A stretch of DNA of 64,000 nucleotides from the NCBI RefSeq assembly GCF_000237805.1, contig NZ_CM001376.1, positions 1,416,349 to 1,480,348 on the forward strand, written 5' to 3'. Positions within the stretch are counted from its first letter, which is position 1. The number at the start of each line of letters is the position of its first letter. Shown piece after piece: positions 1-64,000 of the stretch. A program made the position numbers and the translations under genes. Below the pieces are notes generated by a model. That model worked only from the letters and a program-made list of their open reading frames with translations. It made no database searches and had not been told where the DNA came from. The DNA is from Jonquetella anthropi DSM 22815. GTDB lineage: Bacteria; Synergistota; Synergistia; Synergistales; Dethiosulfovibrionaceae.

Positions 1-774
1 CTTGAACGGAATGATCGCCACGTTCGGGTTCGTCTCGGCGGCAAAACGGGAGATGACGCCGGCCTCGCCGCCGTTCGCCACCGCGTTCACCACGCCGATG
101 GCATGACCGAACTGCAGTTCGATGTCCTTCATCGCCCCAAGGCGATTCTTGTATTGGCGCTCCCAGACCTGCCGCGTGCCCGAGCCGCTGCCGCGGCCGA
201 CGAGCTTCAGGTTCGTCAGGTCGTCCATCTCCACGCTGGAGCGTCCCGCCAGCGGGTGCGTCTTCGGGACGATGAGCACCAGCTCGTCCTCAAAGAACGG
301 CACCGACGTGTAGCCGGGTAGACTTCTGTCAACGCCGATGACCGCCAAGTCCGACTCCTTGTCGGACAGGGCCTTCAGGGCCGTCTGGGAGTCAGTGGTG
401 TTCACGTGGACCGACACACCGCTGTGCAGCTCGGCGAACTCGACGAGCAAGCCCGGCAGAATGAAGTCGCCGGGAATGGAACTGGCGCTGATCGTCACGG
501 TGCCGAACAGGTCCTGAGACAGCTCGGCGATCTGAAGCTTCGTCTTCTTGTGCATGTCCAGCATGCGCAGGGCCGTCTTGTAGAAGATCTCGCCTTCCGC
601 CGTCAGATCGGAATGCCGGTGCCCTTTGACGAATAGCTCCGCCCCCATCTCATCCTCAAGGCGCGCGACGCGCTTGCTGACCGCCGGTTGGGAGATGCCC
701 AAGGTCACCGCGGCGGCGGAAATACTGCCCTTTTCGGTGATGGCGATAAACGTTTCCAGTTCTTTCAAATCCAC
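1..774 (-). CDS. LysR-family transcriptional regulator (3' end cut by window edge)
   Basis: The reverse strand is open from the start codon to base 1, giving 258 residues of a protein usually near 300, so about 40 C-terminal residues lie outside. The N-terminus is a typical LysR winged helix-turn-helix (KELETFIAITEKGSISAAA, then GISQPAVSKRVARLEDEMG). A periplasmic-binding-like effector domain follows, with GSGSGTRQVWE and GGEAGVISRF near its end, resembling the CysB/CysL-type branch. An ATG at 780 sits only 2 nt from the AAGGAG ribosome site. The GTG at 774 has 8 nt and gives the usual M-DLKELETF start, so I prefer it. Transcribed away from the XRE gene. The ligand cannot be told from sequence. 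Confidence 0.92.
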   Translation of the reverse strand, partial: MDLKELETFIAITEKGSISAAAVTLGISQPAVSKRVARLEDEMGAELFVKGHRHSDLTAEGEIFYKTALRMLDMHKKTKLQIAELSQDLFGTVTISASSIPGDFILPGLLVEFAELHSGVSVHVNTTDSQTALKALSDKESDLAVIGVDRSLPGYTSVPFFEDELVLIVPKTHPLAGRSSVEMDDLTNLKLVGRGSGSGTRQVWERQYKNRLGAMKDIELQFGHAIGVVNAVANGGEAGVISRFAAETNPNVAIIPFK

Positions 775-815
775 TGTCATCACTCCTTGCTGGAGTCCGT
801 CCGGCTCCAATCTGG

Positions 816-844
816 TTGCAATTCTTCGGTAAGTGGCTTATGAT
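816..844 (+). promoter_or_regulatory. sigma70-type promoter of the XRE/ImmA genes
   Basis: TTGCAA at 816-821 and TATGAT at 839-844 are separated by exactly 17 bp. Transcription would start near 851, about 33 nt before the ATG at 884. An in-frame ATG at 833 lies upstream of the -10 box, which supports 884 as the true start. Confidence 0.7.
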
Positions 845-849
845 AAAGA

Positions 850-868
850 TAACATCTTGTATCTGTTA
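850..868. promoter_or_regulatory. candidate operator for the XRE regulator
   Basis: An inverted repeat TAACA-9 nt-TGTTA lies just downstream of the -10 box, at the predicted transcription start. XRE repressors commonly bind short palindromes at their own promoter, so autoregulation is a reasonable inference. The arms are short and not proof of binding. Confidence 0.4.
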
Positions 869-883
869 CGAGGAGGATATGCC

Positions 884-1255
884 ATGAGTTTTGGACTGCG
901 CCTTCGTTCGCTCCGTAAGGCTCACCAGCTGACTCAGCAGCAGCTGGCCGAGGTGACCGAGGTGAGCCGGATTTATATACAAGCGCTGGAAAGCAACCGC
1001 CGGTCGCCGTCGATGAAACTGCTTCACAAACTGGCCGACGCTCTGGAAGTTGACCCGGCCGACCTGCTGGAGGAGTTCCCCAGCGAGAGAAGCGGCCGTC
1101 TTCAGCTGGAAGAGCTGTTCCAGCGTCCGGAAGAGCTTGAGATTTGGTACCGCAGCCACAAGCTGACGCCCCGCGACGTGGCGATGGTCCACCGGCTCAT
1201 CGACGCGGCTCTGGCAGACTGGCAGAACGAAGCGAAATCGGCCGAAAACCTCTGA
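884..1255 (+). CDS. XRE-family helix-turn-helix regulator
   Basis: A 123-residue protein with an HTH_3 domain at about residues 4-58 (LRLRSLRKAHQLTQQQLAEV, then SRIYIQALESNRRSPSM). A helical tail of about 60 residues follows. The ATG at 884 has AGGAGG with 7-nt spacing; an upstream in-frame ATG at 833 would precede the promoter. It is followed after 7 nt by a metallopeptidase of the ImmA/IrrE type. In ICEBs1 and in Deinococcus such peptidases cut or inactivate the partner XRE-type repressor. By analogy this is a repressor relieved by its neighbour, but no mobile element or target gene is visible beyond the pair. Confidence 0.9.
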   Translation: MSFGLRLRSLRKAHQLTQQQLAEVTEVSRIYIQALESNRRSPSMKLLHKLADALEVDPADLLEEFPSERSGRLQLEELFQRPEELEIWYRSHKLTPRDVAMVHRLIDAALADWQNEAKSAENL

Positions 1256-1262
1256 GCGGTCA

Positions 1263-1688
1263 ATGAACGATCAAGAACCACAGCTGGAGTTCAGCTTTCC
1301 GCCGCCGCCTGAGTCGGTCCCCAGTTGGGCCGAATCAGAGGCGAAAAAGTGGCGGGACTTGGACGACTTCCAGCTTCAGGTTCGCCTCGAAGAGGACACC
1401 GGGCTGAAGGTGGACTTTCATCACGCGCCCCTTTCGCCCCGGCTCTGGGCGTTCACCTACGTCAGGCGAGAGCTTGGCCGAGGGCGAATTTACGTCAATG
1501 CCGACCTTCCTTACATCTGGCAGCAGTTCGCCTTTTACCACGAGCTGCACCACCTGCTTCACGACCATAAAGGGTGTTACTTCTGGTCCCAGACTCTCGT
1601 TCCGCTCAGCCGGTTTGAAACTCAGGCAGACCTTTTCGCCTGGGCTGCCGTCCTGCCGCTGTGGGAAGAGGCGGGAACCGAATGGTAG
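1263..1688 (+). CDS. ImmA/IrrE-type metallopeptidase (COG2856-like)
   Basis: A 141-residue protein with a zinc-peptidase HExxH motif (HELHH, residues 93-97) and a downstream glutamate in FETQADLFAWA (E119) that fits the third metal ligand. The N-terminal 30 residues are proline-rich and look disordered. Family members act on XRE regulators, as ImmA does on ImmR. The gene begins 7 nt after the XRE stop, so the two are almost surely co-transcribed and co-translated. It is shorter than phage ImmA proteins but retains the catalytic core. The signal it senses is unknown. Confidence 0.82.
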   Translation: MNDQEPQLEFSFPPPPESVPSWAESEAKKWRDLDDFQLQVRLEEDTGLKVDFHHAPLSPRLWAFTYVRRELGRGRIYVNADLPYIWQQFAFYHELHHLLHDHKGCYFWSQTLVPLSRFETQADLFAWAAVLPLWEEAGTEW

Positions 1689-1723
1689 CTGAAAACTCAT
1701 CATCAGCTGATCGGAGGCACTTC

Positions 1724-2593
1724 ATGGAAAACTCTCAACTTCAGGAAGTCCTGCGCGCCCGACTGGAAAACTCCCCGCCCAAGGCCCGCCGGGTGGTCGA
1801 GTTCTTGCTGTCCCACATGAGAGAAGCGGCCTTTCTCACCATCGGCGACGTGGCAGGCGAGCTGAACGTCTCCAAGGCCCAGCTCGTTCGGGTTGCCCGT
1901 ATGCTCGGGTTCGGCGGCTACTCAGAGCTCAAGGCCGCCATTCAGGAGACCGTGCTCGAACAGGTGAACCCCGCGGCGATGCTGAACCGGGCACTTTCCG
2001 AAAACGAGTCCGCGCTGGCAGCCCGAATCCACCAGATGGAACACGCCAACTTGGAAGACACGTGGAACCGGCTTGACCCAGCCAATATCAAGAAATTCAG
2101 CGCCATGCTTCTGGCCGCCGACTCGATTTTCTGCGCCGGCTGGGGAATATCGGCCATGACGTCCGAGTGTCTCTTCAGCCGACTGAGGGAACTGGGCCTC
2201 AAGAGCTTTACCCTCCAGCCGGGCTGCCTTACCTTAATAGAACAGGTTCGCTGTCTGGACAGTCGGGACGTGCTGATTGCCTTCGACCTGCCCAGCTACG
2301 CCCTGCTTCTTACCGAGTCGGTCGCCCGAGCGAAACAAGCCGGGGCGAAGATCATCACCGTCACCGACAGCCCTGCCGCGCCGATCTGCAAGATGGCCGA
2401 CCTGTCGTTTTTCGTCAGCGACAGCAGCCCCACATTCGGCAGCTCGCTCATCGGCGCCGTCTTCCTGATCCACGTGCTCACATCGGCCCTGTCGGTCGAG
2501 ATGGGTGACCGGGCCCGCAAGGCGCTGGAAGAACAGGCCGCCTGCCTTCACGATGAGCGGATTTACCACCCGGTGTTCGGCCTGCGCTACTGA
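1724..2593 (+). CDS. RpiR/MurR-family regulator with SIS domain
   Basis: A 289-residue protein. An N-terminal RpiR helix-turn-helix (residues 1-80, with TIGDVAGELNVSKAQLVRVA) is followed by a sugar-isomerase (SIS) domain at about 120-260, with the phosphosugar-loop region near SIFCAGWGISAM and IITVTDSPAAPICKMAD. The start at 1724 has GGAGG with 6-nt spacing; earlier in-frame ATGs at 1661 and 1682 lie inside or against the end of the upstream gene and lack a good ribosome site. Family members sense phosphorylated sugars or amino sugars. No sugar-catabolic gene adjoins it, so the target is unknown. A strong terminator follows. Confidence 0.9.
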   Translation: MENSQLQEVLRARLENSPPKARRVVEFLLSHMREAAFLTIGDVAGELNVSKAQLVRVARMLGFGGYSELKAAIQETVLEQVNPAAMLNRALSENESALAARIHQMEHANLEDTWNRLDPANIKKFSAMLLAADSIFCAGWGISAMTSECLFSRLRELGLKSFTLQPGCLTLIEQVRCLDSRDVLIAFDLPSYALLLTESVARAKQAGAKIITVTDSPAAPICKMADLSFFVSDSSPTFGSSLIGAVFLIHVLTSALSVEMGDRARKALEEQAACLHDERIYHPVFGLRY

Positions 2594-2602
2594 TTCGTCC
2601 TC

Positions 2603-2640
2603 AAGCCGTCCCGCCTCAAGGCGGGACGGCTTTTTTGTTT
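2603..2640 (+). terminator. rho-independent terminator after the RpiR gene
   Basis: A perfect 13-bp GC-rich stem (2603-2615 with 2620-2632) and TCAA loop run into TTTTTTGTTT. It lies between convergent genes and also precedes the end of the minus-strand hydrolase gene. Confidence 0.9.
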
Positions 2641-3328
2641 AAGCCGACAGCTCGAGACTTTCTCCCGACTTGAGCGGACAGAACTGCACCGACGGCGGCA
2701 CGAGGCTTTCCAGCCGCTTCATGTCGGCGCCGATGGCCGGGAACGTGTCATAGTGCATCGGGACGACGCAGGTCGGCCAAATCATGCTCATCGCCTGCGC
2801 GGCGTCCCATTCGTCCATGGTGTAGTGCCCGCCGACCGGCAGAAGGGCCACGTCAACCGACTGGTTCGCCAACAGGGCAAAATCGCTCGTCAAGCAGGTG
2901 TCCCCAGCGTGGTAAACCGTCGCGCCGCCCATGCGGATTAAAAAGCCGCAGCACACCCCGCCGTCCACCAGCCCGGAAGGCGTGGCGATTGACGAGCTGT
3001 GAAGCGCCGGCGTCATCTTGGCGCTGCCCCAAGGGAACCGGGCTGTCCCGCCCAAGTTCATCTCGACTCGCCGGGACACGCCCTGACCGGCCAGCCAGTG
3101 GCCGATCTCAGGGACGCAGACGACCGCTGCGCCGTCGCGTCGGGCCAGAGCCACCGTGTCGCCTAAGTGATCGCCGTGACCGTGAGTCACCAGAATCGTG
3201 TCCAGCTTCCCAATCCGGTCGATCGGGACGGGACAGAGCGGGTTGCCGGACAGAAACGGATCAACGATGATCCGGCCGTCCGAGCTCTCCAGCACGAACG
3301 CCGAATGTCCCAAAAACGTGAGTTTCAC
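2639..3328 (-). CDS. UPF0173 metal-dependent hydrolase (MBL fold)
   Basis: A 229-residue member of the YtkL/UPF0173 metallo-beta-lactamase-fold family. The metal site is intact: THGHGDHLGD (H49, H51, D53, H54), a later His in TPALHSSS, the Asp in YHAGDT, and His in GGHYTMD and MHYDTFP. The start is GTG with a GGAGGAGG ribosome site. It lies 28 nt downstream of a paralogue in the same direction. The natural substrate of the family is not established; a hydrolase of a small ester or phosphoester is typical for the fold. Confidence 0.88.
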   Translation of the reverse strand: MKLTFLGHSAFVLESSDGRIIVDPFLSGNPLCPVPIDRIGKLDTILVTHGHGDHLGDTVALARRDGAAVVCVPEIGHWLAGQGVSRRVEMNLGGTARFPWGSAKMTPALHSSSIATPSGLVDGGVCCGFLIRMGGATVYHAGDTCLTSDFALLANQSVDVALLPVGGHYTMDEWDAAQAMSMIWPTCVVPMHYDTFPAIGADMKRLESLVPPSVQFCPLKSGESLELSA

Positions 3329-3356
3329 GACGGGCCCCTCCTCCTGCTCTTTGAAA

Positions 3357-4019
3357 CTACAGGGTCTCCTTCTCGCTCGACTGAAGAATGATCACTTCGG
3401 ATCCCTTGACGGCCTTCTTGAACGCTGCCGGATCAGCCGATATGGACGGGAACGTGTTGTAGTGAACCGGGCAGACCTCCCGAGCCTTGATGAGCTCGCA
3501 GGCCTGCACGGCCGCGGGAACGTCCATCGTCGTCTCCCCGCCGATCGGCAGGAACGCCAAGTCGATGGCCATCTTGGACAAGTCCTTCATCTCCGGCAGA
3601 AGCACGGTGTTTCCGGCGTGGTAAACCTTGTGCTTCTCGACCTCAATCACGTAGCCGCAGATCGGGCCGGCCGTCTCGGTGCCGCTTTTTGCCGGAACAA
3701 CCGTCACGGTCCCAAAGGGGAAATGACGGGTCTCGCCCCAAGCCATAACGACCAGCTGACTGGGAGCGACGCCCTGCTCTTTCATCCACTCGGCGGCGGC
3801 TTCGGTGCAGACCACCTGACACTCGGTCGCCTTGGCGATCGTCACCGCGTCGGCCAGCCGTTTGTGGCAGGCATGAGTGAGCAGCATGCCGTCCAGCGCG
3901 ATGAAATCGTCAACAGTGTTGCAGGCCATCGGGTTGCCGGTGAAAAACGGGTCGATCAGAACCGAACAATAATCACTCTGGATCTTGACCGTCGAATGTC
4001 CGAGAAACTGTGCGTTCAT
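3357..4019 (-). CDS. UPF0173-like MBL-fold paralogue lacking most metal ligands
   Basis: A 220-residue paralogue that aligns along its length with the next gene (FLGHS, IDPFFTGNP, HAGNT, VHYNTFP). The metal site has been rewritten. HGHGDH is HACHKR here, so H51 becomes C, D53 becomes K and H54 becomes R. The His of TPALHS is Lys, the Asp of HAGDT is Asn, and the His of GGHYTMD is Glu. The frame is intact, with a good AGGAGG ribosome site, so it looks like a maintained pseudo-enzyme rather than a decaying gene. It may be a regulatory or binding partner of the active copy, which follows in the same transcript. Confidence 0.8.
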   Translation of the reverse strand: MNAQFLGHSTVKIQSDYCSVLIDPFFTGNPMACNTVDDFIALDGMLLTHACHKRLADAVTIAKATECQVVCTEAAAEWMKEQGVAPSQLVVMAWGETRHFPFGTVTVVPAKSGTETAGPICGYVIEVEKHKVYHAGNTVLLPEMKDLSKMAIDLAFLPIGGETTMDVPAAVQACELIKAREVCPVHYNTFPSISADPAAFKKAVKGSEVIILQSSEKETL

Positions 4020-4140
4020 TCTTCAAGCCTCCTATAAAAAACGACTAAAAAAGAACATAACTTTTTGTATAAATCGAGTATATAACAGAAACCTTCATTT
4101 GACGAGTGAATCAATGCCCAATTTTACTTTTTATCGTCAG

Positions 4141-4170
4141 CAAAAAGGCCGGGAGATTTCTCTCCCGGCC
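4141..4170 (-). terminator. rho-independent terminator after the DUF3798 gene
   Basis: A 10-bp perfect stem GGCCGGGAGA / TCTCCCGGCC (4147-4170) runs, on the minus strand, into TTTTTGCTGA. It separates the DUF3798 gene from the two UPF0173 genes. Confidence 0.85.
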
Positions 4171-4188
4171 GAACGAGCTTTTAATCGC

Positions 4189-5403
4189 TTATTTTATCTT
4201 GTAGTACTTCTCTGGCACCTTGACGGAGCCCATGCCGGAGAATCCCTTCCCCAACAGGTAGGTCTCTTGGTAGACCAGCATGTAGTTTTTCAGCTCCATG
4301 CCGGTTCCAGCGTCCCGATAGTAGCTGCCGTTCCACTTGGCGCCCGGCGTTTCTTTGTCAAACGCCGCCACCAGACGGTCCAAGTTGACCTTGCGCCGCA
4401 GGGTCTTGGGCGTCACGCCCTCTTTGACGCAGCTGATCGCCAACTCGCCCATGGCCTCCGAGCAGGTGAACCCGAACGAGTAGGCCCAAACGCCCATGCG
4501 CCCGGCCCCTCCGGCCTTGACGACCGCGTCTTCAACTCTCTTCAGGATCGCCTTGAAGTCACCGGCCACGTCGGCCAGTTCAATGCCCAAAGCGCCGGGA
4601 TACCCCATCAGAGGCGACGGCAGGTCGGCCTCGAGGAAGTAGCCGCCCTTCGCGGCGATGACCTTGATGAGCGGCTCGGTCTGAGCGTCGTTGGTGCAGT
4701 AGAACGCCGTCTTCGGGCCGTATTTTTCGAGCCATGCGGGAGTTTTTTCCAGAATAAACTGCTGGGCGCCGGCCACGCCGACGTCGCTGGTCGGGTCGGG
4801 CGCGGTCTCAAAGTGGAACTTCATGCCCAGGTCCTTGCACGCCTCTTCCATGATCCGGCGCTTTCTGGCCTGAAGCTCGTAGCTCTGATGGCGGGGGAAC
4901 GACACGAGGACGTAGTTTTCGCAGCCCAGCTTGTGAGCCAGCGCGACGTTCAGGTAGCCGCGGGAAAGGGCGTCCGTCGCCACCGACAGATCAGCGACGG
5001 TGGTGATGACCATCGGGTCCTCATGAGGCTCGGCGGAGAACAGCAGAATGTCAGGCCGTTTCTCCCGAATACGCCGGAACGCCTCGGTCGTTCCAGGAAC
5101 CGACTGGTTCACCACAACGGCCTTCATCAGAGGATCGTCGGCGAACGCGGCAATCTGTGAAATGGTCGTCTCCTGTTCGGTCATGAAGCTGTCCGGGTAG
5201 GTCACGTGCTTGATCATACCGCCGTTCGCCACGTCGCCGTAGCGGGCGATCAGGGCTTCAGCCCCGCGCAGGTCGTCCTCCGACTGTGACACCGTGCCGG
5301 TGCAGATCCCCACGTGGAACGGCGCCGGATCGGCGGCAAAGCAAACCCCGGCCCAGCAGGTCAGAAGCGCAGCAGCCCCTAGCCTTTTCAGGTACATTCC
5401 CAT
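4189..5403 (-). CDS. DUF3798-type periplasmic protein (binding-protein fold)
   Basis: A 404-residue secreted protein. The signal peptide MGMYLKRLGAAALLTCWAG ends near VCFA|ADPAPF. The mature part (FHVGICTGTVSQSEDDLRGA, then FYCTNDAQTEPLIKVIAAKGG) matches the DUF3798 pattern I know from Clostridia and Synergistota, which has a type 1 periplasmic-binding-protein fold. The start at 5403 has AAGGAGG with 8-nt spacing; a longer reading frame from 5442 would put 13 residues before the signal peptide. No permease or ATPase is adjacent, so it may work with a transporter elsewhere or as a sensor. Ligand unknown. Confidence 0.78.
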   Translation of the reverse strand: MGMYLKRLGAAALLTCWAGVCFAADPAPFHVGICTGTVSQSEDDLRGAEALIARYGDVANGGMIKHVTYPDSFMTEQETTISQIAAFADDPLMKAVVVNQSVPGTTEAFRRIREKRPDILLFSAEPHEDPMVITTVADLSVATDALSRGYLNVALAHKLGCENYVLVSFPRHQSYELQARKRRIMEEACKDLGMKFHFETAPDPTSDVGVAGAQQFILEKTPAWLEKYGPKTAFYCTNDAQTEPLIKVIAAKGGYFLEADLPSPLMGYPGALGIELADVAGDFKAILKRVEDAVVKAGGAGRMGVWAYSFGFTCSEAMGELAISCVKEGVTPKTLRRKVNLDRLVAAFDKETPGAKWNGSYYRDAGTGMELKNYMLVYQETYLLGKGFSGMGSVKVPEKYYKIK

Positions 5404-5500
5404 TCGTTCTTCCTCCTTCAAGTCCGTTTTTTGATAAAACAATACATCTTTTGGCTGATAATATCATAAAAGGACGCTTTAGCAAAGAAGGCTGCTCAAA

Positions 5501-5542
5501 AGACGAAGAAGCCCCGCGCCGAGATCTTTCGGCGCGGGGCTT
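5501..5542 (-). terminator. terminator closing the recJ-to-rsmI gene run
   Basis: A 14-bp perfect stem (5509-5522 with 5529-5542) on the minus strand is followed by TTCGTCTTTTG. It lies directly behind rsmI and ends the long minus-strand gene cluster. Confidence 0.85.
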
Positions 5543-5546
5543 CCCG

Positions 5547-6365
5547 CTATTCGCCGTCCCGCTCGACGGCGATGAGCCACTCTTTAATTTCGTTTTTCGT
5601 CACGGCGCCCGAAGCAAGCCGGGCCGAAATTTCCTTGACCGATAGGCCGTTTTGCCGCAAGGCCAGCGCCTCTTCCTGCCAGTCACGCGCGTCCGGTTCA
5701 GGCAGAACGCCTTCGACGACCAGGACCAGTTCGCCTTTGACCCCGTCCGCCACCGACTCAGCGAGGGCCTGAAGATCCCCCCGGCGAACTTCCTGATGGA
5801 TTTTTGAAATCTCCCGCGCGAGAGCCGCCCGGCGGGGCCCCCAAAGGCGGGCCATATCGCTCAGGTGGCGAAACGCCTTGTGAGGCGACAGGTAAAAGAC
5901 CGTCGTGACGCCCACGTTCCGCCAGCGGTTCAAAACCTCGGCGCGCTCACCCTCTTTGTCGGGCAGAAAACCGACGAAGACGAACGGCTGCGGTTCAAGG
6001 CCCGAAAGGAGAAGCGCTGGGACGAAGGCCGTCGCGCCCGGGAGGACGTCCACCGGGAAGCCGTTCTCAATGGCCGCGCGGATCACGACGGCCCCGGGGT
6101 CGGATATGCCCGGCGTGCCCGCGTCGCTGATCAGGGCGATTTTCTGCCCGTCGGCCAGCCGACGAAGCACTTCGTCGACCCGAGCCCGTTCGTTGAACTT
6201 CTGATAGCTCATCCGCGGGGCAGTCACGCCCCACTTCTCCAAAATCGGGCCGCTGTGCCGAGTGTCCTCGCACAGCACCAGCCCGGCGGAGCGAAGCTCG
6301 TCCAACGCGCGCAGGGTTACGTCGCCCAAGTTGCCTATGGGCGTAGGAATCACGACGAGGGGCAT
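5547..6365 (-). CDS. rsmI: 16S rRNA (cytidine1402-2'-O)-methyltransferase RsmI
   Basis: A 272-residue protein that methylates the ribose of C1402 in the decoding centre of 16S rRNA, using S-adenosylmethionine. The family signature PTPIGNLGD is at residues 7-15. SDAGTPGISDPG follows, and the tetrapyrrole-methylase-type core is complete. The C-terminal 50 residues form the usual helical extension (EISARLASGAVTKNEIKEW). The ATG at 6365 has AAGGAGG with 7-nt spacing. The start overlaps the upstream methyltransferase gene by 16 bp, so it is the last member of the cluster. Confidence 0.96.
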   Translation of the reverse strand: MPLVVIPTPIGNLGDVTLRALDELRSAGLVLCEDTRHSGPILEKWGVTAPRMSYQKFNERARVDEVLRRLADGQKIALISDAGTPGISDPGAVVIRAAIENGFPVDVLPGATAFVPALLLSGLEPQPFVFVGFLPDKEGERAEVLNRWRNVGVTTVFYLSPHKAFRHLSDMARLWGPRRAALAREISKIHQEVRRGDLQALAESVADGVKGELVLVVEGVLPEPDARDWQEEALALRQNGLSVKEISARLASGAVTKNEIKEWLIAVERDGE

Positions 6366-7090
6366 GACGGGGCCTCCTTCTCGTAAAACTTCAAAAACTC
6401 GTCGGTCAGGGAGCCGTCCGGAGCGTGCATGACCAACGGCCGGAGCACCCGAAGGCCCACGCCGCCGAAGCGTCGGGCTTCCATGAGGAAAACTGACGCG
6501 GGACGGTCCGCCTTCGGGTGAACGAACCGCAGGACCGACGGCTCGAGGCTGGCGGCGCGAAGACACGCCACGGTATCGGCCAGACGGCGGGCCCGCATGA
6601 CCATGTACAGCCGACCTTTGTCCCTCAGGCTCCACGACGCGGCTCGGCACACGTCGGACAGAGTGCAAGCCGAGCCCTGCCGGGCCGTGCGGTCTTCCGG
6701 CGACGCGCAGGGCTGGCCCTGCCCTATTTCCTCATACGGAGGGTTGGCCGCCACGACGTCGTATTCTCCCCCTTGTCCTCGGCCCCAAAGCTGGGTCAGG
6801 TCGCCGCAGACGAATGACAGCCGGTCGGACAGGCCGTTGGACTCGGCGTTTTGCCGCGCCAGCTCGACGAACCGCTGGTCTATTTCCAGCCCGGTCACGT
6901 GAGCGCTGCTGCGCCAAGCCATCAGCATGGCGACGCCGCCAGTCGCGCAGCCCAGCTCGAGGGCCCGCTCCCGGCGCTTCAGCCGAACGAATCCGGCCAG
7001 CAGAATGGTGTCCATGTTGACCCGCGGGCCTCTGACGGGCTGACGGATCGTCAGCTGGCCGCCCAACAAGTCGTCGACGGTTACTCCCAT
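6350..7090 (-). CDS. tRNA1(Val) (adenine37-N6)-methyltransferase-like protein
   Basis: A 246-residue class I SAM methyltransferase of the TrmN6/YfiC type. It has a glycine motif (ALELGCATGGVAMLMA), an acidic motif (VTGLEID) and the N6-adenine catalytic motif NPPYEE. In Bacteria this family modifies A37 of tRNA1(Val) or acts on related RNA. It overlaps smc by 10 bp upstream and rsmI by 16 bp downstream; the rsmI pairing is common and fits an RNA-modification role. The exact RNA target is inferred. Confidence 0.85.
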   Translation of the reverse strand: MGVTVDDLLGGQLTIRQPVRGPRVNMDTILLAGFVRLKRRERALELGCATGGVAMLMAWRSSAHVTGLEIDQRFVELARQNAESNGLSDRLSFVCGDLTQLWGRGQGGEYDVVAANPPYEEIGQGQPCASPEDRTARQGSACTLSDVCRAASWSLRDKGRLYMVMRARRLADTVACLRAASLEPSVLRFVHPKADRPASVFLMEARRFGGVGLRVLRPLVMHAPDGSLTDEFLKFYEKEAPSCPSS

Positions 7091-10000
7091 TGGTCTGTCC
7101 TCACGCTCACGATCTGAGAAAGCCCCGGCTCGCTCATGGTGACGCCGAACATGGTGTCGGCCCCCTCCATGGTCTGACGCCGATGGGTCATGACGATCAG
7201 CTGAACCCGGGTCGCGTATTCGGCGGCCAACTGGGCGAACCGGCTCAGGTTGACCTCGTCAAGCGCCGCGTCCACCTCGTCGAGGACGGCCAGCGGTGCT
7301 CCGGCGGTCTCCATGGCGGCAAAAAGAAGAGCCAGAGCCGTGAGGGACTGTTCGCCGCCCGAAAGCTGCGCCAACAGGAGCGTTTTCTTTCCCGGTGGGC
7401 GGGCGGTGATTTCAACGCCGCTGTCCCACGCCCCCGCCTCTCCCTGCCATGACAGGTGCGCTTCGCCGCCGCCGAAGAGCCGGCCGAACAGGCTGTTGAA
7501 TCGGACGTCGATTTGATCCATCGCTTTTGAAAAGAGCTCGGCGGCCTGCCGGTCCGCCTGCGCGATGACGTCCTGAAGCGACCTGATGCCATTTTTGACG
7601 TCCGCCGTCTGGTCGTTCAGGTACGTCAGCCGCCCGTCAAGGGACGCCTGCTCGTCCAACGCGCCGACGTTGACCGGACCTAACTCGCGCAGAGCCCGCT
7701 CCGCATAGCGGGCTGCCGATTCAACCGCTTCGCGCCGCTCGTCGCCCGGGGCAAAACTCTCCGGGTACGGCCACCGCGCTTCGCTGGCCGAGATCATTTC
7801 CTCCAAGCGGACGTTGCTTCTTTCGGCGTCAGCTTCGACGGCGGCGCGTTCAGCACGGATTTTTTCCAGCCGAGCCGAGGCCGCGTCCGATCGGCGGATG
7901 AGCCGCTCCGTCCGAGCGGCGTCAGAAGCGCCGCTTCTCTCCAGCTCGTCAAACAGGCCCCGAAGGTCTGACATCTGAGCCTCCAGAGCCCGCCGCCGGG
8001 TTAACGCTTCGGTCTCCTGCTCCTTCGCCCCGTCAAGCCTCGTCTGAGCGGTTCGGCGGTCGTTTTCGAGCCGTACCAGCTGGGACGACAGGGCCATCTC
8101 TTCGCCGAGCAGGCGCTGAAGTTCCTGCTTGGTGTGGTCGGTCCGCTCCTGCGCCAAAAGCTCTTCGCCCCGAAGCTGGGGCAGCGCGTCCTCGGGAGCG
8201 GCGTCGTTCCCATCCGGCGAGGCGGCGAGCGATTCAATTTCACGCTCCAGCTCTTTGAGACGGCTTTCCGTCTCCGAGGCGTAACGCTGCCACTCTTCCT
8301 GTTTCTGCTGGAACCGACCGCGGCGCTCTTCCAGCTCTGCCAACTCGGCGGAAACGGCACGCAAACTGTTTTGAAGTCCTTCCAACTCTTCTTTTGCCCG
8401 GGACGTGACGGCCCGGTGACGGTTCAGCTCTTCCTGTGCGGTCTTCTCCGCTTCCTCGGCCTGAGTCAGCTCGGCTCTCAGTCGCCTCGACGCCGCTTGA
8501 GCTTCCTCAAGGCGGGCGGCCAGCTCCGCGGCCTGACGGCGCGCCGAGATGGCGCCAGCATGAGAACTTTTTCCGCCGCTGACGGCCCCGGACGGCGAGA
8601 AGACCTCGCCTTCGAGCGTGACGACCGAGAAATGAGCGCCTCGGCTGAGCGCCGCGCCGGTCGCGTAGTCTTCCACAACCAGCACGCCTCCCAGCAGGTG
8701 ATCGACGGCCTTTTTCCACTCCGGCGCTGGCTTGACTAATTCGGACGCCCGGCCGATTACGCCCTTTCCTGACGGCAGAGCGCCAAGCCGCGCTTGGCAC
8801 CGCTCCAACGGCAGGAAGGTCGCCCGCCCGCCGGAACGCCCTTTCAGCAGGTCGATGCCCTTCTGGGCGGACGCGGTGTCCTCCACCAGAAGCCAATACT
8901 GCCGCCCGCCGAGATACGCTTCCATTGCCGCAGCCAGCTCGGCGGGGCACTCGAACGATTCGGCGGCTGGGCAGGCTTTGATGTCGAGTTTCCCCAATGA
9001 GATGGCAGCTAAGACCATCTGAACCGGACGGGGATACGCGCTTTCAGCGGCCGACGACCGGGCGGCCTCCAGCTCGCCTTCAAGGGAAGCGGCAGTCCGC
9101 CGCGCGCCGGCCTGGCGCATGGACAGGTCCTGCGCGAGGGACGTGGCGTTTCTCATTCCCTCGACCAGCTCTTCGGTTCGGTCTTCCAGCGCCTCAAGGG
9201 CTCTGTCCCCGCGGGCCACGCAGTCGGTGAGCCGCCGGTGTTCGGCTTCCAGCTCGGCCTGCCAGGCCTCCGCCGCGGCGGTTGAACTGGCTGCCCCTGA
9301 CAGGCGCCCCCGCGCGTCCGCCAGAGCCTCCTGATACGAGGCCCGACGCTCGGTCAGCTCGGACAACTTTTTCTGCCGAGACGCGGTCGCGTCGCTCTGC
9401 CGGCGAATACGATCCTCCAGCTCGGCGATCCGGCCGGACAGCTCGGCCAGCCGAGTCTGACACTCGGAAAGCCGGGCCGACGCGCTCTTGCGGTCTTGGG
9501 CCAGTTTCGTTTGGCCCGCGCAGAGCCGCTCTTTTTCCTCGTCCAACCGACTCAGCGCGAAGGCGTTTTCCCGAATCGTCCCCTGAGCGGCCGTCTCTGC
9601 CTGCCGGGCGTTTTCGAGCATCGGCGTCAGCTCGTCCTGCCTCTCCTGAAGCTGAGCCCGGCGCTTGAGGTACTCGTCGCCCCGGCGGCGAAGCCGATCG
9701 AGCTGGCTCGACCAGCCGGCGTTCCACCAAGTGGCCCTGCTGAAGCCGGCCTGCAGTTTTTCGCCCCGAGCCTTCGCGTCGGCAAGACGCCGCTCTTCTT
9801 CAAAGCGCCGCAGGTGGTACAGCCGGCCATTCAACGTTTCCAGACGTGCCTCAAGCTCCTGAGCCCGCTTGGCAAGGGCGGCCTGAGGGGCGATTTCATC
9901 CCGACGGGCCGTCAGCTCGCCGATCAGCGTCTGAAGGCGCAGCAGCTCGTCCTGAGCCTCTTTCAGCTCAAGCGCGGCGTCGTCCCGACGGCGGCGGTAC

Positions 10001-10482
10001 CTGTCCACGCCGAACAGCTCTTCCAGCTGAAGGCGGCGCTCTTTGGGCCGCTGGGAGATCGCCTCGGTCACTTCTCCCTGACCGATAAACGCAAACCGCT
10101 CCCCGCCCAACCCGACTTCTTCTTTGAACGCCCCTAAGTCACCAAGGCGAATTTTCACGCCGTCAGCCCAAATTTCCGCCCCGGACTGGGAAAGACTTCG
10201 CCGCAGCGTCGGGTGAGTCGCCCCGTCGGACAGCTGAACGGTCACCTCGGCTTCGCTCGCCTCGACCATGCCGGCCGAGCCCTGAAAAATCAGGTCCGAC
10301 TGGCGGGCAATTCGCAGTCTGGACGCGCTGCTCTCCCCAAGCGCCCAGCGCAGGCCGTCCAAGATGTTGCTCTTGCCGCTCCCGTTCGGCCCCACGATAG
10401 CGGTGAAACCGGGGGCGAAGGGCATTTGGTGAGTGCCGCCGAAACTTTTGAAGTTTTTAAGAGTCAGTCGTTCGATATACAC
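7081..10482 (-). CDS. smc: chromosome segregation protein SMC
   Basis: A 1133-residue SMC ATPase, the core of bacterial condensin. Walker [10 protein letters not shown] is at residues 31-39. Two long coiled coils flank a hinge at about 480-640 (ending near [17 protein letters not shown]). The C-terminal head carries the ABC signature [15 protein letters not shown] (from about 1040) and Walker [13 protein letters not shown] (about 1065). The start is GTG with GGAGGAG and 7-nt spacing, and it overlaps the end of rng by 26 bp. The length is slightly below the usual 1170-1190. ScpA and ScpB are not in this window. Confidence 0.97.
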
Positions 10483-11944
10483 GTGACGGCTCCTCCCGCT
10501 CCCATGGGCTCTGCGCCTGCGTCAAAATTTTGCGGCTGTCTCCGAGAGCCTCTATGCGCCAGTCGGTTCGTGACGCGCCGGGTAGCCCCCGAAGCACGAT
10601 CCGCCGACCGAACGTCTCTTCCCATCCTTTGAGCCACTTCTGCGCCACAATTTGGGCCAGCTCGTCGTTCATAGCCACCAGAGCCCAGCCGGACGACGAC
10701 CCGGCGAAAGCCTTGCGCAGCCGGCGCTTGACCGACGCGGCCAGCGCTTCGTCCTTCCACGTCCGGCCTTCGCAGCAGGACGAGCAGGGCTGGGTCATCT
10801 GAGAGCGCAGGTCCAACCGTGTCCGCTTGCGGGTCACTTCCGCTAGGCCGAGGCTCGTCATGCCGTAAACTCGGACCTTGTTCGGGTCGGCGGCCGAAGC
10901 GTCTTTCAGCGCGTCCAGCACGGCCGTTCGGTCCGCCTCGCTCTCCATGTCGATGAAGTCGACGATGACGATGCCGCCGATGGCCCGAAGGCGTATCTGC
11001 CGGGCAATTTCCCGCGCGGCTTCCAGATTGGTCGTTTTCACAGTGGCGCTCAATGAGCTGCCGTCCACGCACTTTCCCGAGTTCACGTCGATGGCGGTCA
11101 GAGCCTCGGTCTGGTCGATGACCAGATACCCGCCTGACGGCAGCCAAACCTTCGGCCGAATGAGCGATTCGATTTCTTGGGTCAGTCCGCAGTACTCGAA
11201 CAGGTCGATTCCCTTCTCCAGCAGGCTGACCTGGCCGCTCCAGCCCGCCCCAGCCGCGGAGACAAACCCTTTGACCGCGTCAAAAGCCTCCCGGCTGTCG
11301 GTGACCACCTCGGAAATATGATGGGCCAACTCGTCCCGAAGGGCCCGAATCAGGAAGCCGTCCTCCTGCCACAAAACGCCCGGCGACATCCGAAGCTTGG
11401 CGCTCTGCTCTATTCTCTCCCACTGCTCCTGAAGCTGGGCCAGATCCGTTGCCAAGTCCTCGTCGGCCGCGTCCTGAGCGGCTGTGCGGATTATTACCCC
11501 GCCGCGCTCAACGCTCCCCACCAATGCCCGCAGGCGCTGACGGTCCTTCGCCGAGCCGATTTTCCGCGACACGCCCACGCTGCCGGCGAACGGCAGATAC
11601 ACAAAAAAACGCCCCGGCAATGAGACCTGAGGCGTTACGCGAGCGCCCTTGCTGCGCCGCGGCGTTTTCGTCACCTGAACGATCAGCTCGCCGTTCTCGT
11701 GGACGCTGAATCCCTTGGCGTCGGCCAAGTACAAAAAGCCGTTGCGCCCGTCGCCAAGGTTGAGAAACGCCGCGTTCATGCCGCTCACAATGGACTCGAC
11801 CCGGGCAAGGTAGATGTCCCCGCTTTGCTGCACCGGACGGCCGTGCTCCACGTACAAGTCGCGCAGCCTTCCGTCCTCGACGACCGCGACGCGGCGCTCC
11901 TCTTCGTCCAGCATGTTGGCGTAAATTTTCACGTCCTGCGTCAC
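10457..11944 (-). CDS. rng: ribonuclease G (Rne/Rng family)
   Basis: A 495-residue endoribonuclease for rRNA and mRNA processing. It has an S1 RNA-binding domain near residues 35-110, a catalytic DNase I-like segment with metal-binding Asp in AIDVNSGK and VDFIDME, and a zinc-link cysteine pair (PCSSC) just after RSQMTQ. It lacks the long RNase E scaffold tail, so RNase G is the better name. GTG start with AAGGAGG at 7 nt. The upstream DUF2344 gene overlaps it by GTGA. The radical SAM, DUF2344, rng order is a recurrent arrangement in Firmicutes-like genomes. Confidence 0.95.
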   Translation of the reverse strand: MTQDVKIYANMLDEEERRVAVVEDGRLRDLYVEHGRPVQQSGDIYLARVESIVSGMNAAFLNLGDGRNGFLYLADAKGFSVHENGELIVQVTKTPRRSKGARVTPQVSLPGRFFVYLPFAGSVGVSRKIGSAKDRQRLRALVGSVERGGVIIRTAAQDAADEDLATDLAQLQEQWERIEQSAKLRMSPGVLWQEDGFLIRALRDELAHHISEVVTDSREAFDAVKGFVSAAGAGWSGQVSLLEKGIDLFEYCGLTQEIESLIRPKVWLPSGGYLVIDQTEALTAIDVNSGKCVDGSSLSATVKTTNLEAAREIARQIRLRAIGGIVIVDFIDMESEADRTAVLDALKDASAADPNKVRVYGMTSLGLAEVTRKRTRLDLRSQMTQPCSSCCEGRTWKDEALAASVKRRLRKAFAGSSSGWALVAMNDELAQIVAQKWLKGWEETFGRRIVLRGLPGASRTDWRIEALGDSRKILTQAQSPWEREEPSRVYRTTDS

Positions 11945-12561
11945 GCGCGTTCGCCTCCTTCAGGCGTCAGAAGCGGCACGACGGCCTCCCCGTTCCACGT
12001 GCCGAGTGCCAGCCGGGCGATGCAGATTTCCGGCCAGCCGGCGATCTCTTGGCGCTCGGTCAGAGCTCGAACCAGCATGCCGATCCCCAGCGCCGACGGG
12101 GAGGACAGGGTCAGTTCCAACCCCGTTTCGTCCCGGCTGAGATTCAGCAGGCCGTCGCCGTAACAGTCCCGGGCCGCCGGCTCAACTGCCTCCCAAACGG
12201 GACGGTTTCTCGGGCACACCCAGTAAGAAGCCGCGTCGATGACCTTATTCAACACCCGCCCGTCAACGTCCCGACAGGCCAAGAAACGAAAGCCCGTCGG
12301 GGCGGCGGCGTTGAACCGGTCCAAAAATTCCCGCTCGGTCACCGCCTCAAGGGGCCACAGCTCGGCCAGCTCGCCTAACGACGGCACGCCGACCGGCAGC
12401 GCCGGCCCCATGACAATTTTTGCGTGAGGGGAAAAACCTTCGGTCAGCTCCAAGCTGAACCCAGCACGGCGGGCGATTCGCCCGAAAAGCTGCGGAAGTT
12501 CGACGTGCCGGACAAAGCACGAGTACCCGCGCTTCTCGAAAAGGATTCTCTTCCGACTCAC
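11941..12561 (-). CDS. DUF2344 (TIGR03936-type) radical SAM-associated protein
   Basis: A 206-residue protein starting at a GTG that overlaps the preceding stop as GTGA. The N-terminus (KRILFEKRGYSCFVRHVELP, then LTEGFSPHAKIVMGPALPVG) is the characteristic DUF2344 pattern. The family is nearly always next to, or fused with, the TIGR03960 B12-binding radical SAM protein, as here, and the pair is thought to act together. Its reaction is not established. A longer reading frame up to 12714 overlaps the radical SAM gene and is unlikely to be used. Confidence 0.88.
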   Translation of the reverse strand: MSRKRILFEKRGYSCFVRHVELPQLFGRIARRAGFSLELTEGFSPHAKIVMGPALPVGVPSLGELAELWPLEAVTEREFLDRFNAAAPTGFRFLACRDVDGRVLNKVIDAASYWVCPRNRPVWEAVEPAARDCYGDGLLNLSRDETGLELTLSSPSALGIGMLVRALTERQEIAGWPEICIARLALGTWNGEAVVPLLTPEGGERA

Positions 12562-14384
12562 TTCTGTCCCCCCGACCAATGACAGCCCCGCCCCTGCCAG
12601 CCACACCCGGAACAACCGCCGGTTCGACAGTCGGGCGTGACAGAAGCCGCGTAGGCCTTCTGCCGTTCCCGCCATAAAAACGACCGGCTCACGCCGCAGT
12701 CGATGTGATCCCACGGCAGCCCTTCATCCTTGCCGCGCGGCCGGTGAGCGTACCAGCTCGGGTCGATCCCGGCGTCGGAAAAGCCTTTCATCCACGCGTC
12801 AAGCGAGAACGTGTCGCTCCAGCTGTCCAAGCGACTGCCGTTTTTCCAAGCCAGAAAAACAGCCCGCCCCACGCGCCGGTCGCCGCGGGCCAAGACGCCT
12901 TCGATAAAGCTCTGGCTGGACTCGTGGTATTTCAGGTTCACGTGCCGGTTGCGCAGGTTGCGCTTGAGCCATTGCCCTTTAGCGGCCAGCTCTTCCCAGC
13001 TGTTCTGAGGCTCCCACTGGAACGGCGTGTGCCCCTTTGGGACAAAACCGGCCACAGAGGCGTTGATCGACGCCCTTTTCGTGTGCCGTCGGCCGATCTC
13101 AGCGGAGTTCTCGCACAGCCGCAGGATACCAGCCAAATCCTCTTCAGTTTCGGTCGGCAGGCCCATCATGAAATAGAACTTCACCTTCTGCCAGCCCATG
13201 GAAAACGCCGCCTCTACGGCGCCGTACAGGTCCTTTTCGGTCACGCCCTTGTTGATGACGTCCCGCAGGCGCTGCGTTCCGGCCTCCGGCGCCAAGGTCA
13301 GGCCGCCCTTTTTCAGCGTGGCAAGTTCCTCGGCCAGACCGACAGAAAACGCGTCAACCCGCAGGCTGGGCAGGCTGATTTTCGTGCCCCGGCGGGCCAT
13401 CTCCGGCGCTAAGTCAGCCAACAGTCGGTCGATCTGAGGGTAGTCGCAGCTGGCCAGCGACACGAGGCTACACTCCTCCCACCCGGTCCGATCTAAAAGC
13501 CGGGTCACCGACTCCTCGACGGTCTGAAGGCTCCGCTCCCGTACCGGTCGGTAAGTCATGCCGGCCTGACAGAACCGACAGCCTCTGGAGCAGCCGCGGA
13601 AGAGCTCCACCACAGCCCGATCGTGGACGATCGACGACGCCGGCACGATCATCGACTGGGGCGCAATCGCATCCATATCGTGCCAGACCGGCTTGGCAAC
13701 GGGCAGAGGTGAGGCGGCGCTGAAGTGAACGCCGTCGCCATCATAGGCACAGTCCACCAGAGACGGAACGTAGCACCCCGGGACGGAACTTGCCGCTTCA
13801 AGCCGCTGCCGCCGAGGCCGGCCTTTCGTCCGGGCTAGGCAGTCCAACAGCGCGGGCAGCTGCGCCTCCCCGTCGCCTAACGAAAAAATATCCACAAACG
13901 ACGCCATCGGCTCGGGAGTCATCGCCCCCGGGCCGCCGCCGATCACTATTGGACTGCGTTCGTCCCGGTCAGACGAAAGCAGGGGCACGCGTCCCAAGTC
14001 GAGCATGGTCAGCATACTCGTAAAGCTCATCTCGTGCTGAAACGTAAAACCTATCGCGTCGAACTCCGCCAAGGTTCGGCCGCTTTCTACCGACTGGAGA
14101 GGACGTCCGGCGCGGCGCATCAGGCCTTCCATGTCCGTCCAAGGGCAGTACGCCCGTTCGCAGTCGTAGTCGGTGCCGTTTTTGATCAGCTCATACAGGA
14201 GCTGAAACCCCAGATAGCTCATGCCAACCTCGTACACGTCGGGGAAGCACAGGCAAATTCGAAGCTTTGCCTGCAGCTTGGGCGGACGGGCTCCCCACTC
14301 ACAGACCGCGTAGCGGGTCGGCATCTTCGCCCCGGCGATCAACGGCCACTGGGGATCGTCAAACTCAGCGAAGCGATATGCCAC
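12558..14384 (-). CDS. TIGR03960-family B12-binding radical SAM protein
   Basis: A 608-residue protein. An N-terminal cobalamin-binding-like region (CLCFPDVYEVGMSYLGFQLL, with IGGGPGAMTPEPM) precedes a radical SAM core with CSRGCRFCQAG, the CxxxCxxC cluster motif. The C-terminal tail is cysteine-rich (CGVSRSFLW, then CRTGGCSGCGW). I chose the GTG at 14384, which has GGGAGG with 8-nt spacing; an ATG-like start at 14429 lies deeper inside rodA. It overlaps rodA by 20 bp and the DUF2344 partner by 4. The substrate is unknown; an RNA or tRNA modification is a common guess given the neighbours. Confidence 0.9.
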   Translation of the reverse strand: MAYRFAEFDDPQWPLIAGAKMPTRYAVCEWGARPPKLQAKLRICLCFPDVYEVGMSYLGFQLLYELIKNGTDYDCERAYCPWTDMEGLMRRAGRPLQSVESGRTLAEFDAIGFTFQHEMSFTSMLTMLDLGRVPLLSSDRDERSPIVIGGGPGAMTPEPMASFVDIFSLGDGEAQLPALLDCLARTKGRPRRQRLEAASSVPGCYVPSLVDCAYDGDGVHFSAASPLPVAKPVWHDMDAIAPQSMIVPASSIVHDRAVVELFRGCSRGCRFCQAGMTYRPVRERSLQTVEESVTRLLDRTGWEECSLVSLASCDYPQIDRLLADLAPEMARRGTKISLPSLRVDAFSVGLAEELATLKKGGLTLAPEAGTQRLRDVINKGVTEKDLYGAVEAAFSMGWQKVKFYFMMGLPTETEEDLAGILRLCENSAEIGRRHTKRASINASVAGFVPKGHTPFQWEPQNSWEELAAKGQWLKRNLRNRHVNLKYHESSQSFIEGVLARGDRRVGRAVFLAWKNGSRLDSWSDTFSLDAWMKGFSDAGIDPSWYAHRPRGKDEGLPWDHIDCGVSRSFLWRERQKAYAASVTPDCRTGGCSGCGWQGRGCHWSGGQK

Positions 14385-15570
14385 GGTTTGGTCCTCCCCA
14401 ACCTGCCGATCGGCCGGACAGCGAGTCAACCAGCTTCAGCCCCACCGTGTCAGGTACGGCCGAGTCGAGCCGCTCCAGCTTGTCCAGCGCGCCCTGTTTT
14501 GCCACAAGCGCTACCGCCAGGACGGCGGCCACGAGAGAGCTGCCGCCGTAGCACATGAACGGCAGGGGCAGACCAGTGATCGGCAGAAGGCCCATGCTCA
14601 TGCCAATCGCCTCGAAGAACTGGAACCACAGCCAGCCGATCAGAGCGACGATCCAAATCTTGTTTTCCAGCTCCCGGGTTCGGCGGGCGACGGCGGTCAG
14701 CCGCCAAAGCAGCACGCCGTACAGCGCCAGCAAAAGACAGCTGCCCACAAAGCCAAATTCCTCCGCGAACACGCTGAACACAAAGTCAGTGTGCGGTTCG
14801 GGGAGAAAGCGCAGCTTGCTCTGGGTGCCGTGCATAAATCCCTTTCCCAACAGCCGCCCGGAGCCTACGGCGATTCGGGACTGGATGACGTTATAGCCGG
14901 CCCCAAGGGGGTCGAGCGCCGGCTCAATGAACACCAAAAGCCGGTTTCGTTGATACTCTTTGAGGAAGAACCACGCTCCAGGAAGAACGGCCAGAACACA
15001 GCCAGCCAGACCACCCAGATATTTGCCTGGAGCGCCGGCCGCCACGAGAGCGAAAAACGTTATTGTCCCGTAGACCAACGCGCTACCCAAGTCGGGCTGA
15101 ACTAACACCAAAATCCCCGCCACCCCCGCGAGCGCGAGCGCTCCGAGGAAGCGGGGAAACGTATCAGGACAGAACAAGCGGCACTGCTGCGCCAACACGA
15201 GGGCAAGGGCTATTTTGACGAACTCGGACGGCTGAATCGACACGCCGGAGAAGCCGAACCACGCCTGAGACCCCTTGGTTCGGCTTCCCACGAAGAGAAC
15301 CGCGACCAGCAGGAAACAGCCGGCCGCGTAAATGACATAGCTATAGTGCAGGAGAGCCGGCATGTCCAGCTTCCAGACAGCCAAGGCCGCCGCCAGAGCG
15401 ACAGCCCCCCACGTCAGCTGACGAAGCGCGTAGTGGAACCCATTGCCCGACGCTCCATTGCCGGCGCTGTAGATGGACAGAAGCCCCGCCGAGAAGAGCG
15501 CCGCCAAGACGACGAACAGCGTTTTGTCGGAAGCCCTGAACAGCTCTCCCAGCGTCCGACGCTCAAACAT
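14365..15570 (-). CDS. rodA: rod-shape SEDS glycosyltransferase RodA
   Basis: A 401-residue polytopic inner-membrane protein of the FtsW/RodA/SpoVE family, with about ten hydrophobic segments. It polymerises peptidoglycan glycan strands in elongation. Signature regions include GSRTKGSQAWFGFSGVSIQP, SEFVKIALAL, and near the end ITGLPLPFMCYGGSSL. I call RodA rather than FtsW because mrdA (PBP2) and mreBCD are in the same cluster. It lies directly downstream of minE (2-nt gap). A small soluble tail of about 40 residues follows the last membrane segment. Confidence 0.95.
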   Translation of the reverse strand: MFERRTLGELFRASDKTLFVVLAALFSAGLLSIYSAGNGASGNGFHYALRQLTWGAVALAAALAVWKLDMPALLHYSYVIYAAGCFLLVAVLFVGSRTKGSQAWFGFSGVSIQPSEFVKIALALVLAQQCRLFCPDTFPRFLGALALAGVAGILVLVQPDLGSALVYGTITFFALVAAGAPGKYLGGLAGCVLAVLPGAWFFLKEYQRNRLLVFIEPALDPLGAGYNVIQSRIAVGSGRLLGKGFMHGTQSKLRFLPEPHTDFVFSVFAEEFGFVGSCLLLALYGVLLWRLTAVARRTRELENKIWIVALIGWLWFQFFEAIGMSMGLLPITGLPLPFMCYGGSSLVAAVLAVALVAKQGALDKLERLDSAVPDTVGLKLVDSLSGRSAGWGGPNRGISLR

Positions 15571-15572
15571 TC

Positions 15573-15875
15573 CTACTGTTTGGAAGCGCGGACACCTGAA
15601 ACTTGACTGCCCCGCTTGAGCCGCAGAACGGGAATGCTCGCCTCAAGAGCCACCTGCCCGGCCGAATCGTCTCTGTCCATGCCCAGCTCGATGTTCTTCT
15701 CGTCCACATCCATATACCGGGTGATCACTTCGATCAAGTCAGCCCGCAGCGCGTTCATCAGCTCGGGTGTGATGTCCGTCCTATCGTGAATTAAAACAAG
15801 CTGAAGGCGCTTTTTGGCGGCTTGGCTTGACGGCGTTTTCTTTCCAAAAAGGCACTCTAAAAATCCGAGACGCAT
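15573..15875 (-). CDS. minE: cell division topological specificity factor MinE
   Basis: A 100-residue MinE. The N-terminal amphipathic and MinD-binding part (LGFLECLFGKK) is followed by the family core LQLVLIHDRTDITPELMNAL and the dimer domain ending in the EASIPVLRLKR strand. It displaces MinD from the membrane and drives pole-to-pole oscillation, keeping the division inhibitor away from midcell. ATG with GTAGGAGG. It lies 11 nt after minD, in the order minC-minD-minE. Confidence 0.96.
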   Translation of the reverse strand: MRLGFLECLFGKKTPSSQAAKKRLQLVLIHDRTDITPELMNALRADLIEVITRYMDVDEKNIELGMDRDDSAGQVALEASIPVLRLKRGSQVSGVRASKQ

Positions 15876-15886
15876 CCTTCAACCTC

Positions 15887-16690
15887 CTACGAACGCTTGA
15901 AGAACTTCAGCAGCGACGACAGGAAACCGCCCTTGTGCAGGCTGTTCACGTCGATGAAGGGAACTTCCTCGCCGAGGATCCGGCGGGCGATATTGTCGAA
16001 CGCCATGCCGGCGTACGACGACGGGGAAAGGGTCAGAGGCTCGCCCCGGTTGGAGGACACGACGACCGAGTCGTCTTCGGGGACGATGCCGATCAGCTTG
16101 ACCGACAGGATGTCCAGCACGTCGTCCACGCTGAGCATCTCGCCGCTTTGAACCATGCCGGGCCGCAGGCGGTTGACCACCAGCCGAATAGAACTCTTGC
16201 CCTGAGACTCCAGCATGCCGATGATCCGATCCGCGTCTCGAACCGCCGACACGTCGGGCGTGGTCACAACCAGAGCCTCATCAGCTCCGGCAGACGCGTT
16301 GCGGAACCCTGACTCGATGCCAGCCGGGCTGTCGAGAATGATGAAGTCAAAATCGGGCTTGAGCTGCTCGCACAGGTCTTTCATCTGGTCGGCGGTCACG
16401 CAGTCCTTCGTGCGGGTCTGAGCCGCCGGCAGCAGCGTCAGGCCTTCAACGCGCTTATCCCGAATCAGCGCCGCTTTGAGGCTGCAGTTGCCCTCGATGA
16501 CGTCCACCAGATTGTAGACGATCCGATTTTCCAGCCCCAAAATCACGTCGAGGTTGCGAAGTCCGATGTCCCCGTCCACCACGACGACTTTTTTGCCCTT
16601 TCGAGCCAAAGCCATGGAAACGTTGGCGGTCGTCGTGGTCTTGCCCACGCCGCCTTTCCCCGAAGTAACGACGATCACTCGTGCTGACAT
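15887..16690 (-). CDS. minD: septum site-determining ATPase MinD
   Basis: A 267-residue deviant Walker ATPase: SGKGGVGKTTTTANVSMAL at about residues 11-29, with the signature lysine of ParA/MinD proteins, and IILDSPAGIE. The C-terminus ends in an amphipathic membrane-targeting helix (GFLSSLLKFFKRS). It recruits MinC to the membrane, and MinE stimulates its ATPase. ATG with AGGAGG at 6-nt spacing. A 73-nt gap separates it from minC, the widest gap in this part of the cluster. Confidence 0.97.
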   Translation of the reverse strand: MSARVIVVTSGKGGVGKTTTTANVSMALARKGKKVVVVDGDIGLRNLDVILGLENRIVYNLVDVIEGNCSLKAALIRDKRVEGLTLLPAAQTRTKDCVTADQMKDLCEQLKPDFDFIILDSPAGIESGFRNASAGADEALVVTTPDVSAVRDADRIIGMLESQGKSSIRLVVNRLRPGMVQSGEMLSVDDVLDILSVKLIGIVPEDDSVVVSSNRGEPLTLSPSSYAGMAFDNIARRILGEEVPFIDVNSLHKGGFLSSLLKFFKRS

Positions 16691-16763
16691 GGTGTTCCTC
16701 CTGTCGTCTGTCCGCTATTGCGCGGTTTTTTGACCGATAGACAGCTCCCGCGGGCTGTTCGTT

Positions 16764-17432
16764 TTACGCGTTGTTGGTGTCGATCCTCAGTTCCTTGGCG
16801 ACGAACACGCCGTTTCTCAGCGCTATGGACACGGGCCGACCCCACCACGGGCAGTCGGCCGGGTCTTTTGTCACGCTGACGGTCGTGCCGATCCGAATGT
16901 GGTTGGCCATGTAGCTCATCGCGATGACCGTAGCCTCATTATCTCCGCCGTAGCCGGCATGCACAAGCCCTTTCAGCGTTCCTAGGATGCAGACCGAGCC
17001 GGTCGCCTGAATTTCCGCCCCGTCGTGCAGGTTCCCCACCAGAATGACGTCGCCGTCGTGCTGAAACGATTGGCCGGACCGAAGCGGATGGGAGAGAATG
17101 GCCGTCGTGCTGTCGGTCACCATGGGCCGATGTGATGCCTCGTCCGCCAATCCCAAGTTGGACAGCACCTGACGGGTCACGTCGTTGGACGACTCCCAGC
17201 CCTTGACAATCAGATCCTGAATTTCCACCACGTCCGTCAGGAGGTGGAGAATCCAGTGACGGCTCACTTCCAAATCCCCAAAATCGAAAACCAGCGGAAT
17301 GCCTCGGGCAGTTTGGCCGGCGTCTTTCAGGCTCTTGCCTACGTCCGATACGGTCGGCAGTCCGGACGGGAACGAAACCTGCAGTATGGCGCCCCGCCCT
17401 CTGAGCATTACGTCAGTTTTTTGCTCTGTCAT
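16764..17432 (-). CDS. minC: septum site-determining protein MinC
   Basis: A 222-residue MinC. The N-terminal domain (residues 1-105) is poorly conserved as usual. The C-terminal beta-helix domain carries HPLRSGQSFQHDGDVILVGN and VHAGYGGDNEATVIAMSY, with the RSGQ motif needed for MinD binding. It inhibits FtsZ polymerisation away from midcell. The gene overlaps the end of mrdA by 20 bp. Confidence 0.95.
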   Translation of the reverse strand: MTEQKTDVMLRGRGAILQVSFPSGLPTVSDVGKSLKDAGQTARGIPLVFDFGDLEVSRHWILHLLTDVVEIQDLIVKGWESSNDVTRQVLSNLGLADEASHRPMVTDSTTAILSHPLRSGQSFQHDGDVILVGNLHDGAEIQATGSVCILGTLKGLVHAGYGGDNEATVIAMSYMANHIRIGTTVSVTKDPADCPWWGRPVSIALRNGVFVAKELRIDTNNA

Positions 17433-19182
17433 TTTCCTTCGTCCCTTCGTCCTGTTCCAGCAAAAATGCCAACAGCTGTCCGACCATCGGCGCAGCCTCC
17501 TTGCCGCCGCCCTTGCCCGCTTCCAAATAATAAATGACCGCGTACCGAGGAGCGTCAGCCGGAGCGTACCCGATAAAAACCGCGTGGTCGTCGCCGTGGG
17601 AGTTCTGAACCGTGCCGGTCTTCCCAGCCACCGAAACGCCCCACGTCCCGGCGCGCCACCCGGTTCCGCCGGGAGCGACGACTGCCTTGAGCCCTTTTCT
17701 GATGATCGACAGGCAGTTCCCGTTCAGGTGAGGATCCCGGCGCAGAGGCTTTAAATCCTTATTCACGTGAGGCTGAATAACGGTTCCTCCGTTGGCGATC
17801 GTGGCAAAAAGGTTGACCATCTGGAGCGGCGTCAGGAGCAGATACCCTTGGCCGATAGAGTAGTTCACTGTGTCACCTTTGAACCACGCCCCCAGCCCTT
17901 TCCCTTTTTTCCACTCCGGACCGGCCAGATTGCCCCGGCTCTCCCCCGGCAGGTCGATCCCCAGCGGGCCGTCCAACCCGAGACGCCGGCCTAACGACAG
18001 ATACCGGTCGATGCCCACCAGCTGGCTCGTGGTGTAGAAAAACACGTCGCAGGAGTCGCGCAGCGCGCGAATAATATCCTCCTGCCCGTGTCCCCACCGG
18101 CGCCAGCACCGAAACGTTTGGTTGCTCAACTTGTAGCTGCCCGTGCAGGTTATTTGCGTCTTCGTCGTCACAGCGCCGCACTCGAGCGCCGCATACCCGG
18201 TAAACGCCTTCCAGCAGGAACCGGGCGAGTACTGAGCCGAAACGGCTCGGTTGATCATCGGGTGCCGCGGGTCTTCCTGAAGAGGCCCCCACTCGGCCGA
18301 AGAGATCCCCCAAGCCAACGGGTTCGGGTCGTATGACGGCGAAGAGTATATCGCCAAGACTTCCCCAGTTTTGACGTCCAAGGCAATCGCAGCGCCGCGG
18401 AAGTCTCCCATTAAAGCCGCGGCCTTTTTCTGAATCGCCAAGTCAATAGTCAGGTGGATATCTCCCCCCCTGACAGGATCTTTTTTGTCTAAATCGCCCC
18501 GCGGCCGTCCGCGGGCGTCAACCTGAAGCGCCCTCTCTCCCGGATCCCCGCGCAGAAGAGTCTCGTAGTATTTTTCCACGCCGGTCTTGCCGATCACGTC
18601 GCCGCCAGCGTACTCGCCGCCGGATGAGGCCAGCTCTCCTTCAGAAATCTCGCCAACCTGCCCCACAACGTGGGCCGTCAGCGGCCCTGCCGGGTAATCG
18701 CGCCTCTGTCGAGGCAGCGGGAAAAATCCGGATGGAAACGACGGGTCGTTGAGCAGGGACGTCATTTGGGTCATCGTCAGGCCGGAGACGACCGCGACGG
18801 CCCGGTAGGGCGCCCAGAATCGCCGGCTGATCCCGGCGGAAAGCTCTTCTGAGGAAAGCGGGATCCCCTGACGGTTAACCGCCTCGAGGAACCGCGCCTT
18901 AGACTCTTCGGTCAGGTCAACCGGGTAGGCCATCACGTCGAATACCGTCACGTTGACGGCTAAAGGCCGGCCCTGTCGGTCGAAAATTTGTCCCCGTACC
19001 CGAGGAATGCGGATGACTCGAAGCCGGTTGTTCATCGCCAGCTGAACGTATCGATCCGCGTTCCGTATCTGAAAAAAGAACAGCCCGCCTACCAGAAACA
19101 AGATACTGCAGACGATCAGCCAGCGGATCACCAACACTCGGGAGTCAACCCGGGGACGAATTTCAGATCTAGAGGTCTTCAT
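17413..19182 (-). CDS. mrdA: penicillin-binding protein 2 (elongation transpeptidase)
   Basis: A 589-residue class B PBP with one N-terminal membrane segment (about 20-40) and a dimerisation domain with RGQIFDRQGRPLA. The transpeptidase domain has SxxK at S322-K325 (PGSCWKA), the S-C-D form of the second motif at 377-379, and KTGT at 521-524. It cross-links peptidoglycan during elongation as the partner of RodA, which lies four genes on. The position between mreD and minC is typical of Clostridia- and Synergistota-like clusters. Confidence 0.96.
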   Translation of the reverse strand: MKTSRSEIRPRVDSRVLVIRWLIVCSILFLVGGLFFFQIRNADRYVQLAMNNRLRVIRIPRVRGQIFDRQGRPLAVNVTVFDVMAYPVDLTEESKARFLEAVNRQGIPLSSEELSAGISRRFWAPYRAVAVVSGLTMTQMTSLLNDPSFPSGFFPLPRQRRDYPAGPLTAHVVGQVGEISEGELASSGGEYAGGDVIGKTGVEKYYETLLRGDPGERALQVDARGRPRGDLDKKDPVRGGDIHLTIDLAIQKKAAALMGDFRGAAIALDVKTGEVLAIYSSPSYDPNPLAWGISSAEWGPLQEDPRHPMINRAVSAQYSPGSCWKAFTGYAALECGAVTTKTQITCTGSYKLSNQTFRCWRRWGHGQEDIIRALRDSCDVFFYTTSQLVGIDRYLSLGRRLGLDGPLGIDLPGESRGNLAGPEWKKGKGLGAWFKGDTVNYSIGQGYLLLTPLQMVNLFATIANGGTVIQPHVNKDLKPLRRDPHLNGNCLSIIRKGLKAVVAPGGTGWRAGTWGVSVAGKTGTVQNSHGDDHAVFIGYAPADAPRYAVIYYLEAGKGGGKEAAPMVGQLLAFLLEQDEGTKENDRAKN

Positions 19183-19636
19183 CGTTCCAAGTTCTGTACG
19201 ACCACGCGGCCAAAAAGGCCGGAACGGTCAGAACCATCTGAAACAGGTACACGGCCAGCCAGTTCAGCGCCCCTAAAGACCGCGGCAGCAGCACGAGCCG
19301 AATACAGCTGATTATCGACATGAGAACCCAGTTGCTTACGACGAACGCGCCGCCGGTCCGTCCGTCCCGGGGCAGATCAAACCAGAACAGCCGAAACGCC
19401 CAATGGGCCATCACAAAAACGGCAGCGGTCAGCCCAGGCATCCCGCTCCAGCGAAAGTCAAGCAGAAGACCGCCAAGGGCCGGCAGCAGGTACCAAACGC
19501 AAGGGACGTCGAACCGCTTTGTCCCAACGCCGTTCAGCGCCATAAAAAACAGCTCAGGCGCGAGCAGGCCTGCTCCGACGAGCACCTGTATCAGATCCTG
19601 CAGGTACCATGTTCCAACAAGAAGAACCAGAGTCAT
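19169..19636 (-). CDS. mreD: rod shape-determining membrane protein MreD
   Basis: A 155-residue, strongly hydrophobic protein with four to five membrane segments. MreD proteins diverge quickly, so the call rests on size, hydropathy and position: it overlaps mreC by 4 bp upstream and mrdA by 14 bp downstream. It links MreB and MreC to the wall-synthesis machinery. Confidence 0.85.
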   Translation of the reverse strand: MTLVLLVGTWYLQDLIQVLVGAGLLAPELFFMALNGVGTKRFDVPCVWYLLPALGGLLLDFRWSGMPGLTAAVFVMAHWAFRLFWFDLPRDGRTGGAFVVSNWVLMSIISCIRLVLLPRSLGALNWLAVYLFQMVLTVPAFLAAWSYRTWNDEDL

Positions 19637-20412
19637 TTCTGCCCTTTCTCCAAAAAGCCGAGGCTTTGAAGGCGCGACAGCGGCGCTGCCGGAGCGATCT
19701 CGTAGTCGATCAGGTCAGGCGAGGGCCGCTCGACGTTTCCCGTCAGAACCCCAACGAGCACTCCGGGCATCAGTCCGCCAGCGCCAATCGACGTGACAAT
19801 CCGCTCGCCCTTTTGAAGCGTTACTGACGGGGCGACGTAGCGGAGCCACACTCGACCGTTTCCGTCTCCGACTGCCACCCCGACGTCCCGGGCCTCTTCC
19901 GCGACCACAGGAACGTACGAGTCGGCGCTCGTGATGAGCCGCACCCAAGTCCGCCCCTGCGCCGAATCCGTCACCAGCCCGACCAGTCCGGCGTCCTTAA
20001 CCGCCGGGCTCCCTTTCTGCGGCGAGGGTTGTCCCGCCATGTCGAGGCGGACTTCGTCCCACCACGCCTGAGGGTCGCGAAAGTCGATGACAAACTCGCC
20101 GCGGTCGCTCACGGCCTGCCGAACGTCCAGCTCTTTGCTCAGCGCCAAGTCAGCGGAGAGACGCCGTTCCCTGGCCTTTAAATCCTCAATGGCCGCCAAA
20201 AGCTCCTGCCGATCCGCTGCCCACTCGAATCCAGCCCGAAAGCCACGAGAAATCATCCGAGCAGGCCACTCGGCCGGCGCCAGCATTCTGGCCGTCCAAG
20301 CCATGGCAAATTTCAACTCCGGCGTCCGAATGAGGGAAAACAACAACACAAGCCCTGCAGCCGCAAGGCTCAGGGCACAGGTCATTTCCCGTCTTCTGTC
20401 TCCGGAGATCAC
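19633..20412 (-). CDS. mreC: rod shape-determining protein MreC
   Basis: A 259-residue bitopic protein. It has a short cytoplasmic tail, one membrane segment (LSLAAAGLVLLFSLI), a coiled coil near residues 65-95 (ELLAAIEDLKARERRLSADL) and a beta-rich periplasmic part with LVGLVTDSAQGRTWVRLITS and IGAGGLMPGVLVGVLTG, as in MreC. It scaffolds PBP2 and RodA. GTG start, 10 nt after mreB. Confidence 0.92.
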   Translation of the reverse strand: MISGDRRREMTCALSLAAAGLVLLFSLIRTPELKFAMAWTARMLAPAEWPARMISRGFRAGFEWAADRQELLAAIEDLKARERRLSADLALSKELDVRQAVSDRGEFVIDFRDPQAWWDEVRLDMAGQPSPQKGSPAVKDAGLVGLVTDSAQGRTWVRLITSADSYVPVVAEEARDVGVAVGDGNGRVWLRYVAPSVTLQKGERIVTSIGAGGLMPGVLVGVLTGNVERPSPDLIDYEIAPAAPLSRLQSLGFLEKGQK

Positions 20413-20422
20413 GCCGAAGTCC

Positions 20423-21469
20423 TTAGCGGTTTCGCTTCTGAACCGTCGTGAGCAGATGTCTCATCCGGTCCATGTCTTCCAGCGCCCTGCCAATGCCCAG
20501 CGCGACCGCGTGAATCGCGTTTTCCGCCAAAAATACCGGCGCGTTCAGCGACTTAGTCAGCCGTTCCGGCAGGCCGCGCAGCTGGGAAGCGCCGCCGACC
20601 AGCACGATGCCGTGATCGACAATGTCCTTAGCCAGCTCCGGCGGCGTCTGTTCCAAGGCCACCTTGACCATGTCCTCTATCCGGCTGATGAGCGGCAGAA
20701 GGACCTCTCTGATTTCCAGCGACGTGACGATTTCGGCCTTTGGAAGCCCGTCGGCCAAATCCCGGCCCTTCACTTCCATCGTCAGCTCTTCGTCGAGGGT
20801 CACCGCGGAGCCAATCGTCTCCTTAATCGTCTCGGCCGTTCCTTCGCCGATGAGCAGAGCCCGCTTCTGGCGGAACATGCTCACGATCGCCTCGTCCATC
20901 TCCTTGCCGGCCGAGCGAAGCGAGTTGGTCACCACGATGCCGTCCAAGGAAATGACAGCCACCTCACTGGTGCCGCCACCGATATCAAGCACCATGTTGC
21001 CCTGCGGCGCGGCAATCGGCAGACCGGCCCCCAAAGCGGCCGCGATCGGCTCGTCGATGATGTACGACTCTTTTGCCCCGGCGCCAATCGCCGCGTCGAG
21101 GACGGCCCGGCGCTCCACCTCGGTCACCTTGGCCGGCACCGAGACGACAACCAGCGGGCGGGAAAAACGGCTCTCGCTTGTTATTTTGCTCAAATAGTGT
21201 TTGAGGACCGCTTCGGTCATGTCGTAGTTGGCGATCACGCCGTCCCGAAGGGGCCGAATGACCGTAACGCCCTGAGGCGTCTTGCCTTCCATCGCCTTGG
21301 CCTCGTGGCCGTAGGCGATAATTTCCCTGCCGCCCTGAGGCATCTTGCGGACGGCCACCGCCGACGGCTCGTCGAAGACGATCCCCTGGTCGCTCTGATA
21401 CACCACGATATTCGACGTTCCTAGGTCAATCCCTATTCCTTGGCCGATGCTCTTTTTCAGAAAACCCAC
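20423..21469 (-). CDS. mreB: actin-like rod shape-determining ATPase MreB
   Basis: A 348-residue actin-fold protein. It has the phosphate loop IGIDLGTSNIVVY, the second phosphate loop NMVLDIGGGTSEVAVIS and adenosine region GIVLVGGASQLRGL. It forms membrane-associated filaments that direct lateral wall synthesis. GTG start with AAGGAGG. The N-terminus MGFLKKSIGQGIGIDLGT fits membrane association by a short amphipathic stretch. It lies 14 nt downstream of radC, a very common bacterial pairing. Confidence 0.97.
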   Translation of the reverse strand: MGFLKKSIGQGIGIDLGTSNIVVYQSDQGIVFDEPSAVAVRKMPQGGREIIAYGHEAKAMEGKTPQGVTVIRPLRDGVIANYDMTEAVLKHYLSKITSESRFSRPLVVVSVPAKVTEVERRAVLDAAIGAGAKESYIIDEPIAAALGAGLPIAAPQGNMVLDIGGGTSEVAVISLDGIVVTNSLRSAGKEMDEAIVSMFRQKRALLIGEGTAETIKETIGSAVTLDEELTMEVKGRDLADGLPKAEIVTSLEIREVLLPLISRIEDMVKVALEQTPPELAKDIVDHGIVLVGGASQLRGLPERLTKSLNAPVFLAENAIHAVALGIGRALEDMDRMRHLLTTVQKRNR

Positions 21470-21483
21470 GTCACGCCGCCTCC

Positions 21484-22173
21484 TTATCGCTCATCGCGCC
21501 GCGAGCTTCCTGATACAACGCTCACACGACCACCGACGATGAGAAAATGTCCTATAAACCGAATGTTTAACAGTTCCAACCGGCAGGCTAAATAGTCTGT
21601 CAGTTTCCGGTCTTCCATGCTTGGCTCAGACACCCCGTCCGGGTGATTATGAAGCAGAGCCACGCCCCTACAGTCAAGGCGAACCGCCCGGCGAAGCAAG
21701 TACGGCATGTCGAGGGCCGCGCCGTCCGGGCCGCCGTAAGAAAGCCTCTCGTCTCCCAACAGGCGGTCTTGGTCGTCAAAGAAACCGGCCACCACGAACT
21801 CACGGGCTTCCGGCCTCAGCTGGCACGCCCAATCGGCGAGCCACGCTTTCAGCGGGGGAAGGCCTTCCTGTTCGTTCGACGACCGACGTCCCAGCTCAAA
21901 AGCAGCCAACAAAGCGGCCGCTTTGGCCTCGCCCATGCCGCCGATAGACTGGACGAGCTCCGACGGGCTGGCCTGCGCCATTGCCCGAAGCCCTCCAAAC
22001 TCAGCCAGCAGCGAGCCGGCCAGTTCAAGAACTCCCTGAGCGGCCGTTCCGGTCCGAAGCAGCACGGCCAGCAGCTCCACGTCGGACAGGCCGGACGCCC
22101 CGAGACGGCAGAGCCGCTCCCGCGGTCGAGAAGACTGGGGAAGCTGCTTGAGTTTCACGCCTCCTGCCGTCAC
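21484..22173 (-). CDS. radC: RadC family JAB/MPN-domain protein
   Basis: A 229-residue protein. An N-terminal helix-hairpin-helix-like part (SELVQSIGGMGEAKAAALLA) precedes a JAB1/MPN metallo-domain with LLHNHPDGVSEPSMEDRKLT, which supplies the His, His and Asp ligands. Despite the name, a repair role is doubtful; no confirmed activity is known. The GTG start overlaps the upstream hydrolase stop as GTGA, so translation is probably coupled, since no strong ribosome site is seen. Confidence 0.93.
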   Translation of the reverse strand: MTAGGVKLKQLPQSSRPRERLCRLGASGLSDVELLAVLLRTGTAAQGVLELAGSLLAEFGGLRAMAQASPSELVQSIGGMGEAKAAALLAAFELGRRSSNEQEGLPPLKAWLADWACQLRPEAREFVVAGFFDDQDRLLGDERLSYGGPDGAALDMPYLLRRAVRLDCRGVALLHNHPDGVSEPSMEDRKLTDYLACRLELLNIRFIGHFLIVGGRVSVVSGSSRRDER

Positions 22174-22799
22174 TGGAGAAACGGGTTGAGCTGGCGCTCT
22201 CTGTCCAAGCTCGTTTCCGGCCCGTGCCCCGGCAAAACAGGAAGGTCCCCTTTCAGCTCTTTGAGCCGCGCCAACGACCTCGCGAGCGCCTCGCTGTCGC
22301 CGCCCCGCAGGTCCGACCGGCCGATGCTTCGGGCGAACAGGGTGTCGCCCGAGATCAGCAGTTTTTCGCCGTCCTTCTCGACGATGTAGCAGCAGCTGCC
22401 GGGCGTGTGGCCAGGCGTGAGCAGCACGGTCAAGGAAAAGCGCCCCACGCTGAACGTGTCGCCCTCGTCAAGGAGCTTGGACGGCTCGTACGGCGGCACT
22501 TCTCTGCCAAACTCGACCGCCAGATTGGCCCAGTTGTCCTTTGTCATGTTCAAGTCGCCGCGGGCCATGTAAACTGGCGCCCCTGTCGCCTCCACCAGAT
22601 CAGCTACCCCCAAACAGTGGTCCATATGCCCGTGGGTGAGCAGGATAGCGCCGAGCTTCAGCCGTCGGTTCTGCAAAAACTCCACCACGTCAGCCGGATC
22701 TCCGCCCGGGTCAACGCAAAACGCCGTCCCGTTGCCGTCGTCAAAAGTATAGCTATTCGTCCACAGTGGGCCGAGAGGAATTCGCTTGTAGTCGAACAC
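22170..22799 (-). CDS. MBL-fold hydrolase, glyoxalase II-like
   Basis: A 209-residue metallo-beta-lactamase-fold protein with THGHMDHCLG, LTPGHTPGSCCYI and ISGDTLFARSIGRSDL, the full metal set of the hydroxyacylglutathione hydrolase-like group. The family cleaves thioesters or similar bonds. I prefer the GTG at 22799, which has AAGGAGAG about 9 nt upstream; the ATG at 22823 lies before that ribosome site. It sits between dtd and radC in the long cluster. The substrate is unknown. Confidence 0.85.
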   Translation of the reverse strand: MFDYKRIPLGPLWTNSYTFDDGNGTAFCVDPGGDPADVVEFLQNRRLKLGAILLTHGHMDHCLGVADLVEATGAPVYMARGDLNMTKDNWANLAVEFGREVPPYEPSKLLDEGDTFSVGRFSLTVLLTPGHTPGSCCYIVEKDGEKLLISGDTLFARSIGRSDLRGGDSEALARSLARLKELKGDLPVLPGHGPETSLDRERQLNPFLQ

Positions 22800-22851
22800 C
22801 GCTGTTTTCTCTCCTTCGCGCATCTCTTATTGCCGTTTGTCCCGAACCGGT

Positions 22852-23313
22852 TTAAGCCGGCGCCTCAGCCTTTGACGGCGAGTCGACTATTAAAGTCACC
22901 GGCCCGTCGTTTTCTATCGCTACAACCATGTGCGTCCTGAACACGCCGGTTTCGACCTGAATACCCTTTCCCCTCAGGCGGGCCACAAACCCTTCGTACA
23001 GTTTGTCGGCCTCGTCGGGCGGCGCAGCCTTGACAAAAGACGGACGGCGCCCTTTTCGGCAGTCGCCGTACAGCGTGAACTGCGAGACGACGAGCATCTG
23101 GCCGCCGAGATCAAGAAGGGACCGGTTCATTTTGCCGTCCTCGTCCTCAAAAATCCGAAGGTCTGCTACCTTATCGGCCAGCCACTGGACGTCCTCCGGC
23201 CCATCGCCGTCTTTAACTCCCAGAAGGACGCACAGCCCCGGGCCAATGCGCCCGCAGAGGGTTCCTTCTGAACTGACCGAACAGCTTTTTACCCTCTGAA
23301 CGACAGCTCTCAT
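22852..23313 (-). CDS. dtd: D-aminoacyl-tRNA deacylase
   Basis: A 153-residue DTD that removes D-amino acids, and glycine from tRNA(Ala), from mischarged tRNA. The motifs are complete: [20 protein letters not shown] near the middle and the [11 protein letters not shown] cis-peptide region near the end. It lies 2 nt downstream of rel, a pairing seen across Firmicutes and relatives. A gap of about 50 nt with no feature separates it from the MBL gene. Confidence 0.96.
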
Positions 23314-23315
23314 AT

Positions 23316-25607
23316 TTATCCCCTTTTCACGTCAATGACGTTCCGCACCCCGCCAAGTTTTGCGATGAGCGAGTAAAGGTGCTCCACGTCCCTGACCATA
23401 ACTTCCATTTTCATTCTGGCGTGCCCTGCGGCGACGCCAATCTGAGTGGCGCGGACTGAGTTGATGTTCGCCTCGCTGTTGGCGCAGACCCGCGCTACAT
23501 CGGCGAAAAGCCCCGACCGGTCGACAGCGTCGATGACGATCTGAGCCTGATACTGTTTTCGGGACGTGTCACCCCAAGCAACCCGAACCCGGCGTTCGTC
23601 AACAACATCGGCGATGCGCTCGCAGTCCGAGCGGTGAACCATGATTCCGCGGATCTTCGTCACGAACCCGACGATATCGTCCCCTGGCACAGGACAGCAA
23701 CACTGGGCCAAGGAGATCTGTATTCCCCCTGTTCCCCCGACAACGATGTCGCTGTCCGACTTGTTGCGAAGTTTGTGAGGCCCCTCAGTAGCCGAGGGCT
23801 GCTCTTCAGCCTCACTGTGATTGGCCGCCTCGGCAATTCGCCCGGCAGTCTGAGATGTGTTCAGCTTTCCGGAGCCGAGAGCGAAGTACAGGTCGTCGTA
23901 ATTGGACAGCCCTAGGTCTCGGGCAACCCGGTTCATCGACGTCGAGAGGGCCTCCAGCGACGTGAAGGCGTCTCCCAACCGGGCCCGCAGTTCCCTTTCC
24001 AGAAGCTCTTTGCCGCGCGAGACGTCGTCTTCTCTGGCTAAGCTGTCCAACCGTTTGAAGTACGCCCGAATTTTGCTCTTGGCCTTGCTGCTTTTGACGA
24101 ACCGCAGCCAGTCGCGGGACGGCTTGGCGCTGGACGACGTCATGATTTTGACGATGTCGCCGTTGTGAAGCTCGTAGTCGGCCGGCACGATGCGGTTGTT
24201 GACCATCGCCCCAACGTATTGCTCTCCTACCTGAGTGTGAACCGAGAACGCGAAGTCGACGACCGTCGAGCCTCGGGGGAGATTTTTCACGTCCCCTTCC
24301 GGCGTAAAAACGAACACGTCGCTGGTGAGGACGTCGTCCTTCAGCCGCTCCATGAACTCTTCGGAGTTGGTCTCGTCGCTGCCTTCCAAAGCCCGGCGAA
24401 TCCACTCCAGCTTGCTGTCCAAGTCATCGACGTGGCTGTCGCCCTCTTTGTACCGCCAGTGGGCGGCGACGCCGTACTCAGCCCGCCAGTGCATGGCCCA
24501 CGTCCGAATCTGGACCTCAAGAGGCTCGCCCGATGGCCCCAGAACGGTGGTGTGAAGCGACTGATACATGTTGTTCTTCGGGTTGGCGATGTAGTCGTCG
24601 AACTGGCCTGGGATAGGCTTCCAAATGGTATGAACTACGCCCAGGACGGAGTAGCACTGCGCCACGTCCTCCACGATGACCCGCAGAGCCAGCAGGTCGT
24701 ATAGCTGGTCAATGGAGAGCTTCTTGCGGTTCATCTTCTCGTAAATGCTGTAAAAGTGCTTGGCCCGCCCCTTGATGGAATTCTTAATTCCCATCTCGTC
24801 CAGCCGGGCCTGAAGGATCTCCAACGCCTGCTCGACGACCGCTTCCCGCTCGGGAAGCCGCTTTTTAACCTTGCTCTTGATCTCGTAGTACATCTCGGGG
24901 TCGTAGTACTTGAACGCCAGGTCCTCAAGCGTCCGCTTCATCTGGTAAATACCCAGACGGTGCGCCAGTGGCGCGTAGATCTCAAGAGTTTCCTTGGCGG
25001 TCCTTATCTGCTTGTCCCGGCGCATCGCGCCGAGACTGCGCATGTTGTGAGTTCGGTCGGCCAGCTTGATGAGCACGACCCGAATGTCCTTGGCCATGAC
25101 CAGGAACATCTTCCGAAGGTTTTCCGCCTGATAGTCCTCAAACGTCTTGAACGGGAGCTTGCCGAGCTTGGTTACCCCGTCGACCAGCGTGGTGACAACT
25201 TCGCCGAAGCGTTCCCGCATTTGTTCAGCGGTGCACTCGGTGTCCTCCAGCACGTCGTGAAGCAGGGCTGCCTGCAGCGTAGCCACGTCCAGCTTCATGT
25301 CGGCGAGTATTGACGCGGCAAAGACGGGGTGAATGATGTACGGCTCGCCGCCCATACGCATCTGCTCGCCGTGAGCCCCCGCGGCGAAGACAAACGCCTC
25401 GCCGACGCCTTTCAGCTCGTCCCGATTCAGGTAGCGGGATATTTTCGACCACAGCTCCCGCCAAGCATACGTGACGGTGGCGGAGCTCTGAGTGGCCGGC
25501 AGCCGCCCGATGTAGCTGTCCCGCAGGCTGTTCAGCTCTCTTTTGCCCGCGGCGGTCATCTCCTGAGGAACTGGTGTTCCGGTCGTTTCCTGCGTCACCG
25601 TCATCAC
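23316..25607 (-). CDS. rel: RelA/SpoT-family (p)ppGpp synthetase/hydrolase
   Basis: A 763-residue long Rel protein. The N-terminal hydrolase domain has the metal and catalytic set intact: H93 in YIIHP, H117-D118 and E121-D122 in HDVLEDT, D184 in LADRTHN. The synthetase domain spans about 280-390, then TGS (about 430-490) and a C-terminal ACT domain (about 690-763, [18 protein letters not shown]). The charge motif in the synthetase is QFDD (335-338) instead of the RxKD typical of bifunctional enzymes. Start is GTG 25607 or ATG 25604, behind AAGGGGG. It controls stringent-response alarmone levels. Confidence 0.95.
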
Positions 25608-25635
25608 TCACGCCCCCTTCCCGTCTTTGGGCCGA

Positions 25636-27297
25636 TCAGGCGCCGCGGCCCAAAACGATCTTATCCACCACGAACTGGACGTTCCGACGTCCCCGCCAGA
25701 CGTTGATCCTCGGCTGGTAAATCCAGCCGGCGATTCCCGGCGCGTCGTCAATCTGTCGGGCGCCGCCGAACGCCAGAAGCCGAGCCCCCCGACAGTTCAC
25801 CGTCAGGTGACGCCCGTCCTTGCCGAGAGGCTCATACACCTCGTCGGCACAGCTCGGCACAAAAAACGACGGCGCCGGATTGCCGTTCCCGAACGGGCCG
25901 AGTTTGGCCAAGTCGCCCAAGTCGTCCATCTCGATGCGAAGCGGGTCATACAGGATGGCCTCGTGCCGCTCGGCTACCGGCTGGACCTGAGACAGCAGTT
26001 TGTTCAACCCCAAGGCCACTTTCGGCCACTGGGCCGCTGAGACGGAAAAACCGGCCGCGTACTGATGGCCGCCCCAATCGTCCAACTTATCGGAAAGCTG
26101 TTTTAACAACTCGACCGCGTTAGCCCCTTCGGGCACGCGCAGCGTGCCCCTGACGCCCCGCTGCGTCGACGCCGCTAGGGCAAACCCCTGCCGCCGTTCG
26201 TGACAGAGCCGGCTGGCGATGCCGCTTAAGATGCCTACAGGCCACGACGGGTTGAAGAAGACCTGCGTCGAACAGTCGGTATCCAGCTGTTTTGACAGGC
26301 TGTCGGCTATCTGGCTCGACAGGTCCCGGCGGCGCTGGTTGACCTTCATGAGGCTGTCGACGTTCTGTTCCGCGTCGCCCAGTTGGGCGACCACGTTGAC
26401 CGCCAAATCAGCCGCGCCGAGACGCCCGGCGGCGTTTAGGCTGGGAATCAGCCTCATGGCCAGATCCCGCTCGTCCAGCGACGCTCCCTCGAGCCGCAGC
26501 GCCGAGATGAGCCGCCCGAGACCTCCAAACGGGCGGCGGCGCATTGAATCGAGCCCCTGACGGATCAGCTCTCGGTTAAGAAATTCCAACGGCATGCAGT
26601 CGGCGATGGTTGCCAGACCGGCCAGCTGAACCAGTTCGAGCAGCGATTCTTTCGGAAACAGCCCGGATTGGGCGGCCCAACACCATAAAACGCCGGTTGC
26701 GCAAAGCGTCCGAGCCTCTCCGTCGCCGTCAATCTGGGGGTTCACGAGCGCGTCTGCCTCGGCGAGCTCTCCGTCCACCAGATGGTGGTCGAATATCAGC
26801 ACGTCCATCCCGGATTCCTTGGCAAGAGCGACCTCGCTGCGGTCGCGGGAACCGCAGTCGGTCACGATCACCGTCTGGATTCCGGACTGCGCCGCCATGC
26901 GGATGCCCTCGCAGTGAAGGCCGTAGCCTTCAGTTGACCGGCGGGGAATGTAGTAGTACGTCCGAGCCGCGCCGCTCATCTGAGCCAGAGCCATGGCCAA
27001 GACGGTTGACGACACGCCGTCCACGTCGTAGTCGCCGTATACCAGCACCGACTTGCCGCGAAGGGCGTCGGACCACTTTGACGCCGCCCGAGCCGCGCCG
27101 GATCCCAAGTTGAGCGAGCCCAGCTGATCCACCAACGGCTGTTGGCGTAAAAACTGCGGGATCTGATCTGCCGCCACGCCCCGGCTCTCAAGGACCGCCA
27201 CGCAGAGGGGCGAACACCCGAGCCCGCGGGCTCGGGTTTCCCCGCCCGGCTCGGGTCTGAACAGGTCTAATTCTTCAATCGTACAGGTGGCGATCAA
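25636..27297 (-). CDS. recJ: single-stranded-DNA-specific exonuclease RecJ
   Basis: A 553-residue DHH-family 5'-3' exonuclease for recombination and mismatch repair. DHH motifs: VYGDYDVDGVSST, VTDCGSRDRSEV, LIFDHHLVDG. The DHHA1 part has LNAAGRLGAADLA and GGHQYAAGFSVS. The C-terminal OB-like domain ends in NVQFVVDKIVL. Start is TTG with AAAGGGG. It is the first gene of the gap-poor minus-strand run that ends at rsmI, 28 nt upstream of rel. Confidence 0.95.
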   Translation of the reverse strand: MIATCTIEELDLFRPEPGGETRARGLGCSPLCVAVLESRGVAADQIPQFLRQQPLVDQLGSLNLGSGAARAASKWSDALRGKSVLVYGDYDVDGVSSTVLAMALAQMSGAARTYYYIPRRSTEGYGLHCEGIRMAAQSGIQTVIVTDCGSRDRSEVALAKESGMDVLIFDHHLVDGELAEADALVNPQIDGDGEARTLCATGVLWCWAAQSGLFPKESLLELVQLAGLATIADCMPLEFLNRELIRQGLDSMRRRPFGGLGRLISALRLEGASLDERDLAMRLIPSLNAAGRLGAADLAVNVVAQLGDAEQNVDSLMKVNQRRRDLSSQIADSLSKQLDTDCSTQVFFNPSWPVGILSGIASRLCHERRQGFALAASTQRGVRGTLRVPEGANAVELLKQLSDKLDDWGGHQYAAGFSVSAAQWPKVALGLNKLLSQVQPVAERHEAILYDPLRIEMDDLGDLAKLGPFGNGNPAPSFFVPSCADEVYEPLGKDGRHLTVNCRGARLLAFGGARQIDDAPGIAGWIYQPRINVWRGRRNVQFVVDKIVLGRGA

Positions 27298-27360
27298 TGA
27301 TTTTCCCCTTTTCTATTTCGGCACGTCTGCTGCCAGTTTAAGCGAAAGTCTTTGTCCCAG

Positions 27361-27702
27361 TTAAACCTTCAGGCCGCCTTCGATGAAGTTGATCTCTTCT
27401 TCGGTCGTCCCGGCCGCCTGAGCCGCCGAGAGCAGGGCTTCCCGCTCCTTCTCGAGGGCGGCGATCCGCAGCTTGCTCCGAGAGAGCTCCCGGGCGACCC
27501 GATATCTATTTTCCCAACCGGCGACAACGGCGAAAACGCCCATCAGCAGGACACCGAGGCCAAACATGAGGACCTCCCACAGCCCCTGCGGCAGGGCAAA
27601 TTCCCACGCCAGCCACCGAACCGAGATCATGTCCGGGTTCTGAACCGCGAAAATCGCCGCCAAAACAGCGGTCAGCCCTAAGCCAATTCCGTAGCTTTTC
27701 AC
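27361..27702 (-). CDS. LapA-domain (DUF1049) membrane protein
   Basis: A 113-residue protein. A first membrane segment (GLGLTAVLAAIFAVQNPD) bears the LapA-type AVQNP motif, a second segment covers WEVLMFGLGVLLMGVFAVVA, and a cytoplasmic coiled coil (SRSKLRIAALEKEREALL) follows. LapA-like proteins in Gram-negatives help regulate lipopolysaccharide assembly; here only the domain similarity is visible. I prefer the GTG at 27702, with AAGG 8 nt upstream, over the one at 27711, which touches that site. It lies 63 nt upstream of recJ and may open the same transcript. Confidence 0.8.
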   Translation of the reverse strand: MKSYGIGLGLTAVLAAIFAVQNPDMISVRWLAWEFALPQGLWEVLMFGLGVLLMGVFAVVAGWENRYRVARELSRSKLRIAALEKEREALLSAAQAAGTTEEEINFIEGGLKV

Positions 27703-27800
27703 GCCGATCACCTTCTTTTCGTCCGAGCAGCTGAATGTATCGTTTTATTTTATCATGACGGGATAACCGTGTCCCCTCGAAGCGCGCCTTGAAACGACGC

Positions 27801-27833
27801 GAGGGTTTCCGGCATGTCCTGCCGAAAACCCTC
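27801..27833 (-). terminator. hairpin behind the nitroreductase gene
   Basis: An imperfect 13-14 bp stem with GAGGGTTT at one end and AAACCCTC at the other lies in the gap between the nitroreductase and LapA genes. The following bases are not T-rich, so it may be a weak terminator or an mRNA-stabilising structure. Confidence 0.35.
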
Positions 27834-27878
27834 GTGATACGGGCCACCGAAATGTGCCGCCGGCCCGACGCTGTTTAT

Positions 27879-28478
27879 TCAGATGCCCCGGTTGTCTCCC
27901 CAGGTATTCCGGCAGGTAAACTCGTACACCTGCTTGCGCTCCCGAAGGGACGCTTCGGCTTCCTGAAGCTCCTTCGGCAGGGCGTCCACCTTGCCGGGGA
28001 AGCCCAGCGCGATCATGGCCACCGGGATGACGGTCTCAGGCACCTTGAAGGTGTCGATGACCCGCTGATGATCAAAGCCGGACATGACGTGCCCAAACAT
28101 GCCCTTCGACGTCGTCTCCAGCAGGAGGTTCTGAACCGCGAGCCCCAAGTCAAACTGGGCCGTCGGGTTTGGCTTGCCGTTATGCTCAAACACCGTGTCC
28201 GCCAGAGCAACCAACAGCAGGCTGGCGTCCTTCGCCCAAGCGGCGTTCTGCGGGACGAGACAGTCCAACAGCCGCTGGAACTCATCAGGGTGCGCCCGAG
28301 ACGCCACGATGAACCGCCACGGCTGGGCGTTATAAGCCGACGGAGCCCAACGGCTCGCCTCAAGGAGCGAAAGGATAAACTCCTTGCCCGGCGCTTTCGT
28401 CGGATCAAACGCTCGGGGACTCCAACGTCTGGCGATGAGGTCGTTAATCGGGTAGCTGGTACGAGCCTTCTTCTCCAA
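27879..28478 (-). CDS. nitroreductase-family flavoprotein
   Basis: About 199 residues with the family's N-terminal ARRWSPRAFDP motif, SRWAPSAYNAQPWRFIVA and the C-terminal VIPVAMIALGFPGK, which bind FMN. It is an NAD(P)H-dependent reductase of unknown substrate. The frame extends to an ATG at 28514, but that ATG directly follows a TATAAT and has no ribosome site. A TTG at 28478 has GAGGTG at 7-nt spacing, so I place the start there with moderate confidence. It stands alone, downstream of mnmE in the same direction. Confidence 0.88.
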   Translation of the reverse strand: MEKKARTSYPINDLIARRWSPRAFDPTKAPGKEFILSLLEASRWAPSAYNAQPWRFIVASRAHPDEFQRLLDCLVPQNAAWAKDASLLLVALADTVFEHNGKPNPTAQFDLGLAVQNLLLETTSKGMFGHVMSGFDHQRVIDTFKVPETVIPVAMIALGFPGKVDALPKELQEAEASLRERKQVYEFTCRNTWGDNRGI

Positions 28479-28544
28479 GAGAGACCACCTCACCTTTTTT
28501 CTGTCTTCTAACATTATAACATGATGTTTCAGATTTCCGGCCGG

Positions 28545-29909
28545 TCACTTGCCGACACAGAATCGGCTGAAGATCTCATCCAGCAGGGATTGGTCGTTTT
28601 CCAGCCCTAACAGGCGGTCCAACGCGCGCTTCGCGTCGGCCAGACAGGAGGCGACCGCCCCTTGTCCCAGCCCGGACTCAAGCGCCAATCGACCGTCCTC
28701 TAGGCTCTCCGACGCGGCCTTCAGCTCGCCGACCTGGCGAACGCTGGCGTTTAAGCTGTCGTCTACCGACTTATTGCCGTAGGCCAGCGACACGATCGCC
28801 TCTTTGAGCTCGTCGAGCCCCGCGCCTTTTTTCGCCGACAGGACGACTAGCGGACTGTCGGGAAACTGCTCGGCCAGCTCCTTCTCGTCGAACTTCCGCT
28901 CCAAGTCGGATTTAGAAATGACGAGCACGTGGGAACCGGCCGCGGCGTCGGCGATCAGCTTCATGTCAAGGTCGTCAGCCGGCCTGGATCCGTCGATAAT
29001 CCAGACGCGAACGTCCGCGCTCTTCATGGCCTTTTTCGCCCGCTCGACGCCGAGAAGCTCCACCTCGTCATGGCTCGGCTCTCCCATGCCGGCGGTGTCA
29101 ACCAGCCGCAGCGGGACGCCCCGATACGTCAGGACAGCTTCGACGATGTCCCGGGTTGTCCCCGGCACGGACGTGACGATTGATCGGGACTCCTTAAGAA
29201 GCGCGTTGAGCAGCGACGACTTGCCGGCGTTCGGACGGCCGACCAGCGCGACCCTGACGCCTTCGCGCAGAATCACGCCGGACGCACAGCGGTCCTTTAA
29301 ATCGGCCAGCAGGGACCGAAGCACTTCCATCCGCTCGGCCAGCGTCCCGTCATCGACCAGCGGGACGTCCTCATCGGGAAAGTCGAGGCCAACTTCGACC
29401 TCTGCGGCGAGCGAGATCAAGCCGTCCCGCAGGTCCTTCACCTGTTCGGTCAGTTCGCCCGACAGGGTTCGGTTCGCCGCCCGGAGGGCCTCGTTGCTGC
29501 GGGCGTGAATCAGCGCGGCGACCGCTTCAGCTTGGCTCAAGTCAAGCCGGCCGTTTTCAAACGCCCGGCGGGTAAACTCGCCCGGCAGGGCTTGTCTGGC
29601 TCCGGCGGAAATGACCAGCTCCAGACACCGCTGGGCAAGGAGGCTGCCGCCGTGGCAGTGAATTTCAACCACGTCCTCGCCGGTATAGCTTCGAGGGGCC
29701 TTGAAGGGCAAGACCAGCACGTGATCAATCGTCTGTCCCCACTCGTCGGTCAGCTGGCCGTTGTGAGCGTACCGAGGCGTCATTTCCCCGCATGGCAGAA
29801 TGACTCGGGCATGGGCAATCCTCCATGAATCAGGCCCCGACAGGCGAACGATGGCAACGCCGCCGTCTCCCCATGGCGTCGCAATCGCAGCGATGGTATC
29901 CCCCCACAT
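28545..29909 (-). CDS. mnmE: tRNA-modifying GTPase MnmE
   Basis: A 454-residue protein that, with MnmG, forms the 5-carboxymethylaminomethyl group on U34 of several tRNAs. The N-terminal folate-binding domain begins DTIAAIATPWGDGGVAIVRL. The G domain has VGRPNAGKSSLL, DTAGMGEPS and SKSD. The C-terminal motif FCVGK holds the catalytic cysteine. The ATG at 29909 has AAGGAGAG with 8-nt spacing; an upstream ATG at 29951 would add 14 unconserved residues. MnmG is not in this window. Confidence 0.97.
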   Translation of the reverse strand: MWGDTIAAIATPWGDGGVAIVRLSGPDSWRIAHARVILPCGEMTPRYAHNGQLTDEWGQTIDHVLVLPFKAPRSYTGEDVVEIHCHGGSLLAQRCLELVISAGARQALPGEFTRRAFENGRLDLSQAEAVAALIHARSNEALRAANRTLSGELTEQVKDLRDGLISLAAEVEVGLDFPDEDVPLVDDGTLAERMEVLRSLLADLKDRCASGVILREGVRVALVGRPNAGKSSLLNALLKESRSIVTSVPGTTRDIVEAVLTYRGVPLRLVDTAGMGEPSHDEVELLGVERAKKAMKSADVRVWIIDGSRPADDLDMKLIADAAAGSHVLVISKSDLERKFDEKELAEQFPDSPLVVLSAKKGAGLDELKEAIVSLAYGNKSVDDSLNASVRQVGELKAASESLEDGRLALESGLGQGAVASCLADAKRALDRLLGLENDQSLLDEIFSRFCVGK

Positions 29910-29962
29910 CGTCCCCACTCTCCTTTCCTTCGGTCTGAGCTGTAAAACCACCCGTACGTTCG

Positions 29963-29991
29963 CTTTTGTCCTATTATATCTGTATTATAAT
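29963..29991. promoter_or_regulatory. overlapping divergent promoters of mnmE and the chromate transporter genes
   Basis: Two TATAAT boxes face away from each other: one on the minus strand (29973-29978) for mnmE and one on the plus strand (29986-29991) for the transporter pair. Only 7 bp lie between them. The -35 elements are weak (CTTTTG on the plus strand at 29963-29968). The 5' leader of the transporter transcript would be about 65 nt. Confidence 0.55.
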
Positions 29992-30061
29992 GAAAGATAA
30001 CGAGCTGACTGACGAATATTTGGCGTATGCCAGCAGCTTGCGGCACGAAAGGGGTTACGGT

Positions 30062-30640
30062 ATGCCCAGCAACGTACTATCTGACCGGACAAATTCCCTG
30101 AGCCCGTGGGGAATTTTCCGCACAATTTTCCGCATCAGCGCCACAACCCTCGGCGGCGGCGCCGTGATGATCGGCGTCATCAAGCAGGAAATGCTCCGCC
30201 AGGGGCTAATCAGCGACGAGAAACTCACCGACATGATCACCCTGTCCCTCTCGTCTCCCGGCCCTATGGCCAACAGCATGTCGTTTCAGGTCGGCTGGGA
30301 ACTGGCTGGCGCGGCGGGAGCCGCAGCCGCTGTGATCGGCATGGCGCTCCCGCCGTTTATCACCATTCTCGTACTGGCCAGCTGGCTGCTCACCCACATG
30401 GGAATGGGACACACGTCGGCGTTTTTCGGCGGCGCGGCGGCCGGACTCGTCATTCTCATGGGGTCAATCGTTTTTGACATCCTGAAAAAGAGCGTCGCCC
30501 GGTCGAAAATCAACTGGTTCGTCTGCGTCGGGCTGTCTGCCGCCATGATCGCGGGGCTGCCGCCGATTCACGCGCTGTTCGGAGGAACGGTTCTCAGCCT
30601 CGTCCTTCACGAGTGGGATCGTCGGAGGGCGCAGAAATGA
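30062..30640 (+). CDS. chromate transporter, first half (short CHR protein)
   Basis: A 192-residue membrane protein of the CHR family. It has the domain signature ISATTLGGGAVMIGVIKQEM and the SPGPMANSMSFQVG motif, then four to five hydrophobic segments. CHR proteins are found as tandem-domain ChrA or, as here, as two short proteins in adjacent genes that probably form heterodimers. The ATG at 30062 has AAAGGGG with 7-nt spacing; an earlier in-frame ATG at 29990 overlaps the promoter. The TGA stop overlaps the next gene's ATG. The true substrate may not be chromate. Confidence 0.88.
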   Translation: MPSNVLSDRTNSLSPWGIFRTIFRISATTLGGGAVMIGVIKQEMLRQGLISDEKLTDMITLSLSSPGPMANSMSFQVGWELAGAAGAAAAVIGMALPPFITILVLASWLLTHMGMGHTSAFFGGAAAGLVILMGSIVFDILKKSVARSKINWFVCVGLSAAMIAGLPPIHALFGGTVLSLVLHEWDRRRAQK

Positions 30641-31188
30641 TCCGGCTCTTTTTTATCTTCGCCCGCATCGGCCTGCTGACCTACGGCGGCGGGCTGGCGT
30701 CGCTGCCATTTCTCTACCAGACGTTCGTCCTGGAAAACGGCTGGATGACCGCCGGCGCGTTCGCCGAGGTGACCGCGTTGGCCCAGATGACCCCCGGCCC
30801 GATCGTCCTCAACGCGGCGACCATGCTCGGCTGGCGGTTCGGCGGCATGTGGGGCTCGATAGCCTGCTCCGCCGGCGTCGTGGCCGCTCCGCTCCTCGTC
30901 GTCGGAGCCCTCATGTGGGTCATTCGGACCGCGTCCGGAAAAGCGGCCCTGTGGGTCGACCGAGTCCGCATGGCTATGAGACCTGTCGTCGCGGCCATGC
31001 TGGTAGCCTCGTTGTGGAGCATCGCCCGTCCGGTAGCCGGCCGGCCGGTTCTGTGGCCGCTGACGCTGCTCGCGGCCTGTCTGTGGTGGAAAAGCGCCTT
31101 TATCCGCTCGTACCCGCAAGTCATGCTTTTTGCCTGTGCCTTGGCGGCTTTAGCGGCGAGTTTCACGCCGCTTGCAATATTTTTTTAG
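30637..31188 (+). CDS. chromate transporter, second half (short CHR protein)
   Basis: A 183-residue CHR-family membrane protein, partner of the preceding gene. The signature LLTYGGGLASLPFLY and ALAQMTPGPIVLNAATMLGW are clear, followed by further membrane segments. It starts at ATG 30637 inside the upstream stop (ATGA) with GGAGG at 8 nt, so the two are translationally coupled at about equal levels. The alpha-2-macroglobulin gene begins 50 nt later, probably on the same transcript. Confidence 0.88.
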   Translation: MIRLFFIFARIGLLTYGGGLASLPFLYQTFVLENGWMTAGAFAEVTALAQMTPGPIVLNAATMLGWRFGGMWGSIACSAGVVAAPLLVVGALMWVIRTASGKAALWVDRVRMAMRPVVAAMLVASLWSIARPVAGRPVLWPLTLLAACLWWKSAFIRSYPQVMLFACALAALAASFTPLAIFF

Positions 31189-31238
31189 CTGAGCGCCCAG
31201 CAAGTTTTGCGCCTATCGATCAACAAAGGAGGTCCATT

Positions 31239-34200
31239 ATGGCTCAACGCTCCAGATTCATTCACACCATCTCGGCAGCCTTGGCGACAGTCACGCTCGC
31301 CGGCGCCGTCGGGTGGGCCGCGACGACGGTCAAGTCGTTCTCCCCTCAGGGAGAACTCACCGATCCGAAACGTCCCATCACCGTCGTCTTTTCCGATCCA
31401 ATGGTGGCACCTTTAGCTGTCGGGAAGAAGTTCCCGCTGATGGCCTCGCCGCTTCGGATTCGTCCGACGGTGGACGGCTACGCTGTCTGGAAGGACGTCA
31501 ACAAACTGCAGTTCACGCCTCAAACCGAGTTCCCAGCAGCAACCGAGTTTTTCGCCGACTTCGGTCCCGGCGGCATTAAGGACGCCAAGGGACAGCTTCT
31601 CGCCGGCCAGCAGAACTTTTCTTTCAACACTCCGGCTTTAAAACTCGAAAAAGTCAGCCAAATCGGCATATCAGACAACCGGTGCACGCTGGAATTCGTC
31701 TTTTCGGCGCCGATTTCACCCCAGCGGCTGTACGGTTTTTTGTCCATTAAGGATTCAGAAGGAAATCAAATTTCCTACACCGTCGATACGAAGCAGCCTC
31801 AGAAAAATCTGATCGTCACGACTCAGTCCGTTGACGACGCAAGCGCCTTAACCTGTTCGCTTGCCGCCGGTCTCCGGCCGGACTCCGGCAGCCTTGGACT
31901 GGCCAATACCGAGGAGTACAACGTCAAAATCACCAGACAACTGGAAATTGACAACTCCTACACCAACAGCGGAAGAATCGTCTTCTCCCTGACAACGCGC
32001 GTGGACGTCGACGGCATTAAGAACTTTATCAAAGTTAAGCCGAACGTCCCGTTCCGAGTTTCCAACTCGTACGGCTATCTCTACGTGGAAAGCGACTCGT
32101 TTGTCCCCCGCTCAAGATTCACCGTGACGCTGAAAAAAGGTCTTGGGGGCGAATCAGGCCTGACGCAGGACTACGTTAAATCGTTTGTCTTCCCTGATCT
32201 GTCCGCAGATATTGAGTTCACCGGCACGGGCATTTTCCTCTCGCCATCTCAGGAGCCCCGTATTCCAATCCAGACGACGAACGTTCAAGACGTGAGCATT
32301 TCCGCTTACCGCGTTTATGACAGAAACCTTCCTCTGGTCCTGTCCAGCATTCAGTCCGCCCGGTCAGGCGACTGGGGCATCTCTGACGCCGTTCAGTGGG
32401 CCAAGCTTTTGACCACCAAAACGTTCTCCACCAACGGCGAACTGAACAAACCCGTCACGCGAGCCGTGAACCTGAAATGGTTCGACGAAAACCCGCACGG
32501 GTTGTACCTGCTCAAAGCAGAAAACAACGACGAGGACAGCTACTCCTCCACCGTCTGGCAGCTCGTGTGCATCAGCGACATGACCCTTTCCGCCCGAGTG
32601 TACCGTCAGGGACTCCACCTGTGGGCCAGCCACATTTCCGACACCAAACCGGTGGCGAACGGAACGGTTACCGTGTACTCGAGCAAAAACTTGATCGTCG
32701 GCACCGGCACGACCGACGCTGACGGCCTCGTCACCATCGTCCCAGAAGAACCTTGGACGAACGATACCCAGCCGTCGCTCGCCGTCCTGCAGAAGGACGA
32801 CGACGTCACGCTCGTTCCCTTGGACGGCGACCTGCTCAGCGACCGGGGCATAAACACCGACGGCGTTCCATGGACCGACAGCCTGGACGGCACTTGGATC
32901 CTGCCCCGCAACATCTGGCAGCCGGGCGAGACGCTGCAGGCCCAGGCCCTTGTCAGAAACGCTCAGGCCCTGCCCGTCCCCGAAGTCCCGCTTCGCTGGA
33001 GCCTGAAGGGCCCTAACGGCGAACTGAGCAGCGGCTCGTTCACCCTGTCGAAGCTTGGGACGGCCTCCCTTGAGACGGCTCTGCCCGACGCGATGGCCTC
33101 GGGACAGTACTCGCTCGTTCTCGAGACGCCGGGCGCGAAATCGCCCATCACCGTTCGCACCATCCAAGTAGAAGAGTTCCGGCCGCCCCAGATTGAGGTC
33201 AAGTTCGTTGACGCTCCCGACATTCTCGTCGCCGGAGAAGAGACCCCGATCAACTTCCAGTCCGACTACCTGTTCGGCGCCCCGGGCTCCGACCTTCAAT
33301 GGGAGCTGAGCTACCGCGCCGTGCCGATGGAATGGACCGTTCCTCAGCTCCCGGGATATCACTTCGGACCGTGGAACTACCGCAAGATCGCCTCGGAAGC
33401 CGACAGGCTCGCCGAGGACACGCTTGACGAAGACGGGAAGGGATCTTGGACGTGGCCTGAAGATCCCCCGTTCTCGTCGCCCGAAGCCGCTCCTATGAAG
33501 CTGAACCTCATCCTGTCCGTTCAGGAAAAAGGCGGGCGCTGGTCCGGCAAAACCTTATCCGTCCCGCTGCTTCCTGACAAATACATGGTTGGCGTGCTTG
33601 TCCCAGAATCGGATCTTCGTCCCGGCGTAGCGGTCGACATTCCTCTGGCTCTCGTTGACGCTCAGGGCGAGCCCGCATCAGGCAAAGTGGACGTCAAGGT
33701 CTCGCGCGTTGACTCCGAGTGGGTCATGGTCACAGAAGACGGCAGAAGCCGCTGCGTGTGGCAGGAAAACCTCGTTGAGACCGAAGCGACCTCCGTATCG
33801 GTCGACGGCAAAGGCTCCATCAACTACACCCCCGACGACGAGGGCGAATGGCAGCTTGAATTCTCCTGTGGCAAAAGCCGAACGACGATCCGCCTTTGCG
33901 CGTGGAAAGGCGCCCAGCCGGCGGCCCTCACTGGCCCGGAGAACCTCACCTTGTCAACCGACAAGGAAAGCTACAAGGACGGCGAATCGGCTCATCTGAC
34001 CGTCAAGAGTCCCTTTGCCGGACGGCTGATCCTCTGCTCCGGCACCGACAAGCCGCTGTTTATCAAATCGCTCGACATGGCCGACACTCAGACGACCGTC
34101 GACGTTCCCACCGACGGGTTAATTCCCAACGGCTGGTGCGTCGCCTCTCTCGTTCGTCCGGAAGGAAGCAAGCGCCCCTACCGAGCCCTCGGAGCGATCG

Positions 34201-36506
34201 CAATTAAGAAAGACTTGACCAGTTCCCTGCTCAAAGTCACAGTTAACGCCCCCGAAGAGACCGAACCCGGATCGTTCAACGCCGTCATCGAAGCTCAGAG
34301 CGCCGACGGCAAGCCAGTCAACGGGACCGTCACAATTGCGCTGGTTGACCGGGGCATCTTGGGAATGTCCAACACCGACAACTCAGATCCTTGGAAGTGG
34401 TTCACCCGGCTGCGTCGGCTGGACGGCTCCACCTGCGACACGTACGACCAGCTGATGAGCAAACTCGACTTGGGCGTGCCGGCCCTTCATCCTGCGGGCG
34501 GCGATGCAGAATCCTGCCGAATGGCCATGTGCGAAGGCGACGTCTACTCGCCCATCAAAGCTGAAGACTACGTGCCCACGTCGATCTGGGAAGTTGACCT
34601 GCCAATGAAGGACGGCAAAGCGGACGTTCAGCTTGACATCCCCGAATTCCAAGGCAGCGTCAGACTTGAAGCCTTCGTCGCCGCCTTGGACGGCGTCGGA
34701 CGTCAGACCGAACGGATCAACGTCGCCCGTCCTCTGATGAACAGCGTTTCCCTGCCCCGATACCTCGCCGCTGGGGACCAGTTCACCATCTCCGACCAGA
34801 TCTTCGCCAAGGAAGACGGCCCTGTGCAGCTGACCGTCAAGCCGGAAGCCCTGCTCGACGCGTCCGGCGATCCTGCCCAAACCGTTAAGGTCGTCAAGGG
34901 ACAGGCTACCGTCCAGTTGCCTGCACTCACCGCGCAGAAGTCGTCCGGCACGGCCAAGCTGACCGTTCAACTCAGCCAGGGCGACCTGTCGGCCTCTCAG
35001 ACCGTCTCCTCGATGCTGCGTCCCGCGTGGCCGCACGTCGTCCTCTCGGGCGGCGGGAAGACCGACGGAGAATCGAACATCTCGATGCCTCAGGAGTGGT
35101 TCCCCGGAACCGGCACCGCTTCCGTCACCCTGTGCGGGAGCCCCGTCTCTGACGTAACCAAGCTCCTTGAAGCTACCGACGGCTGGGGATCCCGGATTCA
35201 GCAAGTCATCGCCCTCGGCTGGATCAGCATCGGACTGCCCCAGGCCCTTGGCGACGAAAGCCTGACTAACGAAGAAGAGTTGGCACGGAAACTCTACACG
35301 TCGATCACGTTCCTCAAGGCGCTTCAGAACTACGACGGCTCTTGGAGCTACTGGCGCGGCGATGATTCCGGCGACATCTACACCACCGCCCAAGTCCTCC
35401 ACCTGCTTTCCGCCATGAAAGAACACGGCGTACCTGTCGACGAGAGCATGATCTCCCAAGGCACCCGGTACCTTCGTCAGAGCCTGTCGGACGAAGTTCC
35501 GGCAGACAACGCGGCTCAAAAGCTTGACCTCGTTGGCCGCGCCTACGCTTGCTACGCTCTTGCCCTGTGCGGCGACGCGCCGCTCGGTTGGATGAACTGG
35601 CTGATTGACCAGAAGACCCTGCCGGCTGATGGCTCAGCTCTCCTGTCGGCAGCATGGGCAGTGGCCGGCGACCGGAGCAAAGCCGAAACCATTTTGGGAG
35701 GCAAGGCGCCTTCGCTGGTCGACAAGCCGAACAAAAGCTGGTCGCCTGCGCTTCAGAGCCTAGCCCTTCGGCTGATCGCTCACGAAGCCATCGCCCCCGG
35801 CGGAGCTGACGCCCGCAACGACGCCGAAGCAATCGCCGCCGCTCTGGCAAAAGACTCGCTGTATTGGATTGACAGCTCGACCAGCGGCCTGCTGATCGCC
35901 GCGCTGTCCTCGTTTGCGGAACACGCCGGTGAATCCGCCTCATCCGGAACGCTCGTTGACTCAACCGGCAAAGAGCTGGCAACCTTTAACGGCTCACCGG
36001 TCACTTGGACCGGACCGGTGGACGGCCCCCTGACCGTCAAGGCCCAAGGCGGGACGCTCTGGTACAGCTGGTCGGTCCATGGCGTACCCTTGAACCAGCC
36101 TGCTCCGTTCGCCAAGGGAATTAAAGCTTCTCTGACCCTGACGGACAAAAACGGGGAGAAGATCAACGCCCAAGACGTCAAACTCGGACAGGAAGTCATT
36201 CTCCGCGTGACCGTCAAAGCGAACAGCAACAGCGCGAACCTGAGGACCAGCGTGCTCCTTCCCGCCGGACTTGAACTGACCGAGGCGGGCGAAGGAACAA
36301 CGGGGAACGTTGGATCGCTGCGAATTGACAAACGGCTTGATCGGGTCATCCTGAACGCCGTCAACGCAACAGGCGAATTTGGATGGAACTTCCCCTGCCG
36401 GGCAGTCTTCCGCGGAACGTTCATCATTCCGCCTCTGTCCGTCGAATCCCCTGCCAACCCCGGCATCGGGTATCTGGGCAAAGCGGACAAACTCGTCATC
36501 AAGTAG
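31239..36506 (+). CDS. bacterial alpha-2-macroglobulin family protein without thioester
   Basis: A 1755-residue secreted protein. A signal peptide (about 1-28, ending VGWA|ATT) lacks a lipobox cysteine, so it is probably soluble in the periplasm rather than lipid-anchored. MG-like beta domains, a bait-type region and the alpha-alpha barrel TED domain (LLEATDGWGSRIQQ, then NYDGSWSYWRGDDSGDIYTT) follow. At the place of the CxEQ thioester the sequence is GSRIQ, with Ser1318 for Cys. Such forms trap proteases only by conformation or act in envelope upkeep. The usual partner PBP1C is absent. The ATG at 31239 has AAGGAGG with 6-nt spacing. Confidence 0.9.
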   Translation: MAQRSRFIHTISAALATVTLAGAVGWAATTVKSFSPQGELTDPKRPITVVFSDPMVAPLAVGKKFPLMASPLRIRPTVDGYAVWKDVNKLQFTPQTEFPAATEFFADFGPGGIKDAKGQLLAGQQNFSFNTPALKLEKVSQIGISDNRCTLEFVFSAPISPQRLYGFLSIKDSEGNQISYTVDTKQPQKNLIVTTQSVDDASALTCSLAAGLRPDSGSLGLANTEEYNVKITRQLEIDNSYTNSGRIVFSLTTRVDVDGIKNFIKVKPNVPFRVSNSYGYLYVESDSFVPRSRFTVTLKKGLGGESGLTQDYVKSFVFPDLSADIEFTGTGIFLSPSQEPRIPIQTTNVQDVSISAYRVYDRNLPLVLSSIQSARSGDWGISDAVQWAKLLTTKTFSTNGELNKPVTRAVNLKWFDENPHGLYLLKAENNDEDSYSSTVWQLVCISDMTLSARVYRQGLHLWASHISDTKPVANGTVTVYSSKNLIVGTGTTDADGLVTIVPEEPWTNDTQPSLAVLQKDDDVTLVPLDGDLLSDRGINTDGVPWTDSLDGTWILPRNIWQPGETLQAQALVRNAQALPVPEVPLRWSLKGPNGELSSGSFTLSKLGTASLETALPDAMASGQYSLVLETPGAKSPITVRTIQVEEFRPPQIEVKFVDAPDILVAGEETPINFQSDYLFGAPGSDLQWELSYRAVPMEWTVPQLPGYHFGPWNYRKIASEADRLAEDTLDEDGKGSWTWPEDPPFSSPEAAPMKLNLILSVQEKGGRWSGKTLSVPLLPDKYMVGVLVPESDLRPGVAVDIPLALVDAQGEPASGKVDVKVSRVDSEWVMVTEDGRSRCVWQENLVETEATSVSVDGKGSINYTPDDEGEWQLEFSCGKSRTTIRLCAWKGAQPAALTGPENLTLSTDKESYKDGESAHLTVKSPFAGRLILCSGTDKPLFIKSLDMADTQTTVDVPTDGLIPNGWCVASLVRPEGSKRPYRALGAIAIKKDLTSSLLKVTVNAPEETEPGSFNAVIEAQSADGKPVNGTVTIALVDRGILGMSNTDNSDPWKWFTRLRRLDGSTCDTYDQLMSKLDLGVPALHPAGGDAESCRMAMCEGDVYSPIKAEDYVPTSIWEVDLPMKDGKADVQLDIPEFQGSVRLEAFVAALDGVGRQTERINVARPLMNSVSLPRYLAAGDQFTISDQIFAKEDGPVQLTVKPEALLDASGDPAQTVKVVKGQATVQLPALTAQKSSGTAKLTVQLSQGDLSASQTVSSMLRPAWPHVVLSGGGKTDGESNISMPQEWFPGTGTASVTLCGSPVSDVTKLLEATDGWGSRIQQVIALGWISIGLPQALGDESLTNEEELARKLYTSITFLKALQNYDGSWSYWRGDDSGDIYTTAQVLHLLSAMKEHGVPVDESMISQGTRYLRQSLSDEVPADNAAQKLDLVGRAYACYALALCGDAPLGWMNWLIDQKTLPADGSALLSAAWAVAGDRSKAETILGGKAPSLVDKPNKSWSPALQSLALRLIAHEAIAPGGADARNDAEAIAAALAKDSLYWIDSSTSGLLIAALSSFAEHAGESASSGTLVDSTGKELATFNGSPVTWTGPVDGPLTVKAQGGTLWYSWSVHGVPLNQPAPFAKGIKASLTLTDKNGEKINAQDVKLGQEVILRVTVKANSNSANLRTSVLLPAGLELTEAGEGTTGNVGSLRIDKRLDRVILNAVNATGEFGWNFPCRAVFRGTFIIPPLSVESPANPGIGYLGKADKLVIK

Positions 36507-36527
36507 CTAATCAAAGAAAAACGAAGG

Positions 36528-36560
36528 GCCCGGGAAGCAAATGCTTCCCGGGCTCTTCTC
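36528..36560 (+). terminator. terminator after the alpha-2-macroglobulin gene
   Basis: A perfect 12-bp stem (36528-36539 with 36542-36553) has a minimal AA loop and a T-rich tail TCTTCTCTTT. It insulates this gene from the CRISPR array that follows. Confidence 0.8.
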
Positions 36561-36601
36561 TTTGTATGCCAGTGACAGCACAACGTAAATTTTGATGAAT
36601 C

Positions 36602-36633
36602 GTTTCAATTCAGACACGTCCTAGGGCCACCAT
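36602..36633 (-). repeat. degenerate terminal CRISPR repeat
   Basis: It begins with the intact GTTTCAATTC of the repeat and keeps a TAGGGC core, but the middle and end are changed and about 1 nt is missing. It sits 21 nt outside the last perfect repeat, shorter than the 32-37 nt of true spacers. Decay at the leader-distal end is usual, which agrees with the leader lying at the other end. Confidence 0.65.
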
Positions 36634-36654
36634 AGCGTAAATACGTCCGCCTAG

Positions 36655-38145
36655 GTTTCAATTCGCGCGCCCGTGTAGGGCGCGACATGACGGCCTAATG
36701 ATATGAGTCTTAATGTACTGTGTTTCAATTCGCGCGCCCGTGTAGGGCGCGACGGTTGAGTACCCGGATAACTTGTTGCTGGTCGATGTTTCAATTCGCG
36801 CGCCCGTGTAGGGCGCGACGGCGCCGGGCAGTTTCTGCTTTGACGCTGGCGAGGTTTCAATTCGCGCGCCCGTGTAGGGCGCGACGCCATGCTCAAGCCG
36901 CTATCGGACATCAAGCAAGGTTTCAATTCGCGCGCCCGTGTAGGGCGCGACAACGGCGCTGCCCTACGACGCGGGCGCCGAGACGGTTTCAATTCGCGCG
37001 CCCGTGTAGGGCGCGACAAGAAAAGATGAGGGCTACGCCGAGCCTACAGATGTTTCAATTCGCGCGCCCGTGTAGGGCGCGACGCAAGACTTTGCCTAAG
37101 CTTTTGCAGGCGAATGGTTTCAATTCGCGCGCCCGTGTAGGGCGCGACAATACTGGGTTTTCACGGTCAAAGGCACGTGGGTGTTTCAATTCGCGCGCCC
37201 GTGTAGGGCGCGACAGGCCCATTATCACGTGATGGTGATGTACGAGGGGTTTCAATTCGCGCGCCCGTGTAGGGCGCGACACACTTCAAGCCATAGGAAC
37301 ACAAAGCCATGATGGTTTCAATTCGCGCGCCCGTGTAGGGCGCGACCTACGACCCCCCAAGAGGTCGTTGGTCGTTGGTGTTTCAATTCGCGCGCCCGTG
37401 TAGGGCGCGACCGAAGACAGAGGAGGAAAAATAACCGCCCCACAGCGTTTCAATTCGCGCGCCCGTGTAGGGCGCGACGTCTGCGCAAAATCGATACGTT
37501 TTTTGCAAAAAATTTGTTTCAATTCGCGCGCCCGTGTAGGGCGCGACAAATCCGACTGCAAAGACAGACTTTCGTCATAGTTTCAATTCGCGCGCCCGTG
37601 TAGGGCGCGACCTCCGCGGGGAGCGGAGTTGTTAGCTTGCGGTGGGTTTCAATTCGCGCGCCCGTGTAGGGCGCGACTGTAGACGCCCAGCCCTACGTTT
37701 GCCCCGTTAATGGTTTCAATTCGCGCGCCCGTGTAGGGCGCGACCTTCCCTGAAGCCTTTTATGGCGTATTCAATAAAATGTTTCAATTCGCGCGCCCGT
37801 GTAGGGCGCGACTGCTGAAGCTCGTTGGTTTTTGCGCCACATGCTTGTTTCAATTCGCGCGCCCGTGTAGGGCGCGACAAGCCTAGGGCTGTTGAGTTAA
37901 GGGCCGCCTATCGCGTTTCAATTCGCGCGCCCGTGTAGGGCGCGACCAAGCTCGCGCACGCACGAGACCAGCGAGACCCTGTTTCAATTCGCGCGCCCGT
38001 GTAGGGCGCGACAGCGCTGGCATGCCTGGTTTGCGCCAAGCTGTGAGTTTCAATTCGCGCGCCCGTGTAGGGCGCGACGTCTTGTCGGAGAATACCCCAA
38101 CTGGACAATCGCCGTTTCAATTCGCGCGCCCGTGTAGGGCGCGAC
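36655..38145 (-). CRISPR. type I-C CRISPR array, 23 repeats and 22 spacers
   Basis: Twenty-three 32-nt repeats, all identical as far as I can read, begin GTTTCAATTC and end GGGCGCGAC on the plus strand. Repeat starts: 36655, 36722, 36788, 36854, 36920, 36986, 37052, 37117, 37183, 37249, 37315, 37380, 37447, 37516, 37580, 37646, 37713, 37781, 37847, 37915, 37981, 38047, 38114. Spacers are 32-37 nt. The reverse complement ends GAATTGAAAC, the canonical I-C polarity, so crRNA is read from the minus strand. The array is then downstream of cas2 and the newest spacers are near 38145. The repeat can fold into a GC-rich hairpin, as needed for Cas5c cleavage. Confidence 0.99.
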
Positions 38146-38369
38146 AGGCATTTCTTCGTTCCTCTTCGTTGCTTACTTCCCGGCCTCTTTTCCGCGACCG
38201 TCTTTTCTTTTGCCCTTTTTGGCATTCTGCGGGGAGGTCTTTTGCTTGTGTTTGCAGGCAGACAGGACAGCGCGGCCCTGTTTTCTCTTTATCCCTTCAC
38301 TCTCCCTAGAACCGCCAGTCCTGCGGGCATTTTATTCTCCCGCGGCGATCTGACCGCTTAGGGTTCGCG
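38146..38369 (-). promoter_or_regulatory. CRISPR leader between cas2 and the array
   Basis: A 224-nt non-coding stretch lies between the cas2 stop and the first repeat (38114-38145) in the transcribed direction. The 70 nt next to the repeat are purine-rich on the minus strand. Leaders of I-C arrays occupy this position and carry the array promoter and the adaptation signal. No single promoter stands out. Confidence 0.75.
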
Positions 38370-38660
38370 CTATAAAATCAGGTTCCCCTGCGGGTTGTAG
38401 CTCTTTTTTGCCCCGATAACTTCTACCCGTCTCTGCCAGTTGGCTCCCAGCATGTAAAACCTTAGGCTGTCGTGTTCCATGTCAATTTCATTGAGCAGAT
38501 CCCTTCTGAGCTGAACCCACTGAGCTGGTTCGAGCAGGCATTCAAAGACCGAGAATTGCACGCGCTGGCCCCAGCTTTCGCAAAGTTTTGCAACGTGGTT
38601 CAGCCGACGCGTTCCTCCTTCTCCGCACACGTTGACGTCATAGGTAATCAATACGAGCAT
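38370..38660 (-). CDS. cas2: CRISPR-associated endoribonuclease-fold protein Cas2
   Basis: A 96-residue Cas2 of the I-C type. It begins MLVLITYDVNVCGEGGTRRL, with the Asp in the first strand (YDV), and has a central GQRVQFSVFECLL. It forms the scaffold of the Cas1-Cas2 integrase. It lies 10 nt downstream of cas1 and is the last cas gene before the leader. Confidence 0.98.
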   Translation of the reverse strand: MLVLITYDVNVCGEGGTRRLNHVAKLCESWGQRVQFSVFECLLEPAQWVQLRRDLLNEIDMEHDSLRFYMLGANWQRRVEVIGAKKSYNPQGNLIL

Positions 38661-38670
38661 GGCCGCGCTC

Positions 38671-39699
38671 CTACTTCAGGAAAAACGGCGGGTAAAAATC
38701 AAGGTCCCCGCGCAGGAATCGCGCCAACAACATCGCCTGAACGTGAGGCAGCAAGCCGAAGGATATTTTTTCGCCTAAAACTGGGTGAATTATTTCCGTC
38801 CTCTTTCGATTTTCCCACTCGTTAAGAAAAATTTCCTTGCGCGCTTTTTCTGTTAAGGCAACTCCGCCAGCTTCGTCCGTCTCAAAATCGTTTGCCTGAA
38901 GCTGTTCGCGGTTTACTAACGCGAGGACAAACCGATCGACGACGACGGCGCGAAATTCTTCCATCAAGTCAAGCGCTAAGCTGGGACGTCCGGGGCGGTC
39001 TTTATGAAGGAATCCCACAGAAGGGTCAAGTCCGACGCTTTCCAATACGCCGGTTATTTCCGCGGCGAGCAGCGAGTACCCCAGCGACAGAAGCGCGTTG
39101 ATGGGATCCGACGGCGGCCGTCGAGAACGGCCGTGAAATGAAAAGGTCTCCCGGTTCTTTAAAATCATAGAGTCGAAACAGCGAAAATAGATGTTGGCCG
39201 CGTCGCCTTCGAGGCCTCTCAGCTCATTGAGGTCGGTTATTGTGAAACCCTTGAGCTTGACAAGCAGCCCAGCCATGTCCCTGACAGCTTCATCAAATAC
39301 ATTTGTTTCTCTTTCTCGAGCATGGCGAAGCAGGACGGTCCGGGCGTTGGATATTTTGCTCAGTAGGAAAGCAGTTGCCAGTTCAGCCGTTTGAACCGGG
39401 TCATCGGCACGCCGAAACTGCATCCATCGGAGCAGGACGTTGCCTCTGACTGGTCCGCTGATTCGTCCCCGAAAGCGCCCATATACCGATAGATAGTTGA
39501 TCGTGACGTTGTTAGCAAGACACAGGTTCATCGCGTCGGGAGTGAGCATGACTGATCCGAAACAGACAATTTGCTCCAAAATATGGACAGGAAACTGCTG
39601 GGGCGCCTGATCTTTCGCGCGAATTACCAGCGCTCGTCCGCTGCATGAGATTTGCCCTTCGTCATAGCTCAGGTAGAGCGTGTTTTTAAGCTGTTTCAT
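38671..39699 (-). CDS. cas1: CRISPR integrase Cas1 (subtype I-C)
   Basis: A 342-residue Cas1. The catalytic set is visible: Glu in LEGDAANIYFRCF, His in GLDPSVGFLHKDRPGR and Glu in ALDLMEEFR. It inserts new spacers at the leader end with Cas2. It overlaps the end of cas4 by 14 bp, and the adaptation trio cas4-cas1-cas2 is compact. Confidence 0.98.
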   Translation of the reverse strand: MKQLKNTLYLSYDEGQISCSGRALVIRAKDQAPQQFPVHILEQIVCFGSVMLTPDAMNLCLANNVTINYLSVYGRFRGRISGPVRGNVLLRWMQFRRADDPVQTAELATAFLLSKISNARTVLLRHARERETNVFDEAVRDMAGLLVKLKGFTITDLNELRGLEGDAANIYFRCFDSMILKNRETFSFHGRSRRPPSDPINALLSLGYSLLAAEITGVLESVGLDPSVGFLHKDRPGRPSLALDLMEEFRAVVVDRFVLALVNREQLQANDFETDEAGGVALTEKARKEIFLNEWENRKRTEIIHPVLGEKISFGLLPHVQAMLLARFLRGDLDFYPPFFLK

Positions 39700-40309
39700 G
39701 GATGATCGCCTCTACGGTATTCAACACATATTGCCTTGTTTGACCTCTACCTCGAAGCTCCGGACCGCACAAGTCCTTCATTGAACAGCTTTTGCACTTT
39801 TTATCCGCCTCAGGCGGCGGGAGAACTCCGCTCTGCAGAAGCGAGCGCGCTCTGCAGCAGAGTCTCTCCACCAGATCCCTGAGGTCTTTCGTCAACGTCA
39901 CTTCAGTTCGCCGGCGCGTTTGGGCGTAAAACAGCACACCGACGGGAACGGAAACTTGCAGCATTTCTTCAAGACAGAGCGCTTGGCCGCAAAGCTGCAC
40001 TTTGTCTGCCATGCCGCCGGCACCGCGTCCCCGTTTGTATTCCACTGGGAGCGGCGTCCAGCGCCCACGCCGCTGCGGGAGACGGACGCCGTCGCTTGAC
40101 TGGTAAAACTCCACCGCGTCGCTTACCCCGTAGAGACCGAGTCGAACACACCGAAGCGGAAGTCCCCGAACCGAAAGTACGCCGTCACGAAACTCCTTTT
40201 CGTTGCTGTGAACGCGCTGATGTACGTCTGTCCCCGTCGCCGTCAGGTAATTTTCTTCCCATTCGCCTTCCATGTGAATGAGCGCCCACTGGCGCTCACA
40301 GAAAAGCAA
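39686..40309 (-). CDS. cas4: CRISPR-associated exonuclease Cas4, start unclear
   Basis: At least 207 residues. It has all four Fe-S cysteines: one in LLFCERQWA and three in CKSCSMKDLC near the C-terminus. It trims and orients prespacers. The reading frame continues upstream of the TTG at 40309 with family-like residues (FLSELQH precedes LLFC) but contains no ATG, GTG or TTG before a stop inside cas7. An ATG at 40377, just after the cas7 stop, is in another frame; one more G in the GGGG run at 40366-40369 would join it to the Cas4 frame. So either a CTG or other rare start is used, or there is a frameshift. Confidence 0.9.
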   Translation of the reverse strand: MLFCERQWALIHMEGEWEENYLTATGTDVHQRVHSNEKEFRDGVLSVRGLPLRCVRLGLYGVSDAVEFYQSSDGVRLPQRRGRWTPLPVEYKRGRGAGGMADKVQLCGQALCLEEMLQVSVPVGVLFYAQTRRRTEVTLTKDLRDLVERLCCRARSLLQSGVLPPPEADKKCKSCSMKDLCGPELRGRGQTRQYVLNTVEAIIHETA

Positions 40310-40383
40310 ATGCTGAAGTTCCGAGAGGAAAATCTCGCTTTCTCCGTCCAGCAGTCGGGGCTCTGCCCCGGAAACATCCTTCT

Positions 40384-41292
40384 CTATATCAGGACGATTT
40401 TTTTCCGCTCAGTCAGTTCCTGCCCGTCCAACGTCAGCCGATAATCGCCGAACGACCGAGGCGTGACGCCGTCGCTCACTGCAACGGCGATCTTTTCAAA
40501 CAAGTCGGCCGCCGGGGCGGAACCTAGCGCGGACGAGTGCTTGAAGATGACGAGCCGACGGGCGGTCATCAAGCCTCTGGCGGCTGACCGGTCAATTTCG
40601 AACATGTTCAGTAGCGCGTCCCAGAAAATTTCCATGTCCTCTTCGGAGAACCCGGTCTGCTGGGCCAAAAACGGAGAGACGAAGCCATGAGCGCAGTACA
40701 GGGCGTACGGAACCGTGAATTTTCTGCCCATGGTCCGTTCTTTTTCCGCGTTCTTTTCGTTGGTGACGGCCATGCGAGTGATGCAGTGTTCCGCGACGAC
40801 GATCGGCAGCTGCGAGCGGGCGAAGGTCAGCTGAATCGGACCGCGAACCTGCCCGGCGGTCTTTTTCCCGCCGCTGTCGCTGCTGCCGGTTGACATCACC
40901 GCTCCAAAGGCGCGGACGTCGTAAAAACGCGCGCACATCAGCTGCTGAGCGGCCATTTCAACCTGCGGGTTCTTATCTTTCTTTCCATCTTTCTTGTTCT
41001 CGCCGGAAGATTTTTTCTCCGCGTCGTCCCACGCTTGGCCGATCATGGTGTTCAGGACGGCCTTCTCCTTGATGAAAACCTCGTATCCCTCTTTGGGCTG
41101 GCCTTCCGGCGTCCGGCAGGCCATCATGATGTAGTTGCGGACTTTTCGTTTCAAGCACACGTCGCTGACAAGACCGTGACCTGTCTCCAAATCGATCCGC
41201 GGCTGGTTGTCCATGTCGGGGTCGCCGTTCGGGTTGCCGTCCTGCACGTCAAAATAAAACGCGAAGTCGTATCGGTTCGTTAAAGTCGTCAT
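40384..41292 (-). CDS. cas7: Cascade backbone protein Cas7 (Csd2, subtype I-C)
   Basis: A 302-residue Cas7c. The N-terminal RRM-type strand and the family motif FYFDVQDGNPNGDPDMDNQP are clear, and the lysine-rich insertion AEKKSSGENKKDGKKDKN falls in the expected loop. Multiple copies coat the crRNA in Cascade. The start overlaps the cas8c stop by 4 bp (ATGA). Confidence 0.98.
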   Translation of the reverse strand: MTTLTNRYDFAFYFDVQDGNPNGDPDMDNQPRIDLETGHGLVSDVCLKRKVRNYIMMACRTPEGQPKEGYEVFIKEKAVLNTMIGQAWDDAEKKSSGENKKDGKKDKNPQVEMAAQQLMCARFYDVRAFGAVMSTGSSDSGGKKTAGQVRGPIQLTFARSQLPIVVAEHCITRMAVTNEKNAEKERTMGRKFTVPYALYCAHGFVSPFLAQQTGFSEEDMEIFWDALLNMFEIDRSAARGLMTARRLVIFKHSSALGSAPAADLFEKIAVAVSDGVTPRSFGDYRLTLDGQELTERKKIVLI

Positions 41293-41693
41293 CTCTGCTG
41301 TTCCTTCCTTTCTTCATCGTTATTCAGCTGAAGATCCTCTTTTTTTGCTGACACGTCCTGATTCTGGTGATAGTAGCCGAGGAAAAATTTCCCCTGCTCG
41401 TAGAGGTTAAGCTGTCTGGGAAATTCGCCGACCCCTTCCATAACGCTGGCGAGCTTATTTTTCCACCATACGGCGCGTGGAAGACGATCTTGCGATATTT
41501 TCTGCAGATGGTGAACTGATAACTTAAAAAGCTTTGGGAACACGATTCCGGGCGTGGACGCCGCAGCGCCCAAAAACCGACTTGTAATGCTCTTGTTCAA
41601 TTCCCCCTGAGCGATCCGTTGAATTGACTCTAAGATAGAAAATACCCTGCCCAGAACGTAACTGGGATCTTGACTCGCGTCGTCCAGTTTCAC
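41289..41693 (-). CDS. cas11c: internally started small Cascade subunit Cas11c
   Basis: Within cas8c, and in the same frame, a GTG at 41693-41691 is preceded by AAAAGGAGGT with 7-nt spacing, an almost perfect ribosome site. It would yield a 134-residue protein that begins VKLDDASQDPSYVLGRVF, matching the last part of Cas8c. In type I-C systems the small subunit Cas11 is known to be made from an internal start at just this place (LDxxSxDPxYxLGR). I see the site directly; translation is inferred. Confidence 0.78.
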   Translation of the reverse strand: MKLDDASQDPSYVLGRVFSILESIQRIAQGELNKSITSRFLGAAASTPGIVFPKLFKLSVHHLQKISQDRLPRAVWWKNKLASVMEGVGEFPRQLNLYEQGKFFLGYYHQNQDVSAKKEDLQLNNDEERKEQQR

Positions 41694-43088
41694 GCCAAAG
41701 ACCTCCTTTTGTTCGCCCGCTGAAGTTCGCCACCGGTTCAGCGTCCCTCGAAGGAGTGATGCCAGTTCCGGCCTCACTTCCTGTTCTGCCCGAATCCGCA
41801 CGATTGCCCGCTGGAAGCCAGCCAACGGGTACGGCACGCCGTCCACCACGCTGGACAATAATCCGCTGGGAATGTTGGGCGGCAGCGATTCGATTTTTCC
41901 GTCCAACGCCATTGCCCAGAGGATTCGGTCCAGCGGGAAGTTCACGACTTGGCCGCCGTAGGCGTCGATGGCCGTATCCTCCAAGTGACGGCGCAGGTTC
42001 GCCGCAAAGTGTTCCGTGCTGTCCACCCGCCAAAGCCTGACGGCAATTCTTGCCGAGTTTGCGGTCAGTCCCAAGAGGCAGAAGCGCCCTTTTTCGACGA
42101 CCAGATCGGTTCCCTGACGGATATGGTCAAAAACGACTTTTAATCGGCCGACCTGCTTGTCCGGGTCTCCCTGCAACACGGCCCGAAAGTTCCCTTCTGA
42201 CGCCGGATTTTCGCCGCCGATCGGCGCGTCCTTCGGAACCGACCAAAACACATAGGTGTCTTTTCCGATGATGGCCTTGTTCTTCTCCGAGGCGAGGAGC
42301 TGTTTTAGCCCTGAGGCGTAATCGAAAGCCGCTGCTTGGGAAACCGGCGCGTTGTAGCCCTGTTCTTTGTAATATGAGTCGTATCCCGAGTCTTTCTGGC
42401 AGCTCACCAACGACGCGCCGGTTTGTTTTCCCCCGCGAATCAAGAAGTCCGAGTGAATTCGGGCCAGCGGCGCCCTTTGGCCAGTAATCAGGCAGACGCC
42501 TTCCTCGCTGGGCTCAAAGGCTGCCAGATTTCTGGCCGCCTCTTGGGCCGGAACGGGCAGGTCACCGTCAATTAAACGGAACGTCAAGTTCCCGCCCGCT
42601 TCAAGGACGTTTCCCAGCGTTAGGTCTTTTAGGGCGGCGTCTAAGCCCTCTGGATTTTCGTAAAAATTGATGATCGCCTGAATTTCCTTAGAAAGGGTCC
42701 GGTCTTTCGACCGTTTTAGGCAGTCCTTCGTTTCTTGAATAAACGCGTCCAGCCGCTGGCGAAGGCCTTGATCGTCCTGCGCCGTGTGGATTTTTTTCTC
42801 CTTGTCGATTTCCGCACCCAACAGGTATTTGGCGTTGTCCCACAGAACTTTTGCCTTCACTCCGCTCGTGCGACTGACCGTATCCGGCACAAAATACCGT
42901 TTGCCTTTGAGGAACGATTTCCCTTTCGGCCCGACTTGCTCTTCCTGCATGTCATAAAACTGGTGAAATCGGCCGGTTGAATCAATTTCCACCAAAAACT
43001 TGAACTCCACGTCGCCGCAGCCGGTGGGAATGCCTGTTCCCACTTTCTGGCGGCGTTGCTCGTATTCGTACAGCGCCTGCAGAATCAT
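41289..43088 (-). CDS. cas8c: Cascade large subunit Cas8c (Csd1)
   Basis: A 599-residue Csd1/Cas8c, the PAM-recognising large subunit of the I-C effector. It begins MILQALYEYEQRR; family landmarks include SFLIRGGKQTGASLVS-like text around the middle (RIHSDFLIRGGKQTG) and LPRAVWWKNKLAS near the end. The C-terminal 134 residues are also a separate product (Cas11c). It overlaps cas5 upstream and cas7 downstream by 4 bp each, giving coupled translation of the effector genes. Confidence 0.97.
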   Translation of the reverse strand: MILQALYEYEQRRQKVGTGIPTGCGDVEFKFLVEIDSTGRFHQFYDMQEEQVGPKGKSFLKGKRYFVPDTVSRTSGVKAKVLWDNAKYLLGAEIDKEKKIHTAQDDQGLRQRLDAFIQETKDCLKRSKDRTLSKEIQAIINFYENPEGLDAALKDLTLGNVLEAGGNLTFRLIDGDLPVPAQEAARNLAAFEPSEEGVCLITGQRAPLARIHSDFLIRGGKQTGASLVSCQKDSGYDSYYKEQGYNAPVSQAAAFDYASGLKQLLASEKNKAIIGKDTYVFWSVPKDAPIGGENPASEGNFRAVLQGDPDKQVGRLKVVFDHIRQGTDLVVEKGRFCLLGLTANSARIAVRLWRVDSTEHFAANLRRHLEDTAIDAYGGQVVNFPLDRILWAMALDGKIESLPPNIPSGLLSSVVDGVPYPLAGFQRAIVRIRAEQEVRPELASLLRGTLNRWRTSAGEQKEVFGVKLDDASQDPSYVLGRVFSILESIQRIAQGELNKSITSRFLGAAASTPGIVFPKLFKLSVHHLQKISQDRLPRAVWWKNKLASVMEGVGEFPRQLNLYEQGKFFLGYYHQNQDVSAKKEDLQLNNDEERKEQQR

Positions 43089-43801
43089 CGCAATACCGCC
43101 TCGCTTTCCCAGTCGGGGACTTTAATAATTCCCCGGTCCATCTTGGCCCTGAAAAACGCCGGCTGCGGGTCCTCCGGCCGCGAAAAATCAAGGTCGTACA
43201 GCATAATTCCCAAGTCTCTCGTTTCGTCGATCGGCTGGCGTTTCTCCGTTTCCGGGTGGTCTATCAACCGCACCTCGCTGCAGGAAAATTCTCTGCACCC
43301 CAAATATGGCGCCATAAAGTGCTGCCCCTTTCGGGCTCGGCGCTCAAAAATCCCGTAGTACTTTCCGGGGTTTTCCCCTGACCGAATAATTTCCCGCTCG
43401 TTCTCGTCCCCCAAGCAGTCCGGCACCTGCAAGAATGTCCTCGGACGCTTGTGAGGCGGGATGTACTCCAGCTCGGCGACCAATCGGTACCGCACGTCCC
43501 GAAGGAGAATCGACGCTTTCTGCTGCCTGTGGTCTTCGATGCACAGCCCGCCGGAACTGAGCTTCATCAGGGCGCCAACTTCGTTCCGCCTGAACGACAG
43601 CCAGCGAATCGGCTCAAGCACGTGAATTTCTCTGATAATCCACCGAATCGCCGGTTTCCAGAAGATGGCCGTAAAAATTCCCCGTGCCGCCGACGGCGTG
43701 ATGACGTCGTAGCTCACCCGCTCAACCTTCATTTCCGGCCGGGTGAAACACGCGAAGTCTCCCGCCACCTCCAGACAAAAACTTTTGTTAAAAAAATCCA
43801 T
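43085..43801 (-). CDS. cas5: CRISPR RNA-processing protein Cas5c (Cas5d)
   Basis: A 238-residue Cas5 of the I-C kind, which replaces Cas6 and cuts the repeat RNA. The N-terminal strand SFCLEVAGDFACFTRPEMKV and the helix ITPSAARGIFTAIFWKP are characteristic. The catalytic Tyr/Lys/His positions cannot be fixed without an alignment. The ATG at 43801 has AAGGAGG with 7-nt spacing; an earlier ATG at 43819 is less likely. It follows cas3 after 28 nt. Confidence 0.96.
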   Translation of the reverse strand: MDFFNKSFCLEVAGDFACFTRPEMKVERVSYDVITPSAARGIFTAIFWKPAIRWIIREIHVLEPIRWLSFRRNEVGALMKLSSGGLCIEDHRQQKASILLRDVRYRLVAELEYIPPHKRPRTFLQVPDCLGDENEREIIRSGENPGKYYGIFERRARKGQHFMAPYLGCREFSCSEVRLIDHPETEKRQPIDETRDLGIMLYDLDFSRPEDPQPAFFRAKMDRGIIKVPDWESEAVLR

Positions 43802-43829
43802 TTGCTTCCCTCCTTTCACGTTGAAATTT

Positions 43830-46220
43830 TTATCGGATAAAAAATCCTACTGACGGTTGGCCGATGGCTCCGGTTTCCAAGTCGTACACGAACGCCTCGG
43901 ACTGGACAAAATATCCTTCATCCGTCTCGTCAACAGCTCCAGAATACCGGAGTTCTTTCAGTTTGCTTTCCGGAATGCTCACCGAATACCGCTGAAGCGC
44001 CCGCAGCAGCTGGGGATTCGCCCCATTGCGTTTGAGCTCCCCAATCAGTTCTGCTCCGGCCCCGTAGGCCACAAAAACGCTCTGACGTCCTTCGTCGTCA
44101 ATCATGTGAAAATCTCTTCCAAACGTGCGGAACTGAAATTCAAAACACTCAGCGTTTTCCACAAGCAGTTCGTAGTATTTTGACTGGTCAAACGTCCCGA
44201 CGTCCCGATACAGCCTGTTGAAGTATTCCTTTATGACTGACGGGCAAAACAAATCAAACTCCGTCTTTTGGCCCAGCATGGCCTTGAAGGTCTGCTCGCC
44301 TTTGAGCAGCAGTCCCACGGGAGACGGCTTCATCGGCGAGAAAAGGTACAGCTGCCCCAATTTGCCCAGCTTGTTCAGTTGCCCTTCCCGGTTCGCCCGG
44401 CCAGCGGCCTGAACCGCCGAGTCAAGCCCGCAGAGCGCCCGAAAGACCACCGGAAAATCGATATCGACTCCCGCTTCAATGAGCTGGGTGCTGATCACGC
44501 GAACGGTCCTGCTCTCGTCTTTCAGGAGTGCTTTTATCTCGCCGATTCGATCGCTCCGGTGCTGAGGGCACATGTCCGCCGACAGGTGGAATAAATTCTC
44601 GCCGGAGCGGCTTTTTATCACTTCGTACAGCTCCCGACAGTCGCCCCGCCGGTTGACGACGGCGAGGACTCGCTGGTGTTTCAGCAAGTCGTCGGCCAGC
44701 TCGTCCCACGTTCGCGGCTGGGTCGGGTTGTAATCCCGTACCCATTCGGCCCGCAACAGCTTTTGATAAAGGTCCGCGCCCGCCGGAACAATTTGGCGAG
44801 GCTCCGGCAGACCGGGAAACGAAACGTTCTGACCGTCGCTAAAAGTCCGCGTTAAAGCCGGTTGGGTTGCGGTGCACAGAAGGACGGTCACGCCGAAATG
44901 CTTAACCAGTCCTTTCAGGACGGACAGCACGCCGCGCATATGCTGCAGCGGGAGCATCTGGGCCTCGTCGAGAATGATGACGCTGCGGGAAATATTATGT
45001 ATCTTTCGGCAGAGCACTCGACGGTCGGACAGCAGGGACTCGAAAAGCTGAACGTTTGTGGTGACCACAATCGGCGCATCCCAGTTTTCAGCCGCTAGTT
45101 TGTTCTGAAGCGTTTCGCGCTCCGGCAGGATATTGGAGTGGTGCTCCAGAACTGCCCCAGTGTCACCGAAGATGCCGCGCAGCACGTCCGCTGTTTGTTC
45201 GATTATCGAAACATATGGTATTGCATAGATGATTCGGCGCCTACCATTTGTCAAGCAGTGTTCCAAAGCAAAAGCCAGAGACGCAAGCGTTTTTCCGCCG
45301 CCGGTCGGCACGGTCAGCTGAAAGAAGCCGGGCTCGCAGTGACCGGCCTGTCGGCACCAGCCGAGTACCTTCGATCTGACTTCGTTGACCGGGCTTTTTT
45401 CCGCCAGCCGTTCCTTTTCGTCCATATAAGAGTCGAACCGGTGCTTCAGGTCCTGCATGTCGAACTGGCGGGACCGTTGTGCGGCCTGGTCGGGGCGGCA
45501 GAATCGTTCGGTGTCTAGCGAGTCCGCGTCAACCAGAGCCGAGTAAAGCATTCGAACCCATAGATTGAGATATTCTCTCGGGACATCCTCCGAACCGTCA
45601 TCGGCAAACCATTTTTCAAGCCACTGGCGGATTTCCTCATTCAAGTTCAACGCTACTGAATCGAGACGCGTCAGCTCGGCCGGGTAGTCCACCTGCCGCG
45701 CACCTGTCCCGAGCGCCTGCCGAAGGGGATTCAGAAGGCGGCTGACGTCCAGATCGCCGTTTTTCGTCGCCAGCCGGTTGATGAGCGCCCCGCGGCCGCC
45801 CGTGCGCCAATCAGCCAGCCCAGCGTGATGGCCGGCAATGGCGTAGGCCAACCCAGTCAAAGGTCCTGAAACGTTCGGCTCGTCCCAGTTGTCCCAAAAG
45901 CCTTCCAGTACGGCGGCCGCTCCGGCTTCGCTGTGTGATACTTTATGAATAGGATTTTTCTTCTTGTCGTCGTCCTTGTCTTCATCTTCGGAACTTTCTG
46001 AGGAAGCGCTCTCGTCATAGTCTTGAACGCGCAAGTATTCTTGCCACTGACACGTACTTTTACCTAAATCATGGTACATCCCAGCGAGCCGCCCCCAAAA
46101 ACCATCTCCCCATTGATTAGCAAAAGACTCCGCCAGCGCGGCAGTGCCGCGAACGTGCTCTTCTACTGTCTGTTCGATAAGATGGTCTTCCTCGCGTCGA
46201 GTGTGAGCGATTGCTTTCAA
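43830..46220 (-). CDS. cas3: CRISPR-associated helicase-nuclease Cas3
   Basis: A 796-residue fused HD nuclease and DExD/H helicase that degrades target DNA after Cascade binding. HD motif MYHDLGK has H50-D51. An acidic, Ser/Asp-rich stretch lies at 67-90 within the HD domain. Walker A PTGGGKT is at 305-311, DEAQ at 418-421, and SAT-equivalent CTATQP follows. Motif VI is QAAGRANR. The start is TTG at 46220 behind AAAGGAGG with 9-nt spacing. It is the first gene of the operon. Confidence 0.97.
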   Translation of the reverse strand: MKAIAHTRREEDHLIEQTVEEHVRGTAALAESFANQWGDGFWGRLAGMYHDLGKSTCQWQEYLRVQDYDESASSESSEDEDKDDDKKKNPIHKVSHSEAGAAAVLEGFWDNWDEPNVSGPLTGLAYAIAGHHAGLADWRTGGRGALINRLATKNGDLDVSRLLNPLRQALGTGARQVDYPAELTRLDSVALNLNEEIRQWLEKWFADDGSEDVPREYLNLWVRMLYSALVDADSLDTERFCRPDQAAQRSRQFDMQDLKHRFDSYMDEKERLAEKSPVNEVRSKVLGWCRQAGHCEPGFFQLTVPTGGGKTLASLAFALEHCLTNGRRRIIYAIPYVSIIEQTADVLRGIFGDTGAVLEHHSNILPERETLQNKLAAENWDAPIVVTTNVQLFESLLSDRRVLCRKIHNISRSVIILDEAQMLPLQHMRGVLSVLKGLVKHFGVTVLLCTATQPALTRTFSDGQNVSFPGLPEPRQIVPAGADLYQKLLRAEWVRDYNPTQPRTWDELADDLLKHQRVLAVVNRRGDCRELYEVIKSRSGENLFHLSADMCPQHRSDRIGEIKALLKDESRTVRVISTQLIEAGVDIDFPVVFRALCGLDSAVQAAGRANREGQLNKLGKLGQLYLFSPMKPSPVGLLLKGEQTFKAMLGQKTEFDLFCPSVIKEYFNRLYRDVGTFDQSKYYELLVENAECFEFQFRTFGRDFHMIDDEGRQSVFVAYGAGAELIGELKRNGANPQLLRALQRYSVSIPESKLKELRYSGAVDETDEGYFVQSEAFVYDLETGAIGQPSVGFFIR

Positions 46221-46259
46221 GGTTTGCGACCTCCTTTGGCCCCAACATATGAAATGTTC

Positions 46260-46289
46260 TATATAATTTAATTTAAAATTTCATTGTAA
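46260..46289 (-). promoter_or_regulatory. candidate cas operon promoter
   Basis: On the minus strand TTACAA (46284-46289) and TATATA (46260-46265) are 18 bp apart in a markedly AT-rich island, about 40 nt upstream of the cas3 start. Just downstream an AACAT/ATGTT inverted pair could be an operator. The match to consensus is moderate. Confidence 0.45.
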
Positions 46290-46542
46290 TGAGTATCCGT
46301 CTTTTCTTTATCTTTGTCAAGTGATCAATTCATCACGACGAAGTTATTCGACCTAGCAACTTATGATCTTCTTTCATTTATGCCCATACTAACGCTGTGT
46401 ATCGCCACTCTGGCGCCGATAGCCATGCCTCATCTTCGTGCACTTGTACAATAACCGAACACTGTCATGCTATACTCTTTGCAACGCGCGGTAAAAACGT
46501 CTATCACAAACAGACCTAGCGTTCCGTCCTCTTCTGCAGTTT
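46290..46542. other. non-coding stretch upstream of the decayed mini-array
   Basis: I see no gene here. The base composition is lower in GC than its surroundings. A plus-strand TATACT at 46471-46476, about 65 nt before the first repeat remnant, could be a leader promoter for the mini-array, but no convincing -35 box is at the right distance. Confidence 0.3.
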
Positions 46543-46618
46543 GACGTGTGAATTGAAACTATATTATTTAGCTTATTAAACTATTACGTCGCGCCCTCAC
46601 GGGCGCGTGAATTTCAAG
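46543..46618 (+). CRISPR. decayed CRISPR repeats, first block
   Basis: A partial repeat (46543-46559, ending GTGAATTGAAAC), a 28-nt spacer-like gap and a 31-nt degenerate repeat (46588-46618, GTCGCGCCCTCACGGGCGCG then TGAATTTCAAG) read in canonical polarity on the plus strand, opposite to the main array. The second repeat is one base short and has a changed 3' end. Confidence 0.75.
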
Positions 46619-46658
46619 TCTTTACCCAGCCGCGCGTACTGCACCTGTTCCACGTTGA

Positions 46659-46700
46659 GCCGGCCTGCTGTCCGTTTTTGAACAGCAGGCCGACTTTGCT
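46659..46700 (+). terminator. hairpin terminator, copy A
   Basis: A 13-nt stem (46659-46671 with 46682-46694, one mismatch) has loop CCGTTTTTGA and then TTTGCTTTTCC. It is the upstream copy of the hairpin at 47095. Confidence 0.6.
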
Positions 46701-46732
46701 TTTCCACAGTTCTCAGTTCTCGGTCGACGTCT

Positions 46733-46738
46733 TATAAT
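46733..46738 (+). promoter_or_regulatory. -10 box remnant in copy A
   Basis: TATAAT lies at the place that corresponds to the promoter of the intact ADP-ribosylglycohydrolase gene in copy B. The downstream gene is dead, so any transcript would read into the mini-array at 46911. Confidence 0.4.
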
Positions 46739-46774
46739 TAGAAAAACGCCAGCGTTTGAAGGAAAGCGGTCACG

Positions 46775-46910
46775 GTTAGCCTGATCATTGGCGACTTTTG
46801 CGGCTCGTCCCCCGAGGGACGGTCGGCGCTCTAAAAACTTCGCGCGACTCTGCCGCCAACCCGCTGCTCCGACGCTCCCTCAGTTGCCACAGGCGACCCC
46901 CTGCTCGACC
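46775..46910 (+). pseudogene. decayed 5' fragment of an ADP-ribosylglycohydrolase gene
   Basis: In the frame starting at GTT 46775 it reads VSLIIGDFCGSSPEGRSAL then TAA, against MIGPIIGDFCGSPYEGRPAP of the intact gene at 47230. The start codon is gone, there is an in-frame stop, and small indels follow. The similarity continues (the regions around GTCCGACGAT, GGTTGCCAC and CCCTGCTCGAC in the intact gene) to about 46910, where it is cut off by a CRISPR repeat. About 55 codons of the gene are represented. Confidence 0.85.
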
Positions 46911-47058
46911 GGCGCGTGAATTGAAACTGGGACTGCGTCCAGCGCAAAGAACCACCTGAAGTCGTGCCCTACACGGGCGCGTGAATTGAAACAATCAATC
47001 CGTCGAGTTTGATACTTCCAAGGTAGAGTCGCGCCTTCACGGGCGCGACAATTTCAAG
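46911..47058 (+). CRISPR. mini CRISPR array, second block (three repeats, two spacers)
   Basis: A partial repeat (46911-46927, GGCGCGTGAATTGAAAC), a 33-nt spacer, a nearly perfect 32-nt repeat (46961-46992, two changes from the main array), a 35-nt spacer (46993-47027) and a 31-nt degenerate repeat (47028-47058). Polarity is canonical on the plus strand, opposite to the main array. The central repeat should still fold and could be cut by Cas5c if transcribed. Confidence 0.85.
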
Positions 47059-47094
47059 CCCTTACCCGCGCGTGTTGCACCTGTTCCACGTCGA

Positions 47095-47140
47095 GCCGGC
47101 CTGCTGTCCGTTTTTGAACAGCAGGCCGGCTTTGCGTCTT
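47095..47140 (+). terminator. hairpin terminator, copy B
   Basis: A perfect 13-bp stem (47095-47107 with 47118-47130) and 10-nt T-rich loop run into TTTGCGTCTTT. It would stop transcription leaving the mini-array before the next promoter. Confidence 0.7.
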
Positions 47141-47144
47141 TCGC

Positions 47145-47176
47145 GGTTCTTCGTTCCCGTCATGGCGTCATATAAT
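47145..47176 (+). promoter_or_regulatory. promoter of the ADP-ribosylglycohydrolase/dipeptidase operon
   Basis: TATAAT at 47171-47176 is preceded by a weak -35 region (TTCTTCG near 47147). The start codon lies 53 nt downstream of the -10 box. Confidence 0.55.
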
Positions 47177-47229
47177 AGGGAGCCTGAGACGATTTCCGCC
47201 GCCCTCCTGACGGCTGAAGGAGGAACGTT

Positions 47230-48030
47230 ATGATTGGGCCAATCATCGGCGACTTTTGCGGCTCGCCCTACGAGGGGCGGCCGGCACCGAAAAACTTAAC
47301 TCAACTTCTGTCGCCGGCCTGCCGCTGGTCCGACGATACGGTTCTGTCGGTTGCCACGGCAGAAGCCCTGCTCGACGGACGGACAGACGCGGCCGGCTTT
47401 GCCGAGTACTATATGAGCTGGGGAAATCGTTATCCGCTGGCTGGGTACGGCCCGGGTTTCGCTGGCTGGCTGGCGGTCGGAGATCCGACGCAACGGCGCG
47501 CCAGTTGGGGGAACGGGAGCGGGATGCGCGCTGGGCCGATCGGCTGGGTGGCGTCTTCCCTCTCCGAGTGCTTAGCCCTCGCCAACGAGTCCGCCTCGGT
47601 CACTCACGGCCACCCGGACGGGATTCGAGGCGCTCAGGCTGTAGCCGGCGGCGTTTTTCTCGCCCGACACGGCCAAAGCGACGGGGAAATAAAGCGCTGG
47701 TTCACCGATACGTTCGGCTGGGCCGTTCCCGAGTGGGATATTTCTCTGGCCAACCGGGGCTGGGACGCGTCCTGCGCCGGCACCCTGCCGCTGGCGTTTT
47801 CCGCCTTTTTCGGCGCAGCGAGCTTTGAGGACGCGCTGCTTCGAGCCTGCCGTTTTGGCGGCGACGCGGACACGATCGACGCGATGGCCGGGGCTCTGGC
47901 CGAGGCCCGCTTTCCCGTTCCGTCTTCTTTGGCCCTTCCGGTCCTAGCTTCTCTTCCAAAGGATATGACCGCCGTTGTGGAGCGGTTTGAATTGCGCTGG
48001 CCTGCCGTGCAGGCAAGAAAGGACGTTTAA
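47230..48030 (+). CDS. ADP-ribosylglycohydrolase family protein
   Basis: A 266-residue member of the DraG/ARH family, which removes ADP-ribose from proteins or related substrates. Metal-binding motifs are present: WSDDT at residues 33-37 and GGDADTIDAMAGAL in the C-terminal third. The N-terminus IIGDFCGSPYEG is the family start. ATG with AAGGAGG at 6 nt. It is followed without a gap by an M19 dipeptidase. A decayed fragment of a second copy lies 450 bp upstream. Neither a nitrogenase reductase nor an obvious ADP-ribosyltransferase is nearby, so its target is unknown. Confidence 0.9.
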   Translation: MIGPIIGDFCGSPYEGRPAPKNLTQLLSPACRWSDDTVLSVATAEALLDGRTDAAGFAEYYMSWGNRYPLAGYGPGFAGWLAVGDPTQRRASWGNGSGMRAGPIGWVASSLSECLALANESASVTHGHPDGIRGAQAVAGGVFLARHGQSDGEIKRWFTDTFGWAVPEWDISLANRGWDASCAGTLPLAFSAFFGAASFEDALLRACRFGGDADTIDAMAGALAEARFPVPSSLALPVLASLPKDMTAVVERFELRWPAVQARKDV

Positions 48031-49074
48031 TTGACTTCTTCTCTCGACCGAGCCCGGTCGCTTCACCGGGAGTTTCTTGTGGCTGACGCTCATTTTGACC
48101 TGCTCGCCCTGTTGGCGATAGAACGGCTCGAGAAAGGCCGCTCTCACGTCCTACGGGACGATTTTCTGCCGGAGTTCCGTGCCGGCGGCGTCGACCTGAT
48201 TGTGTCGTCGATTTTCGTCGAAAACCGTTACATTCCCGAGATGGCTCTGCGTCACGCCTTAGATCAGATCGCCTGCTTTCACGAGGAGCTAGACGAGTGC
48301 GGCGGCTCGGTCGCGCTGTGCCGTTCGACCGATGAGATTCGCCGGGCCCGTGCGGCCGGCCAGGTCGCTGTCCTGCTGTCCTTTGAAGGGGTCGACCCGC
48401 TGGGAACGGATTTGAACCTGCTCCGGGTCTTTTACGAGCTGGGCGTCCGCGGCGTCGGGCTGGTGTGGAGCCGCCGCAACGCCGCCGCCGACGGGGCGTT
48501 TTTCGCTCCCCGTCCGGAAGGAAAAAAGGGCGGCCTGACCGATTGGGGCGTTCAGCTGGTGAAGGAAACTCAGCGTCTGGGCATGTACTTGGACGTCAGC
48601 CACCTGAACGACGAAGGCTTCGACGATTTGGCCGCCTTGGGCGTTCCGTTCCTCGCGTCCCACTCCAACTGCCGGGCCCTGACGTTTACCATGCGCAACC
48701 TGACGGACGCGCAGATGACCCGTCTGGCGTCGGCAGGCGGCGTGATGGGGACAAACTGCTCTTCAGGCTTTGTCATTCCGTCGCCGGATCGGCTCCGCCG
48801 GCCGACAGATCCGGACTGGCGAAACGCGACGCCGCACGAGCTGGCGCTCCACGCCAGACACGTGAAGGAGCTGATCGGCTCGGAGCACCTGTGCTTTGGC
48901 TTCGACTTCTGCGACCGGTTCGCCCCCGCTGGTCAGGGACATGACGCGCTGGGCGGCCACACGGCGACGCCTGAGTTCACCGTCTGTCTCATCGACGAAG
49001 GCTTCACCGACGGCGAGCTTCAAGGCGTCCTCGGGGAGAACCTGATGTCCTTCTTGGCCCGAACCATCGGCTAG
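48031..49074 (+). CDS. membrane dipeptidase (peptidase M19)
   Basis: A 347-residue renal-dipeptidase-like zinc enzyme. The first metal motif is ADAHFDLL (HxD), the bridging Glu is in LLSFEGVDPLG, and His ligands lie in YLDVSHLND and LASHSNCRAL. GFDFCD is the typical C-terminal site. The family hydrolyses dipeptides, including D-containing ones. Start is TTG at 48031, directly after the upstream TAA, with AAAGGA at 7 nt. No signal peptide is visible, so it is probably cytoplasmic. Confidence 0.94.
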   Translation: MTSSLDRARSLHREFLVADAHFDLLALLAIERLEKGRSHVLRDDFLPEFRAGGVDLIVSSIFVENRYIPEMALRHALDQIACFHEELDECGGSVALCRSTDEIRRARAAGQVAVLLSFEGVDPLGTDLNLLRVFYELGVRGVGLVWSRRNAAADGAFFAPRPEGKKGGLTDWGVQLVKETQRLGMYLDVSHLNDEGFDDLAALGVPFLASHSNCRALTFTMRNLTDAQMTRLASAGGVMGTNCSSGFVIPSPDRLRRPTDPDWRNATPHELALHARHVKELIGSEHLCFGFDFCDRFAPAGQGHDALGGHTATPEFTVCLIDEGFTDGELQGVLGENLMSFLARTIG

Positions 49075-49082
49075 GCATTCAA

Positions 49083-49120
49083 AAAAACGAGCGGCCGCAC
49101 TTTGCGGCCGCTCGTTCTCT
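49083..49120. terminator. bidirectional terminator between convergent genes
   Basis: A 13-bp stem (49087-49099 with 49103-49115) has a CTT loop. On the minus strand it is followed by TTTTTTTGAAT, a strong tail; on the plus strand only TCTCT follows. Confidence 0.75.
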
Positions 49121-49125
49121 AGGTA

Positions 49126-49716
49126 TTAATTCATGCAGATCGACGAAGATCCGTCGGCGTACCCCAAAAGCTCTGCTGGCACTCGGACGAAGCCTGTCAT
49201 GCCCCACTCAAAAGCCCGCCAAGCGGGCAGTCGCACAGAAGGCAGAGCCATCTCGCACAGGGTCACCGAGCCATCAGCGTCGACCCGACAGAGCGGGTTC
49301 AGCTTCATTCGGCGCAGAGCCGCCACGGCCAGCTCGGCCGCCGGCGGCGAAAAAAGCGTGACGAGCTCGGCTTTCATCGGCCGCCGACACGCCAGAAAGG
49401 CTGCCCGCGCGACCACCCCAGGCAGGAAGTCGAGGGCGGCGAGGACGCGACGAACCAGTTCACGCCATCCCCGTTTGGGCCATCTGAGGCGAAAAAGCCT
49501 TTGAAGCGGCTGGACGGGGTGAACGAAGACGAACGCCGTCTGCATCCAACAGATCACCCCGCGCCGAGGTTTAAGCGGGTTTTCGTCCCGCTCGAACAGG
49601 TAGGTCACGTCGAGCAGGTCCCCGCAGTCGCAGGACAGCAGGTACAGTCGGCCGGGTACTTCTTCCCCGCCAAGACTGAGCGTCGTTTCGATTCGGCAAA
49701 TTCCCGATACGCTCAC
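49126..49716 (-). CDS. protein of unknown function
   Basis: I do not recognise this 196-residue protein. I place the start at GTG 49716, which has AGAGGAGC 7 nt upstream; the frame is open further, to 49827, but that part overlaps the divergent promoter region. It is rich in Arg, Leu and Cys (LSCDCGDLL near residue 25), with a basic middle (RLRWPKRGWRELVRRVLAAL) and no signal peptide or clear membrane segment. The N-terminal part, VSVSGICRIETTLSLGGEEV, looks beta-stranded. It stands alone between a convergent dipeptidase gene and a divergent hydrolase operon. Confidence 0.6.
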   Translation of the reverse strand: MSVSGICRIETTLSLGGEEVPGRLYLLSCDCGDLLDVTYLFERDENPLKPRRGVICWMQTAFVFVHPVQPLQRLFRLRWPKRGWRELVRRVLAALDFLPGVVARAAFLACRRPMKAELVTLFSPPAAELAVAALRRMKLNPLCRVDADGSVTLCEMALPSVRLPAWRAFEWGMTGFVRVPAELLGYADGSSSICMN

Positions 49717-49805
49717 GTTCCCCGCTCCTCTCGGCCGACAGCGTTTGACCTGAAAATTCCCGGCACAAAACCGCCGAGACGGTTTAGAATAGAGTTCAGC
49801 TATCC

Positions 49806-49832
49806 GGCGGTAACAGTATTGTATCAACCGCC
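49806..49832. promoter_or_regulatory. inverted repeat in a divergent promoter region
   Basis: GGCGGT at 49806-49811 and ACCGCC at 49827-49832 form a perfect inverted pair around 15 bp, 32 bp upstream of the MBL gene. A TATTGT within it could be a -10 box on the plus strand. It may be an operator; no regulator gene is adjacent. Confidence 0.35.
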
Positions 49833-49863
49833 TGAGCGAGCTTCAACGCCGAAAGGAGACGCC

Positions 49864-50835
49864 ATGACCGACACCGAACTTCTGCGCCTCGAACTGCGGC
49901 TGCTGCCTCTGCCTCTGGGGCCGGCGGGCTTTGAGACGTTTCTCTCCTGCTGGGTCGTCACGGGGGAACCGACAACTCTCGTGGACTGCGGCGCTCCCAG
50001 CACAGCCGGCGCGTTGATTGCCCAGCTGGAAGGGCTGGGCCTGACGCCTGAGTATTTGCTGCTCACCCACATTCACATGGACCACGCCGGCGGCGCGGGG
50101 GAACTGGCCCGCCGCTGGCCTCGCCTCAAGGTAGTCGCCCATGAAAAGGCCCTCGCCCACTTAGCCGCCCCGGAGAAGCTGACTGAGGACACCCGCGCGG
50201 CGCTGGGGTCGGAGCTGGCCAACGCTTATGGACCGATGACGCCCGTCCGGCCGGGCCAGCTTTTCGGCCCGGAGATGTTGCCGCCGGGCTGGGAAGCCTT
50301 GCCGACGCCGGGACACGCGTTTCATCACCTGTCGTTTTTCTGCGACCTGCCGGAGGGCGAGCGGGCGTGTTTTGGCGGCGAAGCGCTCGGGACGCTGGGG
50401 CACCCGTCGTGGTTTATCGACTCGGCGCCACTTCCTTGGCTGAGGCCGGCCACCCCGCCGAAACAAAAGCCTTCGGTCACTGCCGCGTCGATCGGCTCGG
50501 TAAAAAACGCCCGCTGGTCCCTGTACTGCGCCGCCCACTTCGCCGCGTCGCGGGACAGGCGGCTGCCCGACCGGGCGTTGGCCCAACTCCGCCTGTGGGG
50601 CGCTTTCGCCGATCAGGCCGTTCGGGAAGGCTGGGACGACGATGAGACGGTCGACCGGCTGTTAGCCGCCGACGGCGAGCTGGGCACATGGGGCGACCTG
50701 AAGCCGGACGTCCAAGGCAGGGAGCGCTTTTTCATGCGCAACAGCATCAGAGGCCTGAAAGAGTTCATCAAAGGACAGGGGAACAACCCGACGGTTCGTC
50801 CCGTCGGATCTTGGAGGAGGGGAAACGATGCTTAA
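49864..50835 (+). CDS. MBL-fold metallo-hydrolase
   Basis: A 323-residue protein with the metallo-beta-lactamase motif LTHIHMDHAGGAGEL and a later TPGHAFHHLSFF. The long C-terminal helical part (AAHFAASRDRR, then RLWGAFADQAVREGWDDDE) is of the kind seen in larger MBL hydrolases. The ATG at 49864 has AAAGGAG at 5-nt spacing. It overlaps the following amidohydrolase gene by 8 bp, so the two form one operon and may act in sequence on the same compound. Confidence 0.88.
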   Translation: MTDTELLRLELRLLPLPLGPAGFETFLSCWVVTGEPTTLVDCGAPSTAGALIAQLEGLGLTPEYLLLTHIHMDHAGGAGELARRWPRLKVVAHEKALAHLAAPEKLTEDTRAALGSELANAYGPMTPVRPGQLFGPEMLPPGWEALPTPGHAFHHLSFFCDLPEGERACFGGEALGTLGHPSWFIDSAPLPWLRPATPPKQKPSVTAASIGSVKNARWSLYCAAHFAASRDRRLPDRALAQLRLWGAFADQAVREGWDDDETVDRLLAADGELGTWGDLKPDVQGRERFFMRNSIRGLKEFIKGQGNNPTVRPVGSWRRGNDA

Positions 50836-52012
50836 ACTGATTTATAACGTCACAGTGGAACCGGTGGACAGGCCGACGATCAAGGACGGCATGGTGCTCG
50901 TCCGGGACGGGAAAATTTTAAGCGTGGGGCAAAACGTCTCAGCGCCGGAAGGAACGGAGCGAATCGACGGTCACGGCGGCATACTCACGCCCGGGCTGGT
51001 CGACGCCCACACTCACATTGGCTCCTGCCCGGAGGGAATGCACTACTCGATGACTGACGAGAACGAGATGACGTCGCCGGTCACACCGCAGGTCCGCATT
51101 ATTGACTCGGTCTACCCGTTCGACCGGGCGTTCGTCGAGGCCCGCAGCGGCGGCGTGACCACCGTGCAGACTCTGCCGGGCAGCGGCAACGTCATCGGCG
51201 GCCGCGGCGCGGTGCTCAAGACGGTCGGCACGGTCGTCGACCAGATGGCCGTCAAGGCTGAAAGCTGCATGAAAGCCGCCTTGGGCGAAAACCCGATCGG
51301 CGTGTACAAAGAGCGTCACGCCATACCCAGCACCCGCATGGGGAACGCGGCGGTCATGAGAACAGCCCTTCAAGACGCCAAAAACTACATGGACGGCAAA
51401 AAGCGCAACGCCGCCAAGGAAGAGAGCGACCGGGACGCTTGGGAAGTCAAGCTGGACATGGAAGAGCTGGCGCTCGTCCTCGAGCGGCGGATTAATTTCT
51501 CCGTCCACGCTCACCGGGCCGACGACATCTGCACCGCGGTGCGGATTGCCAAAGAGTTCGACCTGAAGCTGACGATCGAGCACTGCACCGAGGGCCACAT
51601 GATCGCGCCCTACTTGGCCGCCTGCGGCGTGAAGGCCGCCTGCGGTCCGGCGCTCAGCACCCGAACCAAGCCGGAGCTGGACAACCAGACGTGGAGGAAC
51701 ATGTCGGTCCTTCGGGACGCGGGCGTGCACTTCTGCATTATCACCGACCACCCGGTGATTCCACTCTACTCGCTGATCCTTAACGCGTCGCTGGCCGCCA
51801 ACGCCGGGCTCACCAAGGCGGAAGCCCTCCGAGCCGTCACTCTTTCGGGCGCCGAGCACTTGGATTTACAAGATCGACTCGGCTCCATCACCGAAGGCAA
51901 GGACGCCGACCTCGTCCTGTGGAACGGCGACCCGCTGGACAGCCTGTCTTCCGTTGACTTCACCATGATCGGCGGCGAAATCTGCTACCGCCGAGGCGAC
52001 ACGAACCGATAG
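50828..52012 (+). CDS. amidohydrolase (imidazolonepropionase-like)
   Basis: A 394-residue member of the amidohydrolase superfamily. Metal ligands: HTH in LVDAHTHIG, His in FSVHAHRADD and TIEHCTEGH, and Asp in CIITDHPVIP. The C-terminal beta-sandwich ends ITEGKDADLVLWNGDPLD, as in the imidazolonepropionase/prolidase-like group. Genes of this group are common in peptide- and amino-acid-fermenting anaerobes. Substrate unknown. ATG 50828 with TGGAGGAGGG upstream, inside the end of the MBL gene. Confidence 0.9.
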   Translation: MLKLIYNVTVEPVDRPTIKDGMVLVRDGKILSVGQNVSAPEGTERIDGHGGILTPGLVDAHTHIGSCPEGMHYSMTDENEMTSPVTPQVRIIDSVYPFDRAFVEARSGGVTTVQTLPGSGNVIGGRGAVLKTVGTVVDQMAVKAESCMKAALGENPIGVYKERHAIPSTRMGNAAVMRTALQDAKNYMDGKKRNAAKEESDRDAWEVKLDMEELALVLERRINFSVHAHRADDICTAVRIAKEFDLKLTIEHCTEGHMIAPYLAACGVKAACGPALSTRTKPELDNQTWRNMSVLRDAGVHFCIITDHPVIPLYSLILNASLAANAGLTKAEALRAVTLSGAEHLDLQDRLGSITEGKDADLVLWNGDPLDSLSSVDFTMIGGEICYRRGDTNR

Positions 52013-52025
52013 ACTTTTAACAAGA

Positions 52026-52071
52026 ACGGCGCCCAGCTTTCTTTTGAAAGCTGGGCGCCGTTTGTTTATTT
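52026..52071 (+). terminator. terminator after the amidohydrolase gene
   Basis: A 15-bp perfect stem (52026-52040 with 52047-52061) is followed by TTGTTTATTT. It lies between convergent genes; the minus-strand Sel1 gene ends within its tail at 52066. Confidence 0.88.
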
Positions 52072-52947
52072 CATCGGCTGGCTTCTTTTTTTCTGAAGGA
52101 GTGCCGCCGTATCGGCTGCGGCGTTCGCCTCCAGCCGCTTCGCGTCTGACGGGGCTATTCCGTTTTCCCGCCGTATTTTTTCCATCGTCCGCTCGGAGTC
52201 TTTTACCCCGTTCAAAAGGCACCGACAGGCCCAATAATACGCCTGCTGCGGATCAGCCGTCCCGTCCTGCGCTTCCACAAAAAGCCGGGCCAGCGTCTCC
52301 TGCGCCCGAGGGTCGCCGCCCTCGGCGGCCGCTTTATACCAGCTCAGCGCCTTCACCCGGTCGCGGGGAACTCCGTCGCCGGTCTCATAGGCCGAGCCGA
52401 GGTGAAACTGCGCTCTGGGATCGCCGGCTTCCGCCGCTTTGGCGTACCACTCGGCGGCCTTCGCCTTGTCCGGCGCCACGCCGTCGCCGGACGCGCAGCA
52501 CAGCGCCAAGCTGAACATCGCCCGGGCATGGCCGCGGGACGCGGCCTCCTCAAACCACTTGACCGCCTCAGCGCGGTTTTCCGCCACCCCGTCGCCGAAA
52601 TAGTACATGTTGCCCAAGTTGAACGCCGCGCCGGCGTGTCCGCTGCCGGCGGCCGAACGGTACAGCTCCTGCGCCTTCGCGCGGTCAATCGGCACGGCCA
52701 TGCCGAAATGATAACAACACCCCAGCATGAACTGAGCCTCCGGGTCTCCGGCAGCCGAAGCCCGGTTCAGCCACGTCAGCCCTTTCTGCTGGTCCTTCTC
52801 CACGCCGTCGCCGATCATATAGGCCCAGCCGAGACGCCCCTGAGCCGCCGGGTCGGTCTCGTGACCGGCAAACCACGCCGGTTCCGCGCCGAAGGCATTA
52901 CAGGACAGAACGAACCACGCACAAGCCACTGACAAAAAACGTCTCAC
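52066..52947 (-). CDS. secreted Sel1-repeat protein (paralogue 1)
   Basis: A 293-residue protein: a signal peptide (VRRFLSVACAWFVLSCNAFG|AEP), then about six Sel1-like 36-residue repeats with the pattern A..LG..Y..G.GV..D..KA..W...AA..G. A final unit with QQAYYWACRCLL is followed by a charged tail. Sel1 repeats are alpha-alpha solenoids for protein binding. GTG at 52947 with GGAGGAG about 8 nt upstream. Unlike its three neighbours upstream, its repeats are diverged and the frame is intact. The role is not known. Confidence 0.88.
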   Translation of the reverse strand: MRRFLSVACAWFVLSCNAFGAEPAWFAGHETDPAAQGRLGWAYMIGDGVEKDQQKGLTWLNRASAAGDPEAQFMLGCCYHFGMAVPIDRAKAQELYRSAAGSGHAGAAFNLGNMYYFGDGVAENRAEAVKWFEEAASRGHARAMFSLALCCASGDGVAPDKAKAAEWYAKAAEAGDPRAQFHLGSAYETGDGVPRDRVKALSWYKAAAEGGDPRAQETLARLFVEAQDGTADPQQAYYWACRCLLNGVKDSERTMEKIRRENGIAPSDAKRLEANAAADTAALLQKKRSQPMK

Positions 52948-53121
52948 GCCGTCATCTCCTCCAATTATTCGCCGCGCAGATTTCCATAAACAACGAGGCG
53001 CCACAAAACGACAAACTCAACACCAACCTATCATACTCTAAAGTTTCCCCCGCGCGGCCGAAAGTTGGGACCGTTTTCTGGATAAAGGCGCGGCGCTTTG
53101 CGTTAACGTCCCTGATCAGGC

Positions 53122-53160
53122 AAAAAAGGTGCCGGAGACAGCCCGCGCTGCCCCCGGCAC
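53122..53160 (-). terminator. terminator after Sel1 paralogue 2
   Basis: On the minus strand GTGCCGG pairs with CCGGCAC across an 18-nt loop and runs into CTTTTTTGCC. It lies in the 250-bp gap between Sel1 paralogues 1 and 2. Confidence 0.65.
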
Positions 53161-53199
53161 GTCGTCTGCTGTTCCTCTGCGAGCCTCAGGCAAAAAGCG

Positions 53200-54064
53200 C
53201 TATTTCCGCCGCACTTTAGCGTCATGGGCCCGCGCTCGCTCTTCCTGCGCCCGTTTCGTTTCTTTATCTAAGCTTCCCACAATTTCGCTTCTCAGTCCGA
53301 CCGCCTTGTCCGCTCCGGCGAGGTCCGCCCGGCAGGCCCAGTAGTACGCTCTTACTTTGTCGCGTTCCACGCCGACGCCGTTCCAATTCAGCAGCGCTAA
53401 ATTCAACTGAGCGTCCGCGTGACCGCTTTCAGCAGCTTTCGTGAACCATTCGGCCGCCTTGACAACGTCTTGGGGGACTCCCTCGCCGGAGACGTACGTG
53501 AGAGCGAGATTGTACTGGGCTTCGGTCTCGCCGGCTTCGGCGGCCTTTGTGCACCACTCGATTGCTTTCGCCTGATCGGCCGCTGAACTTCGGCTGCTGT
53601 AGTGCATGAGCGCAAGATTATGCTGCGCCGGGGCGTAGCCGGCTTGGGCCGCTTTGGTGTACCACTCGAACGCCTTTGTCTTGTCGATCGGAACCCCTTC
53701 GCCGGTGTCGTACATGACCGCGAGGTTGTTCTGCGCGACCTCGTCGCCAGCTTGGGCCGCTTTCGTGTACCACTTGACCGCTTTAGCCAAGTCCACCGGC
53801 ACGCCGTTGCCGGTATGGTACATGCGGGCGAGGCTGAACTGGGCGTTAGTATAACCGCCTTCGGCAGATTTGGTGAACCATTTGGCCGCTTGGGCCTTGT
53901 CTTCAGCGACCCCATCTTTGCCTTCGTCATACGCTTGAGCCAACCGGTACTGGCTCGCGGAATCGTTTTCTTTTCCCTTAAACCAGTCGGGCAAATCAGC
54001 CGCCCAAGAGGCAGCGGAAAAGGCCGCCCAAACGAGACCGCACAGGACCCCAGTTTTTTTTCAC
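53200..54064 (-). CDS. Sel1-repeat protein (paralogue 2), frameshifted in its signal peptide
   Basis: About 287 residues if repaired. Six Sel1 units (WFKGKENDSASQYRLAQAYD, then WYTKAAQAGDEVAQNNLAVM and so on) end in RAYYWACRADLAG. The expected start is GTG 54064 behind AAAGGAG at 8 nt. Read from it, GTG AAA AAA AAC gives a 22-codon dead end, because the A run has eight bases; with seven the frame would give KKTGVLCGLVWAAF and join the repeats. The rest of the frame is open, and no usual start lies upstream of TTG 53994. It could be a true frameshift, a slippage-expressed gene or a base-calling error. Confidence 0.82.
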
Positions 54065-54107
54065 GATGAGCTCTCCTTTGTTGGAATATTCAACCCTTAC
54101 ACGCCTT

Positions 54108-54151
54108 AAAAATGGGCCGAAAGGAGTCGCCGTTCCGCTCTCTTTCGGCCC
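54108..54151 (-). terminator. terminator after Sel1 paralogue 3
   Basis: A 10-bp stem GGGCCGAAAG / CTTTCGGCCC (54114-54123 with 54142-54151) is followed on the minus strand by ATTTTTAAGG. Confidence 0.7.
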
Positions 54152-54167
54152 CTAAGTCAGTACTTAA

Positions 54168-55265
54168 CTACTTCTCCTGTGCTTTATCGTGATCTGCCGC
54201 GGCCTGCTCTTCCTGCTCGCTGGCCTTTTCAGCGTCCAAGTCTTTCGCTAAGTCCTTTTTGAGTTCCTCCGCCTTGCCGTTCTTTTCGCCGTCATCTCTG
54301 CTCGCCAACACGGCCCGGCAAGCCCAGTAGTACGCTTTGGCGAGGTCTTTGTCCGTTCCCTCGCCGTTTTTGTGCATGATCGCCAAGTTATACTGAGCCG
54401 AAAAGAGCCCGCTTTCGGCCGCTGCGGTGTACCACTTAACCGCTTGGGCCTTATCCTCCGGCACGCCCTCGCCGTCGTCGTACATCACCGCAAGGTTGAA
54501 CTGCGCTTTTCCGTTCCCTGCCTCAGCCGCTTTGGTATACCATTCGATCGCCTTTGCCTTGTCCTGCGGCACGCCCTCTCCTTCGTCGTACATCAGCGCA
54601 AGGTTGAACTGCGCTTTTCCGTTCCCTGCCTCAGCCGCTTTGGTATACCATTCGATCACCTTTGCCTTGTCCTGCGGCACGCCCTCGCCTTCGTCGTACA
54701 TCAGCGCAAGGTTGTATTGGGCCCCAACGTTGCCGTTTTCGGCCGCTTTCGTGTACCACTGAACCGCTTTAGCCTTGTCGACCGGCACGCCCTCGCCTTC
54801 GTCGTACATCAGCGCGAGGTTGAACTGAGCGTCAGTATTGCCGGCTAATGCCGCTTTGGTGTACCACTCGATCGCCTTCGCGTTGTCCTCCGGCACGCCG
54901 TCGCCTTCGTCGTACATCAACGCGAGGTTGAACTGAGCGTCAGTATTGCCGGCCAATGCCGCTTTGGTGTACCACTCGATCGCCTTCGCGTTGTCCTCCG
55001 GCACGCCGTCGCCTTCGTCGTACATCAACGCGAGGCCGTACTGAGCGTCAGATTGGCCGGCTTCGGCCGCTTTCGTGAACCATTCGATCGCTTTGGCTTT
55101 GTCTTCGGTCACGCCGTCTTCGCCGCTATAATACGCCAGCCCAAGCAAGAACTGACTTTCCGGGTCATTTTCTTTGCCCTTGAACCAGTCGGGGACATCC
55201 GCTGCCCACGCCACCCCGGAAACTGCCACCAACAAGGAACAAACGACTGCAGCTATTTTTTTCAT
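54168..55265 (-). CDS. secreted Sel1-repeat protein (paralogue 3)
   Basis: A 365-residue protein: a clean signal peptide (MKKIAAVVCSLLVAVSGVAW, cut near AWA|ADVPDW), the WFKGKENDPESQ cap shared with paralogue 2, then eight Sel1 units of exactly 36 residues. The units are of the type AKAIEWYTKAALAGNTDAQF followed by NLALMYDEGDGVPED. The last unit has AKAYYWACRAVL, and a charged Lys/Glu-rich tail follows. The ATG at 55265 has AAGGAG at 8 nt. Several neighbouring units are almost identical in DNA, which points to recent unit expansion. Confidence 0.92.
   Translation of the reverse strand: MKKIAAVVCSLLVAVSGVAWAADVPDWFKGKENDPESQFLLGLAYYSGEDGVTEDKAKAIEWFTKAAEAGQSDAQYGLALMYDEGDGVPEDNAKAIEWYTKAALAGNTDAQFNLALMYDEGDGVPEDNAKAIEWYTKAALAGNTDAQFNLALMYDEGEGVPVDKAKAVQWYTKAAENGNVGAQYNLALMYDEGEGVPQDKAKVIEWYTKAAEAGNGKAQFNLALMYDEGEGVPQDKAKAIEWYTKAAEAGNGKAQFNLAVMYDDGEGVPEDKAQAVKWYTAAAESGLFSAQYNLAIMHKNGEGTDKDLAKAYYWACRAVLASRDDGEKNGKAEELKKDLAKDLDAEKASEQEEQAAADHDKAQEK
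54531..55046 (-). repeat. 108-bp tandem repeat units inside Sel1 paralogue 3
   Basis: The unit starting at 54831 and the one at 54939 differ at only about four of 108 positions. The units near 54531 and 54639 are likewise almost identical to each other. The 108-bp period equals 36 codons, so changes in copy number keep the frame. Confidence 0.88.
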
Positions 55266-55386
55266 CGTGAAATCTCCTTTTTGTAAAATGAGCCTCGATA
55301 CGAAGGCCCTTGAACCCATTTGATGAGCGGGGAAAATCTCCCCAGCGTTTCGCTGTCCGCGCCTTCTCCCTCGCCCTGCTCCCCAA

Positions 55387-55929
55387 TTATCTTGTTTGCG
55401 CTTGAGCGAGACGGTGGTCCTCCTGGGCTTGGGACGCCAGAACGCCAACTGTTTCGGCCTCCAATCTTTCTTCCGCCCGTTTTTTGAGATTGTCCGCTTT
55501 TTTATTCCCGGCCAAGAGAGCGCGGCAGGCCCAGTAGTACGTTCTCGTCATGTCCTGCGGAACTCCGTCGCCCGAATAATACATGACTGACAGGTGAATC
55601 TGCGCGTCCGAGTCGTTGCCTTCTGCCGATTTGACGCACAGTTCCGCCGCCTTTGTCCTGTCTTTGGGAACTCCGATGCCCAACTCGTACATTCTGGCTA
55701 ACTGAAACTAGGCGCGGGGATATCCGGCGTCTGCTGCCTGTAAATACAGCTCTGCCGCTTTGGCCGTGTCTTTTTTGACCCCGTCGCCTTTAAAATATGC
55801 CTCGGCCAGCCGATACTGGCTCGCCGGATCGCTCCCCTTTCTGTCGGCCCCTTCAGGACCGGCATCTGCCCAAGCAGCCCAAGCAGACGCGACGAGCGCC
55901 GCACAGACTAATGCCGCCCTTTTCTTCAC
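55387..55929 (-). pseudogene. Sel1-repeat protein (paralogue 4), broken by an amber codon
   Basis: The frame starts at GTG 55929 (GGAGG at 7 nt) with signal peptide KKRAALVCAALVASAWAAWA, then a Sel1 unit ending AADAGYPRA, then TAG at 55710-55708. It continues FQLARMYELGIGVPKD and runs to AQAQTR with the usual TYYWACRALLAG unit. Paralogues have CAG (Gln, PRAQF) at that place, so one C-to-T change explains the stop. Without it the protein would have 180 residues. Ribosomal readthrough cannot be excluded. Confidence 0.88.
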
Positions 55930-56230
55930 GATTTTTCCTCCCCTCAGACCCCAGACGGGCCTGCCTTTTCCGCGCCCTGATGCCCGCGTTGAGGCCGCCA
56001 GGGCAGCGGAATTTTCTCCGTTCAAAACGTGTCCTGAGGCTGGACTTTCCGAGTCGGTCTGCCCCACAAAAACAGCGCGGATATTTTCCCGGCCGTTTTC
56101 TTTTTCGCCCCGGTCGAGCGACAACGGGCGATGTCCCGATGATCCGCTGTTTTTTGTATCGTAACACCTTTATTTTTTCCTGTCATCTTCCTTTACGGGT
56201 GGTTTCCCCTACCCTTTGGACCGCGACAAA
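55930..56230. other. long leader region of Sel1 paralogue 4, no gene seen
   Basis: I see no gene in this 300-bp stretch; the open frames are compositional. It contains the candidate promoter described at 56158-56186, which would leave a 5' untranslated leader of about 220 nt before the GTG at 55929. Confidence 0.4.
56158..56186 (-). promoter_or_regulatory. candidate promoter for Sel1 paralogue 4
   Basis: On the minus strand ATGACA (56181-56186) and TACGAT (56158-56163) are 17 bp apart, in an A-rich spacer. Confidence 0.45.
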
Positions 56231-56262
56231 AAAAGGGGCGCTCTTTAAAGAGCGCCCCTTTT
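56231..56262. terminator. terminator after tag
   Basis: A long perfect stem, AAAAGGGGCGCTCTT paired with its complement, has T runs on both sides; on the minus strand it runs into TTTTTTTGTC. It lies about 45 bp behind tag. Confidence 0.85.
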
Positions 56263-56304
56263 CATCATGAATTGTTTTAATACACCTGTCAGCAGCTGAC
56301 TTGG

Positions 56305-56895
56305 TCATGAGTTTTTCCGCGGTCCGAACGGCCCGTTGTCCGGGTGACAGAAGCACGACGTGAGGTGATCGCAGACCATGCCGGACGACTGCATGAACGC
56401 GTAGCAGATCGTCGGGCCGACGAAGACGAAGCCGGCCTCTTTCAACCGTCGGCTGAGAAACCGCGAGAGGTCCGTTTGAGCCGGCACCTGCTCCTGTCGG
56501 TCATACCGGTTGATCACAGGGGAGCCGCCGACGGTTTCCCACAGCCACGCGGCTGGGTCAACTCGGTCACGCAGGGCGAGCCAAGCGCGGGCGTTCGTTA
56601 TCGCCGCCTCGATTTTTCGCCGGTTTCGTATGATCCGGGGGTCAGCGGCCAGTTCGTCGACCTTCCGTTCGTCGAACCGAGCGACGGCCTCCGGGTCAAA
56701 GCGACAAAACGCGGCTCGGTACCCTTCCCGGCGGCGAAGGATCGTCAGCCAGCTCAGTCCGGCCTGAGCGCCCTCAAGGACCAAAAGCTCAAACAGAGAT
56801 CTCTCGTCCCAGCATGGCCGCCCCCATTCGAGGTCGTGATACGCCTGGTAAAGCCCGTCGTTTCCGGGCCAAGGGCAGCGCGTTACTCGGTCCAA
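56305..56895 (-). CDS. tag: DNA-3-methyladenine glycosylase I
   Basis: A 196-residue base-excision repair glycosylase that removes 3-methyladenine. The N-terminal Cys and His (RCPWPGNDGLYQAYHDLEWG) and C-terminal His and Cys (CDHLTSCFCH) match the structural zinc site of Tag. The core EGAQAGLSWLTILRRREGYR is diagnostic. Start is a TTG at 56895 that overlaps the aminotransferase end by 13 bp; no strong ribosome site is seen, so translation is probably coupled. It is the last gene of a run that begins at the helicase gene. Confidence 0.95.
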   Translation of the reverse strand: MDRVTRCPWPGNDGLYQAYHDLEWGRPCWDERSLFELLVLEGAQAGLSWLTILRRREGYRAAFCRFDPEAVARFDERKVDELAADPRIIRNRRKIEAAITNARAWLALRDRVDPAAWLWETVGGSPVINRYDRQEQVPAQTDLSRFLSRRLKEAGFVFVGPTICYAFMQSSGMVCDHLTSCFCHPDNGPFGPRKNS

Positions 56896-57710
56896 CGGAT
56901 GAGGTTGTCCCGAAGGAGCTCGGCCACGCGGGCTGTCACCGGCCCGACGGCGCCGCTTCCCACCGGCAGCTCTCCCACGGCGACGACCGGCACGACACCT
57001 TTAATGCTGCCGGTGATGAACGCCTCGGACGCCTGAGTGATCTCGTCGAGCCGAGGGCAGCGGAGCTGAACCGGCAGCCGCGCTTCTCCCATGAGCTGGA
57101 GAAGAATTGCCCGGGTCGTTCCGGCCAGCACCCGCTCGGACGGGGCGGTGATGATGACGCCTTCTTTTACCAAAAAGAACGTACTGTGAGCCGCTTCGGT
57201 GATCTGTCCGTCCGGGCAGTAGACCACTTCAAACGCTTCCGGGTCGTGGCGGTTTTTCTCGTACGAAGAGGCGTAATCGATGCTCTTGGCCGTTGGGTTG
57301 GTTCGGCCGTGAAGGACCGGGTACAGCCTGACGCCTTTTTGGTAGACTTCCGCCGGCGGCAGGACGAGCGGCTCAAAGGTGCAGAAAAGGCGCGGCGACG
57401 GGAATCGGCACTCGTCCACAAAACTGTCTCCGCCGGTGACGAAAACTTTGGCGAGAACTTCGCCTTCCAGCCGGCCGATGCCCTCAAGCACCAGTTTCTT
57501 CAGCTCGCCGATATTCCACGGCATTTCAATGCCCAGTTGGGCCGCTGACGAAAAGAGCCTTTCCAAGTGCATGGTCAGCTGAACCGGCCTCCGGGAAGAT
57601 GTGCGAACCAAGTCGAAGACGCCGACTCCCCGCTGAATGACGTGGTCGCTGACCGGAATGCTGACCGCCTCAGCGGGAAGGAACTTCCCCTCGTAGTAGC
57701 AGATTTTCAC
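56883..57710 (-). CDS. class IV (branched-chain/D-amino acid type) aminotransferase
   Basis: A 275-residue PLP enzyme of fold type IV. It has the N-terminal SDHVIQRGVGVFDLVRT, the catalytic Lys region TNPTAKSIDYASS, EAAHSTFFLVKEGVI and the phosphate-binding LAGTTRAILLQL. The family includes branched-chain and D-alanine aminotransferases and aminodeoxychorismate lyase, and I cannot choose between them safely. The GTG at 57710 overlaps the surE stop as GTGA, with GGAGG about 10 nt upstream. Confidence 0.9.
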   Translation of the reverse strand: MKICYYEGKFLPAEAVSIPVSDHVIQRGVGVFDLVRTSSRRPVQLTMHLERLFSSAAQLGIEMPWNIGELKKLVLEGIGRLEGEVLAKVFVTGGDSFVDECRFPSPRLFCTFEPLVLPPAEVYQKGVRLYPVLHGRTNPTAKSIDYASSYEKNRHDPEAFEVVYCPDGQITEAAHSTFFLVKEGVIITAPSERVLAGTTRAILLQLMGEARLPVQLRCPRLDEITQASEAFITGSIKGVVPVVAVGELPVGSGAVGPVTARVAELLRDNLIRWTE

Positions 57711-58483
57711 TCCATCATCGCCTCCAGATCCCACCCGGCGCGAAGCTGCTCCAGCGCGGCGCCGTGGGTGAACTTGAGCCCCAGCGGCGTCACGGCCGCG
57801 CAGCGGCGCCCGATCGCCCACAGCTCGCAGCCCAGCTGAGGCTCGTCGTGAGGACGTCCTTCCAGCCAGAAGCTGACGCCTGTTTCGTTTTCCTCGTGGC
57901 GGCGAATCATGCCGCCGTAGCGGTACACCCGCTGTCCCTGATGGCAGATTTTTATTCCCGCCAGCTCGTCTTTAGGACAGTCGGGCACGTTGACGTTCAA
58001 AAAGACGCCGCCCGGCAGAGGGCTTTTCCTGAGCTGACGAAACACAGCAACGGCGACGGCCCCTGCGGTTTCATAGTGAACCGCAGGCTGCCCGACCGGC
58101 GTGACGACCGACACGGCCACGGCCTGCCGGCCGGTCAGACAGGCTTCCATGGCCGCCGCGACCGTGCCGGAATAGGTCACGTCGTCTCCCAAGTTCGCCC
58201 CATCGTTAATGCCCGAAAAGACGGTCCCGTCCGAGAGACCCAGCCCGTCGAACGCCAAAATGACGCAGTCCGTCGGCGTCCCGTCGCACTGCCAAGAGCG
58301 CACGCCGTTCCACCGGTCGACCGGCTCCAGCCGAACCGGCCGTCCGAGCGTCATGCTGTGACCGCATAAGCTGCGCTGGCGGCTCGGCGCGACGACCGAC
58401 GGCGTTTCACCTTCGGCCTGAAAGGCTCGGACCAGAACGTCAAGCCCGGGGGCGCTGATGCCGTCGTCGTTTGTCACCACCAT
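57707..58483 (-). CDS. surE: 5'-nucleotidase SurE
   Basis: A 258-residue metal-dependent nucleoside monophosphate phosphatase, a survival protein. It opens with the signature VVTNDDGISAPGL (Asp-Asp metal site), followed by VVAPSRQRSLCGHSMT, DGTPTDCV and FSGINDGANLGDDVTYSGTV. The ATG at 58483 gives the family's usual start just before the first strand; the ribosome site is weak and the gene overlaps the upstream protease gene by 10 bp. A frame extending to 58612 lies inside that gene and is ignored. Confidence 0.95.
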   Translation of the reverse strand: MVVTNDDGISAPGLDVLVRAFQAEGETPSVVAPSRQRSLCGHSMTLGRPVRLEPVDRWNGVRSWQCDGTPTDCVILAFDGLGLSDGTVFSGINDGANLGDDVTYSGTVAAAMEACLTGRQAVAVSVVTPVGQPAVHYETAGAVAVAVFRQLRKSPLPGGVFLNVNVPDCPKDELAGIKICHQGQRVYRYGGMIRRHEENETGVSFWLEGRPHDEPQLGCELWAIGRRCAAVTPLGLKFTHGAALEQLRAGWDLEAMME

Positions 58484-59094
58484 GGCGAGATAACCAGACG
58501 GTACAAAAGCGTCAGAGGGTAGCCCAATATGTAGGCAGTCGCCCCGGTGTACACCAGCGCGATCAGCACGAAAAAGCCGTACCGCTCGTACTGCCATATC
58601 CAGCGCTGCCACGCCCGGGGAAAGAGCGGAAGAAAGACTTTGCTGCCATCCAGCGGCGGAATTGGCAAAAGGTTAAACAGCCCAAAGCCTAAGTTGATGA
58701 TGACAAAATACTGGAGCACTTCCAGCAGGGGCACGCCGCCGAACGCCCCGGACAGCAGATAGACGGCGCTCCAGCGAAGGATTCGCCCCACGACGAGGGC
58801 TGTCAGGAAGTTGCCCGCCGGGCCGGCCAGAGACACGAGGACGATGTCCCGCCGCGGGTTTTTGTAGTACCGCGGGTCGATCGGAACCGGCTTGGCCCAG
58901 CCAAAGCGGAAGACCAGCAGGGCAAGAGTTCCCCACAGGTCAAAATGTTCCAGCGGGTTCAGGCTCAGCCGTCCCCGCATTTTGGCCGTCGGGTCCCCGA
59001 GCTTCCACGAGGCCCAGCCGTGGCAGACCTCGTGAAACGAGACGGCCCACAGCACCGCCGGCAGACTGAGCAGCAAATCGACTAACGTTCTCAC
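58474..59094 (-). CDS. site-2 protease family (M50) membrane protein
   Basis: A 206-residue, polytopic inner-membrane zinc metalloprotease-like protein. HEVCH in WAVSFHEVCHGWASWKLGD is the HExxH site, and NLLPIPPLDGSKV holds the NPDG-like third ligand, within the small YwhC/rhomboid-sized M50 group. Four to five membrane segments are visible. GTG start with AGGAG, one base after the coaE stop. The substrate is unknown; these short forms are widespread and uncharacterised. Confidence 0.9.
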   Translation of the reverse strand: MRTLVDLLLSLPAVLWAVSFHEVCHGWASWKLGDPTAKMRGRLSLNPLEHFDLWGTLALLVFRFGWAKPVPIDPRYYKNPRRDIVLVSLAGPAGNFLTALVVGRILRWSAVYLLSGAFGGVPLLEVLQYFVIINLGFGLFNLLPIPPLDGSKVFLPLFPRAWQRWIWQYERYGFFVLIALVYTGATAYILGYPLTLLYRLVISPWW

Positions 59095-59913
59095 TCACTC
59101 ACGCTCCTGACCCGTTCGGGCCGATAACTCGAATACCAACGCCTTCCGGGCGCGGCAGCTCATACAGAAGTTTTTAGAGGACCACAGCCCTGCCAACTTC
59201 CCGCTCAGACGGCCGATATGCCGATCAAGCGAAAACGCCCGGCACTCGCCGCCGCTGCATGACCAGCGGGCAATCTGCCCGGCGGCTTCAAGCTCTTTGG
59301 CCTCGCACTCGCTCCCCTGCCAGCCGACGGCCATCAGTCCGTCGAGAAGCCTCAGCTCGTCCCACAGGCATTCCAGTTTGCCGTGCAGCTCTTCAAGGGA
59401 GCCGTCGTTGACGACGACCCAGTCGCTTTTACTTTTTCGATCGCCGTCGGGCGAAAAAAACGCTTCCCGGCGGCTAAGTTCCGCCTCGTCCAGCCCGCGG
59501 CCGGCGTTCCGCTCTCCCCGCCGCGTCAAAGGCGCGGCCACGTAGATGACGCCTTGGCACCACCACGGCAGGCCGCTCTCAAAAAGAAGCGGGATTTCGA
59601 CGACCGCTATGCCGTTCGCCGGAAGGGAGCGTTCGATTTCGGCTCTCACCGGCGGGTGAATCAGGCCGCACAGTTTTGCCTGCTCGTCCGGGCTGGCGAA
59701 AGCTCGGCGGGCCAACGCGGCTCGGTCAAGCCGGCCGTTTGAAACCACGTTGCTCCCCCAAAGGCGGCGGGCCCGTTCGAGGATTTCTTCCCTCTCCCAC
59801 ACCCGATCGGCTATCCGATCGGCGCTCAGAGTCGCAGCGCCGCGGCCCCCAAACCACGCGAGCGCCGTCGACTTACCAGCGCCGACTTGGCCGGTTAAAC
59901 CGATAGCCAACAC
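59095..59913 (-). CDS. coaE: dephospho-CoA kinase with a cysteine-rich C-terminal extension
   Basis: A 272-residue protein. The first 200 residues are CoaE, the last step of coenzyme A synthesis: P-loop LTGQVGAGKSTALAWF near residues 6-21, ADRIADRVW, and LIHPPVRAEI with VVEIPLLFESGL. CoaE proteins usually end near residue 200. Here about 70 further residues carry SECEAKE, CSGGEC and FCMSCRARKAL, five to six cysteines in zinc-binding-like spacing (C-x4-C and C-x2-C). GTG start with GGAGGTGA, overlapping the helicase gene by 41 bp. Confidence 0.93.
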   Translation of the reverse strand: MLAIGLTGQVGAGKSTALAWFGGRGAATLSADRIADRVWEREEILERARRLWGSNVVSNGRLDRAALARRAFASPDEQAKLCGLIHPPVRAEIERSLPANGIAVVEIPLLFESGLPWWCQGVIYVAAPLTRRGERNAGRGLDEAELSRREAFFSPDGDRKSKSDWVVVNDGSLEELHGKLECLWDELRLLDGLMAVGWQGSECEAKELEAAGQIARWSCSGGECRAFSLDRHIGRLSGKLAGLWSSKNFCMSCRARKALVFELSARTGQERE

Positions 59914-61840
59914 TGGGCCTCACCTCCCCAAAGTCAAATTCGTCCCGAAGGTCGGGGGCAATTTCTGCTAAAAACCGCGACGGCCTTTGAGTCGTCGTCG
60001 AGCCAAAGAGGCGCCGCTCCCGAACCCGCGTCAGGATCAGCCGCTCCTGCGCCCGGGTCATGCCCACGTAGCACAGCCGACGCTCTTCCTCGATCTCTGC
60101 CGGGTCGTCGGACGACCGGCTGTGAGGGAAGATCCCCTCTTCCAAGCCGATCATGAACACCAGCGGGAACTCCAGTCCCTTGGCGCCGTGGAGCGTCGAC
60201 AGGTTGATCCCCTGACCGCCCGAGTCCCGGTCCGCGTCGGTGTACAGCGCGGCTTGGGCCAAGAGTTCCGGCAGCGAGTCGCCGTCGCCGGCTAGAGACA
60301 GAATTTCCATCACGTTGTCGTACCGGTCTTCCCAGCCGGCCGGGTCGATTTTCTGCAGGACCGTCTCATAGCCAATCCGCATGAGGATCACGTCCAGCGC
60401 GCGTTTGAGATCGCCGCCGCACCCGAGAATCTCGCCCATCGCGCCGGCCAGCTGGCGGGCTCCGGCAGCGCCCTGCCCGGAAAGCTCCGCCCCGGTCTGT
60501 GCCACCGCCGCCCAAACGTCGGCCGGGTCAGCAGTCCGGTGAGACAGCAGGTACGCGTCCAGCTTGTCCAGTGACCGAGGGCCGAGCCCGCGCGTCGGAA
60601 GGTTGCCCACCCGATCGAGCGACGCCCGGTCGTACGGGTTGAGCGCCAGCCGAAGGTAGCTCAGCACGTCCCGAACCTCGCGCCGGTCAAAAAAGCCCTG
60701 ACCGCGCACCACTTGGTAAGGCAGGTTGTGGCTGAGAAGCGACTCTTCAATCCGGCGGCTGAGGGCGTTCATTCGGTACAGGATCGCCACGTCGCTCGCC
60801 CGGTAGCCGGAGGACAGGAACCGTTCGATTTCCGTCGTGATCAGCTCGGCCTCGTCGTCGCTCGTCGGACAGTTCCAGACTTGAGGCTTGGCGCCCTGCT
60901 CCCGGTCGGTCCACAGGTTCTTCTCCCGCCGGTCAAAGTTGTGGGATATCAGCGAGTTGGCCGCCTCGAGAATGCCCCCAGTTGAGCGGTAATTCTGTTC
61001 CAACAGCATGACCGACGCGCCGGGAAAGTCGCGTTCAAAGTTCATAATCATGCTCATGTCGGCGCCGCGCCAGCCGTAAATCGACTGATCCGGGTCTCCG
61101 ACGGCCGTCAGATTCGCGCCGCCTGACGCCAGCAGGCGCATGAGCCGGTATTGGGCCGCGTTCACGTCCTGATACTCGTCCACCAGTACCCAGTCGAGCG
61201 CCTTCTGCTCCCGCTCCTTCACCTCGGGGAACCTCGTCAGAAGCTCCAACGGAAGGGCGATCAGGTCGTCGAAGTCCCACGCGCCGCGGGACTTGAGCAA
61301 CCCGTCGTACCGCTCGTACAGCGGGCCGACGATCGACTTCATCGGGGAATTGTCGAACGCCCCCAGCCCGGCGCCCGAGTTCTTCGCCTTAGAAATCGTC
61401 TCCAGCACCCACGCGGGCGTGTACTGCTCCGGGTCTAAGTTCAGCGCTTCCAAAACGGCCTTGGCCGCCGAAAGGGAGTCGGCCCGGTCGTAGACGACGC
61501 ACTGGGGCGGATAGCCAAGCTGTTCGAGCTGAGCGCGGCTGCGGAAAAGCATCTGCAGTCCGAACGAGTGAAAGGTCCGAACTTGCAGACCGGCCAAATT
61601 TTCTCCCAGCGACGCGGTCAGGCGGTCCAGCATCTCCCGGGCCGCCTTGTTGGTAAACGTCACGGCCAAAATCCGCCAAGGCTTCACGCGCTGCGCGTCA
61701 ATCAGCCACGCTATTTTTCGGGTCAGCACCCGCGTCTTGCCGCTTCCCGCGCCGGCCAGAATCAGCTGACGCTTGCCCAGGTAGACGACCGCTTCTTTTT
61801 GGGCGTCGTTCAGCCCCTTCAGCCACGCCGACTCGTCCAT
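59873..61840 (-). CDS. UvrD/PcrA-type ATP-dependent DNA helicase
   Basis: A 655-residue superfamily 1A 3'-5' helicase. Walker A ILAGAGSGKTRVLT is at 27-40. VDEYQDVNAAQYRLMRLLA, GDPDQSIYGWRGAD, LEQNYRST, and near the end LSTLHGAKGLEFP and VGMTRAQERL follow. It acts in repair and replication restart. It is shorter than E. coli UvrD and lacks part of the C-terminal tail. I place the start at ATG 61840, which has AAAGGAG 8 nt upstream; an upstream ATG at 61894 overlaps the terminator. Confidence 0.93.
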   Translation of the reverse strand: MDESAWLKGLNDAQKEAVVYLGKRQLILAGAGSGKTRVLTRKIAWLIDAQRVKPWRILAVTFTNKAAREMLDRLTASLGENLAGLQVRTFHSFGLQMLFRSRAQLEQLGYPPQCVVYDRADSLSAAKAVLEALNLDPEQYTPAWVLETISKAKNSGAGLGAFDNSPMKSIVGPLYERYDGLLKSRGAWDFDDLIALPLELLTRFPEVKEREQKALDWVLVDEYQDVNAAQYRLMRLLASGGANLTAVGDPDQSIYGWRGADMSMIMNFERDFPGASVMLLEQNYRSTGGILEAANSLISHNFDRREKNLWTDREQGAKPQVWNCPTSDDEAELITTEIERFLSSGYRASDVAILYRMNALSRRIEESLLSHNLPYQVVRGQGFFDRREVRDVLSYLRLALNPYDRASLDRVGNLPTRGLGPRSLDKLDAYLLSHRTADPADVWAAVAQTGAELSGQGAAGARQLAGAMGEILGCGGDLKRALDVILMRIGYETVLQKIDPAGWEDRYDNVMEILSLAGDGDSLPELLAQAALYTDADRDSGGQGINLSTLHGAKGLEFPLVFMIGLEEGIFPHSRSSDDPAEIEEERRLCYVGMTRAQERLILTRVRERRLFGSTTTQRPSRFLAEIAPDLRDEFDFGEVRPSVGYRFNRPSRRW

Positions 61841-61862
61841 CAGCAACGCTCCTTTTGACTCG

Positions 61863-61891
61863 AAAAAAGGGAGGGCACAGGCCCTCCCTTT
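61863..61891 (-). terminator. terminator after hpf
   Basis: An 11-bp perfect stem AAAGGGAGGGC / GCCCTCCCTTT (61866-61876 with 61881-61891) is followed on the minus strand by TTTTTCGAG. It separates hpf from the helicase operon. Confidence 0.85.
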
Positions 61892-61906
61892 CATTGACTT
61901 GTTTGC

Positions 61907-62455
61907 TCAGGCCCGGATCTTCAGCAGGCCATAGCCGCCCGCCTCGCGGCGGTAAACCAGCGCCGGATGCCCGGAGTCTGTGTCCACAAAGATGAAGAAC
62001 GAGTGACCCAGAAGCTCCATCTGCAGCGCCGCTTCCTTGGCCGTCATCGGGTGAGGCTCGACGACCTTCTCCCGTTCGATTCGGACGCCCGAGTAGCTGC
62101 TCTCCGGCTCGGCCTGCGCCGCAGTGTCCTCGTACCCAAACGACACGTCGTGAGCCTTCAGCTGAGCGCGGTCAATCAGGTACTCTTTGTGACGGCGGAT
62201 ACGGCGCTCCAGGACCTTGAGGGCCAGATCAAACGCCTTGCGCAGGTCCGGATCCCGCTGTTCGCCCCGGAGGACGACGCCATTCGCGTCGGCGGTAATC
62301 TCTACTGTCACAAAGTCTTTTTTATCAGTTTTCACCGCCACCTGCATGTCCAAGATCCGGGAGAAAAATTTCTCCATCCGCCCCAGCTTGCCTTCCATGT
62401 ACTCTTTCATCTCGGCAGGAATCTTTGCATTGTGCGTGGTGAATCGAATATCCAT
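61907..62455 (-). CDS. hpf: ribosome hibernation promoting factor, long form
   Basis: A 182-residue HPF/RaiA. The N-terminal ribosome-binding domain (about 1-100) starts MDIRFTTHNAKIPAEMKEY; a linker rich in Glu and Ser follows, then a C-terminal dimerisation domain (MTAKEAALQMELLGHSFFIF, ending YRREAGGYGLLKIR). Long HPF brings ribosomes together as 100S dimers in stationary phase. Two ATGs adjoin (62458 and 62455) with AAGGAGG 5 or 8 nt upstream; the second gives the usual family start. Confidence 0.95.
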   Translation of the reverse strand: MDIRFTTHNAKIPAEMKEYMEGKLGRMEKFFSRILDMQVAVKTDKKDFVTVEITADANGVVLRGEQRDPDLRKAFDLALKVLERRIRRHKEYLIDRAQLKAHDVSFGYEDTAAQAEPESSYSGVRIEREKVVEPHPMTAKEAALQMELLGHSFFIFVDTDSGHPALVYRREAGGYGLLKIRA

Positions 62456-62651
62456 CATTCCATCCTCCTTCCGCAGGTTCTGCTGCAGGTAAAGAACCAA
62501 GTTTCCTTTACCTTTAACTGTATTGTATCACATTGGCAAATTATCACGCCCGCGTCAAAACGACAGCGAAGCCGCGACGTTTTTCGCCTAGCTTTTTTAG
62601 CTGGGGTCTGTTTAAATAGATTTATCACAATGCCTTCAGGAGATGATTTCT

Positions 62652-63839
62652 TTGGAGCTTTCAAAGCGTGCACGGAACCTTCAGCCTTCGGCGACGTTAG
62701 CCGTGTCGGCCAGAGCGGCCGAACTCAAGCGGCAGGGACGCCCGGTCATTTCGTTTGGCGCCGGCGAGCCGGACTTCGACTCCCCCGACGCGGTGAAAAA
62801 GGCCGGACACGACGCGATAGAGTCGGGCAAGACCCACTACACGCCCAACCCAGGAACGCCTGAGCTGCGAGAGGCCGTCTGCGTCGATTACTCCCACCGG
62901 TTTGGCTTGGACTACGCGCCCTCAGAAGTGCTGGTCGGAAGCGGCGCAAAGCCGTTGATCTACTGCGCTCTGGCCGCGCTGCTTGACGACGGCGACGAGG
63001 TGATTCTCCCCGTCCCGGCTTGGGTAAGCTACGTGGAGCAGATCAAGCTCTGCGGCGGCAAGGCCGTCTTGGTGGAGACCGGCGACACGAACCACCTGCC
63101 GTTGGCCGATCGGCTCGAAGCGGCCGTCACGCCCCGAAGCAAGTGCATTCTCATCAACAGCCCGAATAACCCGACAGGCGCCGTGTACGACGAGGAGACA
63201 CTGAAGGCCATCGCCAGCTTGGCGCTTCGCCACGACCTCGTCATCATCAACGACGAGATTTACGAGCAGCTCGTCTATGAAGGCGCGTACTCCCAGATCG
63301 TCAAGACCTGCCCGGAGGTCAAAGACCGGACGATCAACGTCAACGGCGTGAGCAAGGCTTTCGCCATGACGGGCTGGAGAATCGGCTTCGCCCTCGGCCC
63401 GGCGAAAATCATCAAGGCCATGGCAGGCATTCAGGGACACCTGAACTCCTGCGCCTGCTCGGTGTCTCAGGCGGCCGCCCTTGGCGGACTTCAAAACGCC
63501 CAGGCCGACGTGGCCGTCATGCGGCAGGCGTTCAGCGCCCGCCGACAGCTGGTGTTCGACCTGCTGGCCAAGATCCCCGGCGTCTCGTTCGTCCGGCCCA
63601 AGGGGGCTTTCTACGTCCTCGTGGACCTGAAAAACTTTCTCGGCAAGCGGCGCGGCGATGTGATACTGACCGACGACGCGGCGTTTTGCTCCGACCTTTT
63701 AGAGTATGCCAACGTAGCTGCCACGCCGGGCAGCGCGTTCTTCGCGCCCGGCACAATGCGGCTGTCCTACGCCAACTCGGAGGAAGATATCCGCGAAGGG
63801 CTCAAGCGCTTGGCGTCCTACGTGGCGTCTCTCCAATAA
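62652..63839 (+). CDS. aspartate-type PLP-dependent aminotransferase
   Basis: A 395-residue class I/II aminotransferase of the bacterial Ib aspartate aminotransferase type. It has SFGAGEPDFDSPDAVKKAGH, the substrate-side INSPNNPTGAVYDE, INDEIYEQLVYEG, and the PLP lysine in NGVSKAFAMTGWRIGF, with RLSYANSEEDI near the end. An ATG at 62643 directly abuts AGGAG; the TTG at 62652 has it 9 nt upstream and gives the usual MELSKRARNLQPS start, so I prefer it. Divergent from hpf. Confidence 0.95.
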   Translation: MELSKRARNLQPSATLAVSARAAELKRQGRPVISFGAGEPDFDSPDAVKKAGHDAIESGKTHYTPNPGTPELREAVCVDYSHRFGLDYAPSEVLVGSGAKPLIYCALAALLDDGDEVILPVPAWVSYVEQIKLCGGKAVLVETGDTNHLPLADRLEAAVTPRSKCILINSPNNPTGAVYDEETLKAIASLALRHDLVIINDEIYEQLVYEGAYSQIVKTCPEVKDRTINVNGVSKAFAMTGWRIGFALGPAKIIKAMAGIQGHLNSCACSVSQAAALGGLQNAQADVAVMRQAFSARRQLVFDLLAKIPGVSFVRPKGAFYVLVDLKNFLGKRRGDVILTDDAAFCSDLLEYANVAATPGSAFFAPGTMRLSYANSEEDIREGLKRLASYVASLQ

Positions 63840-63854
63840 AAGCTTTTCAACAAC

Positions 63855-63905
63855 AAAGGAGCCGAAGGCCTGCGATGCAGTCCTTCGGCTCCTTTTATTT
63901 TTTTA
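63855..63905 (+). terminator. terminator after the aminotransferase gene
   Basis: A 14-bp stem AAAGGAGCCGAAGG / CCTTCGGCTCCTTT (63855-63868 with 63882-63895) is followed by TATTTTTTT. Confidence 0.9.
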
Positions 63906-63910
63906 CCCCG

Positions 63911-64000
63911 TCAAGGCCGGTCCGGCCTGTTGGCCGTCTCGTCGAACCACCCGTTCAGGCGTCTCAGGTACTCAGCCTTCGTCAGCCGGGGCGTGAAGTC
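63911..64000 (-). CDS. C-terminal end of an unidentified gene (cut by window edge)
   Basis: The reverse strand is open from base 64000 to TGA at 63913-63911, encoding DFTPRLTKAEYLRRLNGWF and ten more residues. It stops just behind the convergent terminator, where a gene end is expected. Too short to assign. Confidence 0.45.
   Translation of the reverse strand, partial: DFTPRLTKAEYLRRLNGWFDETANRPDRP

What the first reader, a model, noticed from the sequence alone, without database searches (positions are those of the whole stretch)
46543..47390. Decayed mini-CRISPR array interleaved with a duplicated, half-dead ADP-ribosylglycohydrolase locus
Two copies (46588 and 47028 onward) share a degenerate CRISPR repeat, the same hairpin, a TATAAT box and the start of an ADP-ribosylglycohydrolase gene. 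In copy A the gene fragment has lost its start, gained a stop and is cut off after about 55 codons, exactly at a CRISPR repeat (46911). Two spacers and a nearly perfect repeat lie between the copies. The order suggests that repeat sequences served as recombination points. A small array thus became linked to, and possibly co-mobilised with, this gene.
Basis: partly seen in the sequence, partly recalled or inferred. Interest (0 to 1): 0.72.

Follow-up and report, generated by a model that had tools for sequence, protein, structure and literature searches.

The report
Guide RNA silencing its own CRISPR?
What looked like a decayed scrap of CRISPR array beside a duplicated gene most likely encodes a small guide RNA that steers the cell's own CRISPR complex onto the promoter of the CRISPR genes, so that the immune system holds itself down until it is needed.

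Summary
In detail: degenerate type I-C repeats, a duplicated repeat-hairpin-promoter-gene block, and an ADP-ribosylglycohydrolase fragment cut at 46909/46910. [quoted passage not shown] The first unit (46546-46704) is laid out like a crRNA-like regulatory gene: ψR1 keeps the handle end of the repeat, ψR2 keeps the stem-loop but a degenerate handle, a strong hairpin follows. Its 28-nt spacer matches the cas3 promoter: TTC, then 12 positions mismatched only at 6 and 12, just downstream of the predicted -10. Of 1464 candidate guides in 64 other type I-C loci, one reached a seed of 11 or more; that one (Spirochaetia, L138) is itself a repeat-spacer-hairpin unit beside its own cas3 promoter, again mismatched only at 6 and 12. 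Best reading: a type I-C CreR (cas-regulating RNA), Cascade repressing its own operon. A review gives CreR for I-B, I-E and V-A. Expression and repression are untested; the match was noticed before the statistics were chosen. The gene duplication looks like a side event. The other two spacers have no target found.

The parts
46546..46559 (+). psi-R1: remnant of a type I-C repeat, 3' (handle) end only, GTGTGAATTGAAAC
   Evidence: 12 of 14 bases as in the main-array repeat by reading
46560..46587 (+). 28-nt spacer-like guide (psi-S) matching the cas3 promoter
46588..46618 (+). psi-R2: stem-loop kept, handle degenerate (AATTTCAAG)
46656..46704 (+). strong hairpin with a T-containing tail, read as the end of the guide transcript
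   Evidence: fold z -5.85; the terminator scan did not list it, so the role is inferred
46468..46476 (+). TGCTATACT, possible extended -10 for the guide transcript
   Evidence: by eye, position; not found by the promoter scan
46257..46287 (+). TTC PAM (46257-46259) and target site of the guide (46260-46287)
   Evidence: run of 12, mismatches at 6 and 12; TTC+seed unique in the genome
46292..46320 (-). predicted promoter of the cas operon, TTGACA-17-GATACT
43830..46220 (-). cas3
   Evidence: NCBIfam above cut-off
43085..43819 (-). cas5c
41289..43088 (-). cas8c
40384..41292 (-). cas7
39686..40309 (-). cas4
38671..39699 (-). cas1c
38370..38660 (-). cas2 (by reading; not searched against families)
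36602..38145 (-). main array: 23 full repeats and one degenerate end repeat
46768..46909 (+). dead copy of the start of the ADP-ribosylglycohydrolase gene, preceded by a promoter copy (46710-46738)
46910..47058 (+). second mini-array: partial repeat 46910-46927, spacer S1 46928-46960, repeat 46961-46992, spacer S2 46993-47027, degenerate end repeat 47028-47058
47092..47139 (+). second copy of the hairpin
   Evidence: fold z -6.27
47230..48030 (+). intact ADP-ribosylglycohydrolase gene
   Evidence: PF03747, E 2.5e-30; below NCBIfam cut-offs

Best explanation
The unit 46546-46704 is a crRNA-like regulatory gene of the CreR kind belonging to the adjacent type I-C system. Its transcript supplies the 5' handle (from psi-R1), a 28-nt guide and the 3' stem-loop (from psi-R2), ends near the hairpin, and is loaded into the Cas5c/Cas7/Cas8c complex. 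The complex recognises TTC plus a seed of about 12 nt at the start of the cas operon and blocks transcription; pairing beyond the seed is poor, which should spare the site from cutting by Cas3. Ordinary crRNAs would compete for the same proteins, so cas expression would rise when crRNA is plentiful or when an anti-CRISPR disables the complex. Shown from sequence: the anatomy, the PAM-plus-seed match and its place at the predicted promoter. Inferred: transcription, processing, binding, repression, competition. The duplication of the start of the ADP-ribosylglycohydrolase gene is read as a separate event.
For: Intact type I-C system beside the unit. Spacer run of 12 beside TTC at the cas3 promoter, next best site in the window 8; TTC+seed has one exact match in the genome, this one. 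Shuffled upstream region: 0 of 20000 with TTC, 0.00185 with any PAM; shuffled spacer: 0.00195 with TTC, 0.00425 any. None of 24 main-array guides exceeds 7 on that region. Of 1464 candidate guides in 64 type I-C loci, 1463 reach at most 10. The exception, L138, is an independent unit of the same kind. psi-R1 keeps the handle and psi-R2 loses it, as reported for CreA genes (PMC9458426, sections read). A working engineered type I-C system represses with TTC/TTT PAMs, a spacer over a -10 box and the coding strand bound (PMC10865793, passages).
Against: Guide and promoter are both AT-rich, so some similarity is cheap; only 17 of 28 bases match overall. 2 of 25 control spacers reach 12 or 13 somewhere in the window, without TTC, so length alone is not remarkable. 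The match was noticed by eye before the scoring was chosen. The psi-R2 handle is degenerate in the second copy too, so its loss is not specific to the guide. The terminator scan did not list the hairpin and the promoter scan found no -10 upstream of the guide. No comparable unit was found in the type I-C relatives examined, and no second strain of the species was available. No expression data.
Confidence: 0.74

Rival explanations
1. A relic: the end of an old mini-array, and the spacer matches the AT-rich cas3 promoter by chance.
For: Degenerate repeats; the same degenerate end repeat and hairpin in the second copy; other decayed repeat units elsewhere in the genome; match limited to the seed.
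Against: PAM, place and seed together are rare in the controls; the halves kept are the ones a guide needs; an independent case in L138.
Confidence: 0.14
2. A CreTA-like addiction module: the guide represses a small toxic RNA read from the plus strand between 46260 and 46480, and only incidentally sits by the cas3 promoter.
For: The target holds TATAAT on the plus strand at 46262-46267 and about 190 non-coding bases lie between it and the guide (by reading); creT lies upstream of creA in known modules (PMC9458426 Figure 1 legend).
Against: No -35-like hexamer at the right distance was seen on the plus strand by eye, and the scan lists the minus-strand cas promoter at the site, not a plus-strand one; in L138 only 28 bases separate target and cas3.
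Confidence: 0.06
3. One reading: a decayed array linked to and moved together with the ADP-ribosylglycohydrolase gene through recombination at repeats.
For: The duplicated block ends at a repeat, and gene and repeats are adjacent.
Against: Homologues in the five same-family genomes that have one show no repeat nearby in the sequence held; only one end of the block is in a repeat; it leaves the guide-promoter match unexplained.
Confidence: 0.04

Closest known systems
CreR, cas-regulating RNAs of mini-CRISPRs (types I-B, I-E, V-A)
   Same: One guide from a mini-array with degenerate repeats, partial match to the cas promoter beside a PAM, predicted autorepression. Reviews seen in passages: PMC13131331, PMC12737573, PMC12948488. 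The primary paper (Liu et al. 2023, recalled) was not available.
   Different: Type I-C, with hairpin repeats; processing by Cas5c instead of Cas6 is recalled, not tested. No functional evidence. Part of a duplicated block with a protein gene.
CreA of CreTA modules
   Same: psi-R1 keeps the Cas5-binding handle, psi-R2 loses it; guide partly complementary to a promoter; TTC PAM (PMC9458426, abstract and sections 3 and 13).
   Different: No toxin RNA identified here; the matched promoter is that of cas3.
Engineered type I-C CRISPR interference (Neisseria lactamica Cascade)
   Same: TTC or TTT PAM, spacer over a -10 box, coding strand bound, transcript lowered (PMC10865793, passages).
   Different: Engineered, with a 35-base spacer; here natural, with a seed-only match.
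L138 unit (record titled Spirochaetia bacterium MS499-28)
   Same: Repeat-derived guide beside cas3, run of 16 mismatched only at 6 and 12, target at the -10.
   Different: One repeat with an intact but altered stem, PAM TTT, no second repeat, no gene duplication.

Membership tests
Type I-C CRISPR-Cas (the neighbouring system) | cas3, cas5c, cas8c, cas7, cas4, cas1c and an array of hairpin repeats ending ATTGAAAC | tested here: met
   NCBIfam above cut-off for all six proteins submitted; array; cas2 by reading only
CreR | mini-CRISPR of one or two repeats outside the main array, near cas genes | tested here: met
   46546-46618, about 300 bp from cas3
CreR | guide with PAM-flanked partial match to the cas promoter | tested here: met
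   (sequence and predicted promoter only)
CreR | guide RNA is made and loaded into the effector | not testable with these tools
   no RNA data
CreR | represses cas transcription in a Cascade-dependent way | not testable with these tools
   experiment needed
CreR | conserved guide-promoter pairing in relatives | tested here: inconclusive
   no second genome of the genus; no such unit in the upstream stretches examined of 28 same-order genomes with a cas3 hit
CreTA | a small toxic RNA gene whose promoter is the target | tested here: inconclusive
   no plus-strand promoter listed at the target; RNA toxins cannot be recognised with these tools
Canonical CRISPR array (second unit, 46910-47058) | repeats of one type separated by spacers of about 33-35 nt | tested here: met
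   one full repeat and two partial ones, spacers 33 and 35 nt
Canonical CRISPR array (second unit, 46910-47058) | spacers derived from invaders | tested here: inconclusive
   no exact 22-nt match in IMG/VR, chance-level phage hits

The most novel reading that the evidence does not exclude
Self-repression guides are a recurrent invention in type I-C systems, arising separately from array ends or single repeats (here a two-repeat unit, in L138 a one-repeat unit), and this genome keeps further single-spacer units (for example at 1,645,6xx) as guides for other genes. The duplicated gene promoter at 46710-46738 would then transcribe the second mini-array (46910-47058) independently.
Probability: 0.2. 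Interest if true: 0.75.

Novelty: new member of a known kind. Interest (0 to 1): 0.5.

Why it matters
In the review passage seen, CreR autorepression is given for I-B, I-E and V-A systems (PMC13131331); another review calls it widely distributed in type I (PMC12737573). A type I-C case, with a second independent one, would carry RNA-guided self-control to a subtype called one of the most common in nature (PMC7684278, abstract start in the listing), would explain why degenerate repeats sit beside cas3, and offers a compact test: one 28-nt guide, one promoter.

Tried and rejected
Targets for the second mini-array. S1 with TTC and every sixth base free, whole genome, up to 3 mismatches: itself and three sites with 3 mismatches; S2: only itself. 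No exact 22-nt match in IMG/VR for either; phage records gave 6 records (best E 0.3) and 1 record (E 4). Left without a target.

Rfam on 45800-47400, E up to 1: no match. DNA-level orthologous locus in 60 relatives: none; 10 of 61 genomes, this one included, matched, by CRISPR repeats or short stretches of the gene.

Loose scan for further guides in the 64 loci (handle with up to 3 mismatches, runs of 10 or more): 9 hits against 15, 9, 7 and 15 for four reversed, scrambled or complemented handles, so noise; only the strict scan is used. Sixteen of the 80 loci were left out of both scans because no cas3 hit on the plus strand, or fewer than 100 bases before it, were found. The cas3 starts there are estimates from tblastn.

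One search scanned the same-order cas3 loci without turning minus-strand ones, so it is superseded. In one search one other locus, L068, gave a run of 9 beside TTT after a handle-like ATTTTTCAAT with no repeat stem; not counted.

Other ectopic repeats: L062 and L047 (between cas3 and cas5), L198, L195: no guide-target pair at a PAM with a run above 6 in the loci held. The unit at 1,645,6xx: no target. The end-of-array unit at 36602: none in the window.

The arrays of G006 and G002 (closest type I-C relatives by cas3) were listed; their spacers were not tested against their own cas3 promoters.

Papers: eight searches. The primary CreR paper was not listed; one search lists three papers that hold its title. 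CreR together with type I-C gave one review. I do not claim that no type I-C CreR is in print.

Organism: not identified by any search. A single 1,675,934-base contig; the best named Cas5c match is an uncultured Synergistaceae bacterium (L078, 65%), but Chlorobaculum is as close (L079, 64%). From recall it may be Jonquetella.

Full report
WHAT IS THERE. [quoted passage not shown]), cas2 (by reading), cas1c, cas4, cas7, cas8c, cas5c and cas3, whose start is at 46220. The six proteins other than cas2 were submitted to NCBIfam and each passes a curated cut-off. The finding lies on the plus strand just beyond the cas3 start and reads away from it. Of 27 matches to the repeat end, 23 belong to the main array and four to the finding (0.17 expected from shuffles).

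THE DUPLICATION. Two blocks, 46588-46909 and 47028 onward, share a degenerate repeat, a linker, a strong hairpin, a TATAAT and the start of an ADP-ribosylglycohydrolase gene (PF03747; below the NCBIfam cut-offs). The alignment scores 332 against at most 91 in 200 shuffles. The first gene copy has lost its start codon, has an in-frame stop and frame-shifting gaps, and ends where a partial repeat begins. The junction joins the gene to the middle of a repeat over about four similar bases, so only one end of the block is in a repeat. Repeat plus linker plus hairpin is better kept between the copies (99 of 108 aligned bases) than promoter plus gene fragment (160 of 205), Fisher p 0.0025, gaps left out.

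THE GUIDE. The first unit reads psi-R1 (46546-46559), a 28-nt spacer (46560-46587), psi-R2 (46588-46618), then a hairpin (46656-46704). psi-R1 keeps the handle end of the repeat (12 of 14 bases as in the main array) and lacks the stem. psi-R2 keeps the stem-loop and has a degenerate handle. As RNA, 46549-46608 folds to the psi-R2 stem-loop (z -2.14, 7 of 200 shuffles as good); a longer piece, 46529-46618, is not remarkable (z -1.20, 21 of 200), though the stem-loop is still there. The hairpin is strong (z -5.85) but was not listed by the terminator scan, and the scan lists no promoter upstream of the guide; TGCTATACT at 46468-46476 is a candidate by eye. The psi-R2 handle is degenerate in both copies, so that loss is shared by the two copies and is not specific to the guide. 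A like division is reported for CreA genes: psi-R1 keeps the Cas5-binding bases, psi-R2 loses them (PMC9458426, sections 3 and 13).

THE TARGET. I scored consecutive matches from the PAM side, leaving out every sixth base (flipped out in type I complexes; recalled). The best site of the spacer in the window is 46260-46287, beside TTC, run of 12 with mismatches at 6 and 12 only; 13 of 15 counted positions in the first 18 match, 17 of 28 bases overall. The next best site has a run of 8. TTCTATATNATTTA has one exact match in the genome, this one. The site lies directly downstream of the predicted -10 of the promoter facing cas3, TTGACA-17-GATACT at 46320-46292. The guide would pair with the cas coding strand, as in an engineered type I-C silencing system (PMC10865793, passages).

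HOW LIKELY BY CHANCE. Shuffling the 321-base upstream region gave no TTC-flanked run of 12 in 20000 trials (0.00185 with any PAM); shuffling the spacer gave 0.00195 with TTC, 0.00425 with any PAM. None of 24 guides of the main array, its end unit included, exceeds 7 on that region. In 64 type I-C loci (of 80 fetched), 1464 handle-preceded candidate guides were run against their own cas3 upstream regions: 1463 reached at most 10, one reached 16. Against this, 2 of 25 control spacers reach 12 and 13 somewhere in the 64 kb window, beside GGG and AAG, so the length alone is not remarkable; PAM and place are. I noticed the match by eye before choosing the score, both sequences are AT-rich, and a looser scan of the 64 loci gave only noise.

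AN INDEPENDENT CASE. The exception, L138 (record titled Spirochaetia bacterium MS499-28), has one repeat with intact hairpin at 7632-7659, a guide, and a perfect hairpin at 7679-7701 followed by a T run. The guide matches 7752-7767, at the end of a TTGACA-17-TATATT promoter (7722-7750), 28 bases before the cas3 start at 7796. Mismatches fall on 6 and 12. The PAM is TTT, which the Neisseria type I-C system also accepts. Its stem differs from the local array repeat in both arms but still pairs. The promoter hexamers in L138 were read by eye.

RELATIVES. In 180 genomes of the window's own order, 28 besides this one have a cas3 hit at E 1e-60 or better. In the 29 loci from them no guide of this kind was found in the upstream sequence held. 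26 of 392 genomes of L125's phylum (the record of L125 is titled Treponema sp.) had a hit. In the 27 loci, two weak matches (L205 run 10, L215 run 9, beside TTC) lack repeat-like flanks; three scrambled handles gave none; in L196 only about 46 bases lie upstream. The unit is thus rare, fast-changing or missed by the strict scan. The ADP-ribosylglycohydrolase gene has homologues in 35 of 61 genomes, this one included; of 19 such loci examined, one (L180) has a repeat-end-like motif, without a repeat-like stem as far as I can see.

READING. A CreR-type guide gene, by which the type I-C complex holds down its own operon. A review gives CreR for I-B, I-E and V-A (PMC13131331, passage), another calls it widely distributed in type I (PMC12737573, passages). 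How it would work is therefore known; membership rests on sequence features only, since transcription and repression could not be tested. The second mini-array has no target that I could find; the duplicated gene promoter upstream of it may transcribe it, which is inference.

Noticed in passing
L159 (G000:C1:1644800-1646600), 800-890, minus strand: Another single-spacer unit: first repeat with decayed 5' part, 34-nt spacer, second repeat with intact stem and decayed handle, just after an ORF (390-797) that looks HicB-like by eye. No target found for its spacer.
   Followed up: partly
L160 (G000:C1:1651900-1654400), 934-1010, minus strand: Two decayed repeats separated by 33 nt in a stretch without obvious genes; no target in the loci or window tested.
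   Followed up: partly
window 46454-46468 and G000:C1:1652592-1652606: The 15-mer ACCGAACACTGTCAT has exactly two exact copies in the genome, one upstream of the guide unit and one about 230 bases from the decayed repeats of L160; meaning unknown.
   Followed up: partly
L047, 150-850 from the contig start, minus strand: Between cas3 and cas5 lies a small ORF (MAKGKVQHVVTHEGG...) followed by an ectopic repeat; could be a module of the CreTA/CrePA kind; no target found in the locus.
   Followed up: partly
L062, 1110-1150: Ectopic repeat with perfect hairpin, antisense, between cas5 and cas3 of a same-order relative; no target found in the locus.
   Followed up: partly
window 36602-36615: The main array ends in a handle-only repeat remnant followed by a spacer-like stretch and a hairpin; no seed match above 8 in the window.
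   Followed up: partly
window 54391-55115: Tandem 108-base repeats inside an ORF of repeated short motifs (54168-55448, minus); Sel1-like by eye.
   Followed up: no
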